A program made the position numbers and the translations under genes. A model generated the notes under the pieces. It did no database searches. It worked only from the letters and a program-made list of their open reading frames with translations, and had not been told where the DNA came from. A stretch of 64,000 bases of DNA from Linnemannia hyalina (Eukaryota > Mortierellomycota > Mortierellomycetes > Mortierellales > Mortierellaceae): positions 310,001 to 374,000 of the forward strand of contig JAHRHY010000011.1 of NCBI GenBank assembly GCA_019671135.1. Direction: 5' to 3'. Below, piece by piece: positions 1 to 64,000 of this stretch (position 1 is its first letter; every line of letters begins with the position of its first letter).

Positions 1-137
1 AGAGTTCAAAACTGCCGTTATGATGGTACATTTGCTAGGTCTTTTTTTTCTTTTTCAAATTGCTCCTATTTTGTCGTCGTTCCTTCGCTGATTTGTGTCC
101 ATGGTATCAAATACTATAGCGAAATCACACGTCAATC

Positions 138-2102
138 ATGATGGTTCATGTCACCCAGGAACTGGAGATTGTTGCTGCACACCATGTCAAGGAATACCGA
201 ACTTTTATGCACGATGGCGATGGTAAGGTTATTCATAAAGTCTGTAACAGATGGTTACATTTGATATTGGAGACTGGCACTGAAGCGCGTGTTTTTCTGC
301 CACCTTCCTTGGAAATAGGACAAAAGCACCCTCAGGAGTCGACTGATGACGAGACAGAGGGCGAGGTATGTACTAATATGTCTCGAGAGTGTTGCTCTCA
401 TCACTTCAATTATTTGTATCACAGCAATTAATTAGAGCGCTCGATTCCCCCTTACACTTCCTAGGCTGACCGACCATCGTCAAAACGGTCCAAACAGGAA
501 GCTGCAACATCAAAGCTCTTAGGACCATTACTATCAAGCGAGGACGAAACAAGTGATTTCCGGACAACATCTTTACAGAGCTCGACTCGGAGCTCACTAA
601 ACTCGATCGAGTTTACACACTTCAACAGACTGGTTGGGCGGGGAACCACCTCATGCCAACTTTCGACCGACGCCAGGATTATTGTTGATGGTGCTGATAT
701 CTCGCAGATCTTGATGGAGGTCCGGCGGGGCGTGTTAAGGAAGCAAAATGAAGTCCGTGAGGTGGACGAGTTGTTGTAAGAAACGTGTTGTTATATTTTT
801 CTCCTGTGCGATATGTAAATGCCAAGTGAGCCGCGGATACATTTTGCTAACTGTTTTTCTATCCCTGATGCTTGTTTTTTTTATATAGGACGCTAAACTT
901 CATATTCCAGCCAAGTCTATTGAAACGCCACCTCACGCCCCGCGCATACCGAGACCTCTCTCTTACCACCCTCGAACACACACCCCTTCACGACATCACA
1001 ACTCTCGCCGACACTGCCGCCTTTGCAGCTCAAAACACCTATCAAGCAACCCGAGCCTTCATCGACGACAAGAAATATAGTTCTCAGGGACTGGCAGGAC
1101 GATTGCTGAGCATTTACACATCGAGACCGGCGCTTTGGCAGACTCAAGATTCCTTCCCGAGTGCGGCGGGTGTTTTGGGGTTGAATGAGGATAGTTATAT
1201 GGAGAGTGCTGTCAAGGGGATTATTTATACTGTCATGGGCGACCTTGAAGTTGTCGATCACTGGTAAACAGTGTGCTATTTTGGTTCAAATATTTTGGGG
1301 ATAAATCTGCTATGCTAATAACGGGCCCTAATAACTGTCTTTCATCTAACGATCTAGGAGCCGAGACCCGTTTCCGACACCTCACCTATTTGATGAAGAG
1401 TACTACCCCGACTATTTCGCAGAGCTGGACGGGTTCCCGATCATGGTAGCTGAAGTCAAGAAACCAGGCGTGGTCCCACAGGAAGCAAGGAAGGACGACC
1501 AAAGAAGGGTTCCAAGCCTACTCAAGTTGGCCATTGACAGGATGCTAGAGGCCGGTGTTGTTGAACCCGGCGCCGTTGGGATTCTTGTCCAAGGTAATGA
1601 TTGATCACTGAAAACAAAACAAAAAACAGACATAAAACGACATTTACCCTTCATTCAAAAGTACTCACTGCCATTCTACGTTCTAATTGTCGTACTTGTT
1701 TTTTTTATCGATCCAGATTCGCGGTGTACGGTGTCAGTTTTGACGCTCGAGAAAGAAGCGATCTACTTGCATCGCCCTCTAGGGGTATTCCAGATCCCTA
1801 CAAGTAACATTCAGCTTGGACTCTTATTGGCAGCCCTCGGGCCCTTGGCCTCTGCAAAGGTAAAGCACGGATTTATGCCTCCACATGACTGTCCGCTTTC
1901 TGGGAGTGTTGAAAAGGTCTTCATTCTTTTGGCTAACAGACTGAATTTCGTGTTTTTATAGGCGGCGGTCAAGAAAACTTTTGAAGCGGTTGAGAGTAGG
2001 TCTGGTTGGGATACCACCAAGGCGTGGCGTCGACCATCCTACCACCTGAAGGGTGTCAAGATCCCAGCTCCTGTCATTCCAGAGAATGATAAAGAGGACT
2101 AA
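138..2102 (+). CDS. Unknown protein with a PD-(D/E)XK nuclease-like core (477 aa, 6 exons)
   Basis: Exons 138-365, 465-775, 889-1263, 1358-1593, 1717-1859 and 1962-2102 join with GT-AG introns into 1434 bases that close in frame. The start is the first of two adjacent ATGs; an exon upstream of the window cannot be excluded. The first 100 or so residues are acidic and polar. Exon 4 holds a PD-(D/E)XK-like signature: P322-D323, then E337-V-K339 inside GFPIMVAEVKKPG, followed by a basic/acidic helix (KDDQRRVPSLLKLAID) and a hydrophobic strand GAVGILVQ. This strand-helix order resembles large families of uncharacterised proteins in Mucoromycota, some probably nuclease-like. No neighbouring partner suggests a role. 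The PD-(D/E)XK assignment rests on motif and spacing only; the protein could have lost activity. I do not recognise a named gene. Confidence 0.72.
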
Positions 2103-2347
2103 AGAAATTGTAAACTTCTCATTGCGCAAAGCAATAGCAGTAAACCTGCCAAAAAAAAAAACGTCGTCTTTCTTTTTCAACTTGTTATTTAATTTGTACC
2201 GACAAGTAAGTGGATTGGGTTGGATTGTGCGGGGGCGTTGAAAATGCCAGTCTAGCTTGCTCATCTTGAACCTTGTCGTGTCCGCCTTGACCCAAAGTCT
2301 CATCCATGCCTTGAATGTGTAAGAACAAAGGAGGAGGGAGAGTTCGT

Positions 2348-4088
2348 TCATTTGAAGATGATAACAACGTGCAGAAAGTTGTCCGGATAGGACATGTTTT
2401 GCGACGCCCAGATGGCGCTGGTGTCTAAGCTGGGTATAATTCCGTGGATCATAGCCCCTGCTACGGGAGGTCCTGTTTCGACAAGTGGAAACAAATCTGG
2501 CAGCGATGCATTAAGGATCTGCCGCAGTGTCTTTGGTTGTTCTATTGGGCGTCAATGAAAAGTGGTCATGTTAGGACAGCTGTGGTGTGACAGAATTAAT
2601 TTGCTCCGCCTTTCGGGGGGTTGTGCGGTTTACCTTTGTCATCGATGGGTGAGACGGGCTCCTGGATCACTGGGCAGTTCTCGGGAAGGTATATCCTGAT
2701 GGGGAGATTCCTTGCCATGACACCGTCGTTCTGCATCAATTTGTAGTTCATGCCCCAAAACCGGTCATAGTTGTCTATCATAGTCCAGCAAAAGGCAACG
2801 TCTGTCGTTAGAAATCTCTGCATAACTGACATAGTGCTCGGAAGTACTTTCGAAGATATAGTAGATCGTCGTTTAGCAATCAAAGATTGGCGTTGTTTCC
2901 ATACTTGAAGACAATCCATCCCAAAGCTGTGTCTGGTCCGATTTAGACATGTTCATGACTTTTTTCGTTGTTCCATTGCGCAAGTAATCGGCCTAGTGAA
3001 AAGAAAAATGAAAAAAGAGCATGCCAGGTCAGCAAATGGGAGCAAAATAGCAGCAAATATGATTCTTCCACTTCGCCCGCTCTTCATGTCGTGCTTAATT
3101 TGTCCCGCAGTCAAAGAAGACACGGCAGCAGCAAATCGCAACCACGTCAAACAGCAACGCACCTCTTTGATCATGGCCATGAAGTAATCCTGGCAAATAT
3201 CAACAGCTTGACTCTTGATCAACTTGTCGCCGGGAAAGTTTTGAAAGTGAACGGTGACCTTCCAGGGCAACAACGATCCGTTCATACCCCGACCTGACGA
3301 TGCCTGGAGTCCGTGGATATCGTACAAAAGTCCAATTGGATAATGCCTTTGTGGTGTTTGGTGGTCCATTATCGCAAATGTTTCCGTTGGTATTCAATTG
3401 ACAAACGGTGTCCGGAAAAGAGAGCATAAGAACAGTAGGAAAAGGAGTAAAGACGATTAGCGAGACGTTCAAGACGGGCAGATAGGGCAACATTAACCCA
3501 TCTTTTGTTTTCAAGGAGAGAAAGACTAATTGCTTGGCAACAGAAAGTCGATATTGCCCACTGTAAAAAGGGGGGGAGGGGGGCGTTAAGCTTACCACTT
3601 CAAAGGCGTTCCTTCATAGTCATACCAGACCTCGGCATCGTCGCCAATAAAGTGAAGTGCCATGTCGACAAAGTGCTTCCTGACATGACTCGTCAGCAGT
3701 GAAAAGTACGAACACCTTTGAGCCTCATACTAATAGTAATGAGAGAACAAGAAGAAGAAAAAGAAATGAGTTTGCGGCTTGCCATGCTGCGTTCCAAGCA
3801 CTGTTGCCTGGGTCTAAGAGATGTGAAGTCTGTCCTTTGTAAATCAGCAAGTGTCACCGCTGTGAATGCCTCTTTGTTCTTGCGACTTACAAAGAAGGAT
3901 TCGACGGCGCTTGACCCTACGGCGGCAGCCTCGGCCTTGTCCCAGGAGAACTGGATGGGTATGGACCCCTCCCAGATGACCTTGGCGATGGGGTTGTGTG
4001 GGGCCGACGTGGTGGAGGTGTTGTTGGCTGAAGTTGAATTGGATGAGGCAGCAGCAGGTGTTCTTCCCTGTCCTGGCTGAGGCGGCAT
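2348..4088 (-). CDS. ATG5: Autophagy protein ATG5 (311 aa, 7 exons)
   Basis: ATG5 is the acceptor of the ubiquitin-like ATG12. The ATG12-ATG5-ATG16 complex promotes lipidation of ATG8 on the forming autophagosome. Exons, 5' to 3': 4088-3891, 3829-3783, 3679-3596, 3346-3163, 2992-2905, 2774-2634, 2541-2348; they total 936 bases and close in frame. Family landmarks are VIWEGSIPIQFSWDKAE near the N-terminus, [33 protein letters not shown], the MIKE segment whose Lys170 matches the ATG12-acceptor lysine, LWDGL...NYDRFWGMNYKLM, and a C-terminal SYPDNFLHVVI. The length is close to the usual 275-300. The second exon is only 47 bases and is the weak point: the phase closes only if its donor is GC-AG (GCATG/gcaag), and the encoded stretch lacks the usual PRxSYLPL-like motif. 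The first exon is rich in Ala, Ser and Thr. Confidence 0.93.
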
Positions 4089-4577
4089 GTATGTGTGAGG
4101 AGGTGAAGAAGAGGAAAAAGTGGTAGGAAGGTAATAGGTTGTGTGTGAAGGATGGTCGAGTGGTTAGGACAGGAATAGAGGTGAGAAAGAAAAAGAAATA
4201 AGGTGCGGTGGCTATGTGCGTTTGTATAGTGTGAAAGTGGTATGTGTGAGGGTGTGTTTGACAGCACGCGCTGCAGAAGACGTTAGTGAGGGGAGAGAGG
4301 GAAGGTGGAGATCAAGAGGGTGGCGTAGGGGGGTGAGAGATGGGTGATGCGAGGAAGAAAGGAAAAGGAAGAAGGAAGAAGGGAGCAGGCTGGCCGTTGA
4401 ATAAGAAGGACGAGGAGAAGGAGAAAGGGAGAAAGGGAGTATGAAGGCAAGAAAGGAAGAGAAGGGCGAGAAAGGGTACGCGGTGGTGGCGAGTGAAAGT
4501 GAAGGATGAATCCAATTGCCTGTCACGTTCTTTTGTCGAGACGTGGTTGCTTCTGCTGCTTCCTCTTTTTTTCTCTT

Positions 4578-4618
4578 CTTCTTCTTCTTCTTCTTCTTCT
4601 TCTTCTTCTTCTTCTTCA
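4578..4618 (+). repeat. (CTT)n microsatellite in a pyrimidine-rich leader
   Basis: About 13 tandem CTT units lie between the divergent start codons of ATG5 (4088) and the membrane-protein gene (4774). The whole 4550-4770 stretch is pyrimidine-rich on the plus strand, which is typical of fungal promoters and leaders. Apparent proteins across it consist of serine, phenylalanine or leucine runs and are not genes. Confidence 0.9.
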
Positions 4619-4773
4619 TTCTTCCTCACCTCCTCATTCATCACTCACACTCATTGCCTCTTTCATCACTCACCTACTCGATACTTTGCTCTCTTCTCTC
4701 AACTCGCACAACACCACTCAACTCACTGCATTCAGACACGCACACTAGTGAGAAAGAAAGAAAAAAGAGCGCC

Positions 4774-5697
4774 ATGGAGCAACTGCAAAACCTCAAGCGG
4801 AGGCCAAACGCCACCAAACAACTTTTCAGAGGACCGCCTTTAGACGACGAACCCGACTTTCTTCCCGAAGAAGGTATTAATACATGCCCATACGATGTCA
4901 TCTCAAATCAACCCGCATGTCGTTCGCTGTGTATTGCACAGTACTAACTCGGCGTCAATGTTATCTCGAGTATCTTTTAGAGCAAGAAGAACTTATTGAA
5001 TCCCTGCGCGTAGCAAACGACAATGCCAATGACTGGTTCAAGGTATGCAGTCGTCGCGATGGCTCAAGAGTATCCTCATTGTGTTGATTGTTGCACTCTT
5101 TCCATTAAAGAAAAAGCTGCTCTAACCTCAGCATTCACATACATCTTCTGGTATAGTTTATACTGCTGGGATTTTCCGTCATGGAGATCTTCACGTGCGT
5201 CAGAACTAGTGATCTCCTTTTGTCACGGCAGGGAATTATGCCATTACCATGTACTATGAAGACCACACCCACTAACACCAATAACTTAATACTGATGAAC
5301 TGTTAGGCATCTGGCGTTTGCGGCGTACGCATGGTACAAGAGAGCACCAAAGCAAGGATCGTTTCCGGATCATTATGAGGATCCATCGCAATTCTTTCGG
5401 GATAGCACTTCACCAATCGCAGCGACATTGTTCTCGTTAATCTCGTTTGGGATCGGTATGGCGATCATCAGGGATACGACCCGGATTGGACGATATAGCC
5501 TCCTGGTCTGGACGTTTGTCTCTGTGACGCCACTCTTTTTAATGATGGGTACGACAGAGTTCTCGTTTGAACTGCTGTGGTGGTCGATGCCACTGTTGCT
5601 CCAGATCGTCGATCTTACCAGCCTCTGGATCATGCAGAGTCCCGACGAGGACATCGTCCGCCTCGAGAACAGCCAGTACAAGCTTAAAGGCGCCTAA
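4774..5697 (+). CDS. Small four-helix integral membrane protein (196 aa, 4 exons)
   Basis: Exons 4774-4873, 4981-5042, 5157-5194 and 5307-5697 join in frame (591 bases). The start ATG sits in GCCATGG context. The protein has a hydrophilic, charged N-terminus of about 54 residues (proline and acidic residues around PPLDDEPDFLPEE), then four predicted membrane helices at about 55-77, 103-121, 130-148 and 156-176, and a short charged tail. Glu64 in helix 1 and Asp169 in helix 4 are acidic residues within hydrophobic segments and could have a structural or transport role. There is no signal peptide. I do not recognise the family. It is transcribed away from ATG5 with about 685 bases between the two starts, so they could share a promoter region, but that alone does not imply a shared function. 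Confidence 0.8.
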
Positions 5698-6540
5698 CAA
5701 GAGTACTTGTAATAAGTAAATATAAACCGCCATTGGACCCGCGTTTCTTTTGTGAGTGTGTGTGTGTGTGTTGACTTCGCGTCGGGACTCGCGTCTTAAA
5801 ATTCGCCCAACGGCCTTTTTCATTTGCTGTGGTTTGGTCCTTATCTGCAGGTAGCACCTTGTGTCCATCTGTCAACCCAATGTGACGTTCTTTTTTATTC
5901 TTTTTGTTCGGTGTCTTTTGTTCAGGCTCCTCCTTTGGCTGAACCTCTCGTCCTTCTATTTTTTCCATCTTCCTTTCCCATCGCCGATCTGGTACCCATC
6001 CTTCGCATAACATTCAAAAAGCACTCAGCCCCGCTAACCTCTTCCCCAAAACAGCAGCAACGCCTCCACTTGGGCGATCATCGATATCCTCTTCCACCTG
6101 CCACAAAAAACAATAACAACAATAAGCAATCAGCAACACGAAAACCAACAGCCTCTCATTTCTGTGGTCAACAAGCCTCTCTCTTCCTTCCCTTCTTTTT
6201 TCTCAGACAGTGAGCACCTTGCCTTCCCCACATCCGCCCACACTCTCACACACACAAAAGGTAATTCACTCTCTTCCAGATCACAACAACAACCAACTTT
6301 TGTACACATGTCGCCTTCATCGTTGAATATCCTGCGTCTGTCGCTACCTCATTCTCATGTCCGCATTCCGGCAACTAATCGTTTTCTGTCTTGTCTTTAT
6401 TTTTTTTCGGATTCTAATCAATTCTCGTACCTGTCCGCTAAACTCTCCCAGTCAGGCACGCACGCTTACTCGAGTCCCCTTGGCTCCTTATCACAATCAC
6501 ACAAACACACACGAACACACTACACCCATAGGCAATCACT

Positions 6541-8366
6541 ATGCCCCAGGTAAACAAAAAAAAAAAAAAAAATAGCCCCGGCTTTTACCAACAACCGACC
6601 TGGATGTTTTTAGGTCTTTATGACGATAATAAGCTGACCATGAACTAACTACATTCTAAACCCTATATGGTGCAAATCCACGTGAACCAATAGAAAACCA
6701 TCCACAAAAAGATCAAGGTACCAGAAGCGACAAGCTCCCAAAAGAAGCCTACAAACTGAAAGGCTCTTTTCGTCTTTTTATCCGCTATACCAATCCTGTC
6801 AAGGTCGTGTGCTACCCTGTCCAATCAACAAAGGACGTTCAATGGTATTCTAAACATGCATATTTCCTCCCCTGCGAACGTTTGGACCTCTTAGGTGATC
6901 ACGGACCAGAACATCGTCAAGGGCCAGAAGCAGAATGGATTCCCCATGCGCAAGTGGAAGATCTCCTTAGCAGGCGTGAATGCCAATGGCGACGACGAAC
7001 CTATGCCCTATGTGGACTATGTCGAATACATCCTCCACCAGACCTTTGAACAACCCCTCAGGAGTATGTTGGCACAAATCAACCACCACTCATCATATGG
7101 GCTCGCGTTGTTATTGATATTCTCGCGCTCAACCGATCTCATGATCTCAGGGTACCGAACTCACCAACCAACTGCATGTTGTTTTTTGTCATATCGTAGA
7201 GGTGACCGAATATCCATTTGTGTTACAGGAGAAGGGGTGGGGCGAGTTCGACATGAAGATCATGCTGCACTTTGTCGAAAAGTCGGTGCCACCGTTCGTA
7301 CTGGATCATGATCTCAACTTTCAGCAGAACCACTACGAGATGCCTCAGACAATCGTAAGGAACAACCTCAATTCCGCCTAGTCTTTTTGCCATCATCGGC
7401 GGATTCAATGGATAAGATATGGCTGAGAATTCCCGACGACTGACCGTACGATGTTCATTCTCAATCTTCCTAAACTGATATAGACATTTTCAAAGATTGA
7501 CGGGAAGCACAGCTTTTTGAAGCTGCTGAACTCTCCTGCGACTAATGCATCGGACAGAGAGTCAAGCAACGACAGCACAAACGACGGATCGACACATAAG
7601 CGACGAAGGGAAGCATTGACAAAGGAGAAATCAAAGCGGATCAAGGATGACCGGAGTTCAGATGATGATAGTCAAGCAAACAGCAGTGCTGCTGTCTCGG
7701 GAGACGAAGACGACAAGGTATGCCTTGACACCGTGCAGGAACCATGATTTGCAAGATATATGCGCGATATCCGCGACGGGGACATGATTTTTTGTATATA
7801 TAGTTCAGGTCATCAAGTACTCACCGATGCTTCTGTCTACTGAACCATTTCCTCTAGATCGACGTACATCAACTGGCCAAAAAGTTCCAGATGCTTCACC
7901 CTGACGATTTGATTCCCTTGGTGAACTTGGTCAAGGCTAACCAGACCTCGGAAATGTATGTCAAGGAAGATGGAGAAGGTATGTAGTTTTGAAATTAGCT
8001 TTTGCCTGTGTTATTTTACTGTGGCTTGTCCTTGCTTATATCGAGTATGCTTTTTGTCTATGCACACCCTGCTTTTTGTCTAACATGCAGTTGTATTTTT
8101 GCATTTCTGAATATAATAGCGGGCGAATTTCATATCGACCTCCGGACGTTGGGTGATTCGTTGTTGGCGGTGGTACGTACAAACACACGAATGGCACTCG
8201 ACAACTGGAGTTCGTACCACAGATATGATTACATGATGGAAGCGATGATAAGGTGCAATGCCGACTGACCATTTGTCTATTGCACTTGACTTTTTGTTTC
8301 TCGTAGCTCTGGAAGTTCTGCGACGATTGTTTGGAGAAGTATCAAAAGGCTCACAAGAAAAAGTGA
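6541..8366 (+). CDS. TAF14: YEATS-domain transcription factor subunit TAF14 (266 aa, 7 exons)
   Basis: TAF14-type proteins read acylated histone H3 lysines and belong to TFIID, TFIIF, SWI/SNF, INO80 and NuA3 in yeast. Exons 6541-6549, 6895-7063, 7200-7354, 7484-7717, 7858-7978, 8120-8172 and 8307-8366 total 801 bases and close in frame. The YEATS domain is about residues 1-111, with NGFPMRKWKISL, EYILHQTFEQP, QEKGWGEFDMKIMLHF and the conserved HDLNFQQNHYE. A disordered linker with basic patches (HKRRREALTKEKSKRIK) and an acidic serine stretch covers about 112-189. The C-terminus, about 190-266 (HQLAKKFQMLHPDDLIPLV...), matches the ET-like domain that recruits partner subunits. The start codon lies in a nine-base first coding exon (Met-Pro-Gln) followed by a 345-base intron. 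This is inferred from phase and the expected N-terminus and is the least certain part. Yaf9-type YEATS proteins are the alternative, but they end in a coiled coil instead. Confidence 0.9.
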
Positions 8367-8554
8367 ATAGAATCAGAACCGACAATTGAACAGAGAGAAA
8401 GAGAAGGACGCGTACTACACGTCGGATGTGTCTCATATTTCACTGTTCTCCCCTTACTTCCCTTCTTTTCTCTCTTTCCCCCTCCCCCCCGCCCTTCGTT
8501 TTGGCAAACCACCTTCTAGCATAATCATCAAGCGCCCACGCACACGCACATACA

Positions 8555-8595
<41 letters not shown>

Positions 8596-9767
8596 ATCAA
8601 GTACAAAAACAAAAGCGTAACCAGGACAATACAAAGCTGCCTCTTTACCATTCAAATTCTTAAATCTTCGTGTCCTAAATGGTCCACAGTGACATTCTCC
8701 AGTGGATCCCTTGGCTGCGAATGAGACGCGTAATTTAATACAATAGAGCATAGGTTTATGTTGTTACAAAGATTCCTGTCAACGGAGCAGAATGGATTTT
8801 TCTCGTTGCACTAGAGATAAAATGCGCATCATTTTTCTTGCACTGCCGTACAAGCCCTAGTGTGAGAATGTTGCTTTTGTGTTCGCATGGTTGGTTGCCT
8901 TGCCCGATCTACACTGTGTCACTTTTGCACCTTATGAGGCACGAGAACAACCCAAACATGAATAGAGTGTCGAACGCCTCACTCTCTCTTATGAATGCAT
9001 AGTGAGGGAGGCTATTGTGTCATTAAGGCAAGTGAAATCTTGCCAAGAAAAATAACAGCGCCAAGAAACTATTGACAGGGGGAAAGGAAAACGATGCTGA
9101 TGGCAAGGAAGGAAAAGTCGGGCTTTTGGAAATTATTTTTACATTGGGCCATCGTGCATGTCCCCTTTGCTTTTCGATGTCGACTCCCTCCATATATCCC
9201 CAACAGACTTACCGAGTAACAAGCATTCTCTCTAACATCTGTTAATATATTTTTTTTCCCTAACCATCATCTTTACCTTGCCGCTCATCCTCTTCCTGTC
9301 TCCTATCTAAGAGCTCGTCTTCAGGAGTATATCCGGAGTGCTGATAAACTTCTGCTCCTTGTTTTTCAATTGGTGGACCTGAACAAACAATCTCCGCTGC
9401 CACTTGCGAACGCCAAGAGAAATAGAAAAAGAAGAACTGTGCTGATCGAGCCTGAGCACTGACAGCAAAGGTGCATCGACTTCCTAGTTTTTTTTTTTTT
9501 GCTCTTACCCACCCACACGAACAGGGTAGAGGGTGAGGGAAGCGTATGCACAATGACAAAATAAAAGTGAACGTCGTAACATTCCTGGCTATGCCCTGTC
9601 TTTTTTATGTTGTTTTCTTTCTTCCAGGAAACAGCCATATCCTTGTCAAGAGGGACGAGGAAAGAACGGGCAATGAGGGGCGTCGGGAAAGGAAACAGCC
9701 ACTGTTACCAAGGAGAGGATAGTGGCGCGAACAGCCTTTCAATCATTTTATAACGCCTCAAGAGATG
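8367..9767. other. Gene-free intergenic region between TAF14 and the MARVEL-like gene
   Basis: This stretch holds the TAF14 3' region, the CA repeat and the promoter of the next gene. The reading frames on either strand are short, low in complexity and lack a conserved motif or plausible introns. I see no tRNA-like structure. Confidence 0.6.
8557..8593 (+). repeat. (CA)n microsatellite
   Basis: About 18 perfect CA units follow the TAF14 stop codon by roughly 190 bases, preceded by an interrupted CA-rich stretch. It is a simple dinucleotide repeat with no coding role. Confidence 0.95.
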
Positions 9768-9776
9768 TATATAAAG
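9768..9776 (+). promoter_or_regulatory. TATA box for the MARVEL-like membrane protein gene
   Basis: TATATAAAG lies about 250 bases upstream of the ATG at 10024 and is followed by a pyrimidine- and CAA-rich leader, as is common for strongly expressed fungal genes. The coding sequence downstream has a marked preference for C-ending codons, which fits high expression. Confidence 0.65.
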
Positions 9777-10023
9777 ACCCCTGGGTCTCGCTCCTTTCTG
9801 AATTCTCCATCAACCTCAACAACAACTCCAGACAAAAGCAAATTCTTCAGCAATTTTTTTTCTAATTCTTCTCCACAGTACCATTACCAACTTGTCTCCA
9901 CTTGCATACTACCACCTGTAACAACAACAACACACACTCCCTCTTCCTCCACCTCCACAGAACCCCTCTTTATTTCTCCTTTGTAGCACCTACCAACCGC
10001 ACATAACTAGATCTACAACTACA

Positions 10024-11202
10024 ATGACATTGGCCGGATTCATCACGTTCACCAGAGTCCTCATTGGATTAATCGCGGTGGCTGTCTTTGGCCTCGACCA
10101 ATACTTTCTCCGCATCTACCGCAACAACGATCAAGTAGTTTTCCACTGGCGATTCTACTCCCAAATCGGGATTTCTGGAGTCCTCTTCCTTTTTGTCAGT
10201 ATCTCTGAAGTTGTCTACCGCATTAGCCGCTACAACAACAGAAGTGACTACCTTGACGGCGGATGGGGCGGTGAGGCTCCCAAAGTCAAGCGAGGATGCG
10301 GAAAACGCTTCTTGATTATCTTCCGCTTCATCTGGGCCATGGTCTTTGCAGCGGGTATCACGGCCTGGGTGGTCCCTGTCTGGCTGAACAATCAGCGCAT
10401 CATGTTCAGCATCCCTGTCGGTCGCAACACCCCCGAGGCTGATGCTTACCGTACCAACCACAAGAATGGCGATTGGATCAACCCCAACAACATCTTTGAC
10501 TGCCCTGCCTGGAAGGACGGCGAGCCTTTGACTTATCTTTGCAAGTTTGACGAGCAGGCCTTGTACTGCTCCGCCGGCCTCGCCTTCTTTGCCTTTGTTG
10601 AGGGTGTTCTCACCTTGATCGTCGAATCTCGCCGCCGCCGCCGCCGTGTCGATTACCACCACCAGCCTTACACTATGAGCCCTGCCCCTGGTGCCGGTCC
10701 CAACCCCTATATCACCGCCAACGCCGGCCATGTCGTCCCCATGGATACCTTGAACAATACCAAGGCTATTACCGAGGAAGAGCCCAAGAGCATCTTCCGC
10801 AGCTTGAAGGAACACATCCGCCGCGACGAGATCTACGACAACGAGAACCACAACAACTACGGCTCTTCCGGTTACAACCCCAACTCTACCTATGTCGTCG
10901 AAGCCCACCACGTCGGACATGAGTACACCGACCGCTCCTTGCCCCCACTCCCTGCCCGCCCTACCACCGAGGAAGAGAGACACCGTCGCGAGGAGGAAGA
11001 GGAAGAAGTTCGTAGCGATTCTGCCATGATCCCCAAGGTGGCTCCTGTTGTCCCTGTTGATGGCCCTGTTCCTACTGGCACCAACCCCTTCTTGAACGAG
11101 GACCAGTCGCAGCAGCAGCAGCTTGCCTATGCCCAGGCTGCTGGAAGGTCTTCTCAGAGCCCTTACCATGCCGCCGACATCAAGCGCGCCGATGGTTACT
11201 AA
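10024..11202 (+). CDS. Four-pass MARVEL-like membrane protein with long cytosolic tail (392 aa, single exon)
   Basis: An uninterrupted coding sequence with strong C-ending codon bias begins in CTACAATGA context. Four hydrophobic segments lie at about residues 5-25, 47-67, 95-120 and 183-205. The third-to-fourth loop contains three cysteines (IFDCPAWKDG, YLCKFDEQALYC), so it is probably the extracellular loop with a possible disulfide. Helix 4 is followed by six arginines, which anchors the C-terminus in the cytosol. This topology, with both ends cytosolic, resembles MARVEL-domain proteins of fungal plasma-membrane microdomains; that is inference. The tail of about 185 residues is disordered and carries a proline motif SLPPLPARP (possible SH3 ligand), a Glu run, and an NPF tripeptide in TNPFLNED that is typical of EH-domain ligands in endocytosis. 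I do not recognise a named family. Confidence 0.85.
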   Translation: MTLAGFITFTRVLIGLIAVAVFGLDQYFLRIYRNNDQVVFHWRFYSQIGISGVLFLFVSISEVVYRISRYNNRSDYLDGGWGGEAPKVKRGCGKRFLIIFRFIWAMVFAAGITAWVVPVWLNNQRIMFSIPVGRNTPEADAYRTNHKNGDWINPNNIFDCPAWKDGEPLTYLCKFDEQALYCSAGLAFFAFVEGVLTLIVESRRRRRRVDYHHQPYTMSPAPGAGPNPYITANAGHVVPMDTLNNTKAITEEEPKSIFRSLKEHIRRDEIYDNENHNNYGSSGYNPNSTYVVEAHHVGHEYTDRSLPPLPARPTTEEERHRREEEEEEVRSDSAMIPKVAPVVPVDGPVPTGTNPFLNEDQSQQQQLAYAQAAGRSSQSPYHAADIKRADGY

Positions 11203-11674
11203 AAGGGATCCTTTTTGCCCCTCCCTTTCTTCTCCCTTTCCTTTCATACTCATATAAATCACCATGTACATTAGAGTCTCCTACGACCTTATGAAATCTA
11301 AATAATAAAAACCGGAGGCAGCTTCTCTTCCCTCATACATTCTCTTGAACAGAAAATGCAAGACATGGGCGGCGCATTGTTGAGGTTGGCATGCAAGATT
11401 TGGTGGCGTTCCACGTGACTAATTCTCATGTCGACCGCCACTTCACTCTTCATTGTTCGCCTCTACACCCTCTTCACTTCGCTCGCAAACTATACAAACA
11501 CACGCACAACGTTCTCAGCGCTGCCAATCCCCTCCACACAGACACCATACAACTCTCTCAGAAGCGACAGACTCTCTCTCTCTCCCAGTCTGACTTTACC
11601 ACAAAGAAACTCGCCATCCTTTCCTAAATTTTCTCCTCGCTCCTTTATTTCAACCCGACAAAAACTAGCAAACG

Positions 11675-14273
11675 ATGGACAACAACATATTTTCCGCCTG
11701 GAGGGGCAGACACGACGCTCCTGGGAACAACAACTCCTGGTCTGCGACTGCTTCTTCTGCGTCTGCCCCTGGTGCCATCTCAAACAGCACCGCTGCTACC
11801 ACGTCCTCCTCTCGCCCTGACGATGACAGCAAGAACAAGAACAACAACAACAACAACAGGAGCACCAACTATGGCTTCGGTGGCAGCAACACGAATTTCA
11901 GCAGCAGCGGTGCTGGCTTTGGCGGCAGTAACACCAGTTTCAGCGGTTCTGGCTTCGGCGGCACTAGCTTCAACAGCAACAACGATACGACGAGCGGCAT
12001 CGGAGGAGGAGGAGGAGGAGGAGTTAATCAGCTCTCGAAGCTGTCTGGTGACATCGGGACCATGCAGATCAGCTCATCGACCACAACCTCGTCCGGTCCT
12101 TTGACGACTCCTACGGCAACTTTATCAGCTTCGATCCTGGCCTCGGCGCCCTCTTCTGCGCAGGATCAGACTGGCGGGGATGGTGAAGGTTTTTCATCCT
12201 CGCCGTCTCTTGGCGAAATTCATGACAGTGAGTATCATGACCGAAACAGCATGATGACATATCAGGAGAAAAAAAAAGCTTTTTTGAGTACTGATCATTG
12301 CATGGGGAAAAGATGATTGACTGATAGCGTAATATATGTTCCTTCTGCGTTTTCTTTTTGTCGCGAGTTTAGGCCAGTCGCGAGAGATGAGCAATTTGAA
12401 CGCGGGCTATGATGTCCATGTCATTCAGCAGGACCAGAGTTCGCCTTATCACTCCATCACGCGCTTTGAAGAACTGAGCTTGTATGTTACTTCGTTGTTA
12501 ATTTTTTTTTTGGCTTTTTGTGATCAAGCGGGCATGGATATACCTTCTTACATAAACAAACAAACAATCGATAACCTCTTTGCAACGGTCATCTAACTGT
12601 TTTGTCTGGCGTTTTGTATTTGCATCTACAACAGGCACGAAGATATCCTGAAGGGTCTGTACAACAAAAAGTTTGATCGCCCGTCCAAGATCCAGGAACA
12701 CGCGTTGCCACTTCTGATGAAGAACCCGCCGCAGCATCTGATCGGCCAAGCTCAGTCTGGCACGGGAAAGACGGCCGCGTTCTGTCTTGCTGTTCTCAGC
12801 CGAATTAACTTTGACGATCCGAATTGCCAGGTAAATAACATCAATCGTTTAAGAGATGGTGGCGGGAAAACTTGATGAAACAAACTCGAGTATTACATCA
12901 AACTGCAGGAATCGTTCAATGATGCTCACTGCTGATCAACATTGATTTTGACTCGATCGTAAACATAGGCGATCATCTTGTCACCGACGCGCGAGTTGAC
13001 CCAGCAGACGGTCGATGTGATGAAGGAACTGGCGAGGTACACAACGGCGACGGTTGCGCCTGTGGTCTACCAGAGCGACCGATGCTACAGCCGCGTCGAT
13101 GGACAAATCGTGATTGGCACGCCCGGAACAGTCGGCAGGTTGATCAAGATCCGCCACTTGAACGTTGCAAAGGTCAGAATGCTCGTCTTGGACGAAGCCG
13201 ACTCCATGCTGGATATGCAGAACCTTGGCCAGATGAGCGTCCAGATCAAGAGGTATCCCTTATCTTTTCTGCTCAAATAGCCATTATCCCCAGCGTGCTT
13301 GGGTGTCTTGGTCCGTGCGAAATTTTTGTGTTTAAACAGCCAGTTGAGTAAAATTGCAAAAGGAGAGCGCTAACCGTATCCTTATATTTCTTCGCGTTGA
13401 TTTATTGTGCAGGCTGATACCGAATACAGCACAACTGGTCTTGTTCTCGGCAACGTACCCGACTCGCTTCGAGAGGTACATCGAGGAGTTCCTGGGAAAC
13501 GCGCCCAAGAACGAGATCCGCCTTCGCAAGGTCGAGGAGCTTGCAATTCGAACCATCCGCCAGTTCTACATTGACTGCGAGGACGAAGAGGACCGATTCT
13601 CCCTCCTGTCGGACCTCTACAAGGTCATGACCATCTCCAAGAGTATTATCTTTGTCCACGTATGTTCGCTCTTTTACTTACAACTGCTGGTTGACCATTT
13701 GTTGCGATTGGTTGGAATCAATACCTAGTTCAAGGGTATTTACCATCCTGCTTATCTCAAACCTTTTGTAAAAAATAGGCACGCGAGGTGGCAGACAAGA
13801 TTACGGCACGACTGATTAGAGCTGGACACTATGTCAGCCTCTTGCACGGAGGCCTCAGTCCAAACGAGCGCGACAAATGCATGGATGATTTCCGAAACAC
13901 GCGTACAAAAGTCCTAGTCGCGACCAACGTCTTGGCGCGCGGGATCGATATCTATGATGTCAACATGGTCGTCAACTACGATCTCCCCACCACCCTGCGC
14001 GGTCCGGATCGCAAGAAGGTTGCTGACTACGAGGTCTACTTGCACAGAATCGGACGTACGGGCCGATTTGGTCGACGTGGGGTGGCCATCAACTTTGTCC
14101 ACTCGCTGGAGGCGCATGAGATCTTGCAGGATATCCAAAACCATTATATGTGTGACATCCTCAAGATTGTTACCGACTGGATGAACCTGGAAGGAAAGAC
14201 AGGGGACGAGAAGAAGGAGACGCGTCTTGATAATATTGAGGCGTTTATCAAGAAGACTTTGAAGGGTGTCTAA
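11675..14273 (+). CDS. DBP5: DEAD-box mRNA export helicase DBP5/DDX19 with long N-terminal extension (627 aa, 6 exons)
   Basis: DBP5 remodels mRNPs on the cytoplasmic face of the nuclear pore and is activated there by Gle1 and InsP6. Exons 11675-12227, 12373-12481, 12635-12830, 12969-13252, 13413-13659 and 13779-14273 give 1884 bases in frame. Motifs in order are the Q motif (Gln241), AQSGTGKT (260-267), PTREL, the DEAD box LDEADSM (Asp361), [30 protein letters not shown], and [13 protein letters not shown]. Family-specific words such as [19 protein letters not shown] and [11 protein letters not shown] separate DBP5 from eIF4A. The usual length is about 450-500; here some 200 extra N-terminal residues are rich in Ser, Asn and Gly and contain three GFGG units. 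The gene converges with the receptor kinase at 14897. Confidence 0.95.
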
Positions 14274-14896
14274 GGCTGCGAGTGGATCCGTCGCACGGAC
14301 CAACCATCCCCTCCCTTTATTTTCTTTAGCAGCTTTACTTCCTTCGGGCCTCTTTTTTCACCACTGAACTCTTTCCCCATCCCCAAGTTTTTTTTTTAGG
14401 CTATTCGCGATCGCACAAACTCCTTTACAAAGAAGAAAAAAAAGATACTAGTTCTGCAAGAGCAATGAAAAGGATCTAATCTACAACTTGAGCACATACA
14501 TGTCCCAGACCATTGTCAATCTTCTCTCTCCCTCTTTATTTCCCCAACCTCCTATTGTATCTCGGAAAGTGGACTTGACCCCGTGTCCCCAATCATTTTT
14601 GTTCCTGTTTATCTGTGCCGTTGCACATCGCATTCACCAAAATGATCCATTCGAGCTTCAAGAGGGAGTGAAAAATTGGCGGCTGTGACAAGGAGTGCCG
14701 AGGAAGAAGGGGGGGGTTCTGCCGCCACCATAAGGACGTCAGGGGCACTGTCATCAACGCTGCCTTCCCTTTGACTCTCTTCATCATCGCCAACGGCTCC
14801 CATGCTGGGTGCAATTTTTTTAAAGTAAATGAATCTAAGGGTTTGAGTTTATTCAGACTATGGCATTGACAAAGCACCAAGGGGGGGGAATGGGCT

Positions 14897-17800
14897 TCAA
14901 CCTCTATTCGCCGAAGACGATGACCGAGAACGAGAATGCTTCGAGTAATGGTTCGTAAACAATCTCAGGCACTGCTCCAATTCTTCCTTCCGAAGCGGTT
15001 TCGAGATGTAATCGTTCATGCCCGAGGCGATACACTTCTCACGGTCTCCTGGCATCACACATGCGGTCATTGCGATGATGTAGGGGCGGTCGGGGGTGTT
15101 GCCAGAGAGATTCTTGCGGATGTAGCCGGAGGCGTCGAGGCCGTTCATCTTGGGCATCCAGATGTCCATAAAGATCAGGTCGTAGGGGACTATATGAGGA
15201 CCGGGACCGGCTGACTTTTGGGGGGCGGAGGTGGTTGTGGTTGCGGGGAGGTCGGAAGAGATTGAGTTGAGGGACTCGAACGCGAGGTCGGCGATCATGG
15301 TGGAGTTTGAAGAAGCAACACGAGGTGGGTGAGGTACATTGAGTTGATCGTCAGTATCAGTGAGGAGACCCAGTCCGGAATCGACACCATGAGTACTGCT
15401 AGTCGCGCTGCCCGAATCCGAATACTGGACTCGTTGCTGAGTTCCAGCTTTCGACACCAAAATTGGTCTCTGCAGTTGCACGTTCGACTCTGAGAGTGAG
15501 TGTTCGAGAGGCGAGGGCAACGCCAAGGGCAAGGGTGCAGCCTCGTTACCGTCAACTGGAGCAGTTGCAGATGAGCCTTCAAGCTGCAGAGAAAGGAGAG
15601 CAATCTTCTTCTCAATCAGTTCAACAGCTTCTTGTCCGTTGTTGGCGAGATCTGGTTCCACTCCGAGTCGGCCCAGCATCTTGCAGACGACCTTGAGGTT
15701 GACCGGGTTATCATCGACCACCAGGACCTTGATCTTGGCCATCTTACGCGCAGTCGACGAAGACGCTGCCGCGACTGCTGCCATCGCTGGTGACGAGTAG
15801 GCACTTCCTCCGCCATTGCCTCCTGTCGCCGCGTTCATGCCGACAGTTCGAGGTGTGGTGATTCCAGGCTCAGATCCTGTGGGGGACATGATCGATGACC
15901 TGGGGCTCGACATATTCATGGCTGCGATGGACCTACGCTTGGGCGTGCCTGGGAGGAGTCGCTTGGGTACGGGTTGCTGTTGCTGCGGGCTCAAGGTCAT
16001 CATGGTTTCATTGTTCTCGTTGGAACGAGAGCGGGGCTCTGGTTGAGGCGGGGGTTGATCCAGGAACTTGATCTCCGGCCCGCTTGTCGACCCAGTCGAG
16101 GTTTGTCTTGATCTTGTGGTGACTGTAGGGGCAGGTCCCGAAGCCATCGGCGCGATACCGCTGCTATCATCAGAAGGGATATCAATCACCACAGTACTTG
16201 TGGGATCCACAGAGTCGATGAATGTCTTGTCGCCGCCCATGGGCATCTTGAGGGTATTGGCCGGGAAGAACTGACCCTGACCTGGGACTGGCTGCTCATT
16301 CGGCTGGATGGGATCAACGAAATACGGCTCCGTGGAATCTGCCCGTGGCATTTGTTGCTGCTGTTGCCTCTTCATGGCCAAGGGCATGAGCGGGAGAAGA
16401 GCCATGGGGTTCGCAGAGGCAGTGGCACGAAGGGCGTCTTTGAAGAGGGTCGGGTTGTCGTTGGTCGGAACCGAGGCGTCCTCGATCTTGACATGGTCCT
16501 CCTCGTCCTCAATCTCATCCTCCTCATCAATGTCGTTATAGTCATCCTCGTCTTCTTCTTCCTCAAAGTCTCGAGGATCAAAGAGGATGGGTTCCTCGCC
16601 AAGCGCCTGCAGCACCTTGGAGTGACGAATGGGTTTGGTAAAGTAAACCGGCGTGGTAAAGATGCCCATGCCGTTGTAGCCTCCATACTGCATCACCCGA
16701 CGGTGATGATAAGACATGGAGCCGCCAACTCCTTCGTTTCCTTGATAAGGCAAAGGTGGACTGGTCGTCGTGACTGACTCGTTGTCGCTGTTGCTAAAGT
16801 ATCCAGTACGGCCGAGGGAAGGTGCGGGTGAAGGGACGTTGGTTGAGAGGTGGTCGACGCTGCTGATGCTGTGCTCATAGATCGTCGCCTGGGTATGAGG
16901 TGTCAGCAGACTGCCAGGGCCGGTTGTGTAAGTCAGTCGACCGGTCTGAGAACCACCCTCGACTCCGTTATGTGCAAACGGAGGAGAGGACCTCTCCGAG
17001 GGCAAAGAAGACGTGGAAGCACCAACATACTTGGACTGTTGCTGTTGTTGCTGTTGTGGCTGTTGAGACAGGTCACCATAGATCTTCCATCGGCCCTGGG
17101 GGTCAAGTCGGTGGTGGATCGAGCCAGAGCTTGTCGACACAGCTTCCTCATCCCCAGTATCACTGCTCGAGATTCTCTCTCCACTCCACCTTGAGGCGTC
17201 TCTACGAGCATGGCCGTGGTACGAGGACGAGACAGATGCCGCAGTGCGGACGTCTCTCATATTCTTAAAGATAATGACGGGGATCAGGGGCAGGGCAGTC
17301 GGGGAGACAGTCCCACTGAGATCTCCAGTGCCTGAAGAAATGGAGGCGGCCTTGATCGACGCCCGGCGTCTGTTCAGAGCTGACTTTCGGTTAGGACCAG
17401 AAAGATGGGTCGTTACGACTGCTGATCGCTGAATGGCGTTCAAGATGCCTTCGGGAGTAGCTGAGACCAGTCCCTGGAGCTCAGTCTCGATAATCAGTGC
17501 CTCGACCTTCGCTTGGAGAGCCTCGCGTGTCAAAGCCTTGGCCATAGACGTACTTGAGACAACATTGTCGCTCTCGTTGGACTCCTGGTCGTCTCGGAGG
17601 TAGGGCAAGATTTGGTCACTTCCCAGGATCTTGACGTTATTCATGTTCCAGGCCTGCGTGCGTCGCCTCCACTCCTCCTGTCCCTTGGGGCAGTCCTGAA
17701 CAATCACCAGCTTCTTGTCCGCTAGCTTGGAGAGCTCAAATTGCTGACCGTACGAGGGACATCCAACAGGGCTGTCGAGGACAATATTGAAGGAAAAGGT

Positions 17801-20800
17801 TGAGCCGACGTTGGGAGTGCTTTTGACCCACATGCTTCCACCCATCAACTCACTAAGGCGTTTGCTGATTGCCAGACCCAAACCCGTTCCTCCATACTCG
17901 CGAGTTGTGCTTTCGTCCACTTGAGAGAAGCTGGTGAAGAGCTTGTCGAAGCGATCGGCTGGGATACCAACACCTGTGTCCTTGACGGCGAAGACCAACT
18001 TGATGGGTTTGGTCTGGGGAGGGATCAGGGTTCCGGAGCTTGTACGGCCCATATCTGCTGCATCTGATAATGGTACAGACTCCAGCAAATCTGCTTGGGT
18101 CTCCTCCTCACTGATGACTGCAGGTGGTGTTGCTGAGGTTTCTGTTGCGGTGGCCTTCCTGGAGGGCTTCTTGTTACTACCGCCGCTTCCTGGAGGCATC
18201 AATCGTGTGGGGTCCGCTGCGGTAGCCGTAGTTGTCCTGCTGTTTCCGGCGCCGTTGATGGTCTCCTCACCCTCAAATCGGACTTCGGGTTGAGTCTCGA
18301 CAGCGACCGAGACATGGATAACACCCTCCTTGGTGAACTTGACGGCGTTACTCATCAGGTTCAAAAGGATCTGTCGGATTCGTGTGACATCGCCCATGAT
18401 CTCGACGGGGCAGTTGCGGTCAATTTCATAGATGAGACTGAGGTCCTTGTTAGACGCCTGGGAGCTGATGAGGTTGACAGCGGACTCCATAACAAAGCTG
18501 AGATCCAGAAGACGACGCTCCAGTTTGAGGTTGCCAGACTCGATCTTTGAAAAGTCCAGGATATCGTCAATGACAGTCATCAGTTGATTTCCGGACGACT
18601 CAATAGTCTCGGCGCACTCTGCTAGCTCCGGGTTGAGCTTGGAGTCCAGCAGAATTCGCGACATTCCGATGACGGCGTTCATGGGCGTTCTAAAGTAAAT
18701 ATATTAGGGACATGGTATATCTCCATTGTGAGTAAAATACCGTTGTATCGCGATGATACCAAAGAGGCTATCCTACCATATCATAATTCGTGGACATACC
18801 TGATCTCGTGGGACATGTTGGCCAAAAAGTTCGACTTTGCTGTTGCTGCTGCCTCTGCACCCTCCTTGGCCTTTCGGAGATCGACGACCAACCGATTGGT
18901 TCTCGCCTTCTCCGCCTCGAGTTGAACGGTTCTCTCATGCAGGTTGCGGGTTCTGTCCCTGACCAGTTCCTCCATGTCGTTACCATACTTCTCCAGCATG
19001 GCAGACATACTGCTGATAAAGTCGCTCGACTTGTGGGGGTTGATGTCGTTGATACGAGTCAGCATGGCCGTGAAGTGGGGGCGGCTGCTGGGGTCCTTTG
19101 ACAGACATAGTCGGATCAGTTGGTTCATCTGCTCCAGGTTCTCACGATCCTCCTCAGTGAAGGTACCGTCAGTGGGGGCCATAAAAGTTGGGCGGAAGTC
19201 TTGATCCTTGACCATATCCAACACGTTAGCGTCGTCGTTGTAGTCATGGTAAGGCAAATTGCGCGTCAAGATTTCGTTGAAGATGATTCCAGCACTAACG
19301 TAATTGAAAGAAAGAGGAAGGCTAAGTAACTTGCGTTGGCGTTCTTCTTGAATGACATGCAATGTACCTGTCACATGCACATGTCATACCTATAATGATC
19401 GCCACGTTGGCTGCCGATGGCCTCATAGTCGCCATTCTTGTCAAGCTGTAGACATTCGGGAGCTGTCCAGAGCAAGGGCGTCGAGTCAGTGCTGTAATCA
19501 ATGCCCGAATGTTCGGCCATAGACGATATGCCGCTGTGGGATGGGGGTGCAGCCGGGTAAATAGAACCATTGCGGGAGCTGCCGTGTCTGTGGTGGAGTC
19601 GAGGAGAAACTGCTGTCGAAGTAGCTGTGATAGGTGTCCCAGCACCAGCAGCAGTAGCGTTCTCCTGCCCATAAAACGCACGCTCCTCCTTGTCCATGGT
19701 ATCAGTCAAGTCGCGGATCTTAGGAGAAGGCGCCTCGTAACCAAGGTCATAGATGCCCTGCTGTTGTTGGAGATGTTGGTTGAGGTGTTGGGATCGATCC
19801 GAGTCAGACGCCCTAGGACGGAACCCGCCGAATCCTGATCCTGATCCAATACTGCGCTGCTGGTTGGACGAAGAAGTAGACTGTGTGGTCTGAGCCAGAT
19901 TATTAAACTGGTTGACTTCTGATCCTTCTTGCTGCGACCTGTAGAGCTCGCTCAGACCATAACCCGCAATCTTGAGCTCCCACCGGGATGAGATCAGGCA
20001 ATTCATACTTGTGAGACGTCCGTGGAAGGCAATCTTGGACATGTGCAAAAACTCCATGCCTCTGCAAAGATCTTGCATAAAGTTAAACTTGAACAGCCAA
20101 GTGAACTTGTGGTCGGTGTTGGCCAAAATTGACGCCAATGTTCCTTTGGGCACGAGTTCTGGTTGACGGGAGAGTTGAAGACTTTTGTTAGACATTGATG
20201 TCTTTGCTGTGTTTTGCTGCATGGATAGAGATTGTTGCACATGGGTTACCTGTGACGATGCAAATGTTGGGCTGGGCAAGGCAGACACCGACAAATTCGA
20301 CAAGCTTGGGGTGGCGAAGTTCACGCATGTTGAAGATCTCTTTGCGAAGTTCTGCGTTGACAGTGACTTTCCTCGATCCAATCTTCTTGATGAAAACGGG
20401 CATACTCCTCCATGTGCCTACAGCCGAAGACCCGCGGTTCATCACCAGGGAGAACTGGCTGTTGCTATGTCCCTGCATGCCCTTGGTGTTACTACCAAAC
20501 ATGTTAAATAACAGTCAGTCTCGTGTATAGTAGTATGCAATTAAAAACATATCAAGCTACTTGATGATACATGCGAGGAGTATTCACTTACGTTGAACCG
20601 GATCGTGCACTAATACTGGCCGATCCGGCACGACTGCCGCTGCGAGGGATATCCGGTGCGTCCTGGGATTCCGAAATGGAGAGCTGTCGCGTAGCTGACG
20701 GTGTATTCTGGGACGATCCACTGCCGACCGTGATGGCTGGGAGAATGATATTGTTGTAGTTATTCCTGATCCTCTTGCTGAGGCTGTGACTGTTGGTGGT

Positions 20801-23800
20801 GCTTCCTTCCTCGCCACCACCATCACCTCCATCCATGCGAGGAGGACCAAATGTGCCATCAGGTTCGCCTCCAATGCCGCTGTAAAGGAGCTTGGCAAGA
20901 TCCAGCTGCCAAGAGTCGTCGTTCAACTTCTTGAGGTTGATGGATTTTTTGCGGCGGACCCACAGGCAATACACGGCCACAACTGAGGCAATGGTCACAC
21001 AGACAGGGATAAGCACTGCAAGCAAGAGAGTCGTGATACTCACTATTGTTCAAAAAAAAATACACGAGGTAGAAGGTTAACAGAGGTCTTTGCGGTGCAA
21101 AAGGCGGAGCATACGTGCATGCATGCTGAATATCAAGATTATGATGAGATCAAAACAAAGGAACACTTACTTCCCGAGGAACCTGAACACTCCTCGCCTT
21201 CACAGATCTCGCATTGCGTTTGACCGATGCCCAAAGTGACTTGACCAGAAGGACAGGATGTGCACTCACTAGAGTCTGTGCTGTTACTGTATTTGCCCTT
21301 CGCACAGCGCGTGCACATGGACTGGACAAGGACACGGTTTTGGGCGTCCAAGCAAAGCATGGATGTAGCGCCTGCTAATCCAGTCAGACCAGGGTCAGAC
21401 GCCAGAGCTGCAAGATTGGCACCGACATAACCGTAAATCGACCCGAGATCAACCGGGGTTTGGTTGAATGAGGAGTAAAAGCTGCCTGCGGAACAGGCGT
21501 AGTCCATCGCAACAGGGCCCGTATTAAAAAACTGGTTAAAGACTGTCGCTCGGCTTGGGAACATCATGCGGGACGTCAGACTCAGGATGGAGTGGAAGCC
21601 TTGGAGATACTGCTGCGGGTTTAGAATACCGGTGACTAGTTCGTCGCGCGCCAGAGAGAACAGGTCTTTGGGCGACAGGCCGAGGACAAAGACGCCAGGG
21701 GTGTTCGGGTCACTGGACATCTTGGACAAAGAGGGAAGGGCGGCGAACGTGGACGCATTCCTCTTCAATGCGGGCCCCATCGACTCTCCAGAGTTCCGTC
21801 GCAGATTAGTGAGGTCATTGTAGACCTCGTCGACCTTGGCGTACAAGGCCAACGAGGTGCAGATGATGGAATCATAAGCCACGACAGCCGAAGGTCCAAA
21901 AGCGTCCAGGATCTGCTGTGTTGCGTTCCTGCTTGGTGCTGTATCACTGTTGCCCGTAGCCGCCTGGGCGGATGCTTGGTGCTCAAGTCGAAGGTCGCCG
22001 TTGATGTCGAGGTCTCCTGCAAGCGAGCCAGTCATGTTGTAGGCGAGGTCAACCGCATTCGCCTGGATGATAAGAATCATGTTGTCTTTTGAGCCCACTC
22101 GGCCCATTCCGTACATATGGACTAGGGTGTTGTACAGCTGTTCGCAGTGTTTGTATTGCCACCAAGGACCGTTCTCTTCCACAAGACACAGAGGGACGCT
22201 GTAACTGCTGCTGAAGAGCTCCTTGATGATGGTCGATCCCATGGCCTCGTCACTCGGTCCAAGCCAGACAGTCCTATTCTGAAGTACGGTCGTGTTTGAC
22301 ACACTGCCCAGGCCAATGACAGGCATGTCCGCACCGAGAGTCGCAGTGTTGTTCATGAGCTCATCGTACTGCGTTGTGTCCGCGAGAGAGACCACGACGC
22401 CCTGAACGCCACTGTAAGGTCCATAGTTGACGGAAGAAGAAACGCTGGTCTGGCTCTTCTTTAGATCTGCGTGAATTGTGTTGAGCTGACCCATTGAGGT
22501 TGCTGATACGGTATCATATCCAAGCATGGAGGCCGACTGGACCAATCCTCCTAGCGCTTCATTCCACCGGGTGGATTCGAGCGGGATGTCGCGGTTGAGG
22601 ACGACGACCGTTTTCTGCGCTTTGGCAAAGTCCTGGAGGCTGGCGGTCATATCCAGATGGTACTCGTGTTCAATCGTCTCTGCTGTCAGCAAGTTGGGTC
22701 CTGTGGTTATAACGGGCTCCACCAGTTTCTGTCCTGTGGCGACCTGGAGGAAGAGCTCAATGACTGGAATGGCTCCCTGGAGATAAGGTGTCTGGGAAAC
22801 AGCAACGGCGATTGCACCCGATTTGACATTCGCGACGACAGTGTCATCCAGATCAAACGTGCCGACCCAATAGTTCCCTGTCCTACCGACCGCTGGAGTC
22901 ACAGTGACATTGCGCGGTAAAACTGAGGCCTCCAAGGCGAGTGGCATGACCACAATGCTCATACTGATGATCGCGTCGACGGATGTCTTATTCCGCAGAT
23001 AATTCCTGATCCTGTCGAGGTTTGCCGGTGTATTGATGTTGGTCGGTCCAGTGAAGATGGTTTTGTTGAAAGCAGAGCCTTCCTCAAACGTGATTCCACG
23101 ATTGGTGAAAGCTCGCATGACTCCTGCACATCGATCGTTCAGAGACTGGACCGTCTGAGTGGGACTGATGCATAAAAAGTTCCTGGCGCCTATTTGCCAT
23201 TAACACATGATGAATTAGCGAACGATTTCCTTGCTATTTTGAATTTGTTACATATGCAATATTCAACGCAGACTATTTACCTCGGTCGTAAAGGGCATAC
23301 CCAAGCTTTTCGCCAGCGAAAGTATCATTCTGAAGGACGGACAAGTAGCCCAGCTGACTTGCGGTCTGTTCACCCACATTGATAACCACGACCGGCATCC
23401 CTACTTGCTCCCTGGTGACCCGCATCACGGAGGCGGCGACTTCGGCGTTAGGGATGGTCAAGAAAAGGCCATCGTATAGTCTCGAATTGGCGGCGGCATG
23501 GATCTGATTGGCCATAATGGTAGGATTAAAAGTATTGTTCTCGGGCAAGAACCAGTCTACCTCAACACCGGTCAGATTAGCGGCGTCATTGGCTCCATCT
23601 AGCACTCTATCCCAGTACGTGGACGTTCCTAAACCTCATGTAGGATCGGAAAAATTAGCTTGTGCACTTTACTCGTTGCTATATGACCAAAAGAAGAGCA
23701 TCTAAAAAACATGAGTGTGCACGGCTTACCATGAATGATACCCGCCAGTCTAATGGGGCCGTTGGTTGGTACCGAAGGGAGCCTGCCATTCAGGCCGGTC

Positions 23801-24024
23801 ATCGAATCAGGGTCGCAGGAAATAATTTTGGACAGATTCATTGCCACGGCGTTGCTCTGGACAGTCCAAGAATTGAAGGGAGGCGGGGACACCAGAGTAA
23901 CCTCTCTCCGACCAAATGGCTTTCGAAGACCTTCTAATGGAAAGGCATCAGTACCCTGAAGGAGCGCGAGAGGCACAAGGAAAATCAAGGCGAGCCGGAG
24001 TAGAAGATAGAGTACCGAGTCCAT
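14897..24024 (-). CDS. Receptor hybrid histidine kinase with guanylyl-cyclase-receptor-like pseudokinase (2803 aa, 8 exons)
   Basis: Exons, 5' to 3': 24024-23730, 23628-23281, 23189-21171, 21042-20592, 20491-20250, 20158-19390, 19294-18800, 18689-14897 (8412 bases, in frame). Order: signal peptide (about 1-27); one or two type I periplasmic-binding-like modules (about 90-800) with many N-glycosylation sites; a Cys-rich GCC2/GCC3-like stalk (CTRCAKGKY...CTSCPSGQ) before residue 887; one membrane helix (about 889-911) and basic stop-transfer; a kinase-homology domain (about 1050-1450) with Lys1073 but HGR (1164-1166) for HRD and GYG (1184-1186) for DFG, hence a pseudokinase; a signalling helix (EKYGNDMEELVRDRT); HisKA with MSHEIRTPMN (His1537); HATPase with DTGVGI (1777-1782) and GGTGLG (1806-1811); a degenerate receiver; and a C-terminal receiver (Asp2532-Asp2533, Asp2715, KPLR). 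It probably senses an extracellular ligand and signals through the fungal phosphorelay; the ligand is unknown. Confidence 0.93.
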
Positions 24025-27000
24025 CCGAGTCGTTCTTGATGAGCTCGGAGCGAGCGATGGCAATGGTGATGACTGGGGCCTATGCTTGGTGAGGGCCAAT
24101 GGCGATGTCGATAGTGGCAATGTCTCTGACAGGGTCTTTGTTGAGTGTGCTCTTGAAGATAATGAGGATGAGGAAGATGTGGCTGCTTGGCAGTCGGAAG
24201 GCATTGGGCGGTGTGATGACTTGCAAGTCGAAGACGTGCGGGTATGGCTGGTGGAGGAGGAGCGAGCCCTGCGAGGGCAGCGATCTTTTGCGAAGAGGTA
24301 TGAGAGCATCGAGGACCACGACATTTCTGACGAGGAAGAGAAGGAGTGAGAGGACGGCATTGGCTTGGATATTGACGACCGACGTGAGGGTCGCGCGGGA
24401 GGAGGTTGGGGTTGACGATGCAGTAATGGAGTATTGGAGTGTGAGGCCACACAACAGCAACGAGCTGAAGAATGTGTTGAGATTGGTGGGGATGATAATG
24501 AAGATGGTGAAGATGCAGTTATTTTGTGAACCATGAATTGAGTCGTAGCTAAACGTAGAAGGCAAGAAGGAAGAGGGAAGAGGGACGTGTCAATAAATGA
24601 AAACAATGGTCTAATCAGTCTGTTGTGGGTGACACATGGATGAAGAGATCAGAAAGTGTGTGACCACTACTAGATGGTCCCTGCACTTGCACAACCCACG
24701 TTGAAAAAGAATACGCCCCTCGCCTCGCCCTGGTTCGATACACACACAAACAGAAGTACTTTTGAGAGGCAGAAGGATTGGCAAGGAGTGAACACGGTAG
24801 ATTATGAATGGTTCAGAAAAAAAAAAACGAATACAACAAGGGCTGAATAAAGGGGGTGCGCATGCCGCCCAGGAACAAACCAAGGACAAAGGATGAACAA
24901 AAAAAGGAAGGAAATAAGGAGAAGGTTTGGTGCAAAAGGTTTGAGCTTATGGCGTGTAGTATACAACAAGCGGGGTATTAAGCGATCCAAAGGAGAGGGG
25001 CGAAAAAGAGTGGAAAGGGAAGAGAGAGGGAGAGAGGGAGAGAGGGAGAGAGCACGGAGGAAGGGAGGAGAGAGAAGAGGAAGCATTTCAATGGACCCTT
25101 GAGTTCACGCATCCGTCTATCTTGCACGTAGAAGACACTCATATGCATGCGCATGGAGGCCAATTGAACAATTACACCACGATACAAACAAAGAACTCCA
25201 AAAAAGGTGTCATCGAGGTGAGCTCGCATTGAACACAACAGAGTGTGTGAGTAGAAGAAGAGAGGCAAAAAGATGAGGATAGAGGGCTCACTCATTCTCC
25301 TTCTCATCTTCTCTCTGTTCATGCCCACACTGCTCGTATGTACCCCCGGAACTGCTCTCGTCTTTTCTTCTTTCTTCCAATGGTCTCAGTCGCCACTTGG
25401 TCTTTTTATATAGATGCGGGAAGGAGTGAGTGCCAGTTGGGTATGCTGGAATGCTGTAAACCATATAGGGAAAAGTGGCGAGTTGTGGGAAAAGGAAATG
25501 ATTTTTGTGGAGACATGGCGGATGAGGACGAGGGAGAAAGGAAGGAAGGAAAAGGAAAAGGGTATATGAATGTATGGCGGTGATTGACAGGTGTGTGTTT
25601 GTGCAGGATAATAGTTTGACCCGAGACCGTTGCACAGCAGGGCAGGGTGAGAACGAGAGAGGAGGAGGAGGGAGAAAGGTAAGGGTAAAAAGGGAGAGGA
25701 CAGAGGGAAGGGTATAGGGAGGAAAGAGAGTGCACAGGGGTTTCTTGCATACAAAGAAGCAACACACCGATCGTTGAGGAGAGGAAAGAATAATTGAATG
25801 GACCAAACGAAGAGATCATTCGTAATGGCCTTGTACAATGAAGAAGAAAAAAGGTGATCGGTAGGAGGTATGGGTGTGTTTGTGTGTTTGCGTGATGTGC
25901 GCGTGTGTGCAGCGGTAGGTCGAGTCAGGTAAGAGACAAAGATGCTAGGAAAATAATAAGAGGGAGTGCTAGGAGGGATGCAGAAGTGGTGTGAAGGGTG
26001 AATGCTGTTGCTGTCGAGGGAGGGTTGGATGCTGATGTGTAGAGACACCTACCGAGAGAGAGAGAGAGTGGAGGAAGAAGTGGATGGAGTGGAAGAAGGT
26101 GAAGGTGAATGCAGAAGAGAGGAGGAGGTGGAGTGAGATCAACAAAGGTGTATGAGTGTGGGTGAGTGTGTGGACAAGTGTATGAGTGGGAGTGAGAGTG
26201 GAGAGAGAGAGAGAGAGAGAATAGATATGAGAGAAGAAGAGATAGAGCGAGAGGGAGAGAGAGTCGTGGGAGTGGTGGTGTGGACAAGTGAGGGGGACAG
26301 AGACAAAGAAAGAGAGAAAAGAGTGCGTGCGGACGGTTATGAAGGAAGCAGAGATGAAAAGTGAAGTGGCGTAAGGAGATGTGGGAAATGAATCCGGGAA
26401 AGGGGAGGAGGGGGGAGAGATATATCGAGCACGCAGAACAGAACGAAAGTACTGTACTGTGCAGATCGCTACAAATGCAGTCGACTGGTGAGCTGACTGT
26501 CAAAAAGAAATCAAAAAGCTCACTTTGCATTTCCACAGATTAATACTGGCCCACAACAGTCAACAACCGCTGCTGCCTTGTTTTTGTTCCTGCGGTCCAT
26601 CTTCGCTTTTGTTCAAGTGGAGAAGGGAGACAATAACAACGATGCTTCTTGGTAATGGCGAAGCTTTTTTTTTTTTTGGTGTCTGATCAAAGAGTAAAGA
26701 TAGGGTACCAACACCTTGGGTCCCTATCAATTCGTCACACTCGATCAAAACAACAACGCTAATCTATCACTAGCCTTCTTTATACACGCAACAAACTCCC
26801 CATTTTGTTGTTCGTCAGTAGGCAGGTGTATCTGCTCACTCTCTGGCTAACAGAGTGGTCCACCCAGAGAGTATAGAAGAAATAAAGAAAAAAAAAGATG
26901 GCGCCCTTGCGCTCTCAATAGAGTTTATTTGAATTCATTCAGATCGGGCCGAGCTCATTGCATCCGCTGATCCATCCTTGCATCTCCCCATTCAACGATA

Positions 27001-28175
27001 GTCAGCTTTCTTTACTCTTCCGTACACTTTTTTTTTTCTTGATGCGGAACTCTTTGTTTACCTTTGAAATACATCTGATGGGAGGAGGACGATGATGGCG
27101 AGTTGATGCTGCGTCGTTTTCCTTCGTCCATTTATCCTTCGTTTTCCAACCTCCGCAACTCTTGTTCCCTCCAATTGGGTGTCGCGCTTGTTATGTCCCC
27201 TTCACCATTCGCTCTCTGTCTCTCTCTTTCACTCGAATATAAAAAATAACAATAGCCCTACCCCGCCAAAACCATCCCTGAACTCAAAAGGGTGCACAAA
27301 TAAACAGTTACATCATTACGCTCTGATGCTTGAGAGCCCTCCCTCCTAACCTTCAACTCCTCTCCATAAAACCCCATCACGATACAGGTGGTTTTGTCAT
27401 TTTTTATAGGAGGGTTTCGATCCAGGGGCAAAAACAAAGCGTGCAAGCGAACGATCTTACTCTAGTAGCAAGGTCAAGGGACTCTTTTCTCTTGTGTTCG
27501 TTGGACCAGCTGTTAGTAAGATTCTGTGATTGGATCGCGAGGCACGATAGGCTGGAGGGATGCGGACATAAAAGAACCAGCTCGAAGGAAAAGGGGAAAA
27601 AGATCTTTGCATGAATCTGGTCCAAACGCAGGTGGCAGAGTATAGATGGAAAATCCAGCAGGCTCTTCTTTGTCTTACCCGGCCCCAGGTCTCCTAACTA
27701 AAACCTACACCAATCGATCAGGGGATACAATCGTTGTTTTGTTTTGTTTTGTGTTTTGGTTGTCTCGGATTCTCATTTTTATTTTTCTTCCTGGACCATC
27801 CATCCACTCCTTCTTCGCATCCCCTCTGAGTTGTTCAGAAAGAAAAAAAATGTGAGGGCACGTGCAGGGTAGTTTTTGTTCATGAACGCAGAATATTGGG
27901 CGAAGGGAACAATATTTCAATTTTTCATGCAGAAGAAACAAGGGAAGGCTATATAATGTGGTTCGTGGAGACTCCATTGCCTTTCCCTTTTTGCCCTTCA
28001 TCCTTTCCCCCACTCCATCTGCATTAATGAACGCGTGGACGTGGAAAAACAAAGCAGCAGATTCCTCCCTCCACTTTTCCCAATTGCAAATTGAGACCGT
28101 CCGTTGTGTTGCCAAGACGTCCTTGATGGGAAAAAAAAGTGGAGTCGTACAGTACATTAGAAAAGTACAAGGAGC
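24025..28175. other. Long purine/pyrimidine-skewed gene-free region upstream of the receptor kinase
   Basis: About 4.1 kb separates the receptor start (24024) from the Artemis stop (28176). From about 24.9 to 26.4 kb the plus strand is purine-rich, with GA runs near 25015-25080, 26060-26085 and 26200-26255, so the strand of the receptor gene is CT-rich, as expected of a long fungal leader or promoter. Stop-poor reading frames on the minus strand here are serine/proline/leucine-rich artefacts of that skew. From 26.5 to 28.1 kb there is unremarkable sequence with the Artemis 3' region. A 5' untranslated intron is possible but I cannot place it. Confidence 0.55.
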
Positions 28176-31100
28176 TTAACCTTCGTCACTACTACTACTA
28201 CTCTCAATTACAACCACATCACTAGAGACAGCACACATCTCCCTAGTCCGCGAACGGCGAATTTCTCTAACCAACGTGACAGCAGGAGTGTTGCGCCGCG
28301 AGTGCGATTCCGGTCCTCCTCCATCTTGAGGATCAGTCTGGGCACGCGTCAATCGCGACGTTCGTTTGCGAGGAGGGGACCATGCCAATTGTGCAAAAAT
28401 ATTACTCCCTCGTGGCTTTTCTACCCGCAGCGACGTCAACGAGGCCATCGAGTCGAATGCAGAAGAACGAGGTATCCTCGTAGTTGTTTCTAAAGCACGT
28501 CGAGAGTGCCTTGCAGCAGATGGGGATGTGGATCGATAACGCGGGGTAGCGCCATCTCCTGACTTTGTAGGGCTTTCTCCGAGAGCGATGACTTTGCCGT
28601 GATAGGGTGTCCGTGATGGAGGCGTCTTTGGTAAAGAGGGAGGAGGCAAGGAGTAGAGACAGTCGGCAACGGTAATGTCAGGATCAACCACCTCTGCAGC
28701 GGCAGACAGAATAGACAGGGCAGCAGAAAGGTCGCTCGAGAGGGAAATGGGGTTGTTCTTGTCGAACCCAGCCTCAGCAGACTTGAATGAGTTAACATCA
28801 AAAGTCTTTTCTGGAAGGCCAAGGGAACTCAGGATGGAGTCTGGACTGGAAGTCACATACCCCTCAGGGGTCGCCGGCTCAGTTCTTGATCTGTCGGTCG
28901 ATCTGTCCGTTAACCTCCCCGTCGATATATCATGTCCTAGATCGCTCTCTCCATATTCCTCCCTTCCCTCGTCGTCGTCGTCGACGTTGTCGAGATTTAA
29001 GATCACACTTCGAGAAAGGATGACTGTACTCTGGTTATACCACTGCTTTGATGCACTTCCTCCTCCCAACTGCCGACTGCTGTCTTCCTCAGTCCTGCTC
29101 ACGTCGGATCGATGACCATTTCTGAACATATCGCTATTGTATCGGCCAGACCTGCTGTGTAGCTCTGAAAACTCTTCCTCTGTCGTCTCCTGGGCCATAC
29201 TACTCTGTCCTCCATAATACGACAACAACCGTTTGCGTTTCTTTTCGACGAGTGCCAGATCCACTGAGAGCGGTCCATCCTCCAAACTCGACCCCTCTTC
29301 CTCCTTCTCCTCTTTCTCCAGACTTGCTGTGTTCCGCAGTTGGCGCTTCAGCTTGTCCATCTTTTTGCGGAGGTGCCTCGACCGCGGTGACAGTGGTGTA
29401 CCGTCTGAAGCTCGATGGACGCCAGTTGTAGTATAATGGCCCGTGCGAGGCCGTGAAGATCCCACATCTGGCGTCACGATACCACCCGTTTCGTTGTTCA
29501 TGTCCAGAATTTGATAGACGGCCTTGACATGCTGAAAGTCTTGAAAGTCTGTCGTCACACCGTCTGTCATGAGCGGTTCTCGATCCCGGTACTCCTCCAC
29601 ATCCAAGGACACACCTGATCGTTGTGGCATGTAGGGTGCAAGCAGGGTGACAATCTCGCGATTGGATCGAAAGAGGGTATGTGTCATGGCGTCGCGATGT
29701 AACACACAAGGGAACAGAGCCCGCGGGGAGACCAGCTCAACCAGCTGCTGCAGTTCCGATAAACTCGCGTGACAACCATAATTAAAATACTATTCAGTAT
29801 GATACAGAAATGAGAATGGTCAGTTGATGTGTTACACGGTGTGCAATAAGTCAAGCGAGGAGAAGACAAAAGGTCGCGTTACATAGAATAGGTCATCACG
29901 CTTTCCGATGGACGGCGGCAATCGTTCCTTGATCGTGTAAGTATTGCTCCTTCCGGTGACAATACCTTTCGCAATAATCCCTTCCTCAACATCCTGTCGT
30001 CCCTGTCGAAGCAATGGCGAAAACCAAGAAACATTCGGCTGGATTCGAATAAGCATCCTCGACCCAGCATGCTCGCCTCCTGCTCCTCCATATCCGCAAG
30101 TCTTGTCCAATCGACACGAATGAAACCTGGCAGTGGATCCGTCGACTGTCAGATGTGGCAAGATCTTGGGTGAAATTAAATCGTCAATGGCCTCGTAAAG
30201 TTCGTAGAGGTAGGGCGAGACGTGGATTTTCGTGTGAAACGCCTTGGAGAGCCCGATCCAAATGTCCTCATATCCAAACGTCCAGGCGTCGATGTAGTAA
30301 TGCGCCAGTCGTGGTCTCCGATTAATAAAAGTCACCAAGTCCGATATTGCATATTCCTATGCAAAAAAATATGCCAAAGTTAATAATTGGCGACATTCGA
30401 GTCATGCGGAGCAAATTGACGAGAAAAAAGAAGGTAGGTCAATAAACTCACTCTGCTGGGGAACTTTTCAAAGGCAGGATGACAGCAAGTGGTGTCGAGA
30501 TAGAGTCGGTCGATCTGCTGCTTGGATGACGAGAATGCCGGCATAGCTCGTAGTCCTTGCAAGTCAATTGCTTCGTTCCTGGCGTCTCCCGTGTACAATA
30601 TGCAACAGCGGTCGTCCTGTATCAAAAACCTATGTGAGATTAAAAGAAAAGAGCATTAGTCATATAGGGTGCATGAAAAAGCAAGCACGCAAAGAGGCGG
30701 AAACTACGCACATGACTGCTCCTGGACAATGATGAGCCGGAATAAGACTGATCCTTGCCCTCCGACCATTTCCCAAGTCCAGGTAATGCGATTCATCGGT
30801 GACAAGAGGACGCTAGTACAAACAAGACATGTATTGCGCGTTAGTTCTTGGATCAAAGACTAACATTTCCGATATTGCACGTAGGGTGAGCCAACGGTAC
30901 CCACCATAAAGGGTGTGAGATGTGCATATTTTCGACAGAGGACCCCATCTTCGCCAGACTCAAAGGCGAGCTGCTTAGACCTAGTGGCCAGCATCGGGAG
31001 CCATCGAGCCGTAATTGGTGAGCAATATATAGGAGAATCCCATGTTAGAGCTGCGAGTCCAGCAAGATGGTCACTGTGGACGTGTGAGAGCAGGTAGACC

Positions 31101-31177
31101 TTGACGCCGGGCCGGACCCGGAAGTTGTCGATGGACACTGTGGGGAACTCGCGAATGAGCCCATCAAAGGTGGACAT
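28176..31177 (-). CDS. DCLRE1C: Artemis/SNM1-family DNA repair nuclease (879 aa, 5 exons)
   Basis: This family opens hairpins and trims DNA ends or interstrand crosslinks. Exons, 5' to 3': 31177-30905, 30812-30712, 30629-30452, 30356-29883 and 29789-28176, 2640 bases in frame. The start MSTFDGLIREFPTVSIDNF resembles animal Artemis more than Pso2/SNM1. Metallo-beta-lactamase motifs are HVHSDH (His32, His34, Asp36, His37), AHHCPGAVMFLI, LYTGDAR and LYLDTTCCHPAF. The beta-CASP/DRMBL part contains HYYIDAWTFGYED, VHVSPYLYELY, HLTVDGST and RMLIRIQPNVSWF. After about residue 390 the protein is a disordered, Ser/Arg-rich tail of nearly 500 residues ending in a Ser-Glu run, longer than in human Artemis. 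The tail may bind end-joining factors, as it does in animals, but no known motif is visible. The alternative call is a Pso2-like crosslink nuclease. Confidence 0.9.
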
Positions 31178-32727
31178 GCTTCATGCACGCACGAGGGGGG
31201 TTGTGGGTTTAGGCGAATGTACAATTGCGCGAGTTGAAGGAAAAGTAGGAGGTAATCAGGTTGTGAATGTAAAAGAAGAGCAAACAAGGTGCGTTGAGAT
31301 GCAAAGACAGAGAGAGGAAGGAACCAATTCCTTCTTTGGGTAGGTCGAAAAATAAACAACAAGGTTCCTGGTTTTTGGTGGCGCACAAGCCCACTAACAA
31401 ACAAAACAAGGCTGGTATCTCTCTCACCTTCGTCTGTCAATTGTGTCTCTCTTCCATTCTTATTTGCATCTCGGTAGGGCCGTTTCCCTGTTCGTCCTGT
31501 TCTTCTTTATGTTGTTGCAAAATTGCCTCCGCCCAAAAGGGTGGCTGAAACCCTCGATTTTTTGTTTTCTACGATGACCATTTTTATATATCTGATCCCT
31601 TGGGGTCACGGAGGCAGACACAGCCGTCAGTGATTGTGCCTGGGATCAATATCAAAGTCGAAAACAGGTAGGGTGATGGTGCCTGGATGGGGATCAACCT
31701 TCTTTTTGGGTGCTCTACCTACAATAATGCACGAAGACAATGCAGGCCAGGGATTGTAACATAAGCGTGGCTGCCTTTGCCTTTTTTTTGAATCCACATC
31801 GCTTGTTCTAACAAAGTGGTACTGTATGTAACTTTTGTGGGCAGATGGGCGGAAGAGCTGAGAAGATGGCCAGGCTGGAACTTGTCAAGTCATGGAGCCA
31901 TCTTTATTTTTGTTTGCATCTAGCAATCAACCTGTTTCACTGATATCAAAAAAAAAAAAAAAAAAAAAAATGATATTACCCATACCCCTGTCTTTTGTTT
32001 TCCCGTCCTGGAAGAGAAAAGGCCTCATCTCCTCCTAATGCCGAGTGTATGTTTATCAACGATGTCCTTGGTAAGCGCTCTCTTTCGCAACCAAGTTTTG
32101 ATCTTCGTTGATGAGAATTGACATTCATGCAAGTGAAGCAGAAAACAAGTATCGTCCCTTCTGTCTGTCCAGGCTTAATTCTGACCTATTGTGTATTGTA
32201 CGTACGAAAAGAGGCTAAAGGGAGGATGCCCTGTTCTTTCTTTTGTTTCTTTCCTCCACGTTCATGCATGAACCATTGGTCAAGTTGATAGTTTCCTTAT
32301 CTGTCTTTTCCTTGTCTTGTTTGTTTCGCCCACTCCGGCAAGGAGACAAAAATAACCCCTGTCTCCCCATTTTGCCCAAATCTAATCCGTCCTTCCGTGG
32401 GAAAGGTGGAAAAAAGGAAACCTTCTTGATGTCGATATGTCGTTCCTTTTTCTCTTTGTTGAAAGGGGTTTTTTACTGTTCGCCGATTTGCTTCGTCAAC
32501 TTCGTTCCTTCTTGCTAACATAGCTACTAGCTAGAGTCAAATTTTAAGAATGCAAATGATGGTTTTATTGTTGAACTATGGTGCTGAAAAATAGCAAAGA
32601 ATGTATTAAGATGTATGGTGGGATATGACAAAGATGAATAGCTATTGTTTTCCGTTCCTGACGAAGGGTGCTTTGGGACTCGACCTGAGGTGGGTCAGAG
32701 AGAGAACCAAAGGAAAGGAAATGGACT
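31178..32727. other. Intergenic region with an A23 tract
   Basis: This is the promoter side of the Artemis gene and the 3' side of the small gene at 32728. It contains a run of 23 adenines at 31948-31970. Reading frames here are short and show no recognisable motif or intron pattern. I see nothing else in it. Confidence 0.6.
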
Positions 32728-32976
32728 TTAGAGCTTAGCACGAACGGTATGTGCTTGAGAGTTGTTGCGGTTCTGGGACTTGAAGTAGGGCTCCATTTCG
32801 TCAAAGAGGTCGTGGGGGGTCGATGAGTTGACTCGAGGTGCTTGGAGTTCGACCATGGAGATCTCGTGGTAGTGGGGTTGGGTTACGGGAGAGGCGGTGT
32901 CGACTTGGTGGACGACCGAGTTCTTGAGCTCGGCACCAGAGGTGAGGTCGATGATGACTGCTTCGGTTCTGTCCAT
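32728..32976 (-). CDS. Small hypothetical protein (82 aa)
   Basis: A single-exon frame starts at the ATG at 32976 and ends at 32728. The frame stays open further upstream, but that part is phenylalanine/serine-rich leader, whereas the coding part looks like ordinary protein with C-ending codons. The start MDRTEAVIIDLTSG is preceded by a TATAAATA box about 85 bases upstream. The protein is polar, with no signal peptide or membrane helix; a C-terminal HDLFDEMEPYFKSQNRN segment could form an amphipathic helix. A stand-alone small regulator or a stress-induced protein are possibilities, but I recognise no family. Confidence 0.6.
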   Translation of the reverse strand: MDRTEAVIIDLTSGAELKNSVVHQVDTASPVTQPHYHEISMVELQAPRVNSSTPHDLFDEMEPYFKSQNRNNSQAHTVRAKL

Positions 32977-34399
32977 TGTTGTTGTGGAGAAGGAGTATAT
33001 GTGTGTTGTGGGGAGGAGGAAGTGAAGATGGAAAGAAGAACGACAGGAGAGGATTGTATTTATATGAAAAAAAAAGGTGGTGGCACTGGCCAAGTGTGTT
33101 CATGTGTGGCTTCGGACAAACCCCAACAGAACGAACGAATCAATTGGATCCATTTCTTTCAGACTCCTTTTTTTATCCCCAAAAACACAATTTCCGAAGC
33201 AAAAAAGCGCACTGACTTGTCACTACGATGTGTCCATGTGTAGGGGTCCGTTGGTTGGTAGGGTATAAACCCATTAGAAAAGAAAAGAAAAGAAAAATAC
33301 ACAAACAAACAAGCACCCAACAAAAAAAAAAAAAAAAAAAAAAAATGATACGGATAGGATTCGACAACAGGCGAACAAAGAGCTAGCCTAGCCAAGCGAA
33401 CATCAACAAAAGAGGTGAAAAGGCACACTGCCATCCGATTCTCTAGTAAGGCGGCTCAGGGCAAATGAAAACAATGTTGCCGCCTGTCTTTTGTGTCCGG
33501 CTCAAGAAAAAATGTTGTGCAAAGTAAATGCGATATGGTAGGTTAGAGCAAAAGCAACGATGTGGTTAAGGATGTTTGTGGTGAGGGAGAATTTGTGAAA
33601 GAGAACAACGAGTTCATGTCAAAGAGACAAAGATAGTCGATGGAGATGCAGACCCTGAGGCCATCGAGGGTTCAACTTGTCATGGGCGGATTGGCGGCTT
33701 CAAGACCTATGAAAAAAGCGGCATAAAATAAATAAGGCAGGGTGTGGTGAACATATGGATTGCGCCTCGGATGCTACACCAGTAGGGGGGAAGGGGTGTT
33801 GGTGGTGGTAATGCCTGTAGCTGTCAGTATGATGAGGTGTGGATATTGCATCTGTCGACCAAGCGTGGGGAAGTAAGAAAGGGAGGATAGTGCTACATCC
33901 CTTGGGTAGGCATTGAACGCGATTGAACAAGCCATCCCCTTCTATGAAGACATCACATCTATAGTTGCTTGTACCTTGCATGTACGTGGCACGCAGCAGC
34001 AAGTTCGGCCAATTAGAATACGTGTCACCATCAAAGCTTTTTTTTTTTTCTCTTCAGACAGAAAGTGTCCTTGTGTGAGTGTGTGCTCTTTGTATTATTA
34101 TTGAGATTCTTGACTCTCTCACACTTCCCTCAGCCCCTCTTCCCCTCTTTCTTCTTCTCCTCTTCTCCTTCTTCTTCTTCTTCTTCTACTTTTATTGTCG
34201 CGTCACGTTTGGCTGCAAACACACGCCTCCTCCTAATACTTACTCCCCTCTACCGGCCTCATCATCTTCACCGCCACATCTCTCGCAACCAGCTAGCCAC
34301 GTCGTGAGATTCTCTCACTTTTCATACGACACACCATACATACACCAATACAACAAACTACCCTCGTACAGGACTAGCACGCAATAAACCTACTTGACC
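32977..34399. other. Divergent intergenic region between the small gene and the giant acidic-Trp gene
   Basis: The region holds an A24 tract at 33322-33345 and, closer to the giant gene, a pyrimidine-rich leader with CTT repeats around 34150-34190. The last 80 bases before the ATG at 34400 are CA-rich, typical of a fungal 5' leader. No coding sequence is supported. Confidence 0.55.
33057..33064 (-). promoter_or_regulatory. TATA box of the 82-aa gene
   Basis: On the minus strand the sequence reads TATAAATA, located about 80-90 bases upstream of the ATG at 32976. The spacing suits a TATA-driven fungal promoter with a short CA-rich leader. Confidence 0.55.
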
Positions 34400-34773
34400 A
34401 TGGCCACGCCCCACCATAACCATCACCACCACGTCCAATACGTCCACGACAGCGAAGACACCTCAGACTCAAATGAAGAGTTTGCCAGTGCCTCCGAGGG
34501 TGACGATGACCTGCCATGGGAACCCGTCGTCATCAGGAGTCCAACCATCTCCAGGCAGAGTCCCATCTCCCCCGCCCCGTCTTCTTCTCAGGTTCAGGTC
34601 GAAACCCCTCGTCCAGCCCACGCTATCGCCACCCCTACCAACGCGACCACGACGACAGGAACAACAACAATAACGAGAAGCACGTCTTCTTCGTCTTCAA
34701 GTGTCGCCACTACCACAACTACGACGACCTCACGGGCCTTGACAGCTACCACAAGCTCCTATGAGCAACAACA

Positions 34774-34804
<31 letters not shown>

Positions 34805-37800
34805 CACCAAGAACAGCATGATTTTGACCAAGGACGCCAGGAACACTACCACTACCAGCAACAGTCCCATGATGCCTCGCCTCATCTTCACTCGCATCGC
34901 GAACAAGATCAACAATGGGAGCAACAGCAACATCACCAACAACAGCAGCAGCAATGGACCCCTACATCTGTCCAGCTTGATGCTTCAACCCCAAGGACAT
35001 ATCACGCTCACCGCGAGTTCTCGTCCTCTTCGTCGTCCTCGACGCGGCCACAGGGAAGCCCTTCACAACCCCCTCGCGGAGCAGCACCCAAACTGAGAGA
35101 ACGGATGCGACAGAGTCCTGTCCTTCACTCAAGAATTGTGCAGGCCTATCTAGACCCCAATGCGTCTCAGGCTCAGCGTCAACAGCAGCAACACGTATCT
35201 TCCGAGAATGTCCGTCAGGCTTGGCTGCAGGACGCTCATCAGGAAAGCAGTGAAGATGACACAGAGGAGGAACGGGAACAGGAACACCAACATACTTCAC
35301 CAATTCGTCCCACACCCACTCGTTTGCACATCCCAGTCGTCCATCATCCAGTTGTGCCATTACCAATCCAAGGTAGCACATCACCAACAAGTTTCTGTAT
35401 CCTTACTCCTCACACCATTTCTTCCCCTTTCCGTTTGCTAATTGTTCTAAATATTGTTTTCTTATAGTTGCTCCTGTTCCAAGTTTTGAGGCACCTTCAC
35501 CTGTGGATCAGCACGACACGGAGCAATCTTGGAACGAGTGGAATGAGGACGAATACGAGGACCAAGTTCACTCAGACCACCACCACCAGGAGGAGACTGC
35601 ATGGGGCTTTGACGGCCAGATCGACATTGAGGGTGGCGCTCAGCCTGCCGAACAACAAGTGGAGGAGGCTTGGGGTTTTGATGAACCCGTCGACATTGAA
35701 GGAGGGGCTTTGCCTCAGGTTGCAGAGCCAGCAGCGGAGACAGCCCGGGGGATTGACGACAACATTAACGTTGAAGGAGAAGCCCACTCGGGAGAACAAG
35801 CAGAGGCTGCTTGGGGATTCGACGATGATATCCAAGTCGAAGAGAATGTGCAGGAACAGCCACACACAGAGCCAGCCCAGGACCCCAACAATGCTCATGT
35901 CAAGGAGGAGGAGCAACCACGCGCCCATCATGACGAGACAGCTTGGAGCTTCGATGATAACCTGCATGTGGAGGAGACTATGCAGCCGGATCTGCAACAA
36001 GTCGAGGCCGCCTGGGGCTTTGATGATAACACTGACATTGAAGGCGATATCCAGGCAGAGGATCTCTCACCAGAGCCCATCGCAGTCGTCGAAAACACCA
36101 CTCAGCTTGTCGAGACCGCCCACCCAGATCAGCATCAAGGAGGGTCAGCCTGGGACAATGACGACAACATTCATATCGACGAGACCGCTCAACCAGGACA
36201 ACATCAAGCAGAGTCAGCCTGGGGTTTTGACGACACCATCGATATCGTCACCACTACTGCTACTCATGAGCATCAGCATCCGGAAACGACTGCAGACGTC
36301 GAAGTGGGGGCCAGCGTCGACATGAGCAGCACGGCATCGGACGATCATCATGTCGGAGCTTCTTGGGGTTTCGAGGACAAAATTGAGATCGACGACACTC
36401 CACAAGTTGAGCAGATCGAGTCTGCATGGGGCTTTGATGAGCCTATCGCGGTCGATGGACATATCAGTGAACGCGAGGTTGAGCAGGCCGACAACTCTAC
36501 CGCCGCTGTGGAACCAACCTACCCTACCATGCACCAGGCTCACGAGAGTGATGCAGATTCGTGGGACTATGACGACCAAGCTATCGAGCTCATCGAGGAG
36601 GCTGCTGTCCAGGAAATTCACTCTGGTTCCTTTGCCGCCGATGAGCATGTAAGTCGAAAATAGCTTTTGACAGCTCGTCCAAGGAGTTATATTTATTTAT
36701 GCCTCTTTACTCACACTGCGCCATTGACCCTTAACTTCTTCTCTAGGACGACAATCTTGATCGACAGGATTTCCAACCATCTCACGCCAGCACGACGGAT
36801 GACTCCTTCTCAGAGCATGTTGTGATGCCACCCTATTCAGCGACACCAACCGCCGACAATTACGAGGACGACCGGGAGTTGGCAGTAGTTGTTGATCATA
36901 CCACAACGGACGGATCGCACCAACTGGTTCAAGAACACCCCCCACACGCCGACGCTACTGTTTCTGAATCTGACAACCATCACAATCTGTATCACACGGT
37001 GCCTGACGACGCCCACAGCGCTGAATCTGCTGGACCGAGCGATGCTGTTGAGGTGACTGAAGCCGAGCAGTCATGGGGGTTTGATATGGGCGAGGTTATT
37101 GGAGGCGAAAATCTCGAATCGGCCGCGCTGGACAACCCTTTGAGTGAAATTGCTCAGGAACCTTACCAGCATGAGGAAGCCCATGTCGTATCATCAGCAG
37201 ACGACAACACCAACAGCCAGATCGAACAGGAATCTTTCGTGGCAAGCACAGTTGAGGCGACTGAAGGCGTTATTGAAAACATTAAAGCAGCAGCCATTGC
37301 TGATGAGACTGAGCGCGCCGACCAAGCAAGCGACGATGAGCATGACTCTGAAGTCAGAGAGGTACGTGCTAGATTTGCTTTTCAAGAAATTGAAGTCATT
37401 GCTAACAACGATTTCAAACATTTTGCTAACCCTTCTCTACCACTCTATCACCTGCTTTGTTTAGGTCTTGTTTGCTACTCAGCATACCCCAGTCGCCATT
37501 CCAGAGGAGGGCGAGAGCTCCGAAATCTCACCATTCGCAACCAACTCTCGAGCTCATTCTGGAAACTCGGTGTCTTTCGACGACAGCAAGCCTTATTACG
37601 CTGATGCCGCTGTTACTTCAAACCTCCTTGTGAAGGAAGACGCCGCACCATCGCACCGGCCTGATTCTAGAGGAAGCATTGGCGAACCGAGGCGGTCCGC
37701 GTCTGACTCAGAAGGTAGCGACATTTATGGCGACCTTTCGACTGCCTACACTGGCAGGAATATGCCTTCCAACCGCTTGAACGAAATCCTCGATGACGAC

Positions 37801-40800
37801 GACTATCTGGAGCATATGGAGCGCGGAGTGCCTATGGATCGATCGATCAGTACACCTTTCAGTGATGACGAGACACCCAAGTTTGTCATGGAGGACGATG
37901 CTGTGGAACTGATGGAGCGCGGCGAACCTCAGTCAGTTGGTAGCGCGCCTACTGACCACCTGGAGACTCTGGAGGACGAGGATGATGACAGCTCAGATGA
38001 TACCCAGGCCACCTCCTCTTCCTCTGAGCGTGCGATCGAAACCTCGGAGGTCGTAGCCCCATCAGACCTGGCGCTCTCTATTGCTGATGGCACTGTTTCT
38101 CAGAGCTTGCCAGACGCTATTGTGGAGACAACGACGGGCCTAATGTCGCATGGAGTCGATACCTGCATTGTCGAGAAGCAGGTTGTTGAAGCACTGCCCG
38201 TTGGAGATGCCAAGGTTGCCATCTTGGAAGAGGAAGGGCCCGCGACGGCTGTTGAGGCTGTTGTAGACGCAGCCAGTGATGATCGCGATCCAGCCAACCC
38301 ATTCAGCGACGCTGCGGCCATCGACGACACTGATTTGTGGCAAGCTACTAAGCCGTTGCTTGAAAAATCTGAGAAGGAGGAACTCCTGTCTGAGCCTCTT
38401 GCCGACGCATCTTCCCAGGATTCGACTGTCGACGTTAAGGGTCTCAGTCCTGCCATTGACGAAGGTGCGGAGGACGCTTGGGCAGATCAGGGTCTAGATG
38501 TGGCTGTCGAGCCTACACTCGACATTTCAACACCTCCAACAAAGCACTCCATTTCTGAGATACACACGGATGTCAACTCCGAGGCAGAGGAGACTCAAAC
38601 TGCTGCTGACAACATCGATCAGGATATTATTGATGGCTTGGACGGCGACGCCTGGGATGATCAGGACTTGGATATCGCGGACAACTCCTCCACCCTCGTT
38701 CAGATCACTGAGGAGTCGAAAGAGGCGCCAGTTCATCATGAGGTGCTGCCTGTCGTTGAGCATTACGAGAGACAGCTGGATAACTTGGAGGTGCCGGAGC
38801 AACCCTTGGTCGAGCCCAACGTGGATGTTCATGATGTCGAGACTGCTGCCCAGCCTGGTCCTTTCGACGACTTGAAGGAGGAAGTAGCCGATGATGACTT
38901 GTCGGAGCTGTCTGCAGTCAAGGAGGTGGCCATTGAAGCACAGGTCCCAAGCCCACTGCTGGATATTGAGACCTCCGCAGTCCATGTCTACGGAACTCCT
39001 GCTTCTCAACACGTGGATATTCCGGTAACGACTCCCAAGGAAACCATGCTGGAAGTGGATGCATGGGACAACCAGACCGATGCTCTTGGTATCGACACTG
39101 CCTTGGAAGAGGATGCATGGGCTGATCAGGAAGACGCAGCCCCTTTCGACATCCCTGGCGTGCCTGTTGTACCTGCCGCCGCCGTGAGCCAAGAGAGTTC
39201 TGTCTCCGATCTCTTTGCCGACAAGTCTGACCAGCACTACAGCAAGCCTTCCTCTCCTGTCCGCGCGTTTGCTTTCTCACCTGCACGAGCTGATTCTCCT
39301 GTTCGCGCATCGGCCTCATCGCCTGTTCGTGGATTCTCTGCTTTCGCACGTTCTCCCACCAGCCCTCAAGAGCGCTCGGTCTCAGATTTGTTTGGCGACA
39401 AGGCAGAGAAGTCCTACTTCAAGCCCGCGTCCCCAACTCGCGGGTTTGCAGCATATGCTGCCTACTCCCATTCTGATCACCAGCAGGAGAGGTCAGTCTC
39501 GGATCTCTTCTCTGATTCTCCTGTGCAACACCCCGTCAAGCCTGCTACACCTTTACCCGTCCCCGCAACTGCACCTGTCGAGGACGACCTTTTGAAGGAT
39601 GCTGTTGAGGAGGATGCATGGGACGATCAGGACATTCGCATTGACGAGGAGTCCCTACCTGTTGCTACCAAGTCGGAACTCCTGCCTGTTGCCACCAAGT
39701 CTGAGCCAGAGCTAGAGCCTGAGTCGGTGACAACCGCATTCGACGTCGAACAGTCTATCGACGACGCCCCCGAGGGTGACGCATGGGGAGAAGATCAAGA
39801 TATTCAGTTCGACCAAGAGCCCATGCCTGCTGAGGCAGAACCTCACGTTGAAACACCCGCTGCAGCTGTTGATGTCCAGGAGGTCCATGAGCATATCGCT
39901 CACACCTCGGAGCAGACTTTGGAATCCCACTCGACACAGGAGACGACATACGCCTTGGACATTAACCAGTCTATTGATGTTGCGGTTGAAGACGATGTGT
40001 GGGACAACCAGGACGATGGCATGACTTTTGAGTCGACCTTGCTTCCTCAGCATGAGCTTGAGCAGGAACCTCAGCAGGGACCTCAGCACGAGCCTGTCCA
40101 TATTGCTCCAGAGACTGCGCCAGTCGAGGATCTCGCCCAGGAAGATGCCCACAAGCACCACGAGCCAACTGCGGATACCCTCAGCATTGGTCATTCCCTT
40201 GAGGCCGCTATCGAAGAGGATGCATGGGACAACCAGGAGGATATTACATTTGGCCAAGAGTTCGAGACCCGCCAGGAACACCACCCTATCAAGCTCTCCC
40301 ACGAGCCTGTTCACTCGGAAGACATCGTCGTAGAGGACAACTACCCCATTTGTGATGACATCCCTGCCTCCCCTCTTGCAGAGACCCAATTGACTGAGCA
40401 TAATCCCGCATCGAACCAACCTGACGAGCATGAGGATCAGCCGATTCTGCCCAGCTTCGAGTCGCCTGCCCTCCCAACTCCCACTGACGCGGAGGTCGAG
40501 TTTGACCTTGACAAGGCTCTAGAGGACGATGCTTGGAATGATCAGGACGCTGACGTTGGCCTTGAATCTATCGAGCCTGCACATACCACCCAGGATACCC
40601 ATGCTGCGACTGTCATAAAGTCTCGAAACTTTGATGCCAAAAAGCCCGAGGAGCGGACATCGTTAACAGGCAGTAGGATCGAATCTATCAATCACCAGCC
40701 TCACGCCAAGACGGCGGTTGATATTGTCGAGGATGCCTGGGGGTGGGATGAGGACGAGGTTGGTGTTGATCTTGAGATCCAAAACGACAACGAGGCCACC

Positions 40801-43800
40801 ACATTTGCCCAGGACGACCAAGACAAAGCCGAGCACATGGACACCTATTCGCCTATCGACGCTGAGGAAGTGACAACTGTTCAAGACAAGGCCACACCCG
40901 ATGCACATTCGCCTACTCAAGTGCTCGCTGAGACGCCCAAAAACAACATCCCCCCTTTGGCGATCCAAAAGGAGCGTCTTGCCGCAGGAGCCGACAGTGG
41001 CGAGGGTGAGGCTGATAGCGCCACTCAGAGTCCTTGGCAAGATATCTCGCCTGGGTCTGTATCCAAGAGAAGCGAGGCAGGCATGAGCATTGGATCCGAG
41101 TTTGAGTCGGAATATTCTGTGCGGTCGCTGGATGAGGACGGTCATGTCTCGTCAGCCTTTGATCGCCACCAGCCTCATGGACAAGACACAGGTGCATCCT
41201 TGGCAGAGTCTGAGACGAAGAAGGCTTTGGAGACTACGATGTCCTGGACCGATCTCAAGGATGACGATGCATGGGACGATGACCTTCCTGAAATTGGCCC
41301 CATCAACCCTCCTACCGACTCCAAGGAGACTTCTGCACCAACAAAGGAGACTGATAACAGCGCCGATGCCCAGCAGCTTCCAGACATTAGCGGTGCTGAC
41401 AATTGGGACTTTGACCAGGATGATGACATTGAAACCGAGTCGTCTTCGTTGTATGCAGGACTGACGCCCGCATCTACACGAGCTAGCTTCTCGCGATCCC
41501 TCAAGACGCCTGACATGACCGAAAGCCGCTCGTTTGGATCTCAGCCCTCGCCTCAGAACAGGACCCCTACATTCAGCAGCATCACGTCGTCGCCCGGACA
41601 GGTCTTGTCATCATACCAATCTAGCATGGTCGGATCAACCCCTGCCTCTCCTAGCCAGGTTGCTGAACCTGCAATCCCAGCGGCAGAGATCGAAGATGAC
41701 TCTCATTTGCCCCTCGCTATCCGTCAACAACGCGCACGTCTTGCAGCTAGAGGAAAGCCCCTGCCTCCGATCTCCAAGTACAAGAGCACCAAGGAGACTG
41801 CTGCAGAGCAGCAGTCTTCGCCCGTGTTGAGCTCAGCTTCTCCTCGTCTCGCCGCCGCTGCCGCCGTCGTCTCCCCTGGCATCTCGTTCGCTTCACCCAC
41901 GAAGACCCCTGTCAGCCCTGCGTTGAACCCTACGCCTGCTGCTAGTGATCAAAAGTACCTCTCGCCTGCGCTGCAGAGGCAAAGGGAAAGACTTGAGAAG
42001 AAACGAGCCGCCAGTGCAGCTGCCGCTGCAGTACCCTTGAGCGCTGCTCGTCGCCTAGTACCTTCTGAGTCTTCTTCCTCGCAGGTTTCCATCAAGCCTA
42101 CATCTCCCTTGATCAAGGAGGCAGTGTTGCCCTCGGTCTTGAAGCACACTTTGTCCTCGCCCACTAGTGTCAGAAAGTCTGTTCACCTGGTGGATCGAAC
42201 AGACACCACGACGACTACTTCATCAACATTCTCGACCGAGGAATTTGGTCACTCTACCCGTCGCCGAGGTTTGAGCGTGTCGTCGAACCAGAGTGCTCAG
42301 GCTACCTCGCCCTTGACTCCTACTGGCGACGGTGTCGTCCGTCGAAGCAAAGAAGGAAACCGTCCCAGTATGTTCTCGTCGTTTTCTGCGGCCACGACTC
42401 CAACAAGCGCGACCTTCTCTGAGATAAGCGAGTCGAATGTTGTCAAGTCGACACAGAATGACGCCTTCCGACTTGTTTCGCGGTTGTCGATGTCGTCGTC
42501 AACGGTGGGCTCTGGGTGGGATGATACCCCTGAGGAAGATGTCCAAAATGAGGAGGAGAAGAAGAGCAGCAAGATTGAATCCAAGGTGACTGGTAAGGGT
42601 GTTGATCGCAAGGAGGTCGTGTCACGTCCGGCGATGTTCTCGTCCACCTCGTCGTCTTCGTTCTATCAGCAGTCGGTTCCTGGCCTGGATGATGATAATA
42701 ACTTTGGAGAACCGAGTGTCAAGTCGACGAGTGGTGACGGCTTAAGTTCCTTCGCCAGCGATATCAACACTACTACGACAACTACTTCGACGACGTCGTC
42801 GTACCTGAACAGCAAGAAGGCGGACGACTATGATCCCTACGGACCCAAGGCCTCTCACAAGGCCAAGTCCTCGTTCGAAGACCAGGATCGGGACTCGTAC
42901 GCAGAAGCGAACGAAGTTCTGATTGGCCGGTCGGCTCCTTCTCATGGAGTATCGCTCTTATCGCCAACCTCTGCTACCAGCATGAGCCATCGTCATGACC
43001 CTCACCATCAACACTTATCGAGTAGCAGCAAGTTTGGAGGCGGTGGTAGCATCAAGGAAGTGGCCCACACTAGTCACACTACCACGACCAGCAGCAGCAG
43101 TAGCGGTGGCGGCTTTGGCGGCGGATTCTTTGGAGGCGGTGGCAGTGGAGGCAGCCTTGTTGGCGATATCAACAGTCTGTTGCAAGAGAAGAAGAACCCA
43201 GCTCCTACTTCTTCCTCTACCGGATTTGGTAGCAGCAGCACCAGTGGCGCCAACCTCGGAAGCGACTACGAATCCAAGAAGCCCTCAGCAGCGTCAAGTC
43301 AACCACCATCGGCGGTCCAACAGAAACAACAGGGGCCTCCGAAATCCAGCAGCTGGTCTTTTGGATCCTGGGTCAGTTCTGCGGTTGCGGTCGCGACCGA
43401 GAAGATTGATCAGGCGTACGAAACCTTGGACCCTGAATACTCCCGGATGAAGGGCCGGTCGCCCATGACGTCCAACTCTACTTCCTTTGCGTCCGATGTT
43501 GGAGTTGAAGGCAGTGGTGATCCAGATAGTTTGAGCCCGTTCAAGAAGCCGGGGTATGTCGTCGGTGGCAGTTCTTTGGCCCTGGGTCTTGCGTCCATCT
43601 CTGCTCCTGGCAGCTCTGGCGCCGCTCCTGGAACTGGGCCTTCTACTCCTCAAGCACAAGCACAACGATATGGCCGTTCATCTTCTGAGGCCCCTCTCTT
43701 TGCCATGTCGAGTAGCAACAACAACAACAACAACAACAAACGAGAAGAAGATAGCTATGTCGAGGAGTCGTTTGCGAGTGCAGGAACCGAGTCGTCTGCC

Positions 43801-43920
43801 GATTCGTATGGTCGTCACGCCGGTCACGGTGGCAATGCTCACCATCGGGCTTCACAAAACACTTCTTTAGAGCGTGACCAATCTCTGTCGCCCCGTTTGA
43901 CGCGCAAGAACGTCCGGTAG
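34400..43920 (+). CDS. Giant disordered protein with about 25 acidic tryptophan motifs (3074 aa, 4 exons)
   Basis: Exons 34400-35372, 35468-36648, 36747-37361 and 37465-43920 total 9225 bases in frame. The N-terminus has a His cluster, acidic/serine stretches and polyglutamine runs. From about 35.5 to 42.5 kb an acidic Trp motif recurs about 25 times: first in the form AWGFDDxIDIE (about 12 copies), then as EDAWDDQDxDI (about 13). Three SVSDLF boxes lie near 39195-39505. Three copies of a short LAIxxxRxRLAARG-like basic element follow at about 40.9, 41.7 and 42.0 kb. The C-terminal third is Ser/Thr/Gly-rich, with an aromatic amphipathic segment (SWSFGSWVSSAVAVATEKI) near 43.35 kb. No enzymatic domain is visible. 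Acidic Trp and DLF peptides commonly bind coat or adaptor ear domains, so a vesicle-coat scaffold is a reasonable inference. I do not recognise the family. Confidence 0.88.
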
Positions 43921-44241
43921 AAGGGAAGGAGGAATTTTTGGAGGAGTTTAGAGTAGCAGTACTATTCTTCGTTTTTTTTACATAAACAAAAACAATCATT
44001 ACTAATCTGTGTGCCTGGAGAACAAGCATGCTTGGAATGCAGAGACCTGGCGGAGGCAGGGGAGAGGGGGGAGGTTGTTTGTGAAACAAAAACTTGACAC
44101 GAGTTGAGCAGAAGTTTGCGCGAGTTCGTAAGAGTATAAGGTGTTGAAGAAGGGACCTTTTTCTGCGTCGTGTTTTAATTATTTTTATTTTTGCACGCGA
44201 CAGTGGCTAGCATTTAGCATAGGTAAACAAAGAAGTTCTTT

Positions 44242-47151
44242 TTATTTCCGTCTCCTAGAGTATCCACCAGTGTACATCGGTCCAGGCTGAGCACCGCCAG
44301 TACCAGGAGCAGGAGGTTCACCTCCTTGCGGACCCCGTCCGCCGCCTCCACGAGGGAAAGCATTGAGATCCGCAAACGAGGGTCGATCCAGGATCGACGG
44401 CCTGTTGTTCCCGTTGTTGCTGCCAGGCCTGGGTGGCAATGAACTGTGAAGCCTCGAAGCAGAATAGTTGGAGCTGTTAGGTCGTGAAGACAGAGTCGAT
44501 GACTTTGGGGCGGGGGATGAAGTAGCTGAAGATAGGTCGATAGGCCTGTCATGCGAACCCAAAGGTGCTGGAGATGATAAGGAAGAAGATCCTGTCGCCA
44601 TAGTCGGAACCAAGGCTGGGTTCGTTGTTGGCGGCCTTGGTTTAGGCTTTGATGGCAAAGAAGCTGGCAACCTGCTTGACAATGATGATGAAGAACCTGC
44701 GACTGCTAGCGTAGATGACGAAGAGGTCTTGTGCCGACGATCACGATCCCGTTCTCTTTCCCGCTCCCAATCACGCTCCCTAGCATTCTCCCGCCCTCGC
44801 TCCCGCTCCCTTGAGTGATCCCGACGGTCATAATCATAACGACTGCTCTCGTGTGATCGATGATCATGGTGGCTACTACGGCCATGGTCCCGGCTATCGC
44901 GATGACGATCACGATCACGGCCACTACCGCTACTGCTGCCACGATCCCTGTTGTCCCTACTGTCCCGGTCCCGATCCCGATCACGGTCATAGTCTCTACT
45001 GCTCCTGCGATAATCCCTGTCGCCTCCACGATCCGAATCGCGGTCCCGGTAACGATCGTTCCTGTCACCGCTTCGTATTGACCCTGGCATTGACGATGAT
45101 GCTTGGCCGTGGTGGCTGCTGCTGCTGTGGTTGTGATTGCTACTTGACGATGATGTGCTTTGGTCATTGAACGCCGATTCGCCTCGTGCATACATCGGTC
45201 TCCGTTTTGGACAGGCCTAATTCCAGAATACCAGCAATTTTGGTTGTTTAGTCATTTGTCAAACGTTGCTGATATACATGCGCATCCAACCAGTGAAAAT
45301 TGTGAATAACTTACATCTCCAAAATGTCCAAGGGAGGCGCAGTTGTAACAGTACTGGACAACATCGCTTGGGGCACTCTCCTCGGACATGACATAGACTC
45401 GCCAAACCTTCGGGCAATCCTACACACACACATGGAGGATAAAATGTTGAAAACGTGTTAATATTGCCCGTGATTCCTTCAATGATACAACTCATGAAGG
45501 CTCCTCCTCCTGTGCGGATCAAAATATACATACTTCTGTGGCGTGGCTGTGGGAACCACACTTGTGGCAGCGGTTTCCGTATGAATGACGCTCGGTACAG
45601 TCCTGTTCAAAACGCAGCAAGATAATATAGAAAAGCGTTAGCCATCAAAGGTCGCATGTCTGAGGCATGACAGTGCAAAAAAAAACTCGTCGTGACTCAC
45701 TGCTGCGATATGTCCGGTTTTGTTGCATTTGTAGCATGTGGAGACAGGGCAATTCTTTGCCAAATGGGAGTCGCGAGCACCACAAATATGGCACCTCAAC
45801 GTCCTACATTCCCTCGCCAAATGTCCTGGCATCTGGCAATTGTTGCACAACCTCACTGGCGCATCTTCCAGATAATAACGCCCACGACCCTGTTTCCCGT
45901 TCAAGTAAAATAATCAAAGATCAGTATTCAAGAACATCAATGTCAATGAAAGCATCAAAATATCCGAACAACGCAAGTACCTGAAACTTTTTGTCGTCGA
46001 GATGTCCCAATTCGGCATCAGGATCATAGTCGTTGTCGTCGTCCTGACCGCCAGAGACCGTTTTAGTCAGATCCAAGAAATGCTCGTCCAGACTCTCGCC
46101 GTCAGTCTCGGACTGTGCACCCTCATCGTCACTCACGACATCGTCCTCGTCATCCTGGGAGGCTGCCCACTCCTGGGAACCATCGCCTTCGCGATCGCTG
46201 TCGCTCAGATCCATGTCCGAGTCTGATCCAGATCCTGCACCTTTGGTACCCTTGCTATTTTGTTCGATCTTGGCTTCGGCAGCCGACGAGCTCTTCTGGG
46301 TATCTCGCTTTCGCTCGACTTTGTACTTGGACTCTTCTTCCTCGCCGTCGCCGTCGTCATCCGCGATCTGTATTGACGAGGCTCCGTTCGGCAACGACGA
46401 GTTCTTGCTCTGTTGCTCAGTGTCCGAGTCCGCCCCGGTGCCCTGCTTGGTGGATTTAAAATAATCCTCAGCTGGAGTATTAGCCTCTGCTAAATGTCCA
46501 CTCGACTCCTTGCTGCTATCGTCTCCTTCATCTGCAGAGTCCGCCTATCACACAATATACCATTACAAATCGGCAGGCTAGTTAGCATGGTTACGAGCGT
46601 CTGTCGCACAATACGCATCCATATGTACGTCCCTGTGCACGGAGAAAATGTGGACCAAAATTTCTTTCTCAACCCCTTTTACCTCTTGATTATCAGTCGA
46701 TTTAGCATCAGTTCCGATTTTCTTGTAGACGTTGGTCGAATAATGAATGTGACCCATCATAGTATCCTCCAACTCGCTGTCTACTTCATCGCTGGCCTCA
46801 CTGGACGATTGTTGCAGTTGCCGTTCGAAAAGGTGGAGTTGCACCAGGAGAGTGGTGGGTCGAAAAGAAGGAGAGGGAAAGAGAGTGGCGTGTCGAAGAG
46901 AATGGGTGGAAGCAACAAGAAGGTCAAAGAAAAGGGAGGAGCAGGGAGTCAGTAAAAGGCGGTGAAAGAAAAAAAGAATGCTGGCGCCACTGACCGGCAT
47001 TGTTCTTCTCGTGTTATCCATGAGTCATTGCATTTCAGCCCGAAAGAGACGGCATTGAGAGGTTGCGTATTCACCTTTCGTCGGTTGGGTCCTTGTACAT
47101 CTCATCTTCGTACTGCCTGTACTGGTCGTAGTCGTCGTCGTCGTAGTCCAT
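44242..47151 (-). CDS. AIR1: AIR1/AIR2-type zinc-knuckle subunit of the TRAMP complex (698 aa, 7 exons)
   Basis: AIR proteins bind RNA and the Trf4/5 poly(A) polymerase in the nuclear TRAMP complex that feeds RNAs to the exosome. Exons, 5' to 3': 47151-47075, 46800-46683, 46544-45981, 45889-45701, 45602-45534, 45419-45315 and 45216-44242, 2097 bases in frame. The first 250 or so residues are acidic and Ser-rich. Five CCHC knuckles follow: CNNCQMPGHLAREC, CHICGARDSHLAKNC (one residue longer spacing), CYKCNKTGHIAADC, CHKCGSHSHATEDC and CYNCASLGHFGDAC. Between knuckles 4 and 5 lies CPKVWRVY, matching the IWRxY motif that contacts Trf4. Several introns fall exactly between knuckles. The C-terminal 325 residues form a long Arg/Asp/Ser-rich and then proline-rich tail not present in yeast AIR1/2, nearly doubling the length. 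It resembles RS-like RNA-binding tails. Confidence 0.92.
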
Positions 47152-47603
47152 CTTGAGCCCATGCAATTGCCTTGGGCGTGTGTAGAAGAGAGCTTGTTTG
47201 TGGTAAAGAAGAAAAAAAAAGCGCTGGGAAAGCTGCGGGGAGAGGCAACAAACAAACAGTGGCTTGGCCAATTTCATTTCTTTCCATGCTTCCAGCCCTC
47301 TTGTCATCTCTTTGACAGTCACTGCCACGAGAGAAATCTGGCGTTTGTCCGTGAAAATCATGGCAACGTCCTTACTTGCGAAAGTGACAAAGAGATATGT
47401 GAAAAACAACTTTTTTTAATGCATTCATACTTCAAACAAACAAAACAAAATGGGGTAGGAAAAATGGATGAAAAGATGTCCTGCGTGTGTGGTCTAAACA
47501 TTACGAACAAGAAAAAACAACGGCAACTACAACGACGACAACGACAAAACACCAAGCACCACCGACATCAGATCAGATCATAGCAAAAACAAAATTGCTA
47601 CGT

Positions 47604-50045
47604 TTAGGCCTGAGTCTCAGCGGCAGCCTCAGCGGTAGCTTCAGCGGTAGCCTCAGCGGTAGCCTCGGGCTCAGCCTCCTTCTCCTCAGCCTTGGCAGCG
47701 GGCTTCTTGGCCTCCTTCTCCTTGCGGAACTTATCGGCGGCCTCCTTCTTCTCCTGCTGCTCCTGCTTCAACTTCTCCTCGACGCGGCGGATGGCCTCGT
47801 CATTATCAATGGGCTTGGCAGCACCGAAGGGGCTGGACTTGACAGCGCTGTTGTTAGCAGCAGCAGCGGCAGGGGCCTCAGCGCTACGGGGCTTCAACTC
47901 CAACTTCTTGCGGGTAGCAGTGGCTAATGACAGAATTGGGAGGAGAAAGGTCAGTTTCGTACAAACAAATATTGAGAAAATCATACCGCTTATGAACCAT
48001 TGATCCACACTGAAAACGAAAACATACCAGGGGGGGCACGGTTGGCGAATCCCTGTCCAGCTCCCCAGGAGGTGTCCCTGTGCTCGCGCTCTCTGGGCTT
48101 CTCCCAGCCGGGACGAGTCTCGGAAGCGGGGAGGGGCTCATCGCGTCTCCAGCTGTTGACGGAAGTGCGGTCTGGGGGACGCTCAGAGGTGGTGAAACGG
48201 GAACCGAATTCGCGATCGGCGCGGGGAGCGCGGTCGCCACGATCGGCATAACGGTCGTTTCCGAAGCGACCTGCTGGGGGAGCAACGGGCTCGGCACGGC
48301 GCCACTCTCCGGCAGTACGATCATCACGGACCTCACGCTCACGAGCTATTTTCAAAGAACAAGGTGCAAAAATGCACAATTCGATGGTGAGTCTTATTGC
48401 ATCTCCTGACTGATACTGTTTCAGCATTCCTGCGGTTCAATTCAGAGGGACCACTTACGAGGCTCAGCGACGCTGACGCGGACGTTTCTGCCGCCAAGGC
48501 TCTGCTGGTTGCGCTCCAAAGCCTTCTTCAAGGAATCGAGGCTGTCGAACTCGACGTAACCGAAACCCTTGGGCTTATCGTCGAAGTCTTTCATGATGCG
48601 GATGCTGGTAACCTATCACATTGAGAATACAAGTTGGTCGGTTAAACCTGCCTTGGTGTCTCTGATGTAATTTAGTCCAACACCAAGTACTTCGATCCAT
48701 GAATCCGCATGTACTCCTGCAATTGTTGATTCTGGTTGATCCATACCTTGGACTCGCTGAAGAAGCCCTCGACGTCGGCATCGGTGGTATCGAAAGAGAT
48801 GTTGCCGAGATGAATGGTGTATGGGGGACGGGTAGGGAGCTCAACGGGAGTGCGGGCAGGGTAGCGCGACTCTCTCTCCTCGAATCCTATATGATAAAAT
48901 GTAAGGATTTCCAATGATAAGCCATCGGTCCTTCTTTGCGACAAAGCGCGCCGATGTACACTCTTTTTTCCACATCTAGCCAATAAAATAAACCGAAGAA
49001 GAGCTGCACTTACCACCACGGCTCGAGAAGCCACGACCTCCGCGATCATCGCCAAATCCACCGGAGCGGAAGTTGTCGCCTAGAAAAATAAATGATATAT
49101 CCCGTAATCGTCGGATCAACAGCATTAGTCCCTGGGCGAATTCAAAGGCTGTGGCGCTCCAATGCATGATGAACCAAGTGGGAGGTATGAACGTCGCCGG
49201 ATCAATGGAAGGGAGTGGTAATCACGCTTGGTTTACCTTGGTTGACAGCTATAGAAGTTGACATGGACAAGAGAGGTCGATCGTCAGCATTGAGAACTCG
49301 CATATCATGTCGAATAACAAGACTGTATAGATGCAAAAGGACATAGAGAGATATACATACCAGCAGGGGCAGAAGGCAAATCGTCCATCTCATCAGCCCA
49401 GGAACCCGTGGCTATTTCGAGGGCAAGATAGGGTTAAACACAGACATCAGGTACAAAAGTGATATAAGACAAATAAAGAGCGATGAGTGTTGAGTTGCGA
49501 GCGTCCAAATAGATTGTCAGTCCTCCGAGGGACCCGTTGGAGTCCATGGAGCAAAAAGGGTGGCGAAAGGAGACATGCTACATACTGGGATCCGACAAGA
49601 AGTCGCTTAGGGCCATCTTGGTGACCTTCTTCTTTTGCTTCTTTTGTCCTACTGATTTCAGAAAGATGTCAAGAGAGAGGGGTGTCAGTGTTGTTGTGTT
49701 GGCTTGTATTCGATCCTGCTGGTTGTTACATGGTGTTGCATAGTGTTGGGGGGTGGCTGGGACTGTGAGTGCGTGTATGCTGAATAGAGATAACGACTGG
49801 TGAGTGTTGAGGAAGGGTGGTGTATTAGGAGCAGGAGCAGAGTGTGAAGTGGCGAGTGTAAAATATGAGTGCAGTTGAGACGGAGCTTATTAGTGTGGTG
49901 GGGCGTAGGAAGCGGGATAAGTGTCTGTTGAAGGATGATATGTGTATGTAGGCGTGTGTGCTGAGTGAGCTTGTCGCATGGTTGAGCTCCTATCCCTGCT
50001 ATCCTGCGATGGCATAGACAAGTATGAATATGCACCTTCAGTCAT
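47604..50045 (-). CDS. TIF3: Translation initiation factor eIF4B (377 aa, 9 exons)
   Basis: eIF4B stimulates the eIF4A helicase during mRNA scanning. Exons, 5' to 3': 50045-50036, 49648-49586, 49411-49361, 49248-49237, 49079-49014, 48886-48747, 48612-48459, 48345-48028 and 47923-47604, 1134 bases in frame. The N-terminus has the family words KKKVTKMALSDFLSD and SWADEMDDLP. One RRM follows, with RNP2 YTIHLGNISF and RNP1 KGFGYVEF. Next is an Arg/Asp/Glu-rich region of repeated DRxxR words, then KLELKPRS and a charged helix of Lys/Glu ending in EATAEATAEATAEA repeats. The start in a 10-base first exon and the 12-base fourth exon are inferred from phase and splice signals; an internal Met in exon 2 is the alternative start. 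The 384-base first intron could hold regulatory sequence. Confidence 0.92.
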
Positions 50046-52930
50046 GGTGTGTGGATGGAGTGATGGGAGAAAAGAATAAACAAGAAAAAGAAAAAATATG
50101 CCGCCTTATTCTCTGTCTCATTTTTGACCACCCGCCACCCCTTTGCGAAGAAAGAGCACTTTGCAACCCACGAGAGGCAGAATAAAAAGAAAAAAATCAA
50201 AAAGACAAGAGAAGAAGGGCTCACTCCAAACAGACTTGAAGTGACTCGCTTCTCATATAAACAATACTGATCACCGAAATCATCATTCATCGCATGTCTT
50301 GCGTATATCCACCACCTCTTGAACCCTTACTTTGCCACCATATTTCCTCGCAGACAAAGAGAACGCGTCCGACTCTTCATGCTCGTTTCATTAGCGATGA
50401 TTAATCGTAGACCTCGCTATGGAAGGAGCAGGAGGATACACAATACGAAGAAAGACCATCGTTCAGCAAGGGAACCAATAGACGGAGAAGACAGTTCTTT
50501 TAGGGTGGGAGAATCCAAGGTTGTGTCTATCCAATCGATAGGACGTGATACCAAACACACAACACACAAACAAAGTGAGCCTTTGGACAACAGCAATAAT
50601 AAAATTATCCCACCCCTGTGCACTTTGTTCCTTTGTGCTCCTTCTTGGGTTTTTTCTCCAACGGCAAAATAGATGGGCAAGCTCTCTCTTTCTCTCTTGC
50701 TTTCATTTCTTGCTGAAGATTAATGGGGGGGGGGGGTTCTCTTTGTTTTTGGAGCGTTGGGTGAAGCTTAAGACCGATCAATACTTTGGGTTTAGGAGAA
50801 CCCAGAAATACCACAAAAAAACTGCGTTTGATTTTTATTTCTTACCATTAGATGTATACATCAAGATAGAGGTGATAGTCGAAGGGCGAGAATAAAAGGA
50901 ACCATGCACGATGCTTTTTAGGTTAATGAAGTGGCTCTCAGACTACAGACAACGAGAAACGGGAATAGAAAAAAAATTGAGAAATGAAGAAGTCAGGTAA
51001 GTAAGTAAGCAAGTAAAGGCAGGCAAGCACAAGGCACATTTGATACAGACAAGGCGTTGAAGCAAGGCGTGTATGTCCGTTCTAGAGAGGAAAAAAAACA
51101 ATAAACGACAACTGGTTGATCTGTTGACCCCAAAGACTCGACCCCCTGCCAACGTGTTCGCAGGGAGGGCGAAAGAGCGGAAGGAAAAAAAAGAAGGGGG
51201 CATCCAATGTATGACCCTGAGGTGACCCTGTTGTTGGATACAAACACCCTTTTTTCGCCTTGGCAGACCCTCCTTTTGTGCTGGTCTTGACCAGAAAAGC
51301 GATTGACGATTGGGTGGCCATTTGTGATCGATCTACAGGAAAGAAAAGACGGGCTGAGTGACAGAAAAGAGAACGGGACTGGCATGACATGATGGATGAC
51401 GAGAATGGCCATGCTAACAATACGAGTGCCAACAATAAAGCGCAATAGAACTGGATCGCGCTTTTTTTATCCATTTTTTGACATACAGCCAACTTGTTGG
51501 CATTGTTACATAGCATGTCAACGGCTATTTTTTCCTCTCTCTCTTTGCTCTGAATTGAGAATGAATGCCAAGGCCATGACAACCAGATATACTGAGCAAA
51601 ATAGGCCGACGAAAGCACGAAAGTGAGAGTGGAAAGTAAAGGGTTTGTTGAGCTGAGGAGAGAAAGAGAAAGGAAAGATAGAAGAAAGCTATATATGAGC
51701 GAAACTGGTAAAAATAGTGTGCGACATGGTGTAGATAGAAGGATTGACTGAATGAGAGGGGCAAGGGACTCAATGGGAAGAAGGCATGGAAGGGTCAAAA
51801 AGGACTTTTTGTTTTTCCCACTCATGTTTGTTTTGTATGCGCTTGTTTGTCCATCGCTCCGCTCACAGTGTTTATGTGTACCTGAACGACCAATAGTCGG
51901 GCTGTGTGCAAGAAGGAGGAAGTCTAGAGTGGAGAATGTGAATGGCTCCTTGTGGACTTGATTCTTTCTCGAGAGGTGCAAGGAATGGCTCTCGGTCTGT
52001 TGCTGTTATTATCAATGCAATTGCGAACAAATGATAAATAGCTAATTTGTATGTACTTGTGCATGGGGACAGACGGGTGCTTGCCTGTCCCTTGGTCCCT
52101 TGAACTTGGCTGATAATCGTTCTCGTCTCTCATTGATTTCGTGAATGTGTGCCAGCGCACCAGTCAAGTTGCAACCTCCAAAATGTAAAAATAAATCGCG
52201 GACTCCTCTACTTATCTCACCCTTTTTTTACTTTTTACTTTTCCTTCTTTCTTTCTTTTTCCTTTCATCATCAACATCCCTTCTTCCCTCATCAACTCAA
52301 CCCTCCACCCTTCCTTCCTTCCTCCATCCCTACATCACGTAAGTTTGCCCTCCAGTCGCCATTGTTCAAGCTCTGTCCTTACTCTACTCATCCAGGATGA
52401 CTCGTCTCCCAGGAATATTTTTCTTCCCATCCCAGGACAGACACCACATATCACCAGCAAGGAAACACGAACACAAGAACAGCCTCACTTCGACTCTTCT
52501 CCCGTCGATAATGTCTTCACCATGTGAACCACCGATAGGAGATTTTAAAAAAAAAAGAACCTACGTTCTTCACGTCAGTCATGCATAAGGAAACAGGATT
52601 ACCGTTTTTCCTCATTTCGTCATCTTCCATGGTGTGGAAGTGTGTCATCCAGAACCGACTTTGAAGACGAACGCTCCCTTCCAACTGGGAAGACAGGAAT
52701 AGCACTCTGGAAGAAAGAGCAGACAACCCGGTGGAAAAAAGAAGGGAGCAAAAAAAAAGAGGATGTTGTTGTTGCAAGTTGCAGCTTGCATGCTTACTGA
52801 TCAGCTTTATAGCGTTTGCAGTTGGCCTTTGACAAGGTGGACACCAATGGGCTGCCTGGCATCCCGCATTTGGTAATCCAATATTAATATATTAACCTTC
52901 CGTTCATAATTACATTTACATATGCATAGC
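50046..52930. other. Divergent intergenic region between TIF3 and SEC14, with a probable SEC14 5'-UTR intron
   Basis: No coding sequence is supported. A likely untranslated first exon of SEC14 ends in ATCAC/gtaagt at 52338, and the acceptor ATGCATAG at 52929 lies one base before the SEC14 ATG, implying a leader intron of about 591 bases. Upstream of it, 52200-52330 is a strong pyrimidine-rich promoter or leader block. On the minus strand, 51.0-52.0 kb is stop-poor because it is CT-rich. Confidence 0.5.
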
Positions 52931-53776
52931 ATGTCCGACCTCACCATCGATATTCTTCCCGGTCGCGTCGGCAACTTGACTGCAGAGCAGCAGCACGCCT
53001 TGGACGAGTTCAAGGACCTGATCAAGGCCGAAGGAGTCTTTGTGCCTGAACGTCACGACGACCACTACATTCTCCGCTTCTTGCGTGCCCGCAAGTTCAG
53101 CATCCCTAACACCCACAAGATGTTTGTCGATTGCGAAAACTGGCGTAAGGAGCTCCAGGTCGACACTTTGATCGACACCTTTGTCTTTGAGGAGGAGGAT
53201 GCCGTCCGCAACTGCTACCCCCGTTACTACCACAACATCGACAAGGCCGGTCGTCCCATCTACATTGAGCACGTCGGTGTGATCGATATCAAGACCCTCT
53301 TCAAGGTTACTGACGAGGAGCGCATGACAAAGCAGCACGTCCTTTCATACGAGAAGCTGATCCGCGACCGCATGCCCGCCTGCTCAAAGCTCGCTGGCCG
53401 CCACATCGAGCAGTGCTGCACCATCCTCGACCTCAAGGGTGTCTCCCTCCGTCAGTTCGCCAACGCCTTCGGATTCATTAAGCGCACCTCCGCCATTGCC
53501 CAGAACTACTACCCCGAGATGATGGGCAAGATGTACGTCATCAACGCCCCCATGATGTTCACATCCGTCTGGGGCATGGTCAAGCCTCTCCTCGACGAGG
53601 TCACCGTCAAGAAGATTGTTATCTTGGGCAGCAACTACCAGTCAACACTTTTGCAGGATATCGATGCCGCCAACCTCCCCAAGGTCATTGGTGGTACTTG
53701 CGAGTGCGCCGGAGGATGCCAAACAGGCGAGCCTGGCCCATGGAAGGATCCCCGTTACATGAACACCGTCGCCTAA
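52931..53776 (+). CDS. SEC14: SEC14-type phosphatidylinositol/phosphatidylcholine transfer protein (281 aa)
   Basis: SEC14 exchanges phosphatidylinositol and phosphatidylcholine and primes Golgi phosphoinositide synthesis. The coding part is one exon with very strong C-ending codon bias, suggesting high expression. The N-terminal CRAL-TRIO-N helices contain LRFLRARKFSI and FVDCENWRKEL. The lipid-binding domain has YPRYYHNIDKAGRPIYIEHVG, CTILDLKGVSL, QNYYPEMMGKMYVINAP and ILGSNYQSTLL, and it ends in LPKVIGGTCECAGGC and GPWKDPRY. Length and order match yeast SEC14 (about 300 residues). I chose the ATG at 52931 because a splice acceptor precedes it by one base; an ATG nine bases upstream is in frame but would lie inside that acceptor. 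Other SEC14-like paralogues are possible, but the similarity is to the classic housekeeping form. Confidence 0.93.
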   Translation: MSDLTIDILPGRVGNLTAEQQHALDEFKDLIKAEGVFVPERHDDHYILRFLRARKFSIPNTHKMFVDCENWRKELQVDTLIDTFVFEEEDAVRNCYPRYYHNIDKAGRPIYIEHVGVIDIKTLFKVTDEERMTKQHVLSYEKLIRDRMPACSKLAGRHIEQCCTILDLKGVSLRQFANAFGFIKRTSAIAQNYYPEMMGKMYVINAPMMFTSVWGMVKPLLDEVTVKKIVILGSNYQSTLLQDIDAANLPKVIGGTCECAGGCQTGEPGPWKDPRYMNTVA

Positions 53777-54479
53777 AGAGCCATGGATTCATGGATACAA
53801 CCTTTTGTAACAATACATTCATTCTTCTTTTTTCCTACTACAGTGTGTCGTCTTTTTCTTTCGTTCCTTCTTGTTCCCTCCTCTCTCCCTCCATAATGGA
53901 CACTATTCAATTCTCCATCGTCCAATCAGAAAGCGACAAGCTCTCGTCAACTTGCTTTCTCCCTTTTCTTTTTTCTTTTTTTTTTCTTTTCCACACCTAA
54001 TGACGGCCTCTCAACGGGTCATGACAGGCGTCATCCCCCGCCTACTTTTGAAGATGCTATTCACAGACCCACTTACAAACATATAGAGAATAAAATATGA
54101 CCATTTGCGAAAAAAGACGTACTCGTTGGCTCTGAGAATCCATTCAAACCGGCCCTTTTTTATCAATTGATGCTAGCGTTTACTGAAGGTTCATAGCCAC
54201 GCTTCCTTAGACCAACCCAACCCACAACCCACGCATTGACCAATTGGATCGAAGCATGTATTTTCTTTTTTGGCGGTAATCTACCAGAAGTCCTTTTTTG
54301 CATGTGTCAGAAAGTGAACGTACTTTCTGTGGAGAATGAAGAAACGCATGCGTACTTGAACGAGGACTACAAAGGTCTCCGTTCGACGTTGTAGTCTCGT
54401 ACGGAAGCACGTCCAGTATCATATCCACCCTCACGCAGGCGCAAGCATCAGATTCAACATGGATCCTAGTTGCCTTTTT

Positions 54480-54499
54480 CCCCCCCCCCCCCCCCCCCC
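54480..54499 (+). repeat. C20 homopolymer
   Basis: Twenty consecutive cytosines; the complementary strand is a G20 tract. Such a run can form a quadruplex or i-motif, and its exact length is prone to sequencing error. Confidence 0.85.
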
Positions 54500-54953
54500 T
54501 CTTACTTTCAAGCACGTCAGTATCTAAATGTATACTCCCGGTTCTGATAGTTCCTCTTCGCGCATGTTTTTCTTGTCACCATGCTACTTTCACTTCAAAG
54601 ACTGAAAATAAAGAGATATCCTTTAATTGCAGTAATGCTATAGCTTTGGGCTTTGAGCTTTGAGAACAGCCTCAACTCGCAACGTTTTTGGTTGTCAAAG
54701 ATCGAGAACACAGCGACCCTCAAAGAAAGCGAAAGCTAATGATCACTGATAGCTGCCGAGATATCGTATCAGACACTGATCCTCGCATTTTGACTGAAAC
54801 TGAGAAACTCGCCTTCACAAGTACGGTACCTGAAAGTCATCCTCATACACCCTCCCGGACCGGAACTCGACCAATGTATCTACTAATACACATCCTGGTC
54901 TATGAAAAAAAAAGTCTAGACTACGCGCCCTTCATGGCGGGACAGGGATCGAT

Positions 54954-55400
54954 TCAATCCGTAGTGGCTCTCCTCTTGAAGACTCGATCGTCCGCAAGGC
55001 TGATAGGGTCGCTGTCCTCCTTCATCCACGGATAGCGTCCATCTTCATCAACAGGCTGGAGATAAAGTGGACGCTGTTGATGCAGGAGGTAGCACTGGGC
55101 CATACTGCACATATCGTGTGCAGCTATGAGGTCGCGGTGTATGTAGTTTTTATACCTCGGGCAATAGAGCCGCCGTAGGTTGACTTGCATACGAATTCAT
55201 AGCACAATGGGCATTTCTTCGAAGTGTAATACTCATTAACGCCAACGACGATGTAGCCGTTTTAATGCCTTCAAGAAACAATAACCTTGCTACGCGGACG
55301 GCTGCAAAGGCAAATTGAGCTGTATCAGGGTTACTGAGGGTTTGGATGAATGTCTATAACGAAATAAGGTGAAGGGGAAAGGACAAACAAGGGATGTGTC
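54954..55400 (-). pseudogene. Decayed C-terminal fragment of a Fanzor/TnpB-like (OrfB) nuclease
   Basis: Read on the minus strand, about 55290-55215 encodes GYIVVGVNEYYTSKKCPLC, and after a frame change near 55192 the sequence continues as QVNLRRLYCPRYKNYIHRD then LIAAHDMC, through YLQPVDEDGRYPWM to a stop at 54954. This is the layout of the OrfB/TnpB zinc ribbon (CPxC ... CPxC) followed by the RuvC-III HRDxxAAxNM block that carries the last catalytic Asp. It is broken: at least one, probably two, frameshifts separate the pieces, the fourth zinc cysteine is Tyr (CPRY), and no N-terminal or RuvC-I/II part is visible. Eukaryotic versions of this nuclease family are called Fanzor and travel with transposons. 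The assignment is by motif recognition; a related cut-and-paste transposase with the same zinc ribbon is the alternative. Confidence 0.65.
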
Positions 55401-55490
55401 GATGGAGCTGGTCTGCAAGGAGTCCGGTCACCACTTGGCTGCCATGACCTTGGAGCACTATCTCGCTTTATTTACATTGTGGAACACACT

Positions 55491-55537
55491 CTGGCCAGAT
55501 ATCCCGTCAGCGACCTCACTGACGGGGGAGCTGGCCA
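55491..55537. repeat. Imperfect inverted repeat (hairpin)
   Basis: The arms TGGCCAG...CCCGTCAG and CTGACGGG...CTGGCCA pair as an 8-bp inner stem around an 8-base loop, then a 4x4 internal mismatch, then a 7-bp outer stem. It lies about 90 bases from the Fanzor/TnpB-like relic and may be part of the same decayed element, or a transcription terminator-like structure. Both readings are inference. Confidence 0.5.
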
Positions 55538-56924
55538 CTATAGAGAGTCGGAAAAATAAGAAGGGGTTCAGTTCCGGAGGGGAGCCCGACTCAGCAGCCC
55601 TTGGGCCATGTGGCATAAGTCGTCACTATTGGCCTTCTTTCTTTTTTCCTTTCTTTTGTCTTTCATGGACCCTGAAACTGAATAGAAAGGGAAAATATCC
55701 TCCCTATGGCGACTAAGAGATGGTGAGTGTTAATGTGGCTCTGGGGTGGGTGCATGTGCCAGTAAGGCTACCTACTATGGAGCCGTGTATGTAATAATGG
55801 GTGTTATGTCCATTGGCCTGTTCTGGGTCGCGGCATAGTTTGTTCTTTTCCCCCAGTGATCCAAACATCAGGTTATCCTATGTATGACCAACCAAAATAC
55901 TACTGGACACTTGCTACTTGAGCGACATCGGGATTAGCACAGCAGGAGCGACTTGTAGGTTCGCGTCTTTTTCCACACTGGTTTTTTACACATTTTTTTT
56001 GATGAGCGGTCCAGGCCGGTGATCAATTGACGCCACTAACTGTTGTAATGCACGTGATACATGTGTCCGACTCAAAAGGATATCCGGGGGAGGCGGGAAA
56101 CGCGGGCTGGGAGTCGGAGGTGGAGGGAGAGAGAGAGGAGAGGCGATGCGATGCGAGGTGGTGAGTAGCGTGGAAGAAGAAAAGGGGTGTTTGTTGTTGT
56201 ATGAAGGAATAAAAGAAGGGTTGGTTCTCGTTCACTCTAAGAAGGGAAGACCATGAGTAAAGTTTGGGTCAGTGACAGGGCGCGATGGGAGCACGTTGTT
56301 GACTGAGATGCGCCCACAGGACAGGACAAGGCGAACAAAGCTGGACAAAGGTTCTTTTTTTTTCTCCTCCAAGGAAAAGTGAGGAGACCAGACGACAAGA
56401 GGGCTCACAATCGCGGTGGGGGATATGATGTCCGTTGCAGTGGACAAGGGACACAGGAGGCAAGAGGGAGGGAGAGGGAGAGAGAAAGAGAGAGAGAGAG
56501 GGAGAGAGAGAAGGAGGCGTGGGTGGGCTTGCTTGTTTATTGTTGTTGTTTTTTCTTCTTGGTCTCCTTTTTCTGTCACCCCCATCTTCCTCTACTTTTG
56601 CTGTTTCCATTCCTTTCCTCTCTTGACCATGTCAACGTGACTCTTCCCTCCCTTCACCTTCGCTTCCTACCTTCTTTCTATTCACACGTCTTTCTTCTTT
56701 TTCTTCTACTTTTCTTTTCTGCTTTCACTGATTGGCACTTCCCTCTTCCCCTTGCCATCTGCTCACGCTTACTCCACCGCAATCGCGCATCTCCCCCGTT
56801 GCTCACTGCCTCATCGCTGCCCACCTCACCACTTCCTCGCCATTTACTCGTCCAAGGTCGCCCGCGGTGTCGACTCACACTTTTCACCTACACCCCACAA
56901 GCGCACACATACCCATAGCCCACC

Positions 56925-59900
56925 ATGAAGGTATCATTCGCCAACCACGCCTACCCTTATTATACCCTTGATTTTCCAGAGATAAACACAATGATACTCA
57001 CCATGAACCTCTTCAACATAACACGCCTCCACAAATAGTTCGGAAAGCAGATTCAGTTCCAACAGATCACGGAATGGCAGAACCACTACATGAGCTACAA
57101 GGGTCTCAAGAAGATTATCAACTCACTTATTCAGGAAAAGGCCCAGATCTCCGTCACCATCGCCGCCTCGCCACCTCCAGGATCATCCCCCATCGTTCCA
57201 GAGGATGAATACTCCAAGTTCTTGCAGTCTCAAAAGGCCGCTTTCTTCTTCAAACTGGAACGTGAACTGGAAAAGGTACAATGCAAGCAAGCAAAGCAAA
57301 AATCATCAACACCGATATGCGATAGGCGACAAGTCGATAAACCAATTGATCCTTCTACTGGAGGCTAGGTCTTCAATGCTATCCATCTACCTCTCGCAAT
57401 CATCTTGGACATTCGAAGAAAAAAAAGTCGGATTAAACACTCAGGAAGCCGCCTCTCCAAAGGACATCCTATCTCCCTTAACCACCTTGGACATTCAAAG
57501 GAAAAGCCGGATTGAACTTCTTGGAATATGCTCCCGCCCGACGTGACCCCGCATCGACCTCTTTTTTTTTTTTTCAACCGCCAACTCACACGGGTCCATC
57601 GGGGATTATGCCTGCCTTTTTTTCTTCCTTTTTTCTATCTTAGGTCAATACGTTCTACTTGCAGAAGGAATCAGAGCTCAAAGTCCGGCTGCGGTCTTTG
57701 ATTGACAAGGAAAAGGTCATTCTCTCACGCCAAGGGCGACCAGGGACCAGCTCTTCTATCAATTCGCTCAAGGAGGCCTTCCGTCAATTCGAACAGGATC
57801 TTAACAAACTCCAGGTAAGAAAACGATATGACAACTTTTATCGCGATAATCATATGCTTTTCTACAAACTATCAAAGTGTCCAAGAGGATACACACCGGG
57901 TCTACCGATGACCTTTTCAACTGAATGGACAATTGAAAAAAAACGCACACTAACCGCTTATCAACATTCATTGTCGGGACTAGAAATTCGTCGAGACAAA
58001 CGGCACTGGATTCCGAAAGATCTTGAAAAAGTGGGACAAGCGGTCGAAATCCAGCACCAAGGAGCTCTATCTGTCTCGCCAGGTCGAACTCCAGCCTTGC
58101 TTCAACCAGGATGCCATGGTCGAATTGGCCGACAACGCCGCCTACCATCTCCTCGGACTTGAAAACATTCAACAGGGCAACAACCGGTCTTCCTCCGCAC
58201 CTTCTAGCCCTATCACTACCAAATCGTCTCCAGCAACTGGCATCAGGATCATCTCGTCCCCAGTCCAACAGCAGATGGACGAGCTCGAGACCGACCTTTT
58301 CAATGCCCTGACCACCAACCAATCATCTTTGGTTCAGGAGATTCTGGATAGGCGTCTGGCGACTCCCTCGGCTCTTCAAAATAGCTCTGTCTCGGCCGAG
58401 TCCTCACTCAACAATTCCGCCAACACTACCACGACCAACACTAGTAACGCCAACAACAATAGCAACCAGATCGGTTTGGAGAATGCTCGCGAGGTTGTCT
58501 CACGGGTGTTCTGGAGATGCTGCTCCGAGACGACGACCTCAGATGCTGTCATTCAGCAACTCGTCAAGACCAGACTCATCAACTTCAAGTTCGTGGACGA
58601 CATCAGCGACAGGACATGTCTTCATGAGGCGGCCATGGTTGGGAGACTCTCGTTGCTGAAGTTGGGCGTTGAGAATGGCGTTAGTCCCGAGTGCACTGAT
58701 GTCTATGGAAGGAGACCCCTGCACTACGTTTCGATGTACGGTCATGCCGACTGTGCCACCTACCTGCTGTCAATGAAGGCGTCCATGGAGGCTACGGACC
58801 ACGACGGATTCCGGCCGCTTATTTACTCGATTATGAATGGCCATACCAAGTGCGTCGAGATCTTTTTGGCAAATAATGTCGAGATTGAAGCTAGCCAGGA
58901 GGGCGATCCCATCCCTCTCAGTCTCGCTTGTCACTATGGGCACGAGGATATCGCCATGATGCTGATCGGACGTGGAGCCAACGTTATTGCCTGCAACGCC
59001 GATGGACTGGAACCCCTGCACATCACCTGCAGAGAGGGTCATACTCGACTGGCAAAGACATTGACGACTCGTGGCGCTCGTTTGGACCAGGAGGACAAGT
59101 ACATGTGCTGGACTCCATTGTTCTATGCCGCCAGTGAGGGACACGTCGAATGCGTCAAGATTTTGCTGGAGGCTGGATGCAATGTCAATGTGGTGGACGA
59201 GCTCGGAAAGACGCCCATTTACTATGCTGCCAGTGAAGGACATGCCGACTGCGTCGAGTTGTTGGTTGAGGCCGGCGGAAAGATCGAGGGCAAGGCGTCG
59301 GCAAGCGAGGATACCTCAATGGACATACTAGCCCCATTGACGGGCACCAGCGCGATCGCCTCGTCAACTATCTCGATTGCCGACTCTGCTCTCCCAGCAT
59401 CAGGAGTCTTGTCCAGCCCTCCCAGCATGGATGACCTCGACATGGACTTCATTCCTTCCCTTTCTCTGCCCCCACCCATCATCCCCTTCCGGATCTATGG
59501 ACACAATTACCTCGACAAAAAGTACCAAATCAACTTGACTCTTGGTCATCCCAACTACCGTGAGCACGGCAGCCAGGAAAAGTCGAGCTCTCGCCACGGC
59601 CCTGTGCATTTGTATGGCACAGCTCAGATCTCATCTCTGAAGCTCATCATCTCCTCGCGACCTGACAACGGCATGATTCCCCACAACGTCATCCTCCCCT
59701 TGGGTGACGACAGAGAGGTCTTTGGGTTCCAAGTGGACTCGCTCGAGCACTTCACAGTTGAGTTTGATATTTTCCCCACTTTTGGATCCAAGGCCATTGG
59801 TCGAGCAGTTGCACTCCCAAGCACGTTCTCGTCTTTGGAGTCCTCCATGGGCAATGGAGTCTTGCCCCTATTCGATGCCCATTTGAAGGTGGTTGGTGAG

Positions 59901-61575
59901 CTCGCGTTTGAGTATTCGGTTGTCAGGCCATTCCAGGGCGTGCGACTTGAGGTTGGAGGTCGCGTTGAGACATACTGGAAATCGACCAACAGCATTGACT
60001 CGACCATCTCGGCTGCAACAACTCCTCTTGTGGGAACGCCTTCGGTCATGCCTGTCAGCACTTCGACCTCGGGAAGCGCATTACCTCATTCGACATCGCA
60101 GTCGTTGCTGGTCGGCAACATGATCCCTTCGTTTATCACGGCTTCTTCATTGTCTGGCGAGTACATTCAGCTTTCTGTTCAGTTGACGCGGGATTTCGTG
60201 CCAGTCGTGTTTGCAAACTGGCACTTGCCGGTTGAGGGTTTTGACCTTGCTCTTTCGGACGTGACTTTTAGTCAGTTCAAGAAGTTTGGCGAGCTTGTCC
60301 ATCAGAAGGCGGCAGGAGATGATCTAGATAACATCAGCTCATGCAATACCAGCAGCTGGCGCAGTGGCGAATGGAGACGCAAGGTGTATGAGCGATGGAT
60401 GAGCCTGGAGCAAGTCCTGAAGGTAATCTGCGTTTCTACTTTACTTGTTGTTTGATGGTGGATGGTTCGTTCTTAATGCACTAGGTTGACTCATCATCTT
60501 TATACTCTTCTTTCATGTTTTGATAGATTCTTCCCAAGCACATCGGAGTGAACCTGGAGCTGAAGTATCCAACATTGTCGGAGAGGGCGCACTATCGTCT
60601 GACGAACAGCGCAGAGGTGAACAAGTTTGTGGACACTATTCTGCAGACTGTTTACGACTCTTCTTCGGCCACCCACCACCGCAGCTTTATGATATCGTCC
60701 TTCAACCCCGTCATCTGCTCCGCCGTTAACTGGAAGCAGCCTAACTGTAAGTGCTCGCTTATGACCTGTCGAACCGGTTCCACTCTTGGCGAATACTTGG
60801 AACTAACGACATTTTTCATAAACAATAATAGATGCGGTATTCTTCAGCACGTACTGTGGATATAACAAGGGGCGGGCGATAGCGTATCGATCGACAGAGG
60901 GATCGACAATGGTTGGCTTGAAGCGCAAGGAACCCATTGACCCCGAGTCGCTCCCCTCGCCCAAGCATGGATCTGCAGCAGCGCCATTCCCTAGTCTGAC
61001 AGCCTCAATCAGTGTATCGTCTGTGACATCTCCTACAACATCCAGTGGAGCAGGATCTCCGTTGTTGGCGAGATCGTCGGCAGTCTCAGTGACAACGAGC
61101 GCGAGTGATCCCGAGTTCCATGAGGACGACAAGCGGTGCACATCGATCAAGGAGGCTGTCAAGTTTGCCCGTAGCAACAACCTTCTCGGAGTCATCTGCG
61201 AAGCTACACCCCTGGTACGTTGACGCGATATGATATTGTAATTGTACATGATCTGAATAACTCATTTTATTCGTTCGTATGCTAAACGCGTTCGTTTCCT
61301 GTTTATATTAGATCCAAGTGCCTAGTCTTATTACACATATCAAGGAGTCAGGATTGATCCTGTCTAGTTTTGGAGTTGGTAACAAGGATCCGGCGCAGGT
61401 GCAGATCCAGAAGAGCCACGGGGTGGATGCGTTTATGGTGATGGAGAATAGCCACTCAACATCAACGACGACGACGAGTGGCGGTGGGTCAGTGTACATA
61501 GGAAGCATACCCGATGCGGAGGAGGGTGTTTTGCGGTATCAGAACGGAGTCGATTCGGGATCCTTCTCTCTTTAA
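56925..61575 (+). CDS. PHO81: PHO81/NUC-2 phosphate regulator: SPX, ankyrin repeats, degenerate GDPD (1239 aa, 7 exons)
   Basis: PHO81 senses phosphate (through inositol pyrophosphates) and inhibits the PHO80-PHO85 cyclin-CDK. Exons 56925-56930, 57039-57275, 57644-57814, 57984-60422, 60527-60746, 60832-61214 and 61312-61575 total 3720 bases in frame. The SPX domain begins MKFGKQIQFQQITEW and ends in the basic helix GFRKILKKWDKRS. About seven ankyrin repeats lie at about residues 344-574. A beta-rich region (PFRIYGHNYLDKKYQINL) and a GDPD-like fold follow. In that fold the segment aligned with EFDVQLTKD of active enzymes reads IQLSVQLTRD, and the downstream His-Asp is Ala-Asn, so catalysis is probably lost. 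This argues for PHO81 rather than the related phosphodiesterase GDE1, which shares the same domain order. The start codon sits in a six-base coding exon. Confidence 0.93.
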
Positions 61576-61851
61576 TGAGGAGCGAGTTGACGCCTTTACT
61601 CATTCAACATAATAATAAAAGAAACGCGCATTTTTGTTCTCTCCTGTGTCCATCATAACCTTTTGGCGCGTATGATTAATTCTTTTCTTCTAGAAACGGG
61701 GGCTTAGACATTTTTTTCTTCTCGTGGTGGCGGTAGGTCTCGACTGCATGACTGGACTGACTTGATCTTTTCTTATTTCACACATCGTTTTCCTTTGCTC
61801 ACTTCATACATTGACTTTTTCGACACAACCAACACAACCGCACAAAACACC

Positions 61852-64000
61852 ATGTCTGAACTCAGCCAGATGCGGCAGGAGGATGTCCTGCCTCTGATCG
61901 TCAGGTATAACCACTCTCGCCACACTCAGCTTATCATTTCGCCCAATTGCACACTTGCCAGTGCACATGCATTCGTCGTTCTTCGCGTTTACCTCATTCG
62001 TTAACGTTTTTCTTTCACACTTTCTCGTTACACTTAGCCAACTTGCCGAGTATGGTTATGCACAGGTAAGTAGAGGAGACTTTTTGTTCGACTTGGCTAC
62101 CATAACTTCGGCAAATCTCAGAGATATAACTGACCTTTTTTTTGTTTTTCTTTCTCTTGAACTTGTTGTAGTTGGCACAGGTGGTCGCCGAACAAACTCA
62201 TACCTCTGTGACGATTAAGCCTAGTCCACGTCTCAGTGAGATGCTCTTTATCGCACAAGGTAAACGACAACATCACCAATCGACTTACTGCTGCTGAACA
62301 AAGTGGTCAACTCGCTTGAATGTACTAACATACGTTGTACATAACCTGGTATCCATAGAGGAATCGGTGGAGATTGAGCCGACAGACCACACCAAACTCC
62401 AACAAGGAGCCGCCTCCGGTGCAATGGAAGAAGAAGATGACGATGACGACGATGACGATGACGAGGAAATGCAGGACGCCACCGCAGGAGCACCAACAGG
62501 ACCCTCTGAAGGCGGGGACACCAACACCGACGCCGACACCAACACCAAAACAAAAGGAGGAAAACGTCCGGTCATGACCCGTCTCAACCTGGACATGGAC
62601 CCGAAATCGAGCCACCGGACCAAAGGTCCCAACCTGAAGACGGTTTACACGACGACACACAAGGAATCGGTGACCTGTACGACGTTCAGTAAAGACGGGC
62701 GGTATGCGGCTTCCGGAAGCGCAGATACATCGCTCAAGATCTTGGACGTGAATAAAATGAAGCTCGTTGATCATGATGGCGGCAACGATGTTCATCCGGT
62801 GATTCGCACTCTTTATGACCATACCACCGTAAGGATCTCATCGAGGATGTACTTGGAGGATTTGGTTATTTTGAGCTGCTGCTGTTTGTTTGTTTTTTTG
62901 GTGGCACAGATGAAGGAAGGGAGGAGGGGGGGGTTTCTGAGGATTTGAGAGAAGACTGAGGAGGTTGAAGAATAATTGGGAAAACGGGATTATTCTGCGG
63001 AACTAACGGTCTTCCTTCTTTTTTTTTTTGCTGCTATTTTTTTTTTTTTTTTTTGTATTGTTAGCCTGTGACGGATTGCGATTTCCATCCTAACGGCCTC
63101 GTCCTCGCGGCCAGTTCAGACACTGTCGTCAAGCTTTACGATCTCTCCAAGCCTTCCGTCAAGCGCTCCTTCCGCTACCTCCAGGTACGCCTTGCAGTTT
63201 TTTACTTTTATTTGTTCCAAAAAAAACCCCCCTCTCAAGCTTGTCCTGTATTGACCCTCTTTTCTAATCTCGTACACATGGCTTCCTAATAGGACTCTCA
63301 CCCGATCACCTCGGTATCATTCCACCCTTCAGGCGACTTCCTCCTTGTCGGATCTGAATCAGAAACCGTCCGAATCTACGACGTCAAAACTCTCCAATGC
63401 TTCACACCCAAAGCCTTCACTGCCCCACCCCCACCGCCCACCAACCGCCAGTCTGGCAACGATGATTCTGCAGCGTCGGCAGCAGCGGCACAACATCAAC
63501 ACCAAGTCCAACAACAGGGTCCTCATCGTGGAGGGATCAATCATATTGAATATGCACCGACGGGATCGGTTTTTATCAGTGCGTCACAGGATGGGTCGAT
63601 TAAAGTCTGGGATGCGATTTCGGGCAAGGTGGTGAGGACGATTGAGGGTGCGCATAGCGGGAAGGGAAGGGAGTTCTCGGGAGTGACGAGTGCTACCATC
63701 TCAAAGAATGGGAGGTATATCTTGAGTGGAGGGATGGATTCGTCTAGGAAGTTGTGGGATTTGGGAAGTGGAAAGTTGATCCATAACTTCTTGGGTGCTA
63801 CTCAGAAGGTAATGTTTTTTTTTGTTAGTTGGTTGTTGGTTGTTATACAAAGGGAACACAGCTTTTTTTTTTTTTTTTTTTTCAACACCTAACCCAATCC
63901 TTGACTTTCTTTTTTTTTTTTTTAACCAACGAATATGAAATAGATGGAGAAGCAATCAACGGTATTCTCATACAACGAAGACTTTGTCTTCAGTTCTGAC
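61852..64000 (+). CDS. CSTF1: Cleavage stimulation factor subunit 1 (CstF-50), 5' part, cut by the window end
   Basis: CstF-50 is the WD40 subunit of the CstF complex that helps define mRNA 3' ends. Exons 61852-61904, 62038-62065, 62172-62259, 62359-62828, 63065-63184, 63293-63808 and 63944 to the window edge join in frame for 444 codons. The N-terminal dimerisation part (MSELSQMRQEDVLPLIVR, QLAEYGYAQLAQVV) is followed by an acidic insert with nine consecutive Asp residues, then WD repeats: FSKDGRYAASGSADTSLKI, NDVHPVIRTLYDH, DFHPNGLVLAASS, KPSVKRSFRYLQ, SFHPSGDFLLVGSE, SASQDGSIKVWDAISGK, ISKNGRYILSGGMDSSRKLW. HPVIRTLYDH and KPS(V/A)KR(S/A)F are specific to CstF-50. The WD4-WD5 region has a Pro/Gln/Ala insert. 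At least the last one or two WD repeats lie beyond the window. It is tandem with PHO81, 276 bases downstream. Confidence 0.93.

Follow-up and report, generated by a model that had tools for sequence, protein, structure and literature searches.

How can one receptor core serve different outputs? In animal hormone receptors the output is always a cyclase, and because it is always the same, signaling from pseudokinase to cyclase is hard to study. A gene in the window (the whole 64,000-nucleotide stretch of Linnemannia hyalina DNA analyzed here) encodes a predicted single-pass receptor in which a core of juxtamembrane segment, kinase-homology domain (KHD) and S-helix, homologous to that of the receptor guanylyl cyclases (rGCs), is followed by a hybrid histidine kinase. 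The protein very probably passes a ligand-induced change in a tandem ectodomain of sugar-binding type along this core to switch histidine autophosphorylation.

Gene structure

The gene is interrupted by seven introns, all GT-AG and each 91–128 nt long, and the joined exons yield exactly 2803 residues. Residues 62–2803 equal the deposited L. hyalina protein P0001 (KI688_001834) with zero differences. An earlier note on this DNA had read one 2803-residue frame with the domains in the order given below, and both the eight-exon model and the identity to P0001 bear this out; the five words that it quoted, FHGRLTSMNC and LLWTAPECL among them, are all present in the protein.

14897–24024, minus strand: whole gene, 8 exons, 2803 aa (exons joined across GT-AG introns, frame intact)
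24024-23730, 23628-23281, 23189-21171, 21042-20592, 20491-20250, 20158-19390, 19294-18800, 18689-14897, minus strand: exons
23947–24024, minus strand: predicted signal peptide, aa 1–26 (hydrophobic stretch at the N-terminus)
22648–23763, minus strand: ectodomain module 1 (aa 88–395), a periplasmic-binding domain of sugar type that spans introns 1 and 2
21334–22647, minus strand: ectodomain module 2 (aa 396–833), the other binding domain
21172–21333, minus strand: Cys-rich stalk, aa 834–887 (7 Cys within aa 828–890)
20972–21028, minus strand: predicted single membrane helix, aa 893–911 (hydropathy 2.85)
20888–20911, minus strand: juxtamembrane motif WQLDLAKL, aa 932–939 (pattern match)
19914–20424, minus strand: KHD, N part to AGYGL, aa 1061–1200
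19506–19913, minus strand: low-complexity insert within the KHD, aa 1201–1336 (gap separating two kinase matches)
19063–19505, minus strand: KHD, C part, aa 1337–1452
18800–19294, minus strand: single exon with KHD C-lobe, S-helix and phospho-histidine
18829–19011, minus strand: S-helix LEKYGNDMEELVRDRT and coiled coil, aa 1470–1530 (motif census)
18533–18840, minus strand: HisKA/DHp, about aa 1527–1592 (PF00512)
18808–18810, minus strand: phospho-acceptor His1537
17774–18511, minus strand: HATPase_c, its N box and its G1/G2 boxes forming two parts separated by an insert (PF02518, 3.1e-26, 2 stretches; motif positions)
16439–17773, minus strand: stretch resembling a degenerate receiver, interrupted by a low-complexity insert, aa 1846–2290 (words only)
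14954–15736, minus strand: receiver with internal insert, aa 2525–2785 (PF00072, 6.4e-19, 2 stretches; motif positions)

Since the KHD C-lobe, the S-helix and the phospho-histidine sit within one exon, their junction needs no splicing, and in two paralogs the KHD and the H-box lie in a single open frame (L031:2056-4953; L032:4324-7137). On these two grounds separate transcripts for the KHD and the HisKA domain are rejected. That gene prediction fused a kinase-like receptor gene with a separate histidine kinase gene is next to impossible: the single exon and the paralog frames speak against such a fusion, as does the recurrence of the KHD–histidine kinase pairing in at least 102 listed proteins and in Piromyces.

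The ectodomain

On the input side, the ectodomain has the two-lobed, sugar-class type I periplasmic binding fold of the Peripla_BP_4 profile. Module 1 matches Pfam PF13407 (2e-19, aa 100–368) and PDB entry 4ru1 (3.5e-15); the profile of the ANF-type ectodomain, PF01094, found no match in the protein by Pfam, PF13407 being matched instead. The claim of a periplasmic-binding-like ectodomain thus survives as a tandem of sugar-type domains and not as the single ANF-type domain of animals. An animal-type receptor throughout is rejected by this pair, so that the input side differs and the chassis is not shared as a whole. (No animal ANF receptor appeared among the 50 matches listed in each of two ectodomain searches, which proves nothing.) The stalk scores 0.00032 against PF07699 (Ephrin_rec_like), failing the cut-off here and passing it in both paralogs.

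The kinase-homology domain and its relatives

Where does the kinase-like domain belong? Among PDB sequences, residues 1040–1499 matched ANP receptor 1 best (147.6 bits over two stretches, of which the latter extends from the C-lobe through the S-helix), followed by GC-C (77.6 bits) and then a tyrosine-protein kinase (70.2). A profile of eight relatives matched the ANP receptor over positions 16–327 (216 bits) and the histidine kinase 7z8n over positions 300–441 (116.8), the two matches overlapping inside the S-helix. In a tree of 96 domains, from which P0102 was left out as too short, 23 family and 26 rGC rows formed one clade (100/100) against 47 other kinase domains, the family rows alone being supported at 100/99; a repeat tree of 58 rows recovered the clade of family and rGCs at 100/99. 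As judged from sequence, the KHD is a true relative of the rGC domains: the rGC type proposed earlier is confirmed by the best PDB match and the 100/100 clade, and placement among ordinary kinases, for which a tree had been suggested as a check, occurred in neither tree. When the KHD of P0094 (gut-fungus type) was the query, two family rows came first and the next 55 were P0122, a multi-kinase protein, and 54 kinase-plus-cyclase proteins; P0177, named Janus kinase 2, outscored the weakest rGC rows at 110 bits.

The domain has kept its catalytic Lys, the HxD Asp is replaced by Arg and the DFG Asp by Gly. None of the 106 family rows keeps all three residues together. Taken singly, the HxD Asp is kept in 47 of 106 rows and the Lys in 48, as might be expected of an ordinary active TKL kinase with a convergent likeness to rGCs, but this reading is highly improbable against the 100/100 clade, the juxtamembrane and S-helix motifs common to family and rGCs, and the joint loss of the three residues; trees and residue census together reject an ordinary active kinase.

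A structure model (AlphaFold) of a piece of the relative P0091 is weak, with a mean pLDDT of 59, a poor N-lobe and values below 50 at residues 273–290, where the KHD meets the helix; the S-helix region is modeled in it as one helix. Foldseek with this model placed six GC-A chains at the top of the listed matches, at an rmsd of about 10 Å, a result that is not independent of sequence, because Foldseek reads letters too.

Juxtamembrane motif, S-helix and linker register

The likeness to rGCs continues on both sides of the KHD. The juxtamembrane pattern, composed after the sequences had been inspected, occurs in 104/105 family rows and 138/177 rGC rows, the rows counted being those with a hydropathy membrane helix (105 of 106 in the family, 177 for rGCs); shuffles matched in 38/5250 and 157/8850 cases. 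The S-helix motif LEKYxNxMEELVxxRT is present in all 106 family rows and 183 of 189 rGC rows, and in 0/14 other histidine kinases (few, and recruited via their H-box) and 0/46 other rows. These counts are those of a pattern loosened once; the first was too strict (family 105/106, rGC 23/188) and missed rGC rows, since only L or E was allowed at its opening position. The 106 family rows are mutually related, near-copies included, and hold 98 distinct junction segments.

EKYGNDMEELVRDRT had been placed directly before HisKA; it is indeed near, but not adjacent, ending 46 residues ahead of the phospho-histidine. This RT-to-His spacing is 46 in 102 of the 106 rows, 60 in three and 63 in one, and 32 or 39 in seven of eight matches among other histidine kinases. 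The values 32, 39, 46 and 60 all equal 4 modulo 7, and the linker varies by whole heptads in 105/106 rows, the exception being P0101 with its spacing of 63. The RT-to-LL spacing is 12 in two gut-fungus rows, which is the rGC value, and 19, one heptad more, in 103/106 rows; in RT-to-His there is a difference of two heptads.

The histidine kinase output

The protein has the elements of a hybrid histidine kinase: HisKA with SHEIRTP (intron 7 splits the domain inside the Arg codon of SHEIR), HATPase N and G boxes, and a receiver with DD, D and K (VVDDN, Asp2715 in LIFMDIWMP, and KP). Pfam matches and motif positions support the HisKA-HATPase output described earlier, with one receiver at the end. 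The plural "receivers" agrees with a reading from words alone, in which a degenerate receiver-like stretch precedes the true one (LVIVQD, LIIETELQG, IPVIIFK and YFTKPIRH, in order); Pfam supports the last one and gives no match at aa 1846–2290. For the family, a receiver-Asp pattern proved too strict (57/104 rows) and Pfam assignments were used instead. The class III cyclase profile PF00211, sought at the C terminus, has no match in the protein. Elsewhere in the genome PF00211 was found at two loci, both of them LRR-PP2C-cyclase genes.

The family, whose domain order the earlier note had proposed to seek in other early-diverging fungi, makes up 102 of the 120 matches listed, mostly from Mortierellomycotina and Mucorales, plus Piromyces, and the core is conserved across early-diverging fungi (106 family rows). 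The notion of a cyclase-receptor chassis driving a histidine kinase stands for the homologous core and the hybrid kinase output, and falls for the ectodomain, which is not of the ANF type.

Origin of the output

How did this core come to precede a histidine kinase? A natural swap of output is slightly more probable than not: the rGC core of membrane helix, pseudokinase and S-helix would be an interchangeable opisthokont chassis that fungi coupled, in heptad register and perhaps on two separate occasions, to a histidine kinase replacing the cyclase.

It is quite possible, if short of probable, that nothing was replaced. An early opisthokont core (membrane helix, kinase-like domain, S-helix) might have predated any fixed output, the cyclase being attached by holozoans and the histidine kinase by fungi. 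Two AU tests did not reject a tree that keeps all cyclase rows together in a single clade (p-AU 0.394 and 0.278), and the ectodomains differ between rGCs and the fungal family, as such a modular ancestor would suggest. However, in the first tree animals and fungi together are preceded by the branch of the cyclase receptor P0103 (97/75; from 'Opistho-2', presumably a unicellular organism related to animals), a weak sign that would favor a cyclase ancestor.

That this core acquired its histidine kinase separately in gut fungi and in Mucoromycota seems rather unlikely. Their KHDs form one clade, yet their kinase modules do not group in the best tree, so that one shared output history is not assured, and the RT-to-LL and RT-to-His differences given above point the same way. 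On the other hand, a single clade of kinase modules was not rejected (p-AU 0.211), and the kinase-module tree is one without the other fungal hybrid kinase groups, with comparison rows chosen by similarity to the window and with two own-genome rows that are 90-residue pieces on very long branches.

Proposed mechanism

A cue from outside the cell, likely resembling a sugar, would meet the tandem ectodomain of a receptor that presumably dimerizes, and movement of the paired helix could carry the signal along the core. The ligand-induced change would switch the predicted autophosphorylation of His1537, whether on or off, and from there phosphate might reach Asp2715, next an HPt protein and finally response regulators; the genome encodes HPt at two places and receiver domains at 20. 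Since the core continues into a histidine kinase, the cue would be translated into phosphate transfer and not into cyclic GMP.

The family extends into fungi a receptor core familiar from animals and from unicellular organisms related to them. Early-diverging fungi gain a likely membrane receptor that has an ectodomain folded like bacterial sugar-binding proteins and would have a phosphorelay as its output. Among sequenced natural proteins, about a hundred place a pseudokinase and helix of this kind ahead of a different enzyme; with that enzyme, and with linkers stepping by whole heptads, register and relay models become testable.

Comparison with known systems

The fungal protein shares with the rGCs (NPR1/GC-A, GC-C, Gyc76C, the speract receptor) the juxtamembrane W motif, the KHD words HG-L--NC and LLWTAPE, and the LEKYxNxxEELVxxRT S-helix at the same place after the KHD. 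Where the rGCs end in a cyclase, it has a hybrid histidine kinase with a receiver; where they have one ANF domain, it has a tandem Peripla_BP_4-type ectodomain; and the loss of kinase catalytic residues has gone further in it. The sugar-type fold is also that of bacterial sugar-binding proteins, XylFII of the XylFII-LytS pair among them (4ru1; 5xsj, 5xss), but the fungal receptor carries two such domains as a fused part of its own chain.

Among fungal hybrid histidine kinases, we take group X to be the CHK1 type; a GAF domain, a feature of that type, found no Pfam match at E 1 in the protein. In Candida albicans, CHK1 combines S_TKc and GAF domains, according to PMC9069115. PMC8510515 gives Ser/Thr kinase domains to groups X and XVI and names group XVI among those with transmembrane regions. 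Pieced together from that source, the group XVI features (a Ser/Thr kinase domain and a transmembrane region N-terminal of the histidine kinase) are those of the present protein, and by this description group XVI may be the same family under another name; the earlier statement that no described fungal sensor group has such an order is accordingly doubtful. In the article texts searched, no description was found of a fungal receptor joining an rGC-type pseudokinase to a histidine kinase.

To our knowledge, Sln1-type fungal histidine kinases carry no kinase-like domain, and they have a HAMP domain, unlike the core described here. They share with it an S-helix ahead of the DHp domain, as set out in PMC1592074. 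That source, the S-helix survey of Anantharaman et al. (2006), describes the helix as common to histidine kinases and receptor cyclases and states that animal receptor cyclases were the only proteins in which it was seen to follow an S/T kinase domain; set against that statement, the present family is a fungal case, with a histidine kinase as its output.

Gene and domain order

The receptor gene is a single frame of 2803 residues, obtained by joining eight exons; its seven introns are all GT-AG and 91-128 nt long, and residues 62-2803 are 100% identical to the deposited Linnemannia hyalina protein P0001 (KI688_001834). Pfam places Peripla_BP_4 (E-value 2e-19) first, then a weakly matching Ephrin_rec_like stalk and PK_Tyr_Ser-Thr (3.8e-34), and after these HisKA, HATPase_c and Response_reg, while hydropathy adds a hydrophobic N-terminal stretch and a membrane helix at residues 893-911. 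Exon joining, Pfam and hydropathy thus bear out the earlier note, which had placed receptor parts and HisKA-HATPase in one frame of this length.

24024-14897, minus strand: receptor gene
19294-18800, minus strand: exon, from exon joining, holding the C-lobe of the kinase-homology domain (KHD) and the phospho-histidine
13354-14273, plus strand: pieces of what, by its motifs, we take to be a DEAD-box RNA helicase, in convergent orientation to the receptor gene
37468-43920, plus strand: open frame of 2150 aa, no Pfam match at 0.001
52922-53776, plus strand: CRAL-TRIO (Sec14-like) protein
58023-60455, plus strand: ankyrin repeats and a GDE1-like C2 domain, likely part of a Gde1-type glycerophosphodiesterase

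Since the KHD C-lobe and the phospho-histidine lie inside one exon, their junction is independent of splicing. The open frames of the window gene and of its paralogs on other contigs, L031 and L032, all break at the same H-box point, between SHEIR and TP (window 18690-18799; L031 4953; L032 4324), which suggests one conserved intron.

In the window KHD the ATP-lysine is retained, the HxD aspartate is replaced by arginine and the DFG aspartate by glycine. None of the 106 family rows, which are mutually related (98 distinct junction segments), has all three catalytic residues together; the DFG aspartate is kept in 11, the HxD aspartate in 47 (one row is gapped there) and the lysine in 48. Unlike the kinase-like domain, the histidine kinase looks intact: fixed patterns found the H-box in all 104 rows (the two paralog frames being excluded), G2 in 103, G1 in 98 and N in 95.

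A core shared with receptor cyclases

How close is the kinase-like domain to that of receptor guanylyl cyclases (rGCs)? The top PDB sequence match of residues 1040-1499 is ANP receptor 1 (147.6 bits), followed by GC-C (77.6), the tyrosine-protein kinase 7t6f (70.2) and EGFR (68.7). A profile built from eight relatives matches the ANP receptor at 216 bits over positions 16-327, GC-C at 145.5, and the histidine kinase 7z8n at 116.8 bits over positions 300-441, the ANP receptor and 7z8n matches overlapping within the signalling helix (S-helix). In a tree of 96 domains (23 family, 26 rGC and 47 others, two of these from the same genome's other kinases), family and rGCs form one clade (100/100), as does the family alone (100/99); the others, being drawn from the study's own match lists, are near neighbours and not a full kinome. 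Another tree (58 rows), to which further rGCs from the unicellular 'Opistho-2', presumably a relative of animals, were added, again unites family and rGCs (100/99). Scored domain by domain against the KHD of P0094, a gut-fungus-type member, the top rGC reaches 175.6 bits; P0177, named Janus kinase 2, reaches 110.1, exceeding the weakest rGC rows, and the remaining other kinases at most 95.1. The kinship with rGCs proposed earlier, for which a profile search and tree had been suggested, is upheld by the PDB matches and both trees.

Judged from motifs, the common core extends past the kinase domain. A juxtamembrane pattern, W.[LIVMF].[YFLWS].[EDKARSGQTN][LIVM], composed after the sequences had been inspected, occurs in 104/105 family rows and 138/177 rGC rows, mostly 14-23 residues past the membrane helix; shuffled stretches carry it in 38/5250 cases for the family set and 157/8850 for the rGC set. 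The S-helix motif, x-E-x-Y-x3-[ML]-E-x-[LV]-V-x2-RT, is present in 106/106 family rows and 183/189 rGC rows (one rGC row, P0314, has no listed cyclase domain), and is absent from 14 other histidine kinases, bacterial wherever a source is named, and from 46 other rows.

Linker geometry and a possible mechanism

The spacing between the S-helix RT and the phospho-histidine is 46 residues in 102 of the 106 rows, 60 in P0082, P0094 and P0121, and 63 in P0101, perhaps an annotation error. A loose RT pattern has eight matches in other histidine kinases, at spacings of 32 (five), 39 (two) and 70 (one, by eye no S-helix); 32, 39, 46 and 60 all equal 4 modulo 7. The next LL pair follows RT by 12 residues in 173 of 183 motif-bearing rGC rows (the other ten are unmatched) and in both gut-fungus rows, and L[LVMI] stands at 19, one heptad above, in 103/106 family rows. 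The suggested structure prediction of the coiled-coil junction, made on the relative P0091, shows an uninterrupted helix spanning 278-365, beyond the histidine (residue 348), but at low overall confidence (pLDDT 59) and with pLDDT <50 at the KHD/helix meeting point, residues 273-290.

How might the signal travel? Beyond the domain anatomy, we infer that a putative ligand would close one or both ectodomain binding modules and that the conformational change would pass through the membrane helix. The dead kinase, anchored by the same juxtamembrane and S-helix sequence words that receptor cyclases carry, would then reorient the paired helices. Since linker lengths step by heptads, this motion would arrive at the DHp (HisKA) helices in phase, switching the kinase or phosphatase state, and phosphate would move from His1537 to Asp2715 of the receiver, then to an HPt phosphotransfer protein and to response regulators. 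In the genome, HPt was found at two places and receiver domains at 20.

Distribution and history

The pairing of kinase domain and HisKA recurs in other early-diverging fungi, where the earlier note had proposed seeking the same domain order. Among the 120 matches listed (2084 were significant among 7982 scored), 102 pair a kinase domain with HisKA, 95 of these with Peripla_BP_4 and 94 with Response_reg. All but P0094 carry names that we place in Mortierellomycotina (Linnemannia, Mortierella, Podila, Dissophora, Actinomortierella and others) or Mucorales (Mucor, Lichtheimia, Absidia, Cunninghamella, Parasitella and others). A second search adds P0121 of Piromyces finnis, and since this is 89% identical to P0094 over the searched part, P0094 is likely also from a gut fungus. 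That search relies on short exact words and missed known Mucorales members, so it is uninformative on other fungi; after its two family rows, the next 55 are P0122, with several kinase domains (each <=72.7 bits against the P0094 KHD), and 54 proteins listing kinase and cyclase domains.

The family accounts for three of the 15 HisKA places found in the L. hyalina genome: the window gene and two paralogs. In each paralog a single open frame (965 and 937 aa) takes in stalk, kinase domain, S-helix and NMSHEIR. Some members bear cyclase-type names (P0024, 'Receptor-type guanylate cyclase gcy-13'; P0041, 'RGC/RGC protein kinase'; P0101, 'Guanylate cyclase') despite having no cyclase domain listed. 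P0066 (Mortierella sp. GBA30) additionally lists PF00781 and PF19279, presumably diacylglycerol kinase parts, either a fusion or an annotation error.

A six-frame search, blind to introns, found PF00211 at only two places in the same genome, both class III cyclase loci:

L033, contig C15: LRR-PP2C-cyclase gene
L034, contig C8: LRR-PP2C-cyclase gene

Their LRR, PP2C and cyclase parts lie in adjacent frames, a layout like that which we take to be typical of the fungal adenylyl cyclase Cyr1. Neither has a KHD-type match, and so this search found no receptor cyclase. As a test of whether a cyclase was replaced, constraining the cyclase rows to one clade was not rejected by the AU test (p-AU 0.394 and 0.278). 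As for a single gain of the histidine kinase, the best kinase-module tree, from which other fungal groups are absent, separates gut fungi from Mucoromycota; joining them is not rejected (p-AU 0.211).

P0181, P0187 and P0188, two of them named Moumouvirus and Megavirus, list a guanylate cyclase domain together with kinase domains and PF12849, a PBP-like domain. In the 96-domain tree, P0181 and P0187 have their kinase domains outside the rGC clade. The 'Opistho-2' proteins P0242, P0278 and P0313 combine kinase and cyclase domains with differing extras (PF02608, PF02872, PF04069), possibly by ectodomain swapping on one core.

Comparison with described systems

Is this a new group of fungal sensors? 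The earlier note knew of no described fungal sensor group with this order. No description of the family as a receptor-cyclase core was found in the excerpts of the literature examined; the proteins themselves have perhaps already been counted in print among hybrid kinases that carry a kinase domain. Excerpts of PMC8510515 assign Ser/Thr kinase domains to fungal hybrid kinase groups X and XVI and count XVI among the groups with membrane regions, and PMC5285503 compiles Mortierella elongata hybrid kinases in a figure; no such group was found in excerpts of PMC4965123 or PMC6944256. The S-helix itself is defined in PMC1592074, which records it ahead of the output domains of both histidine kinases and receptor cyclases. 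According to that paper, the fungal versions known at that time were all Sln1-like, and an S-helix downstream of an S/T kinase domain occurred only in animal receptor cyclases.
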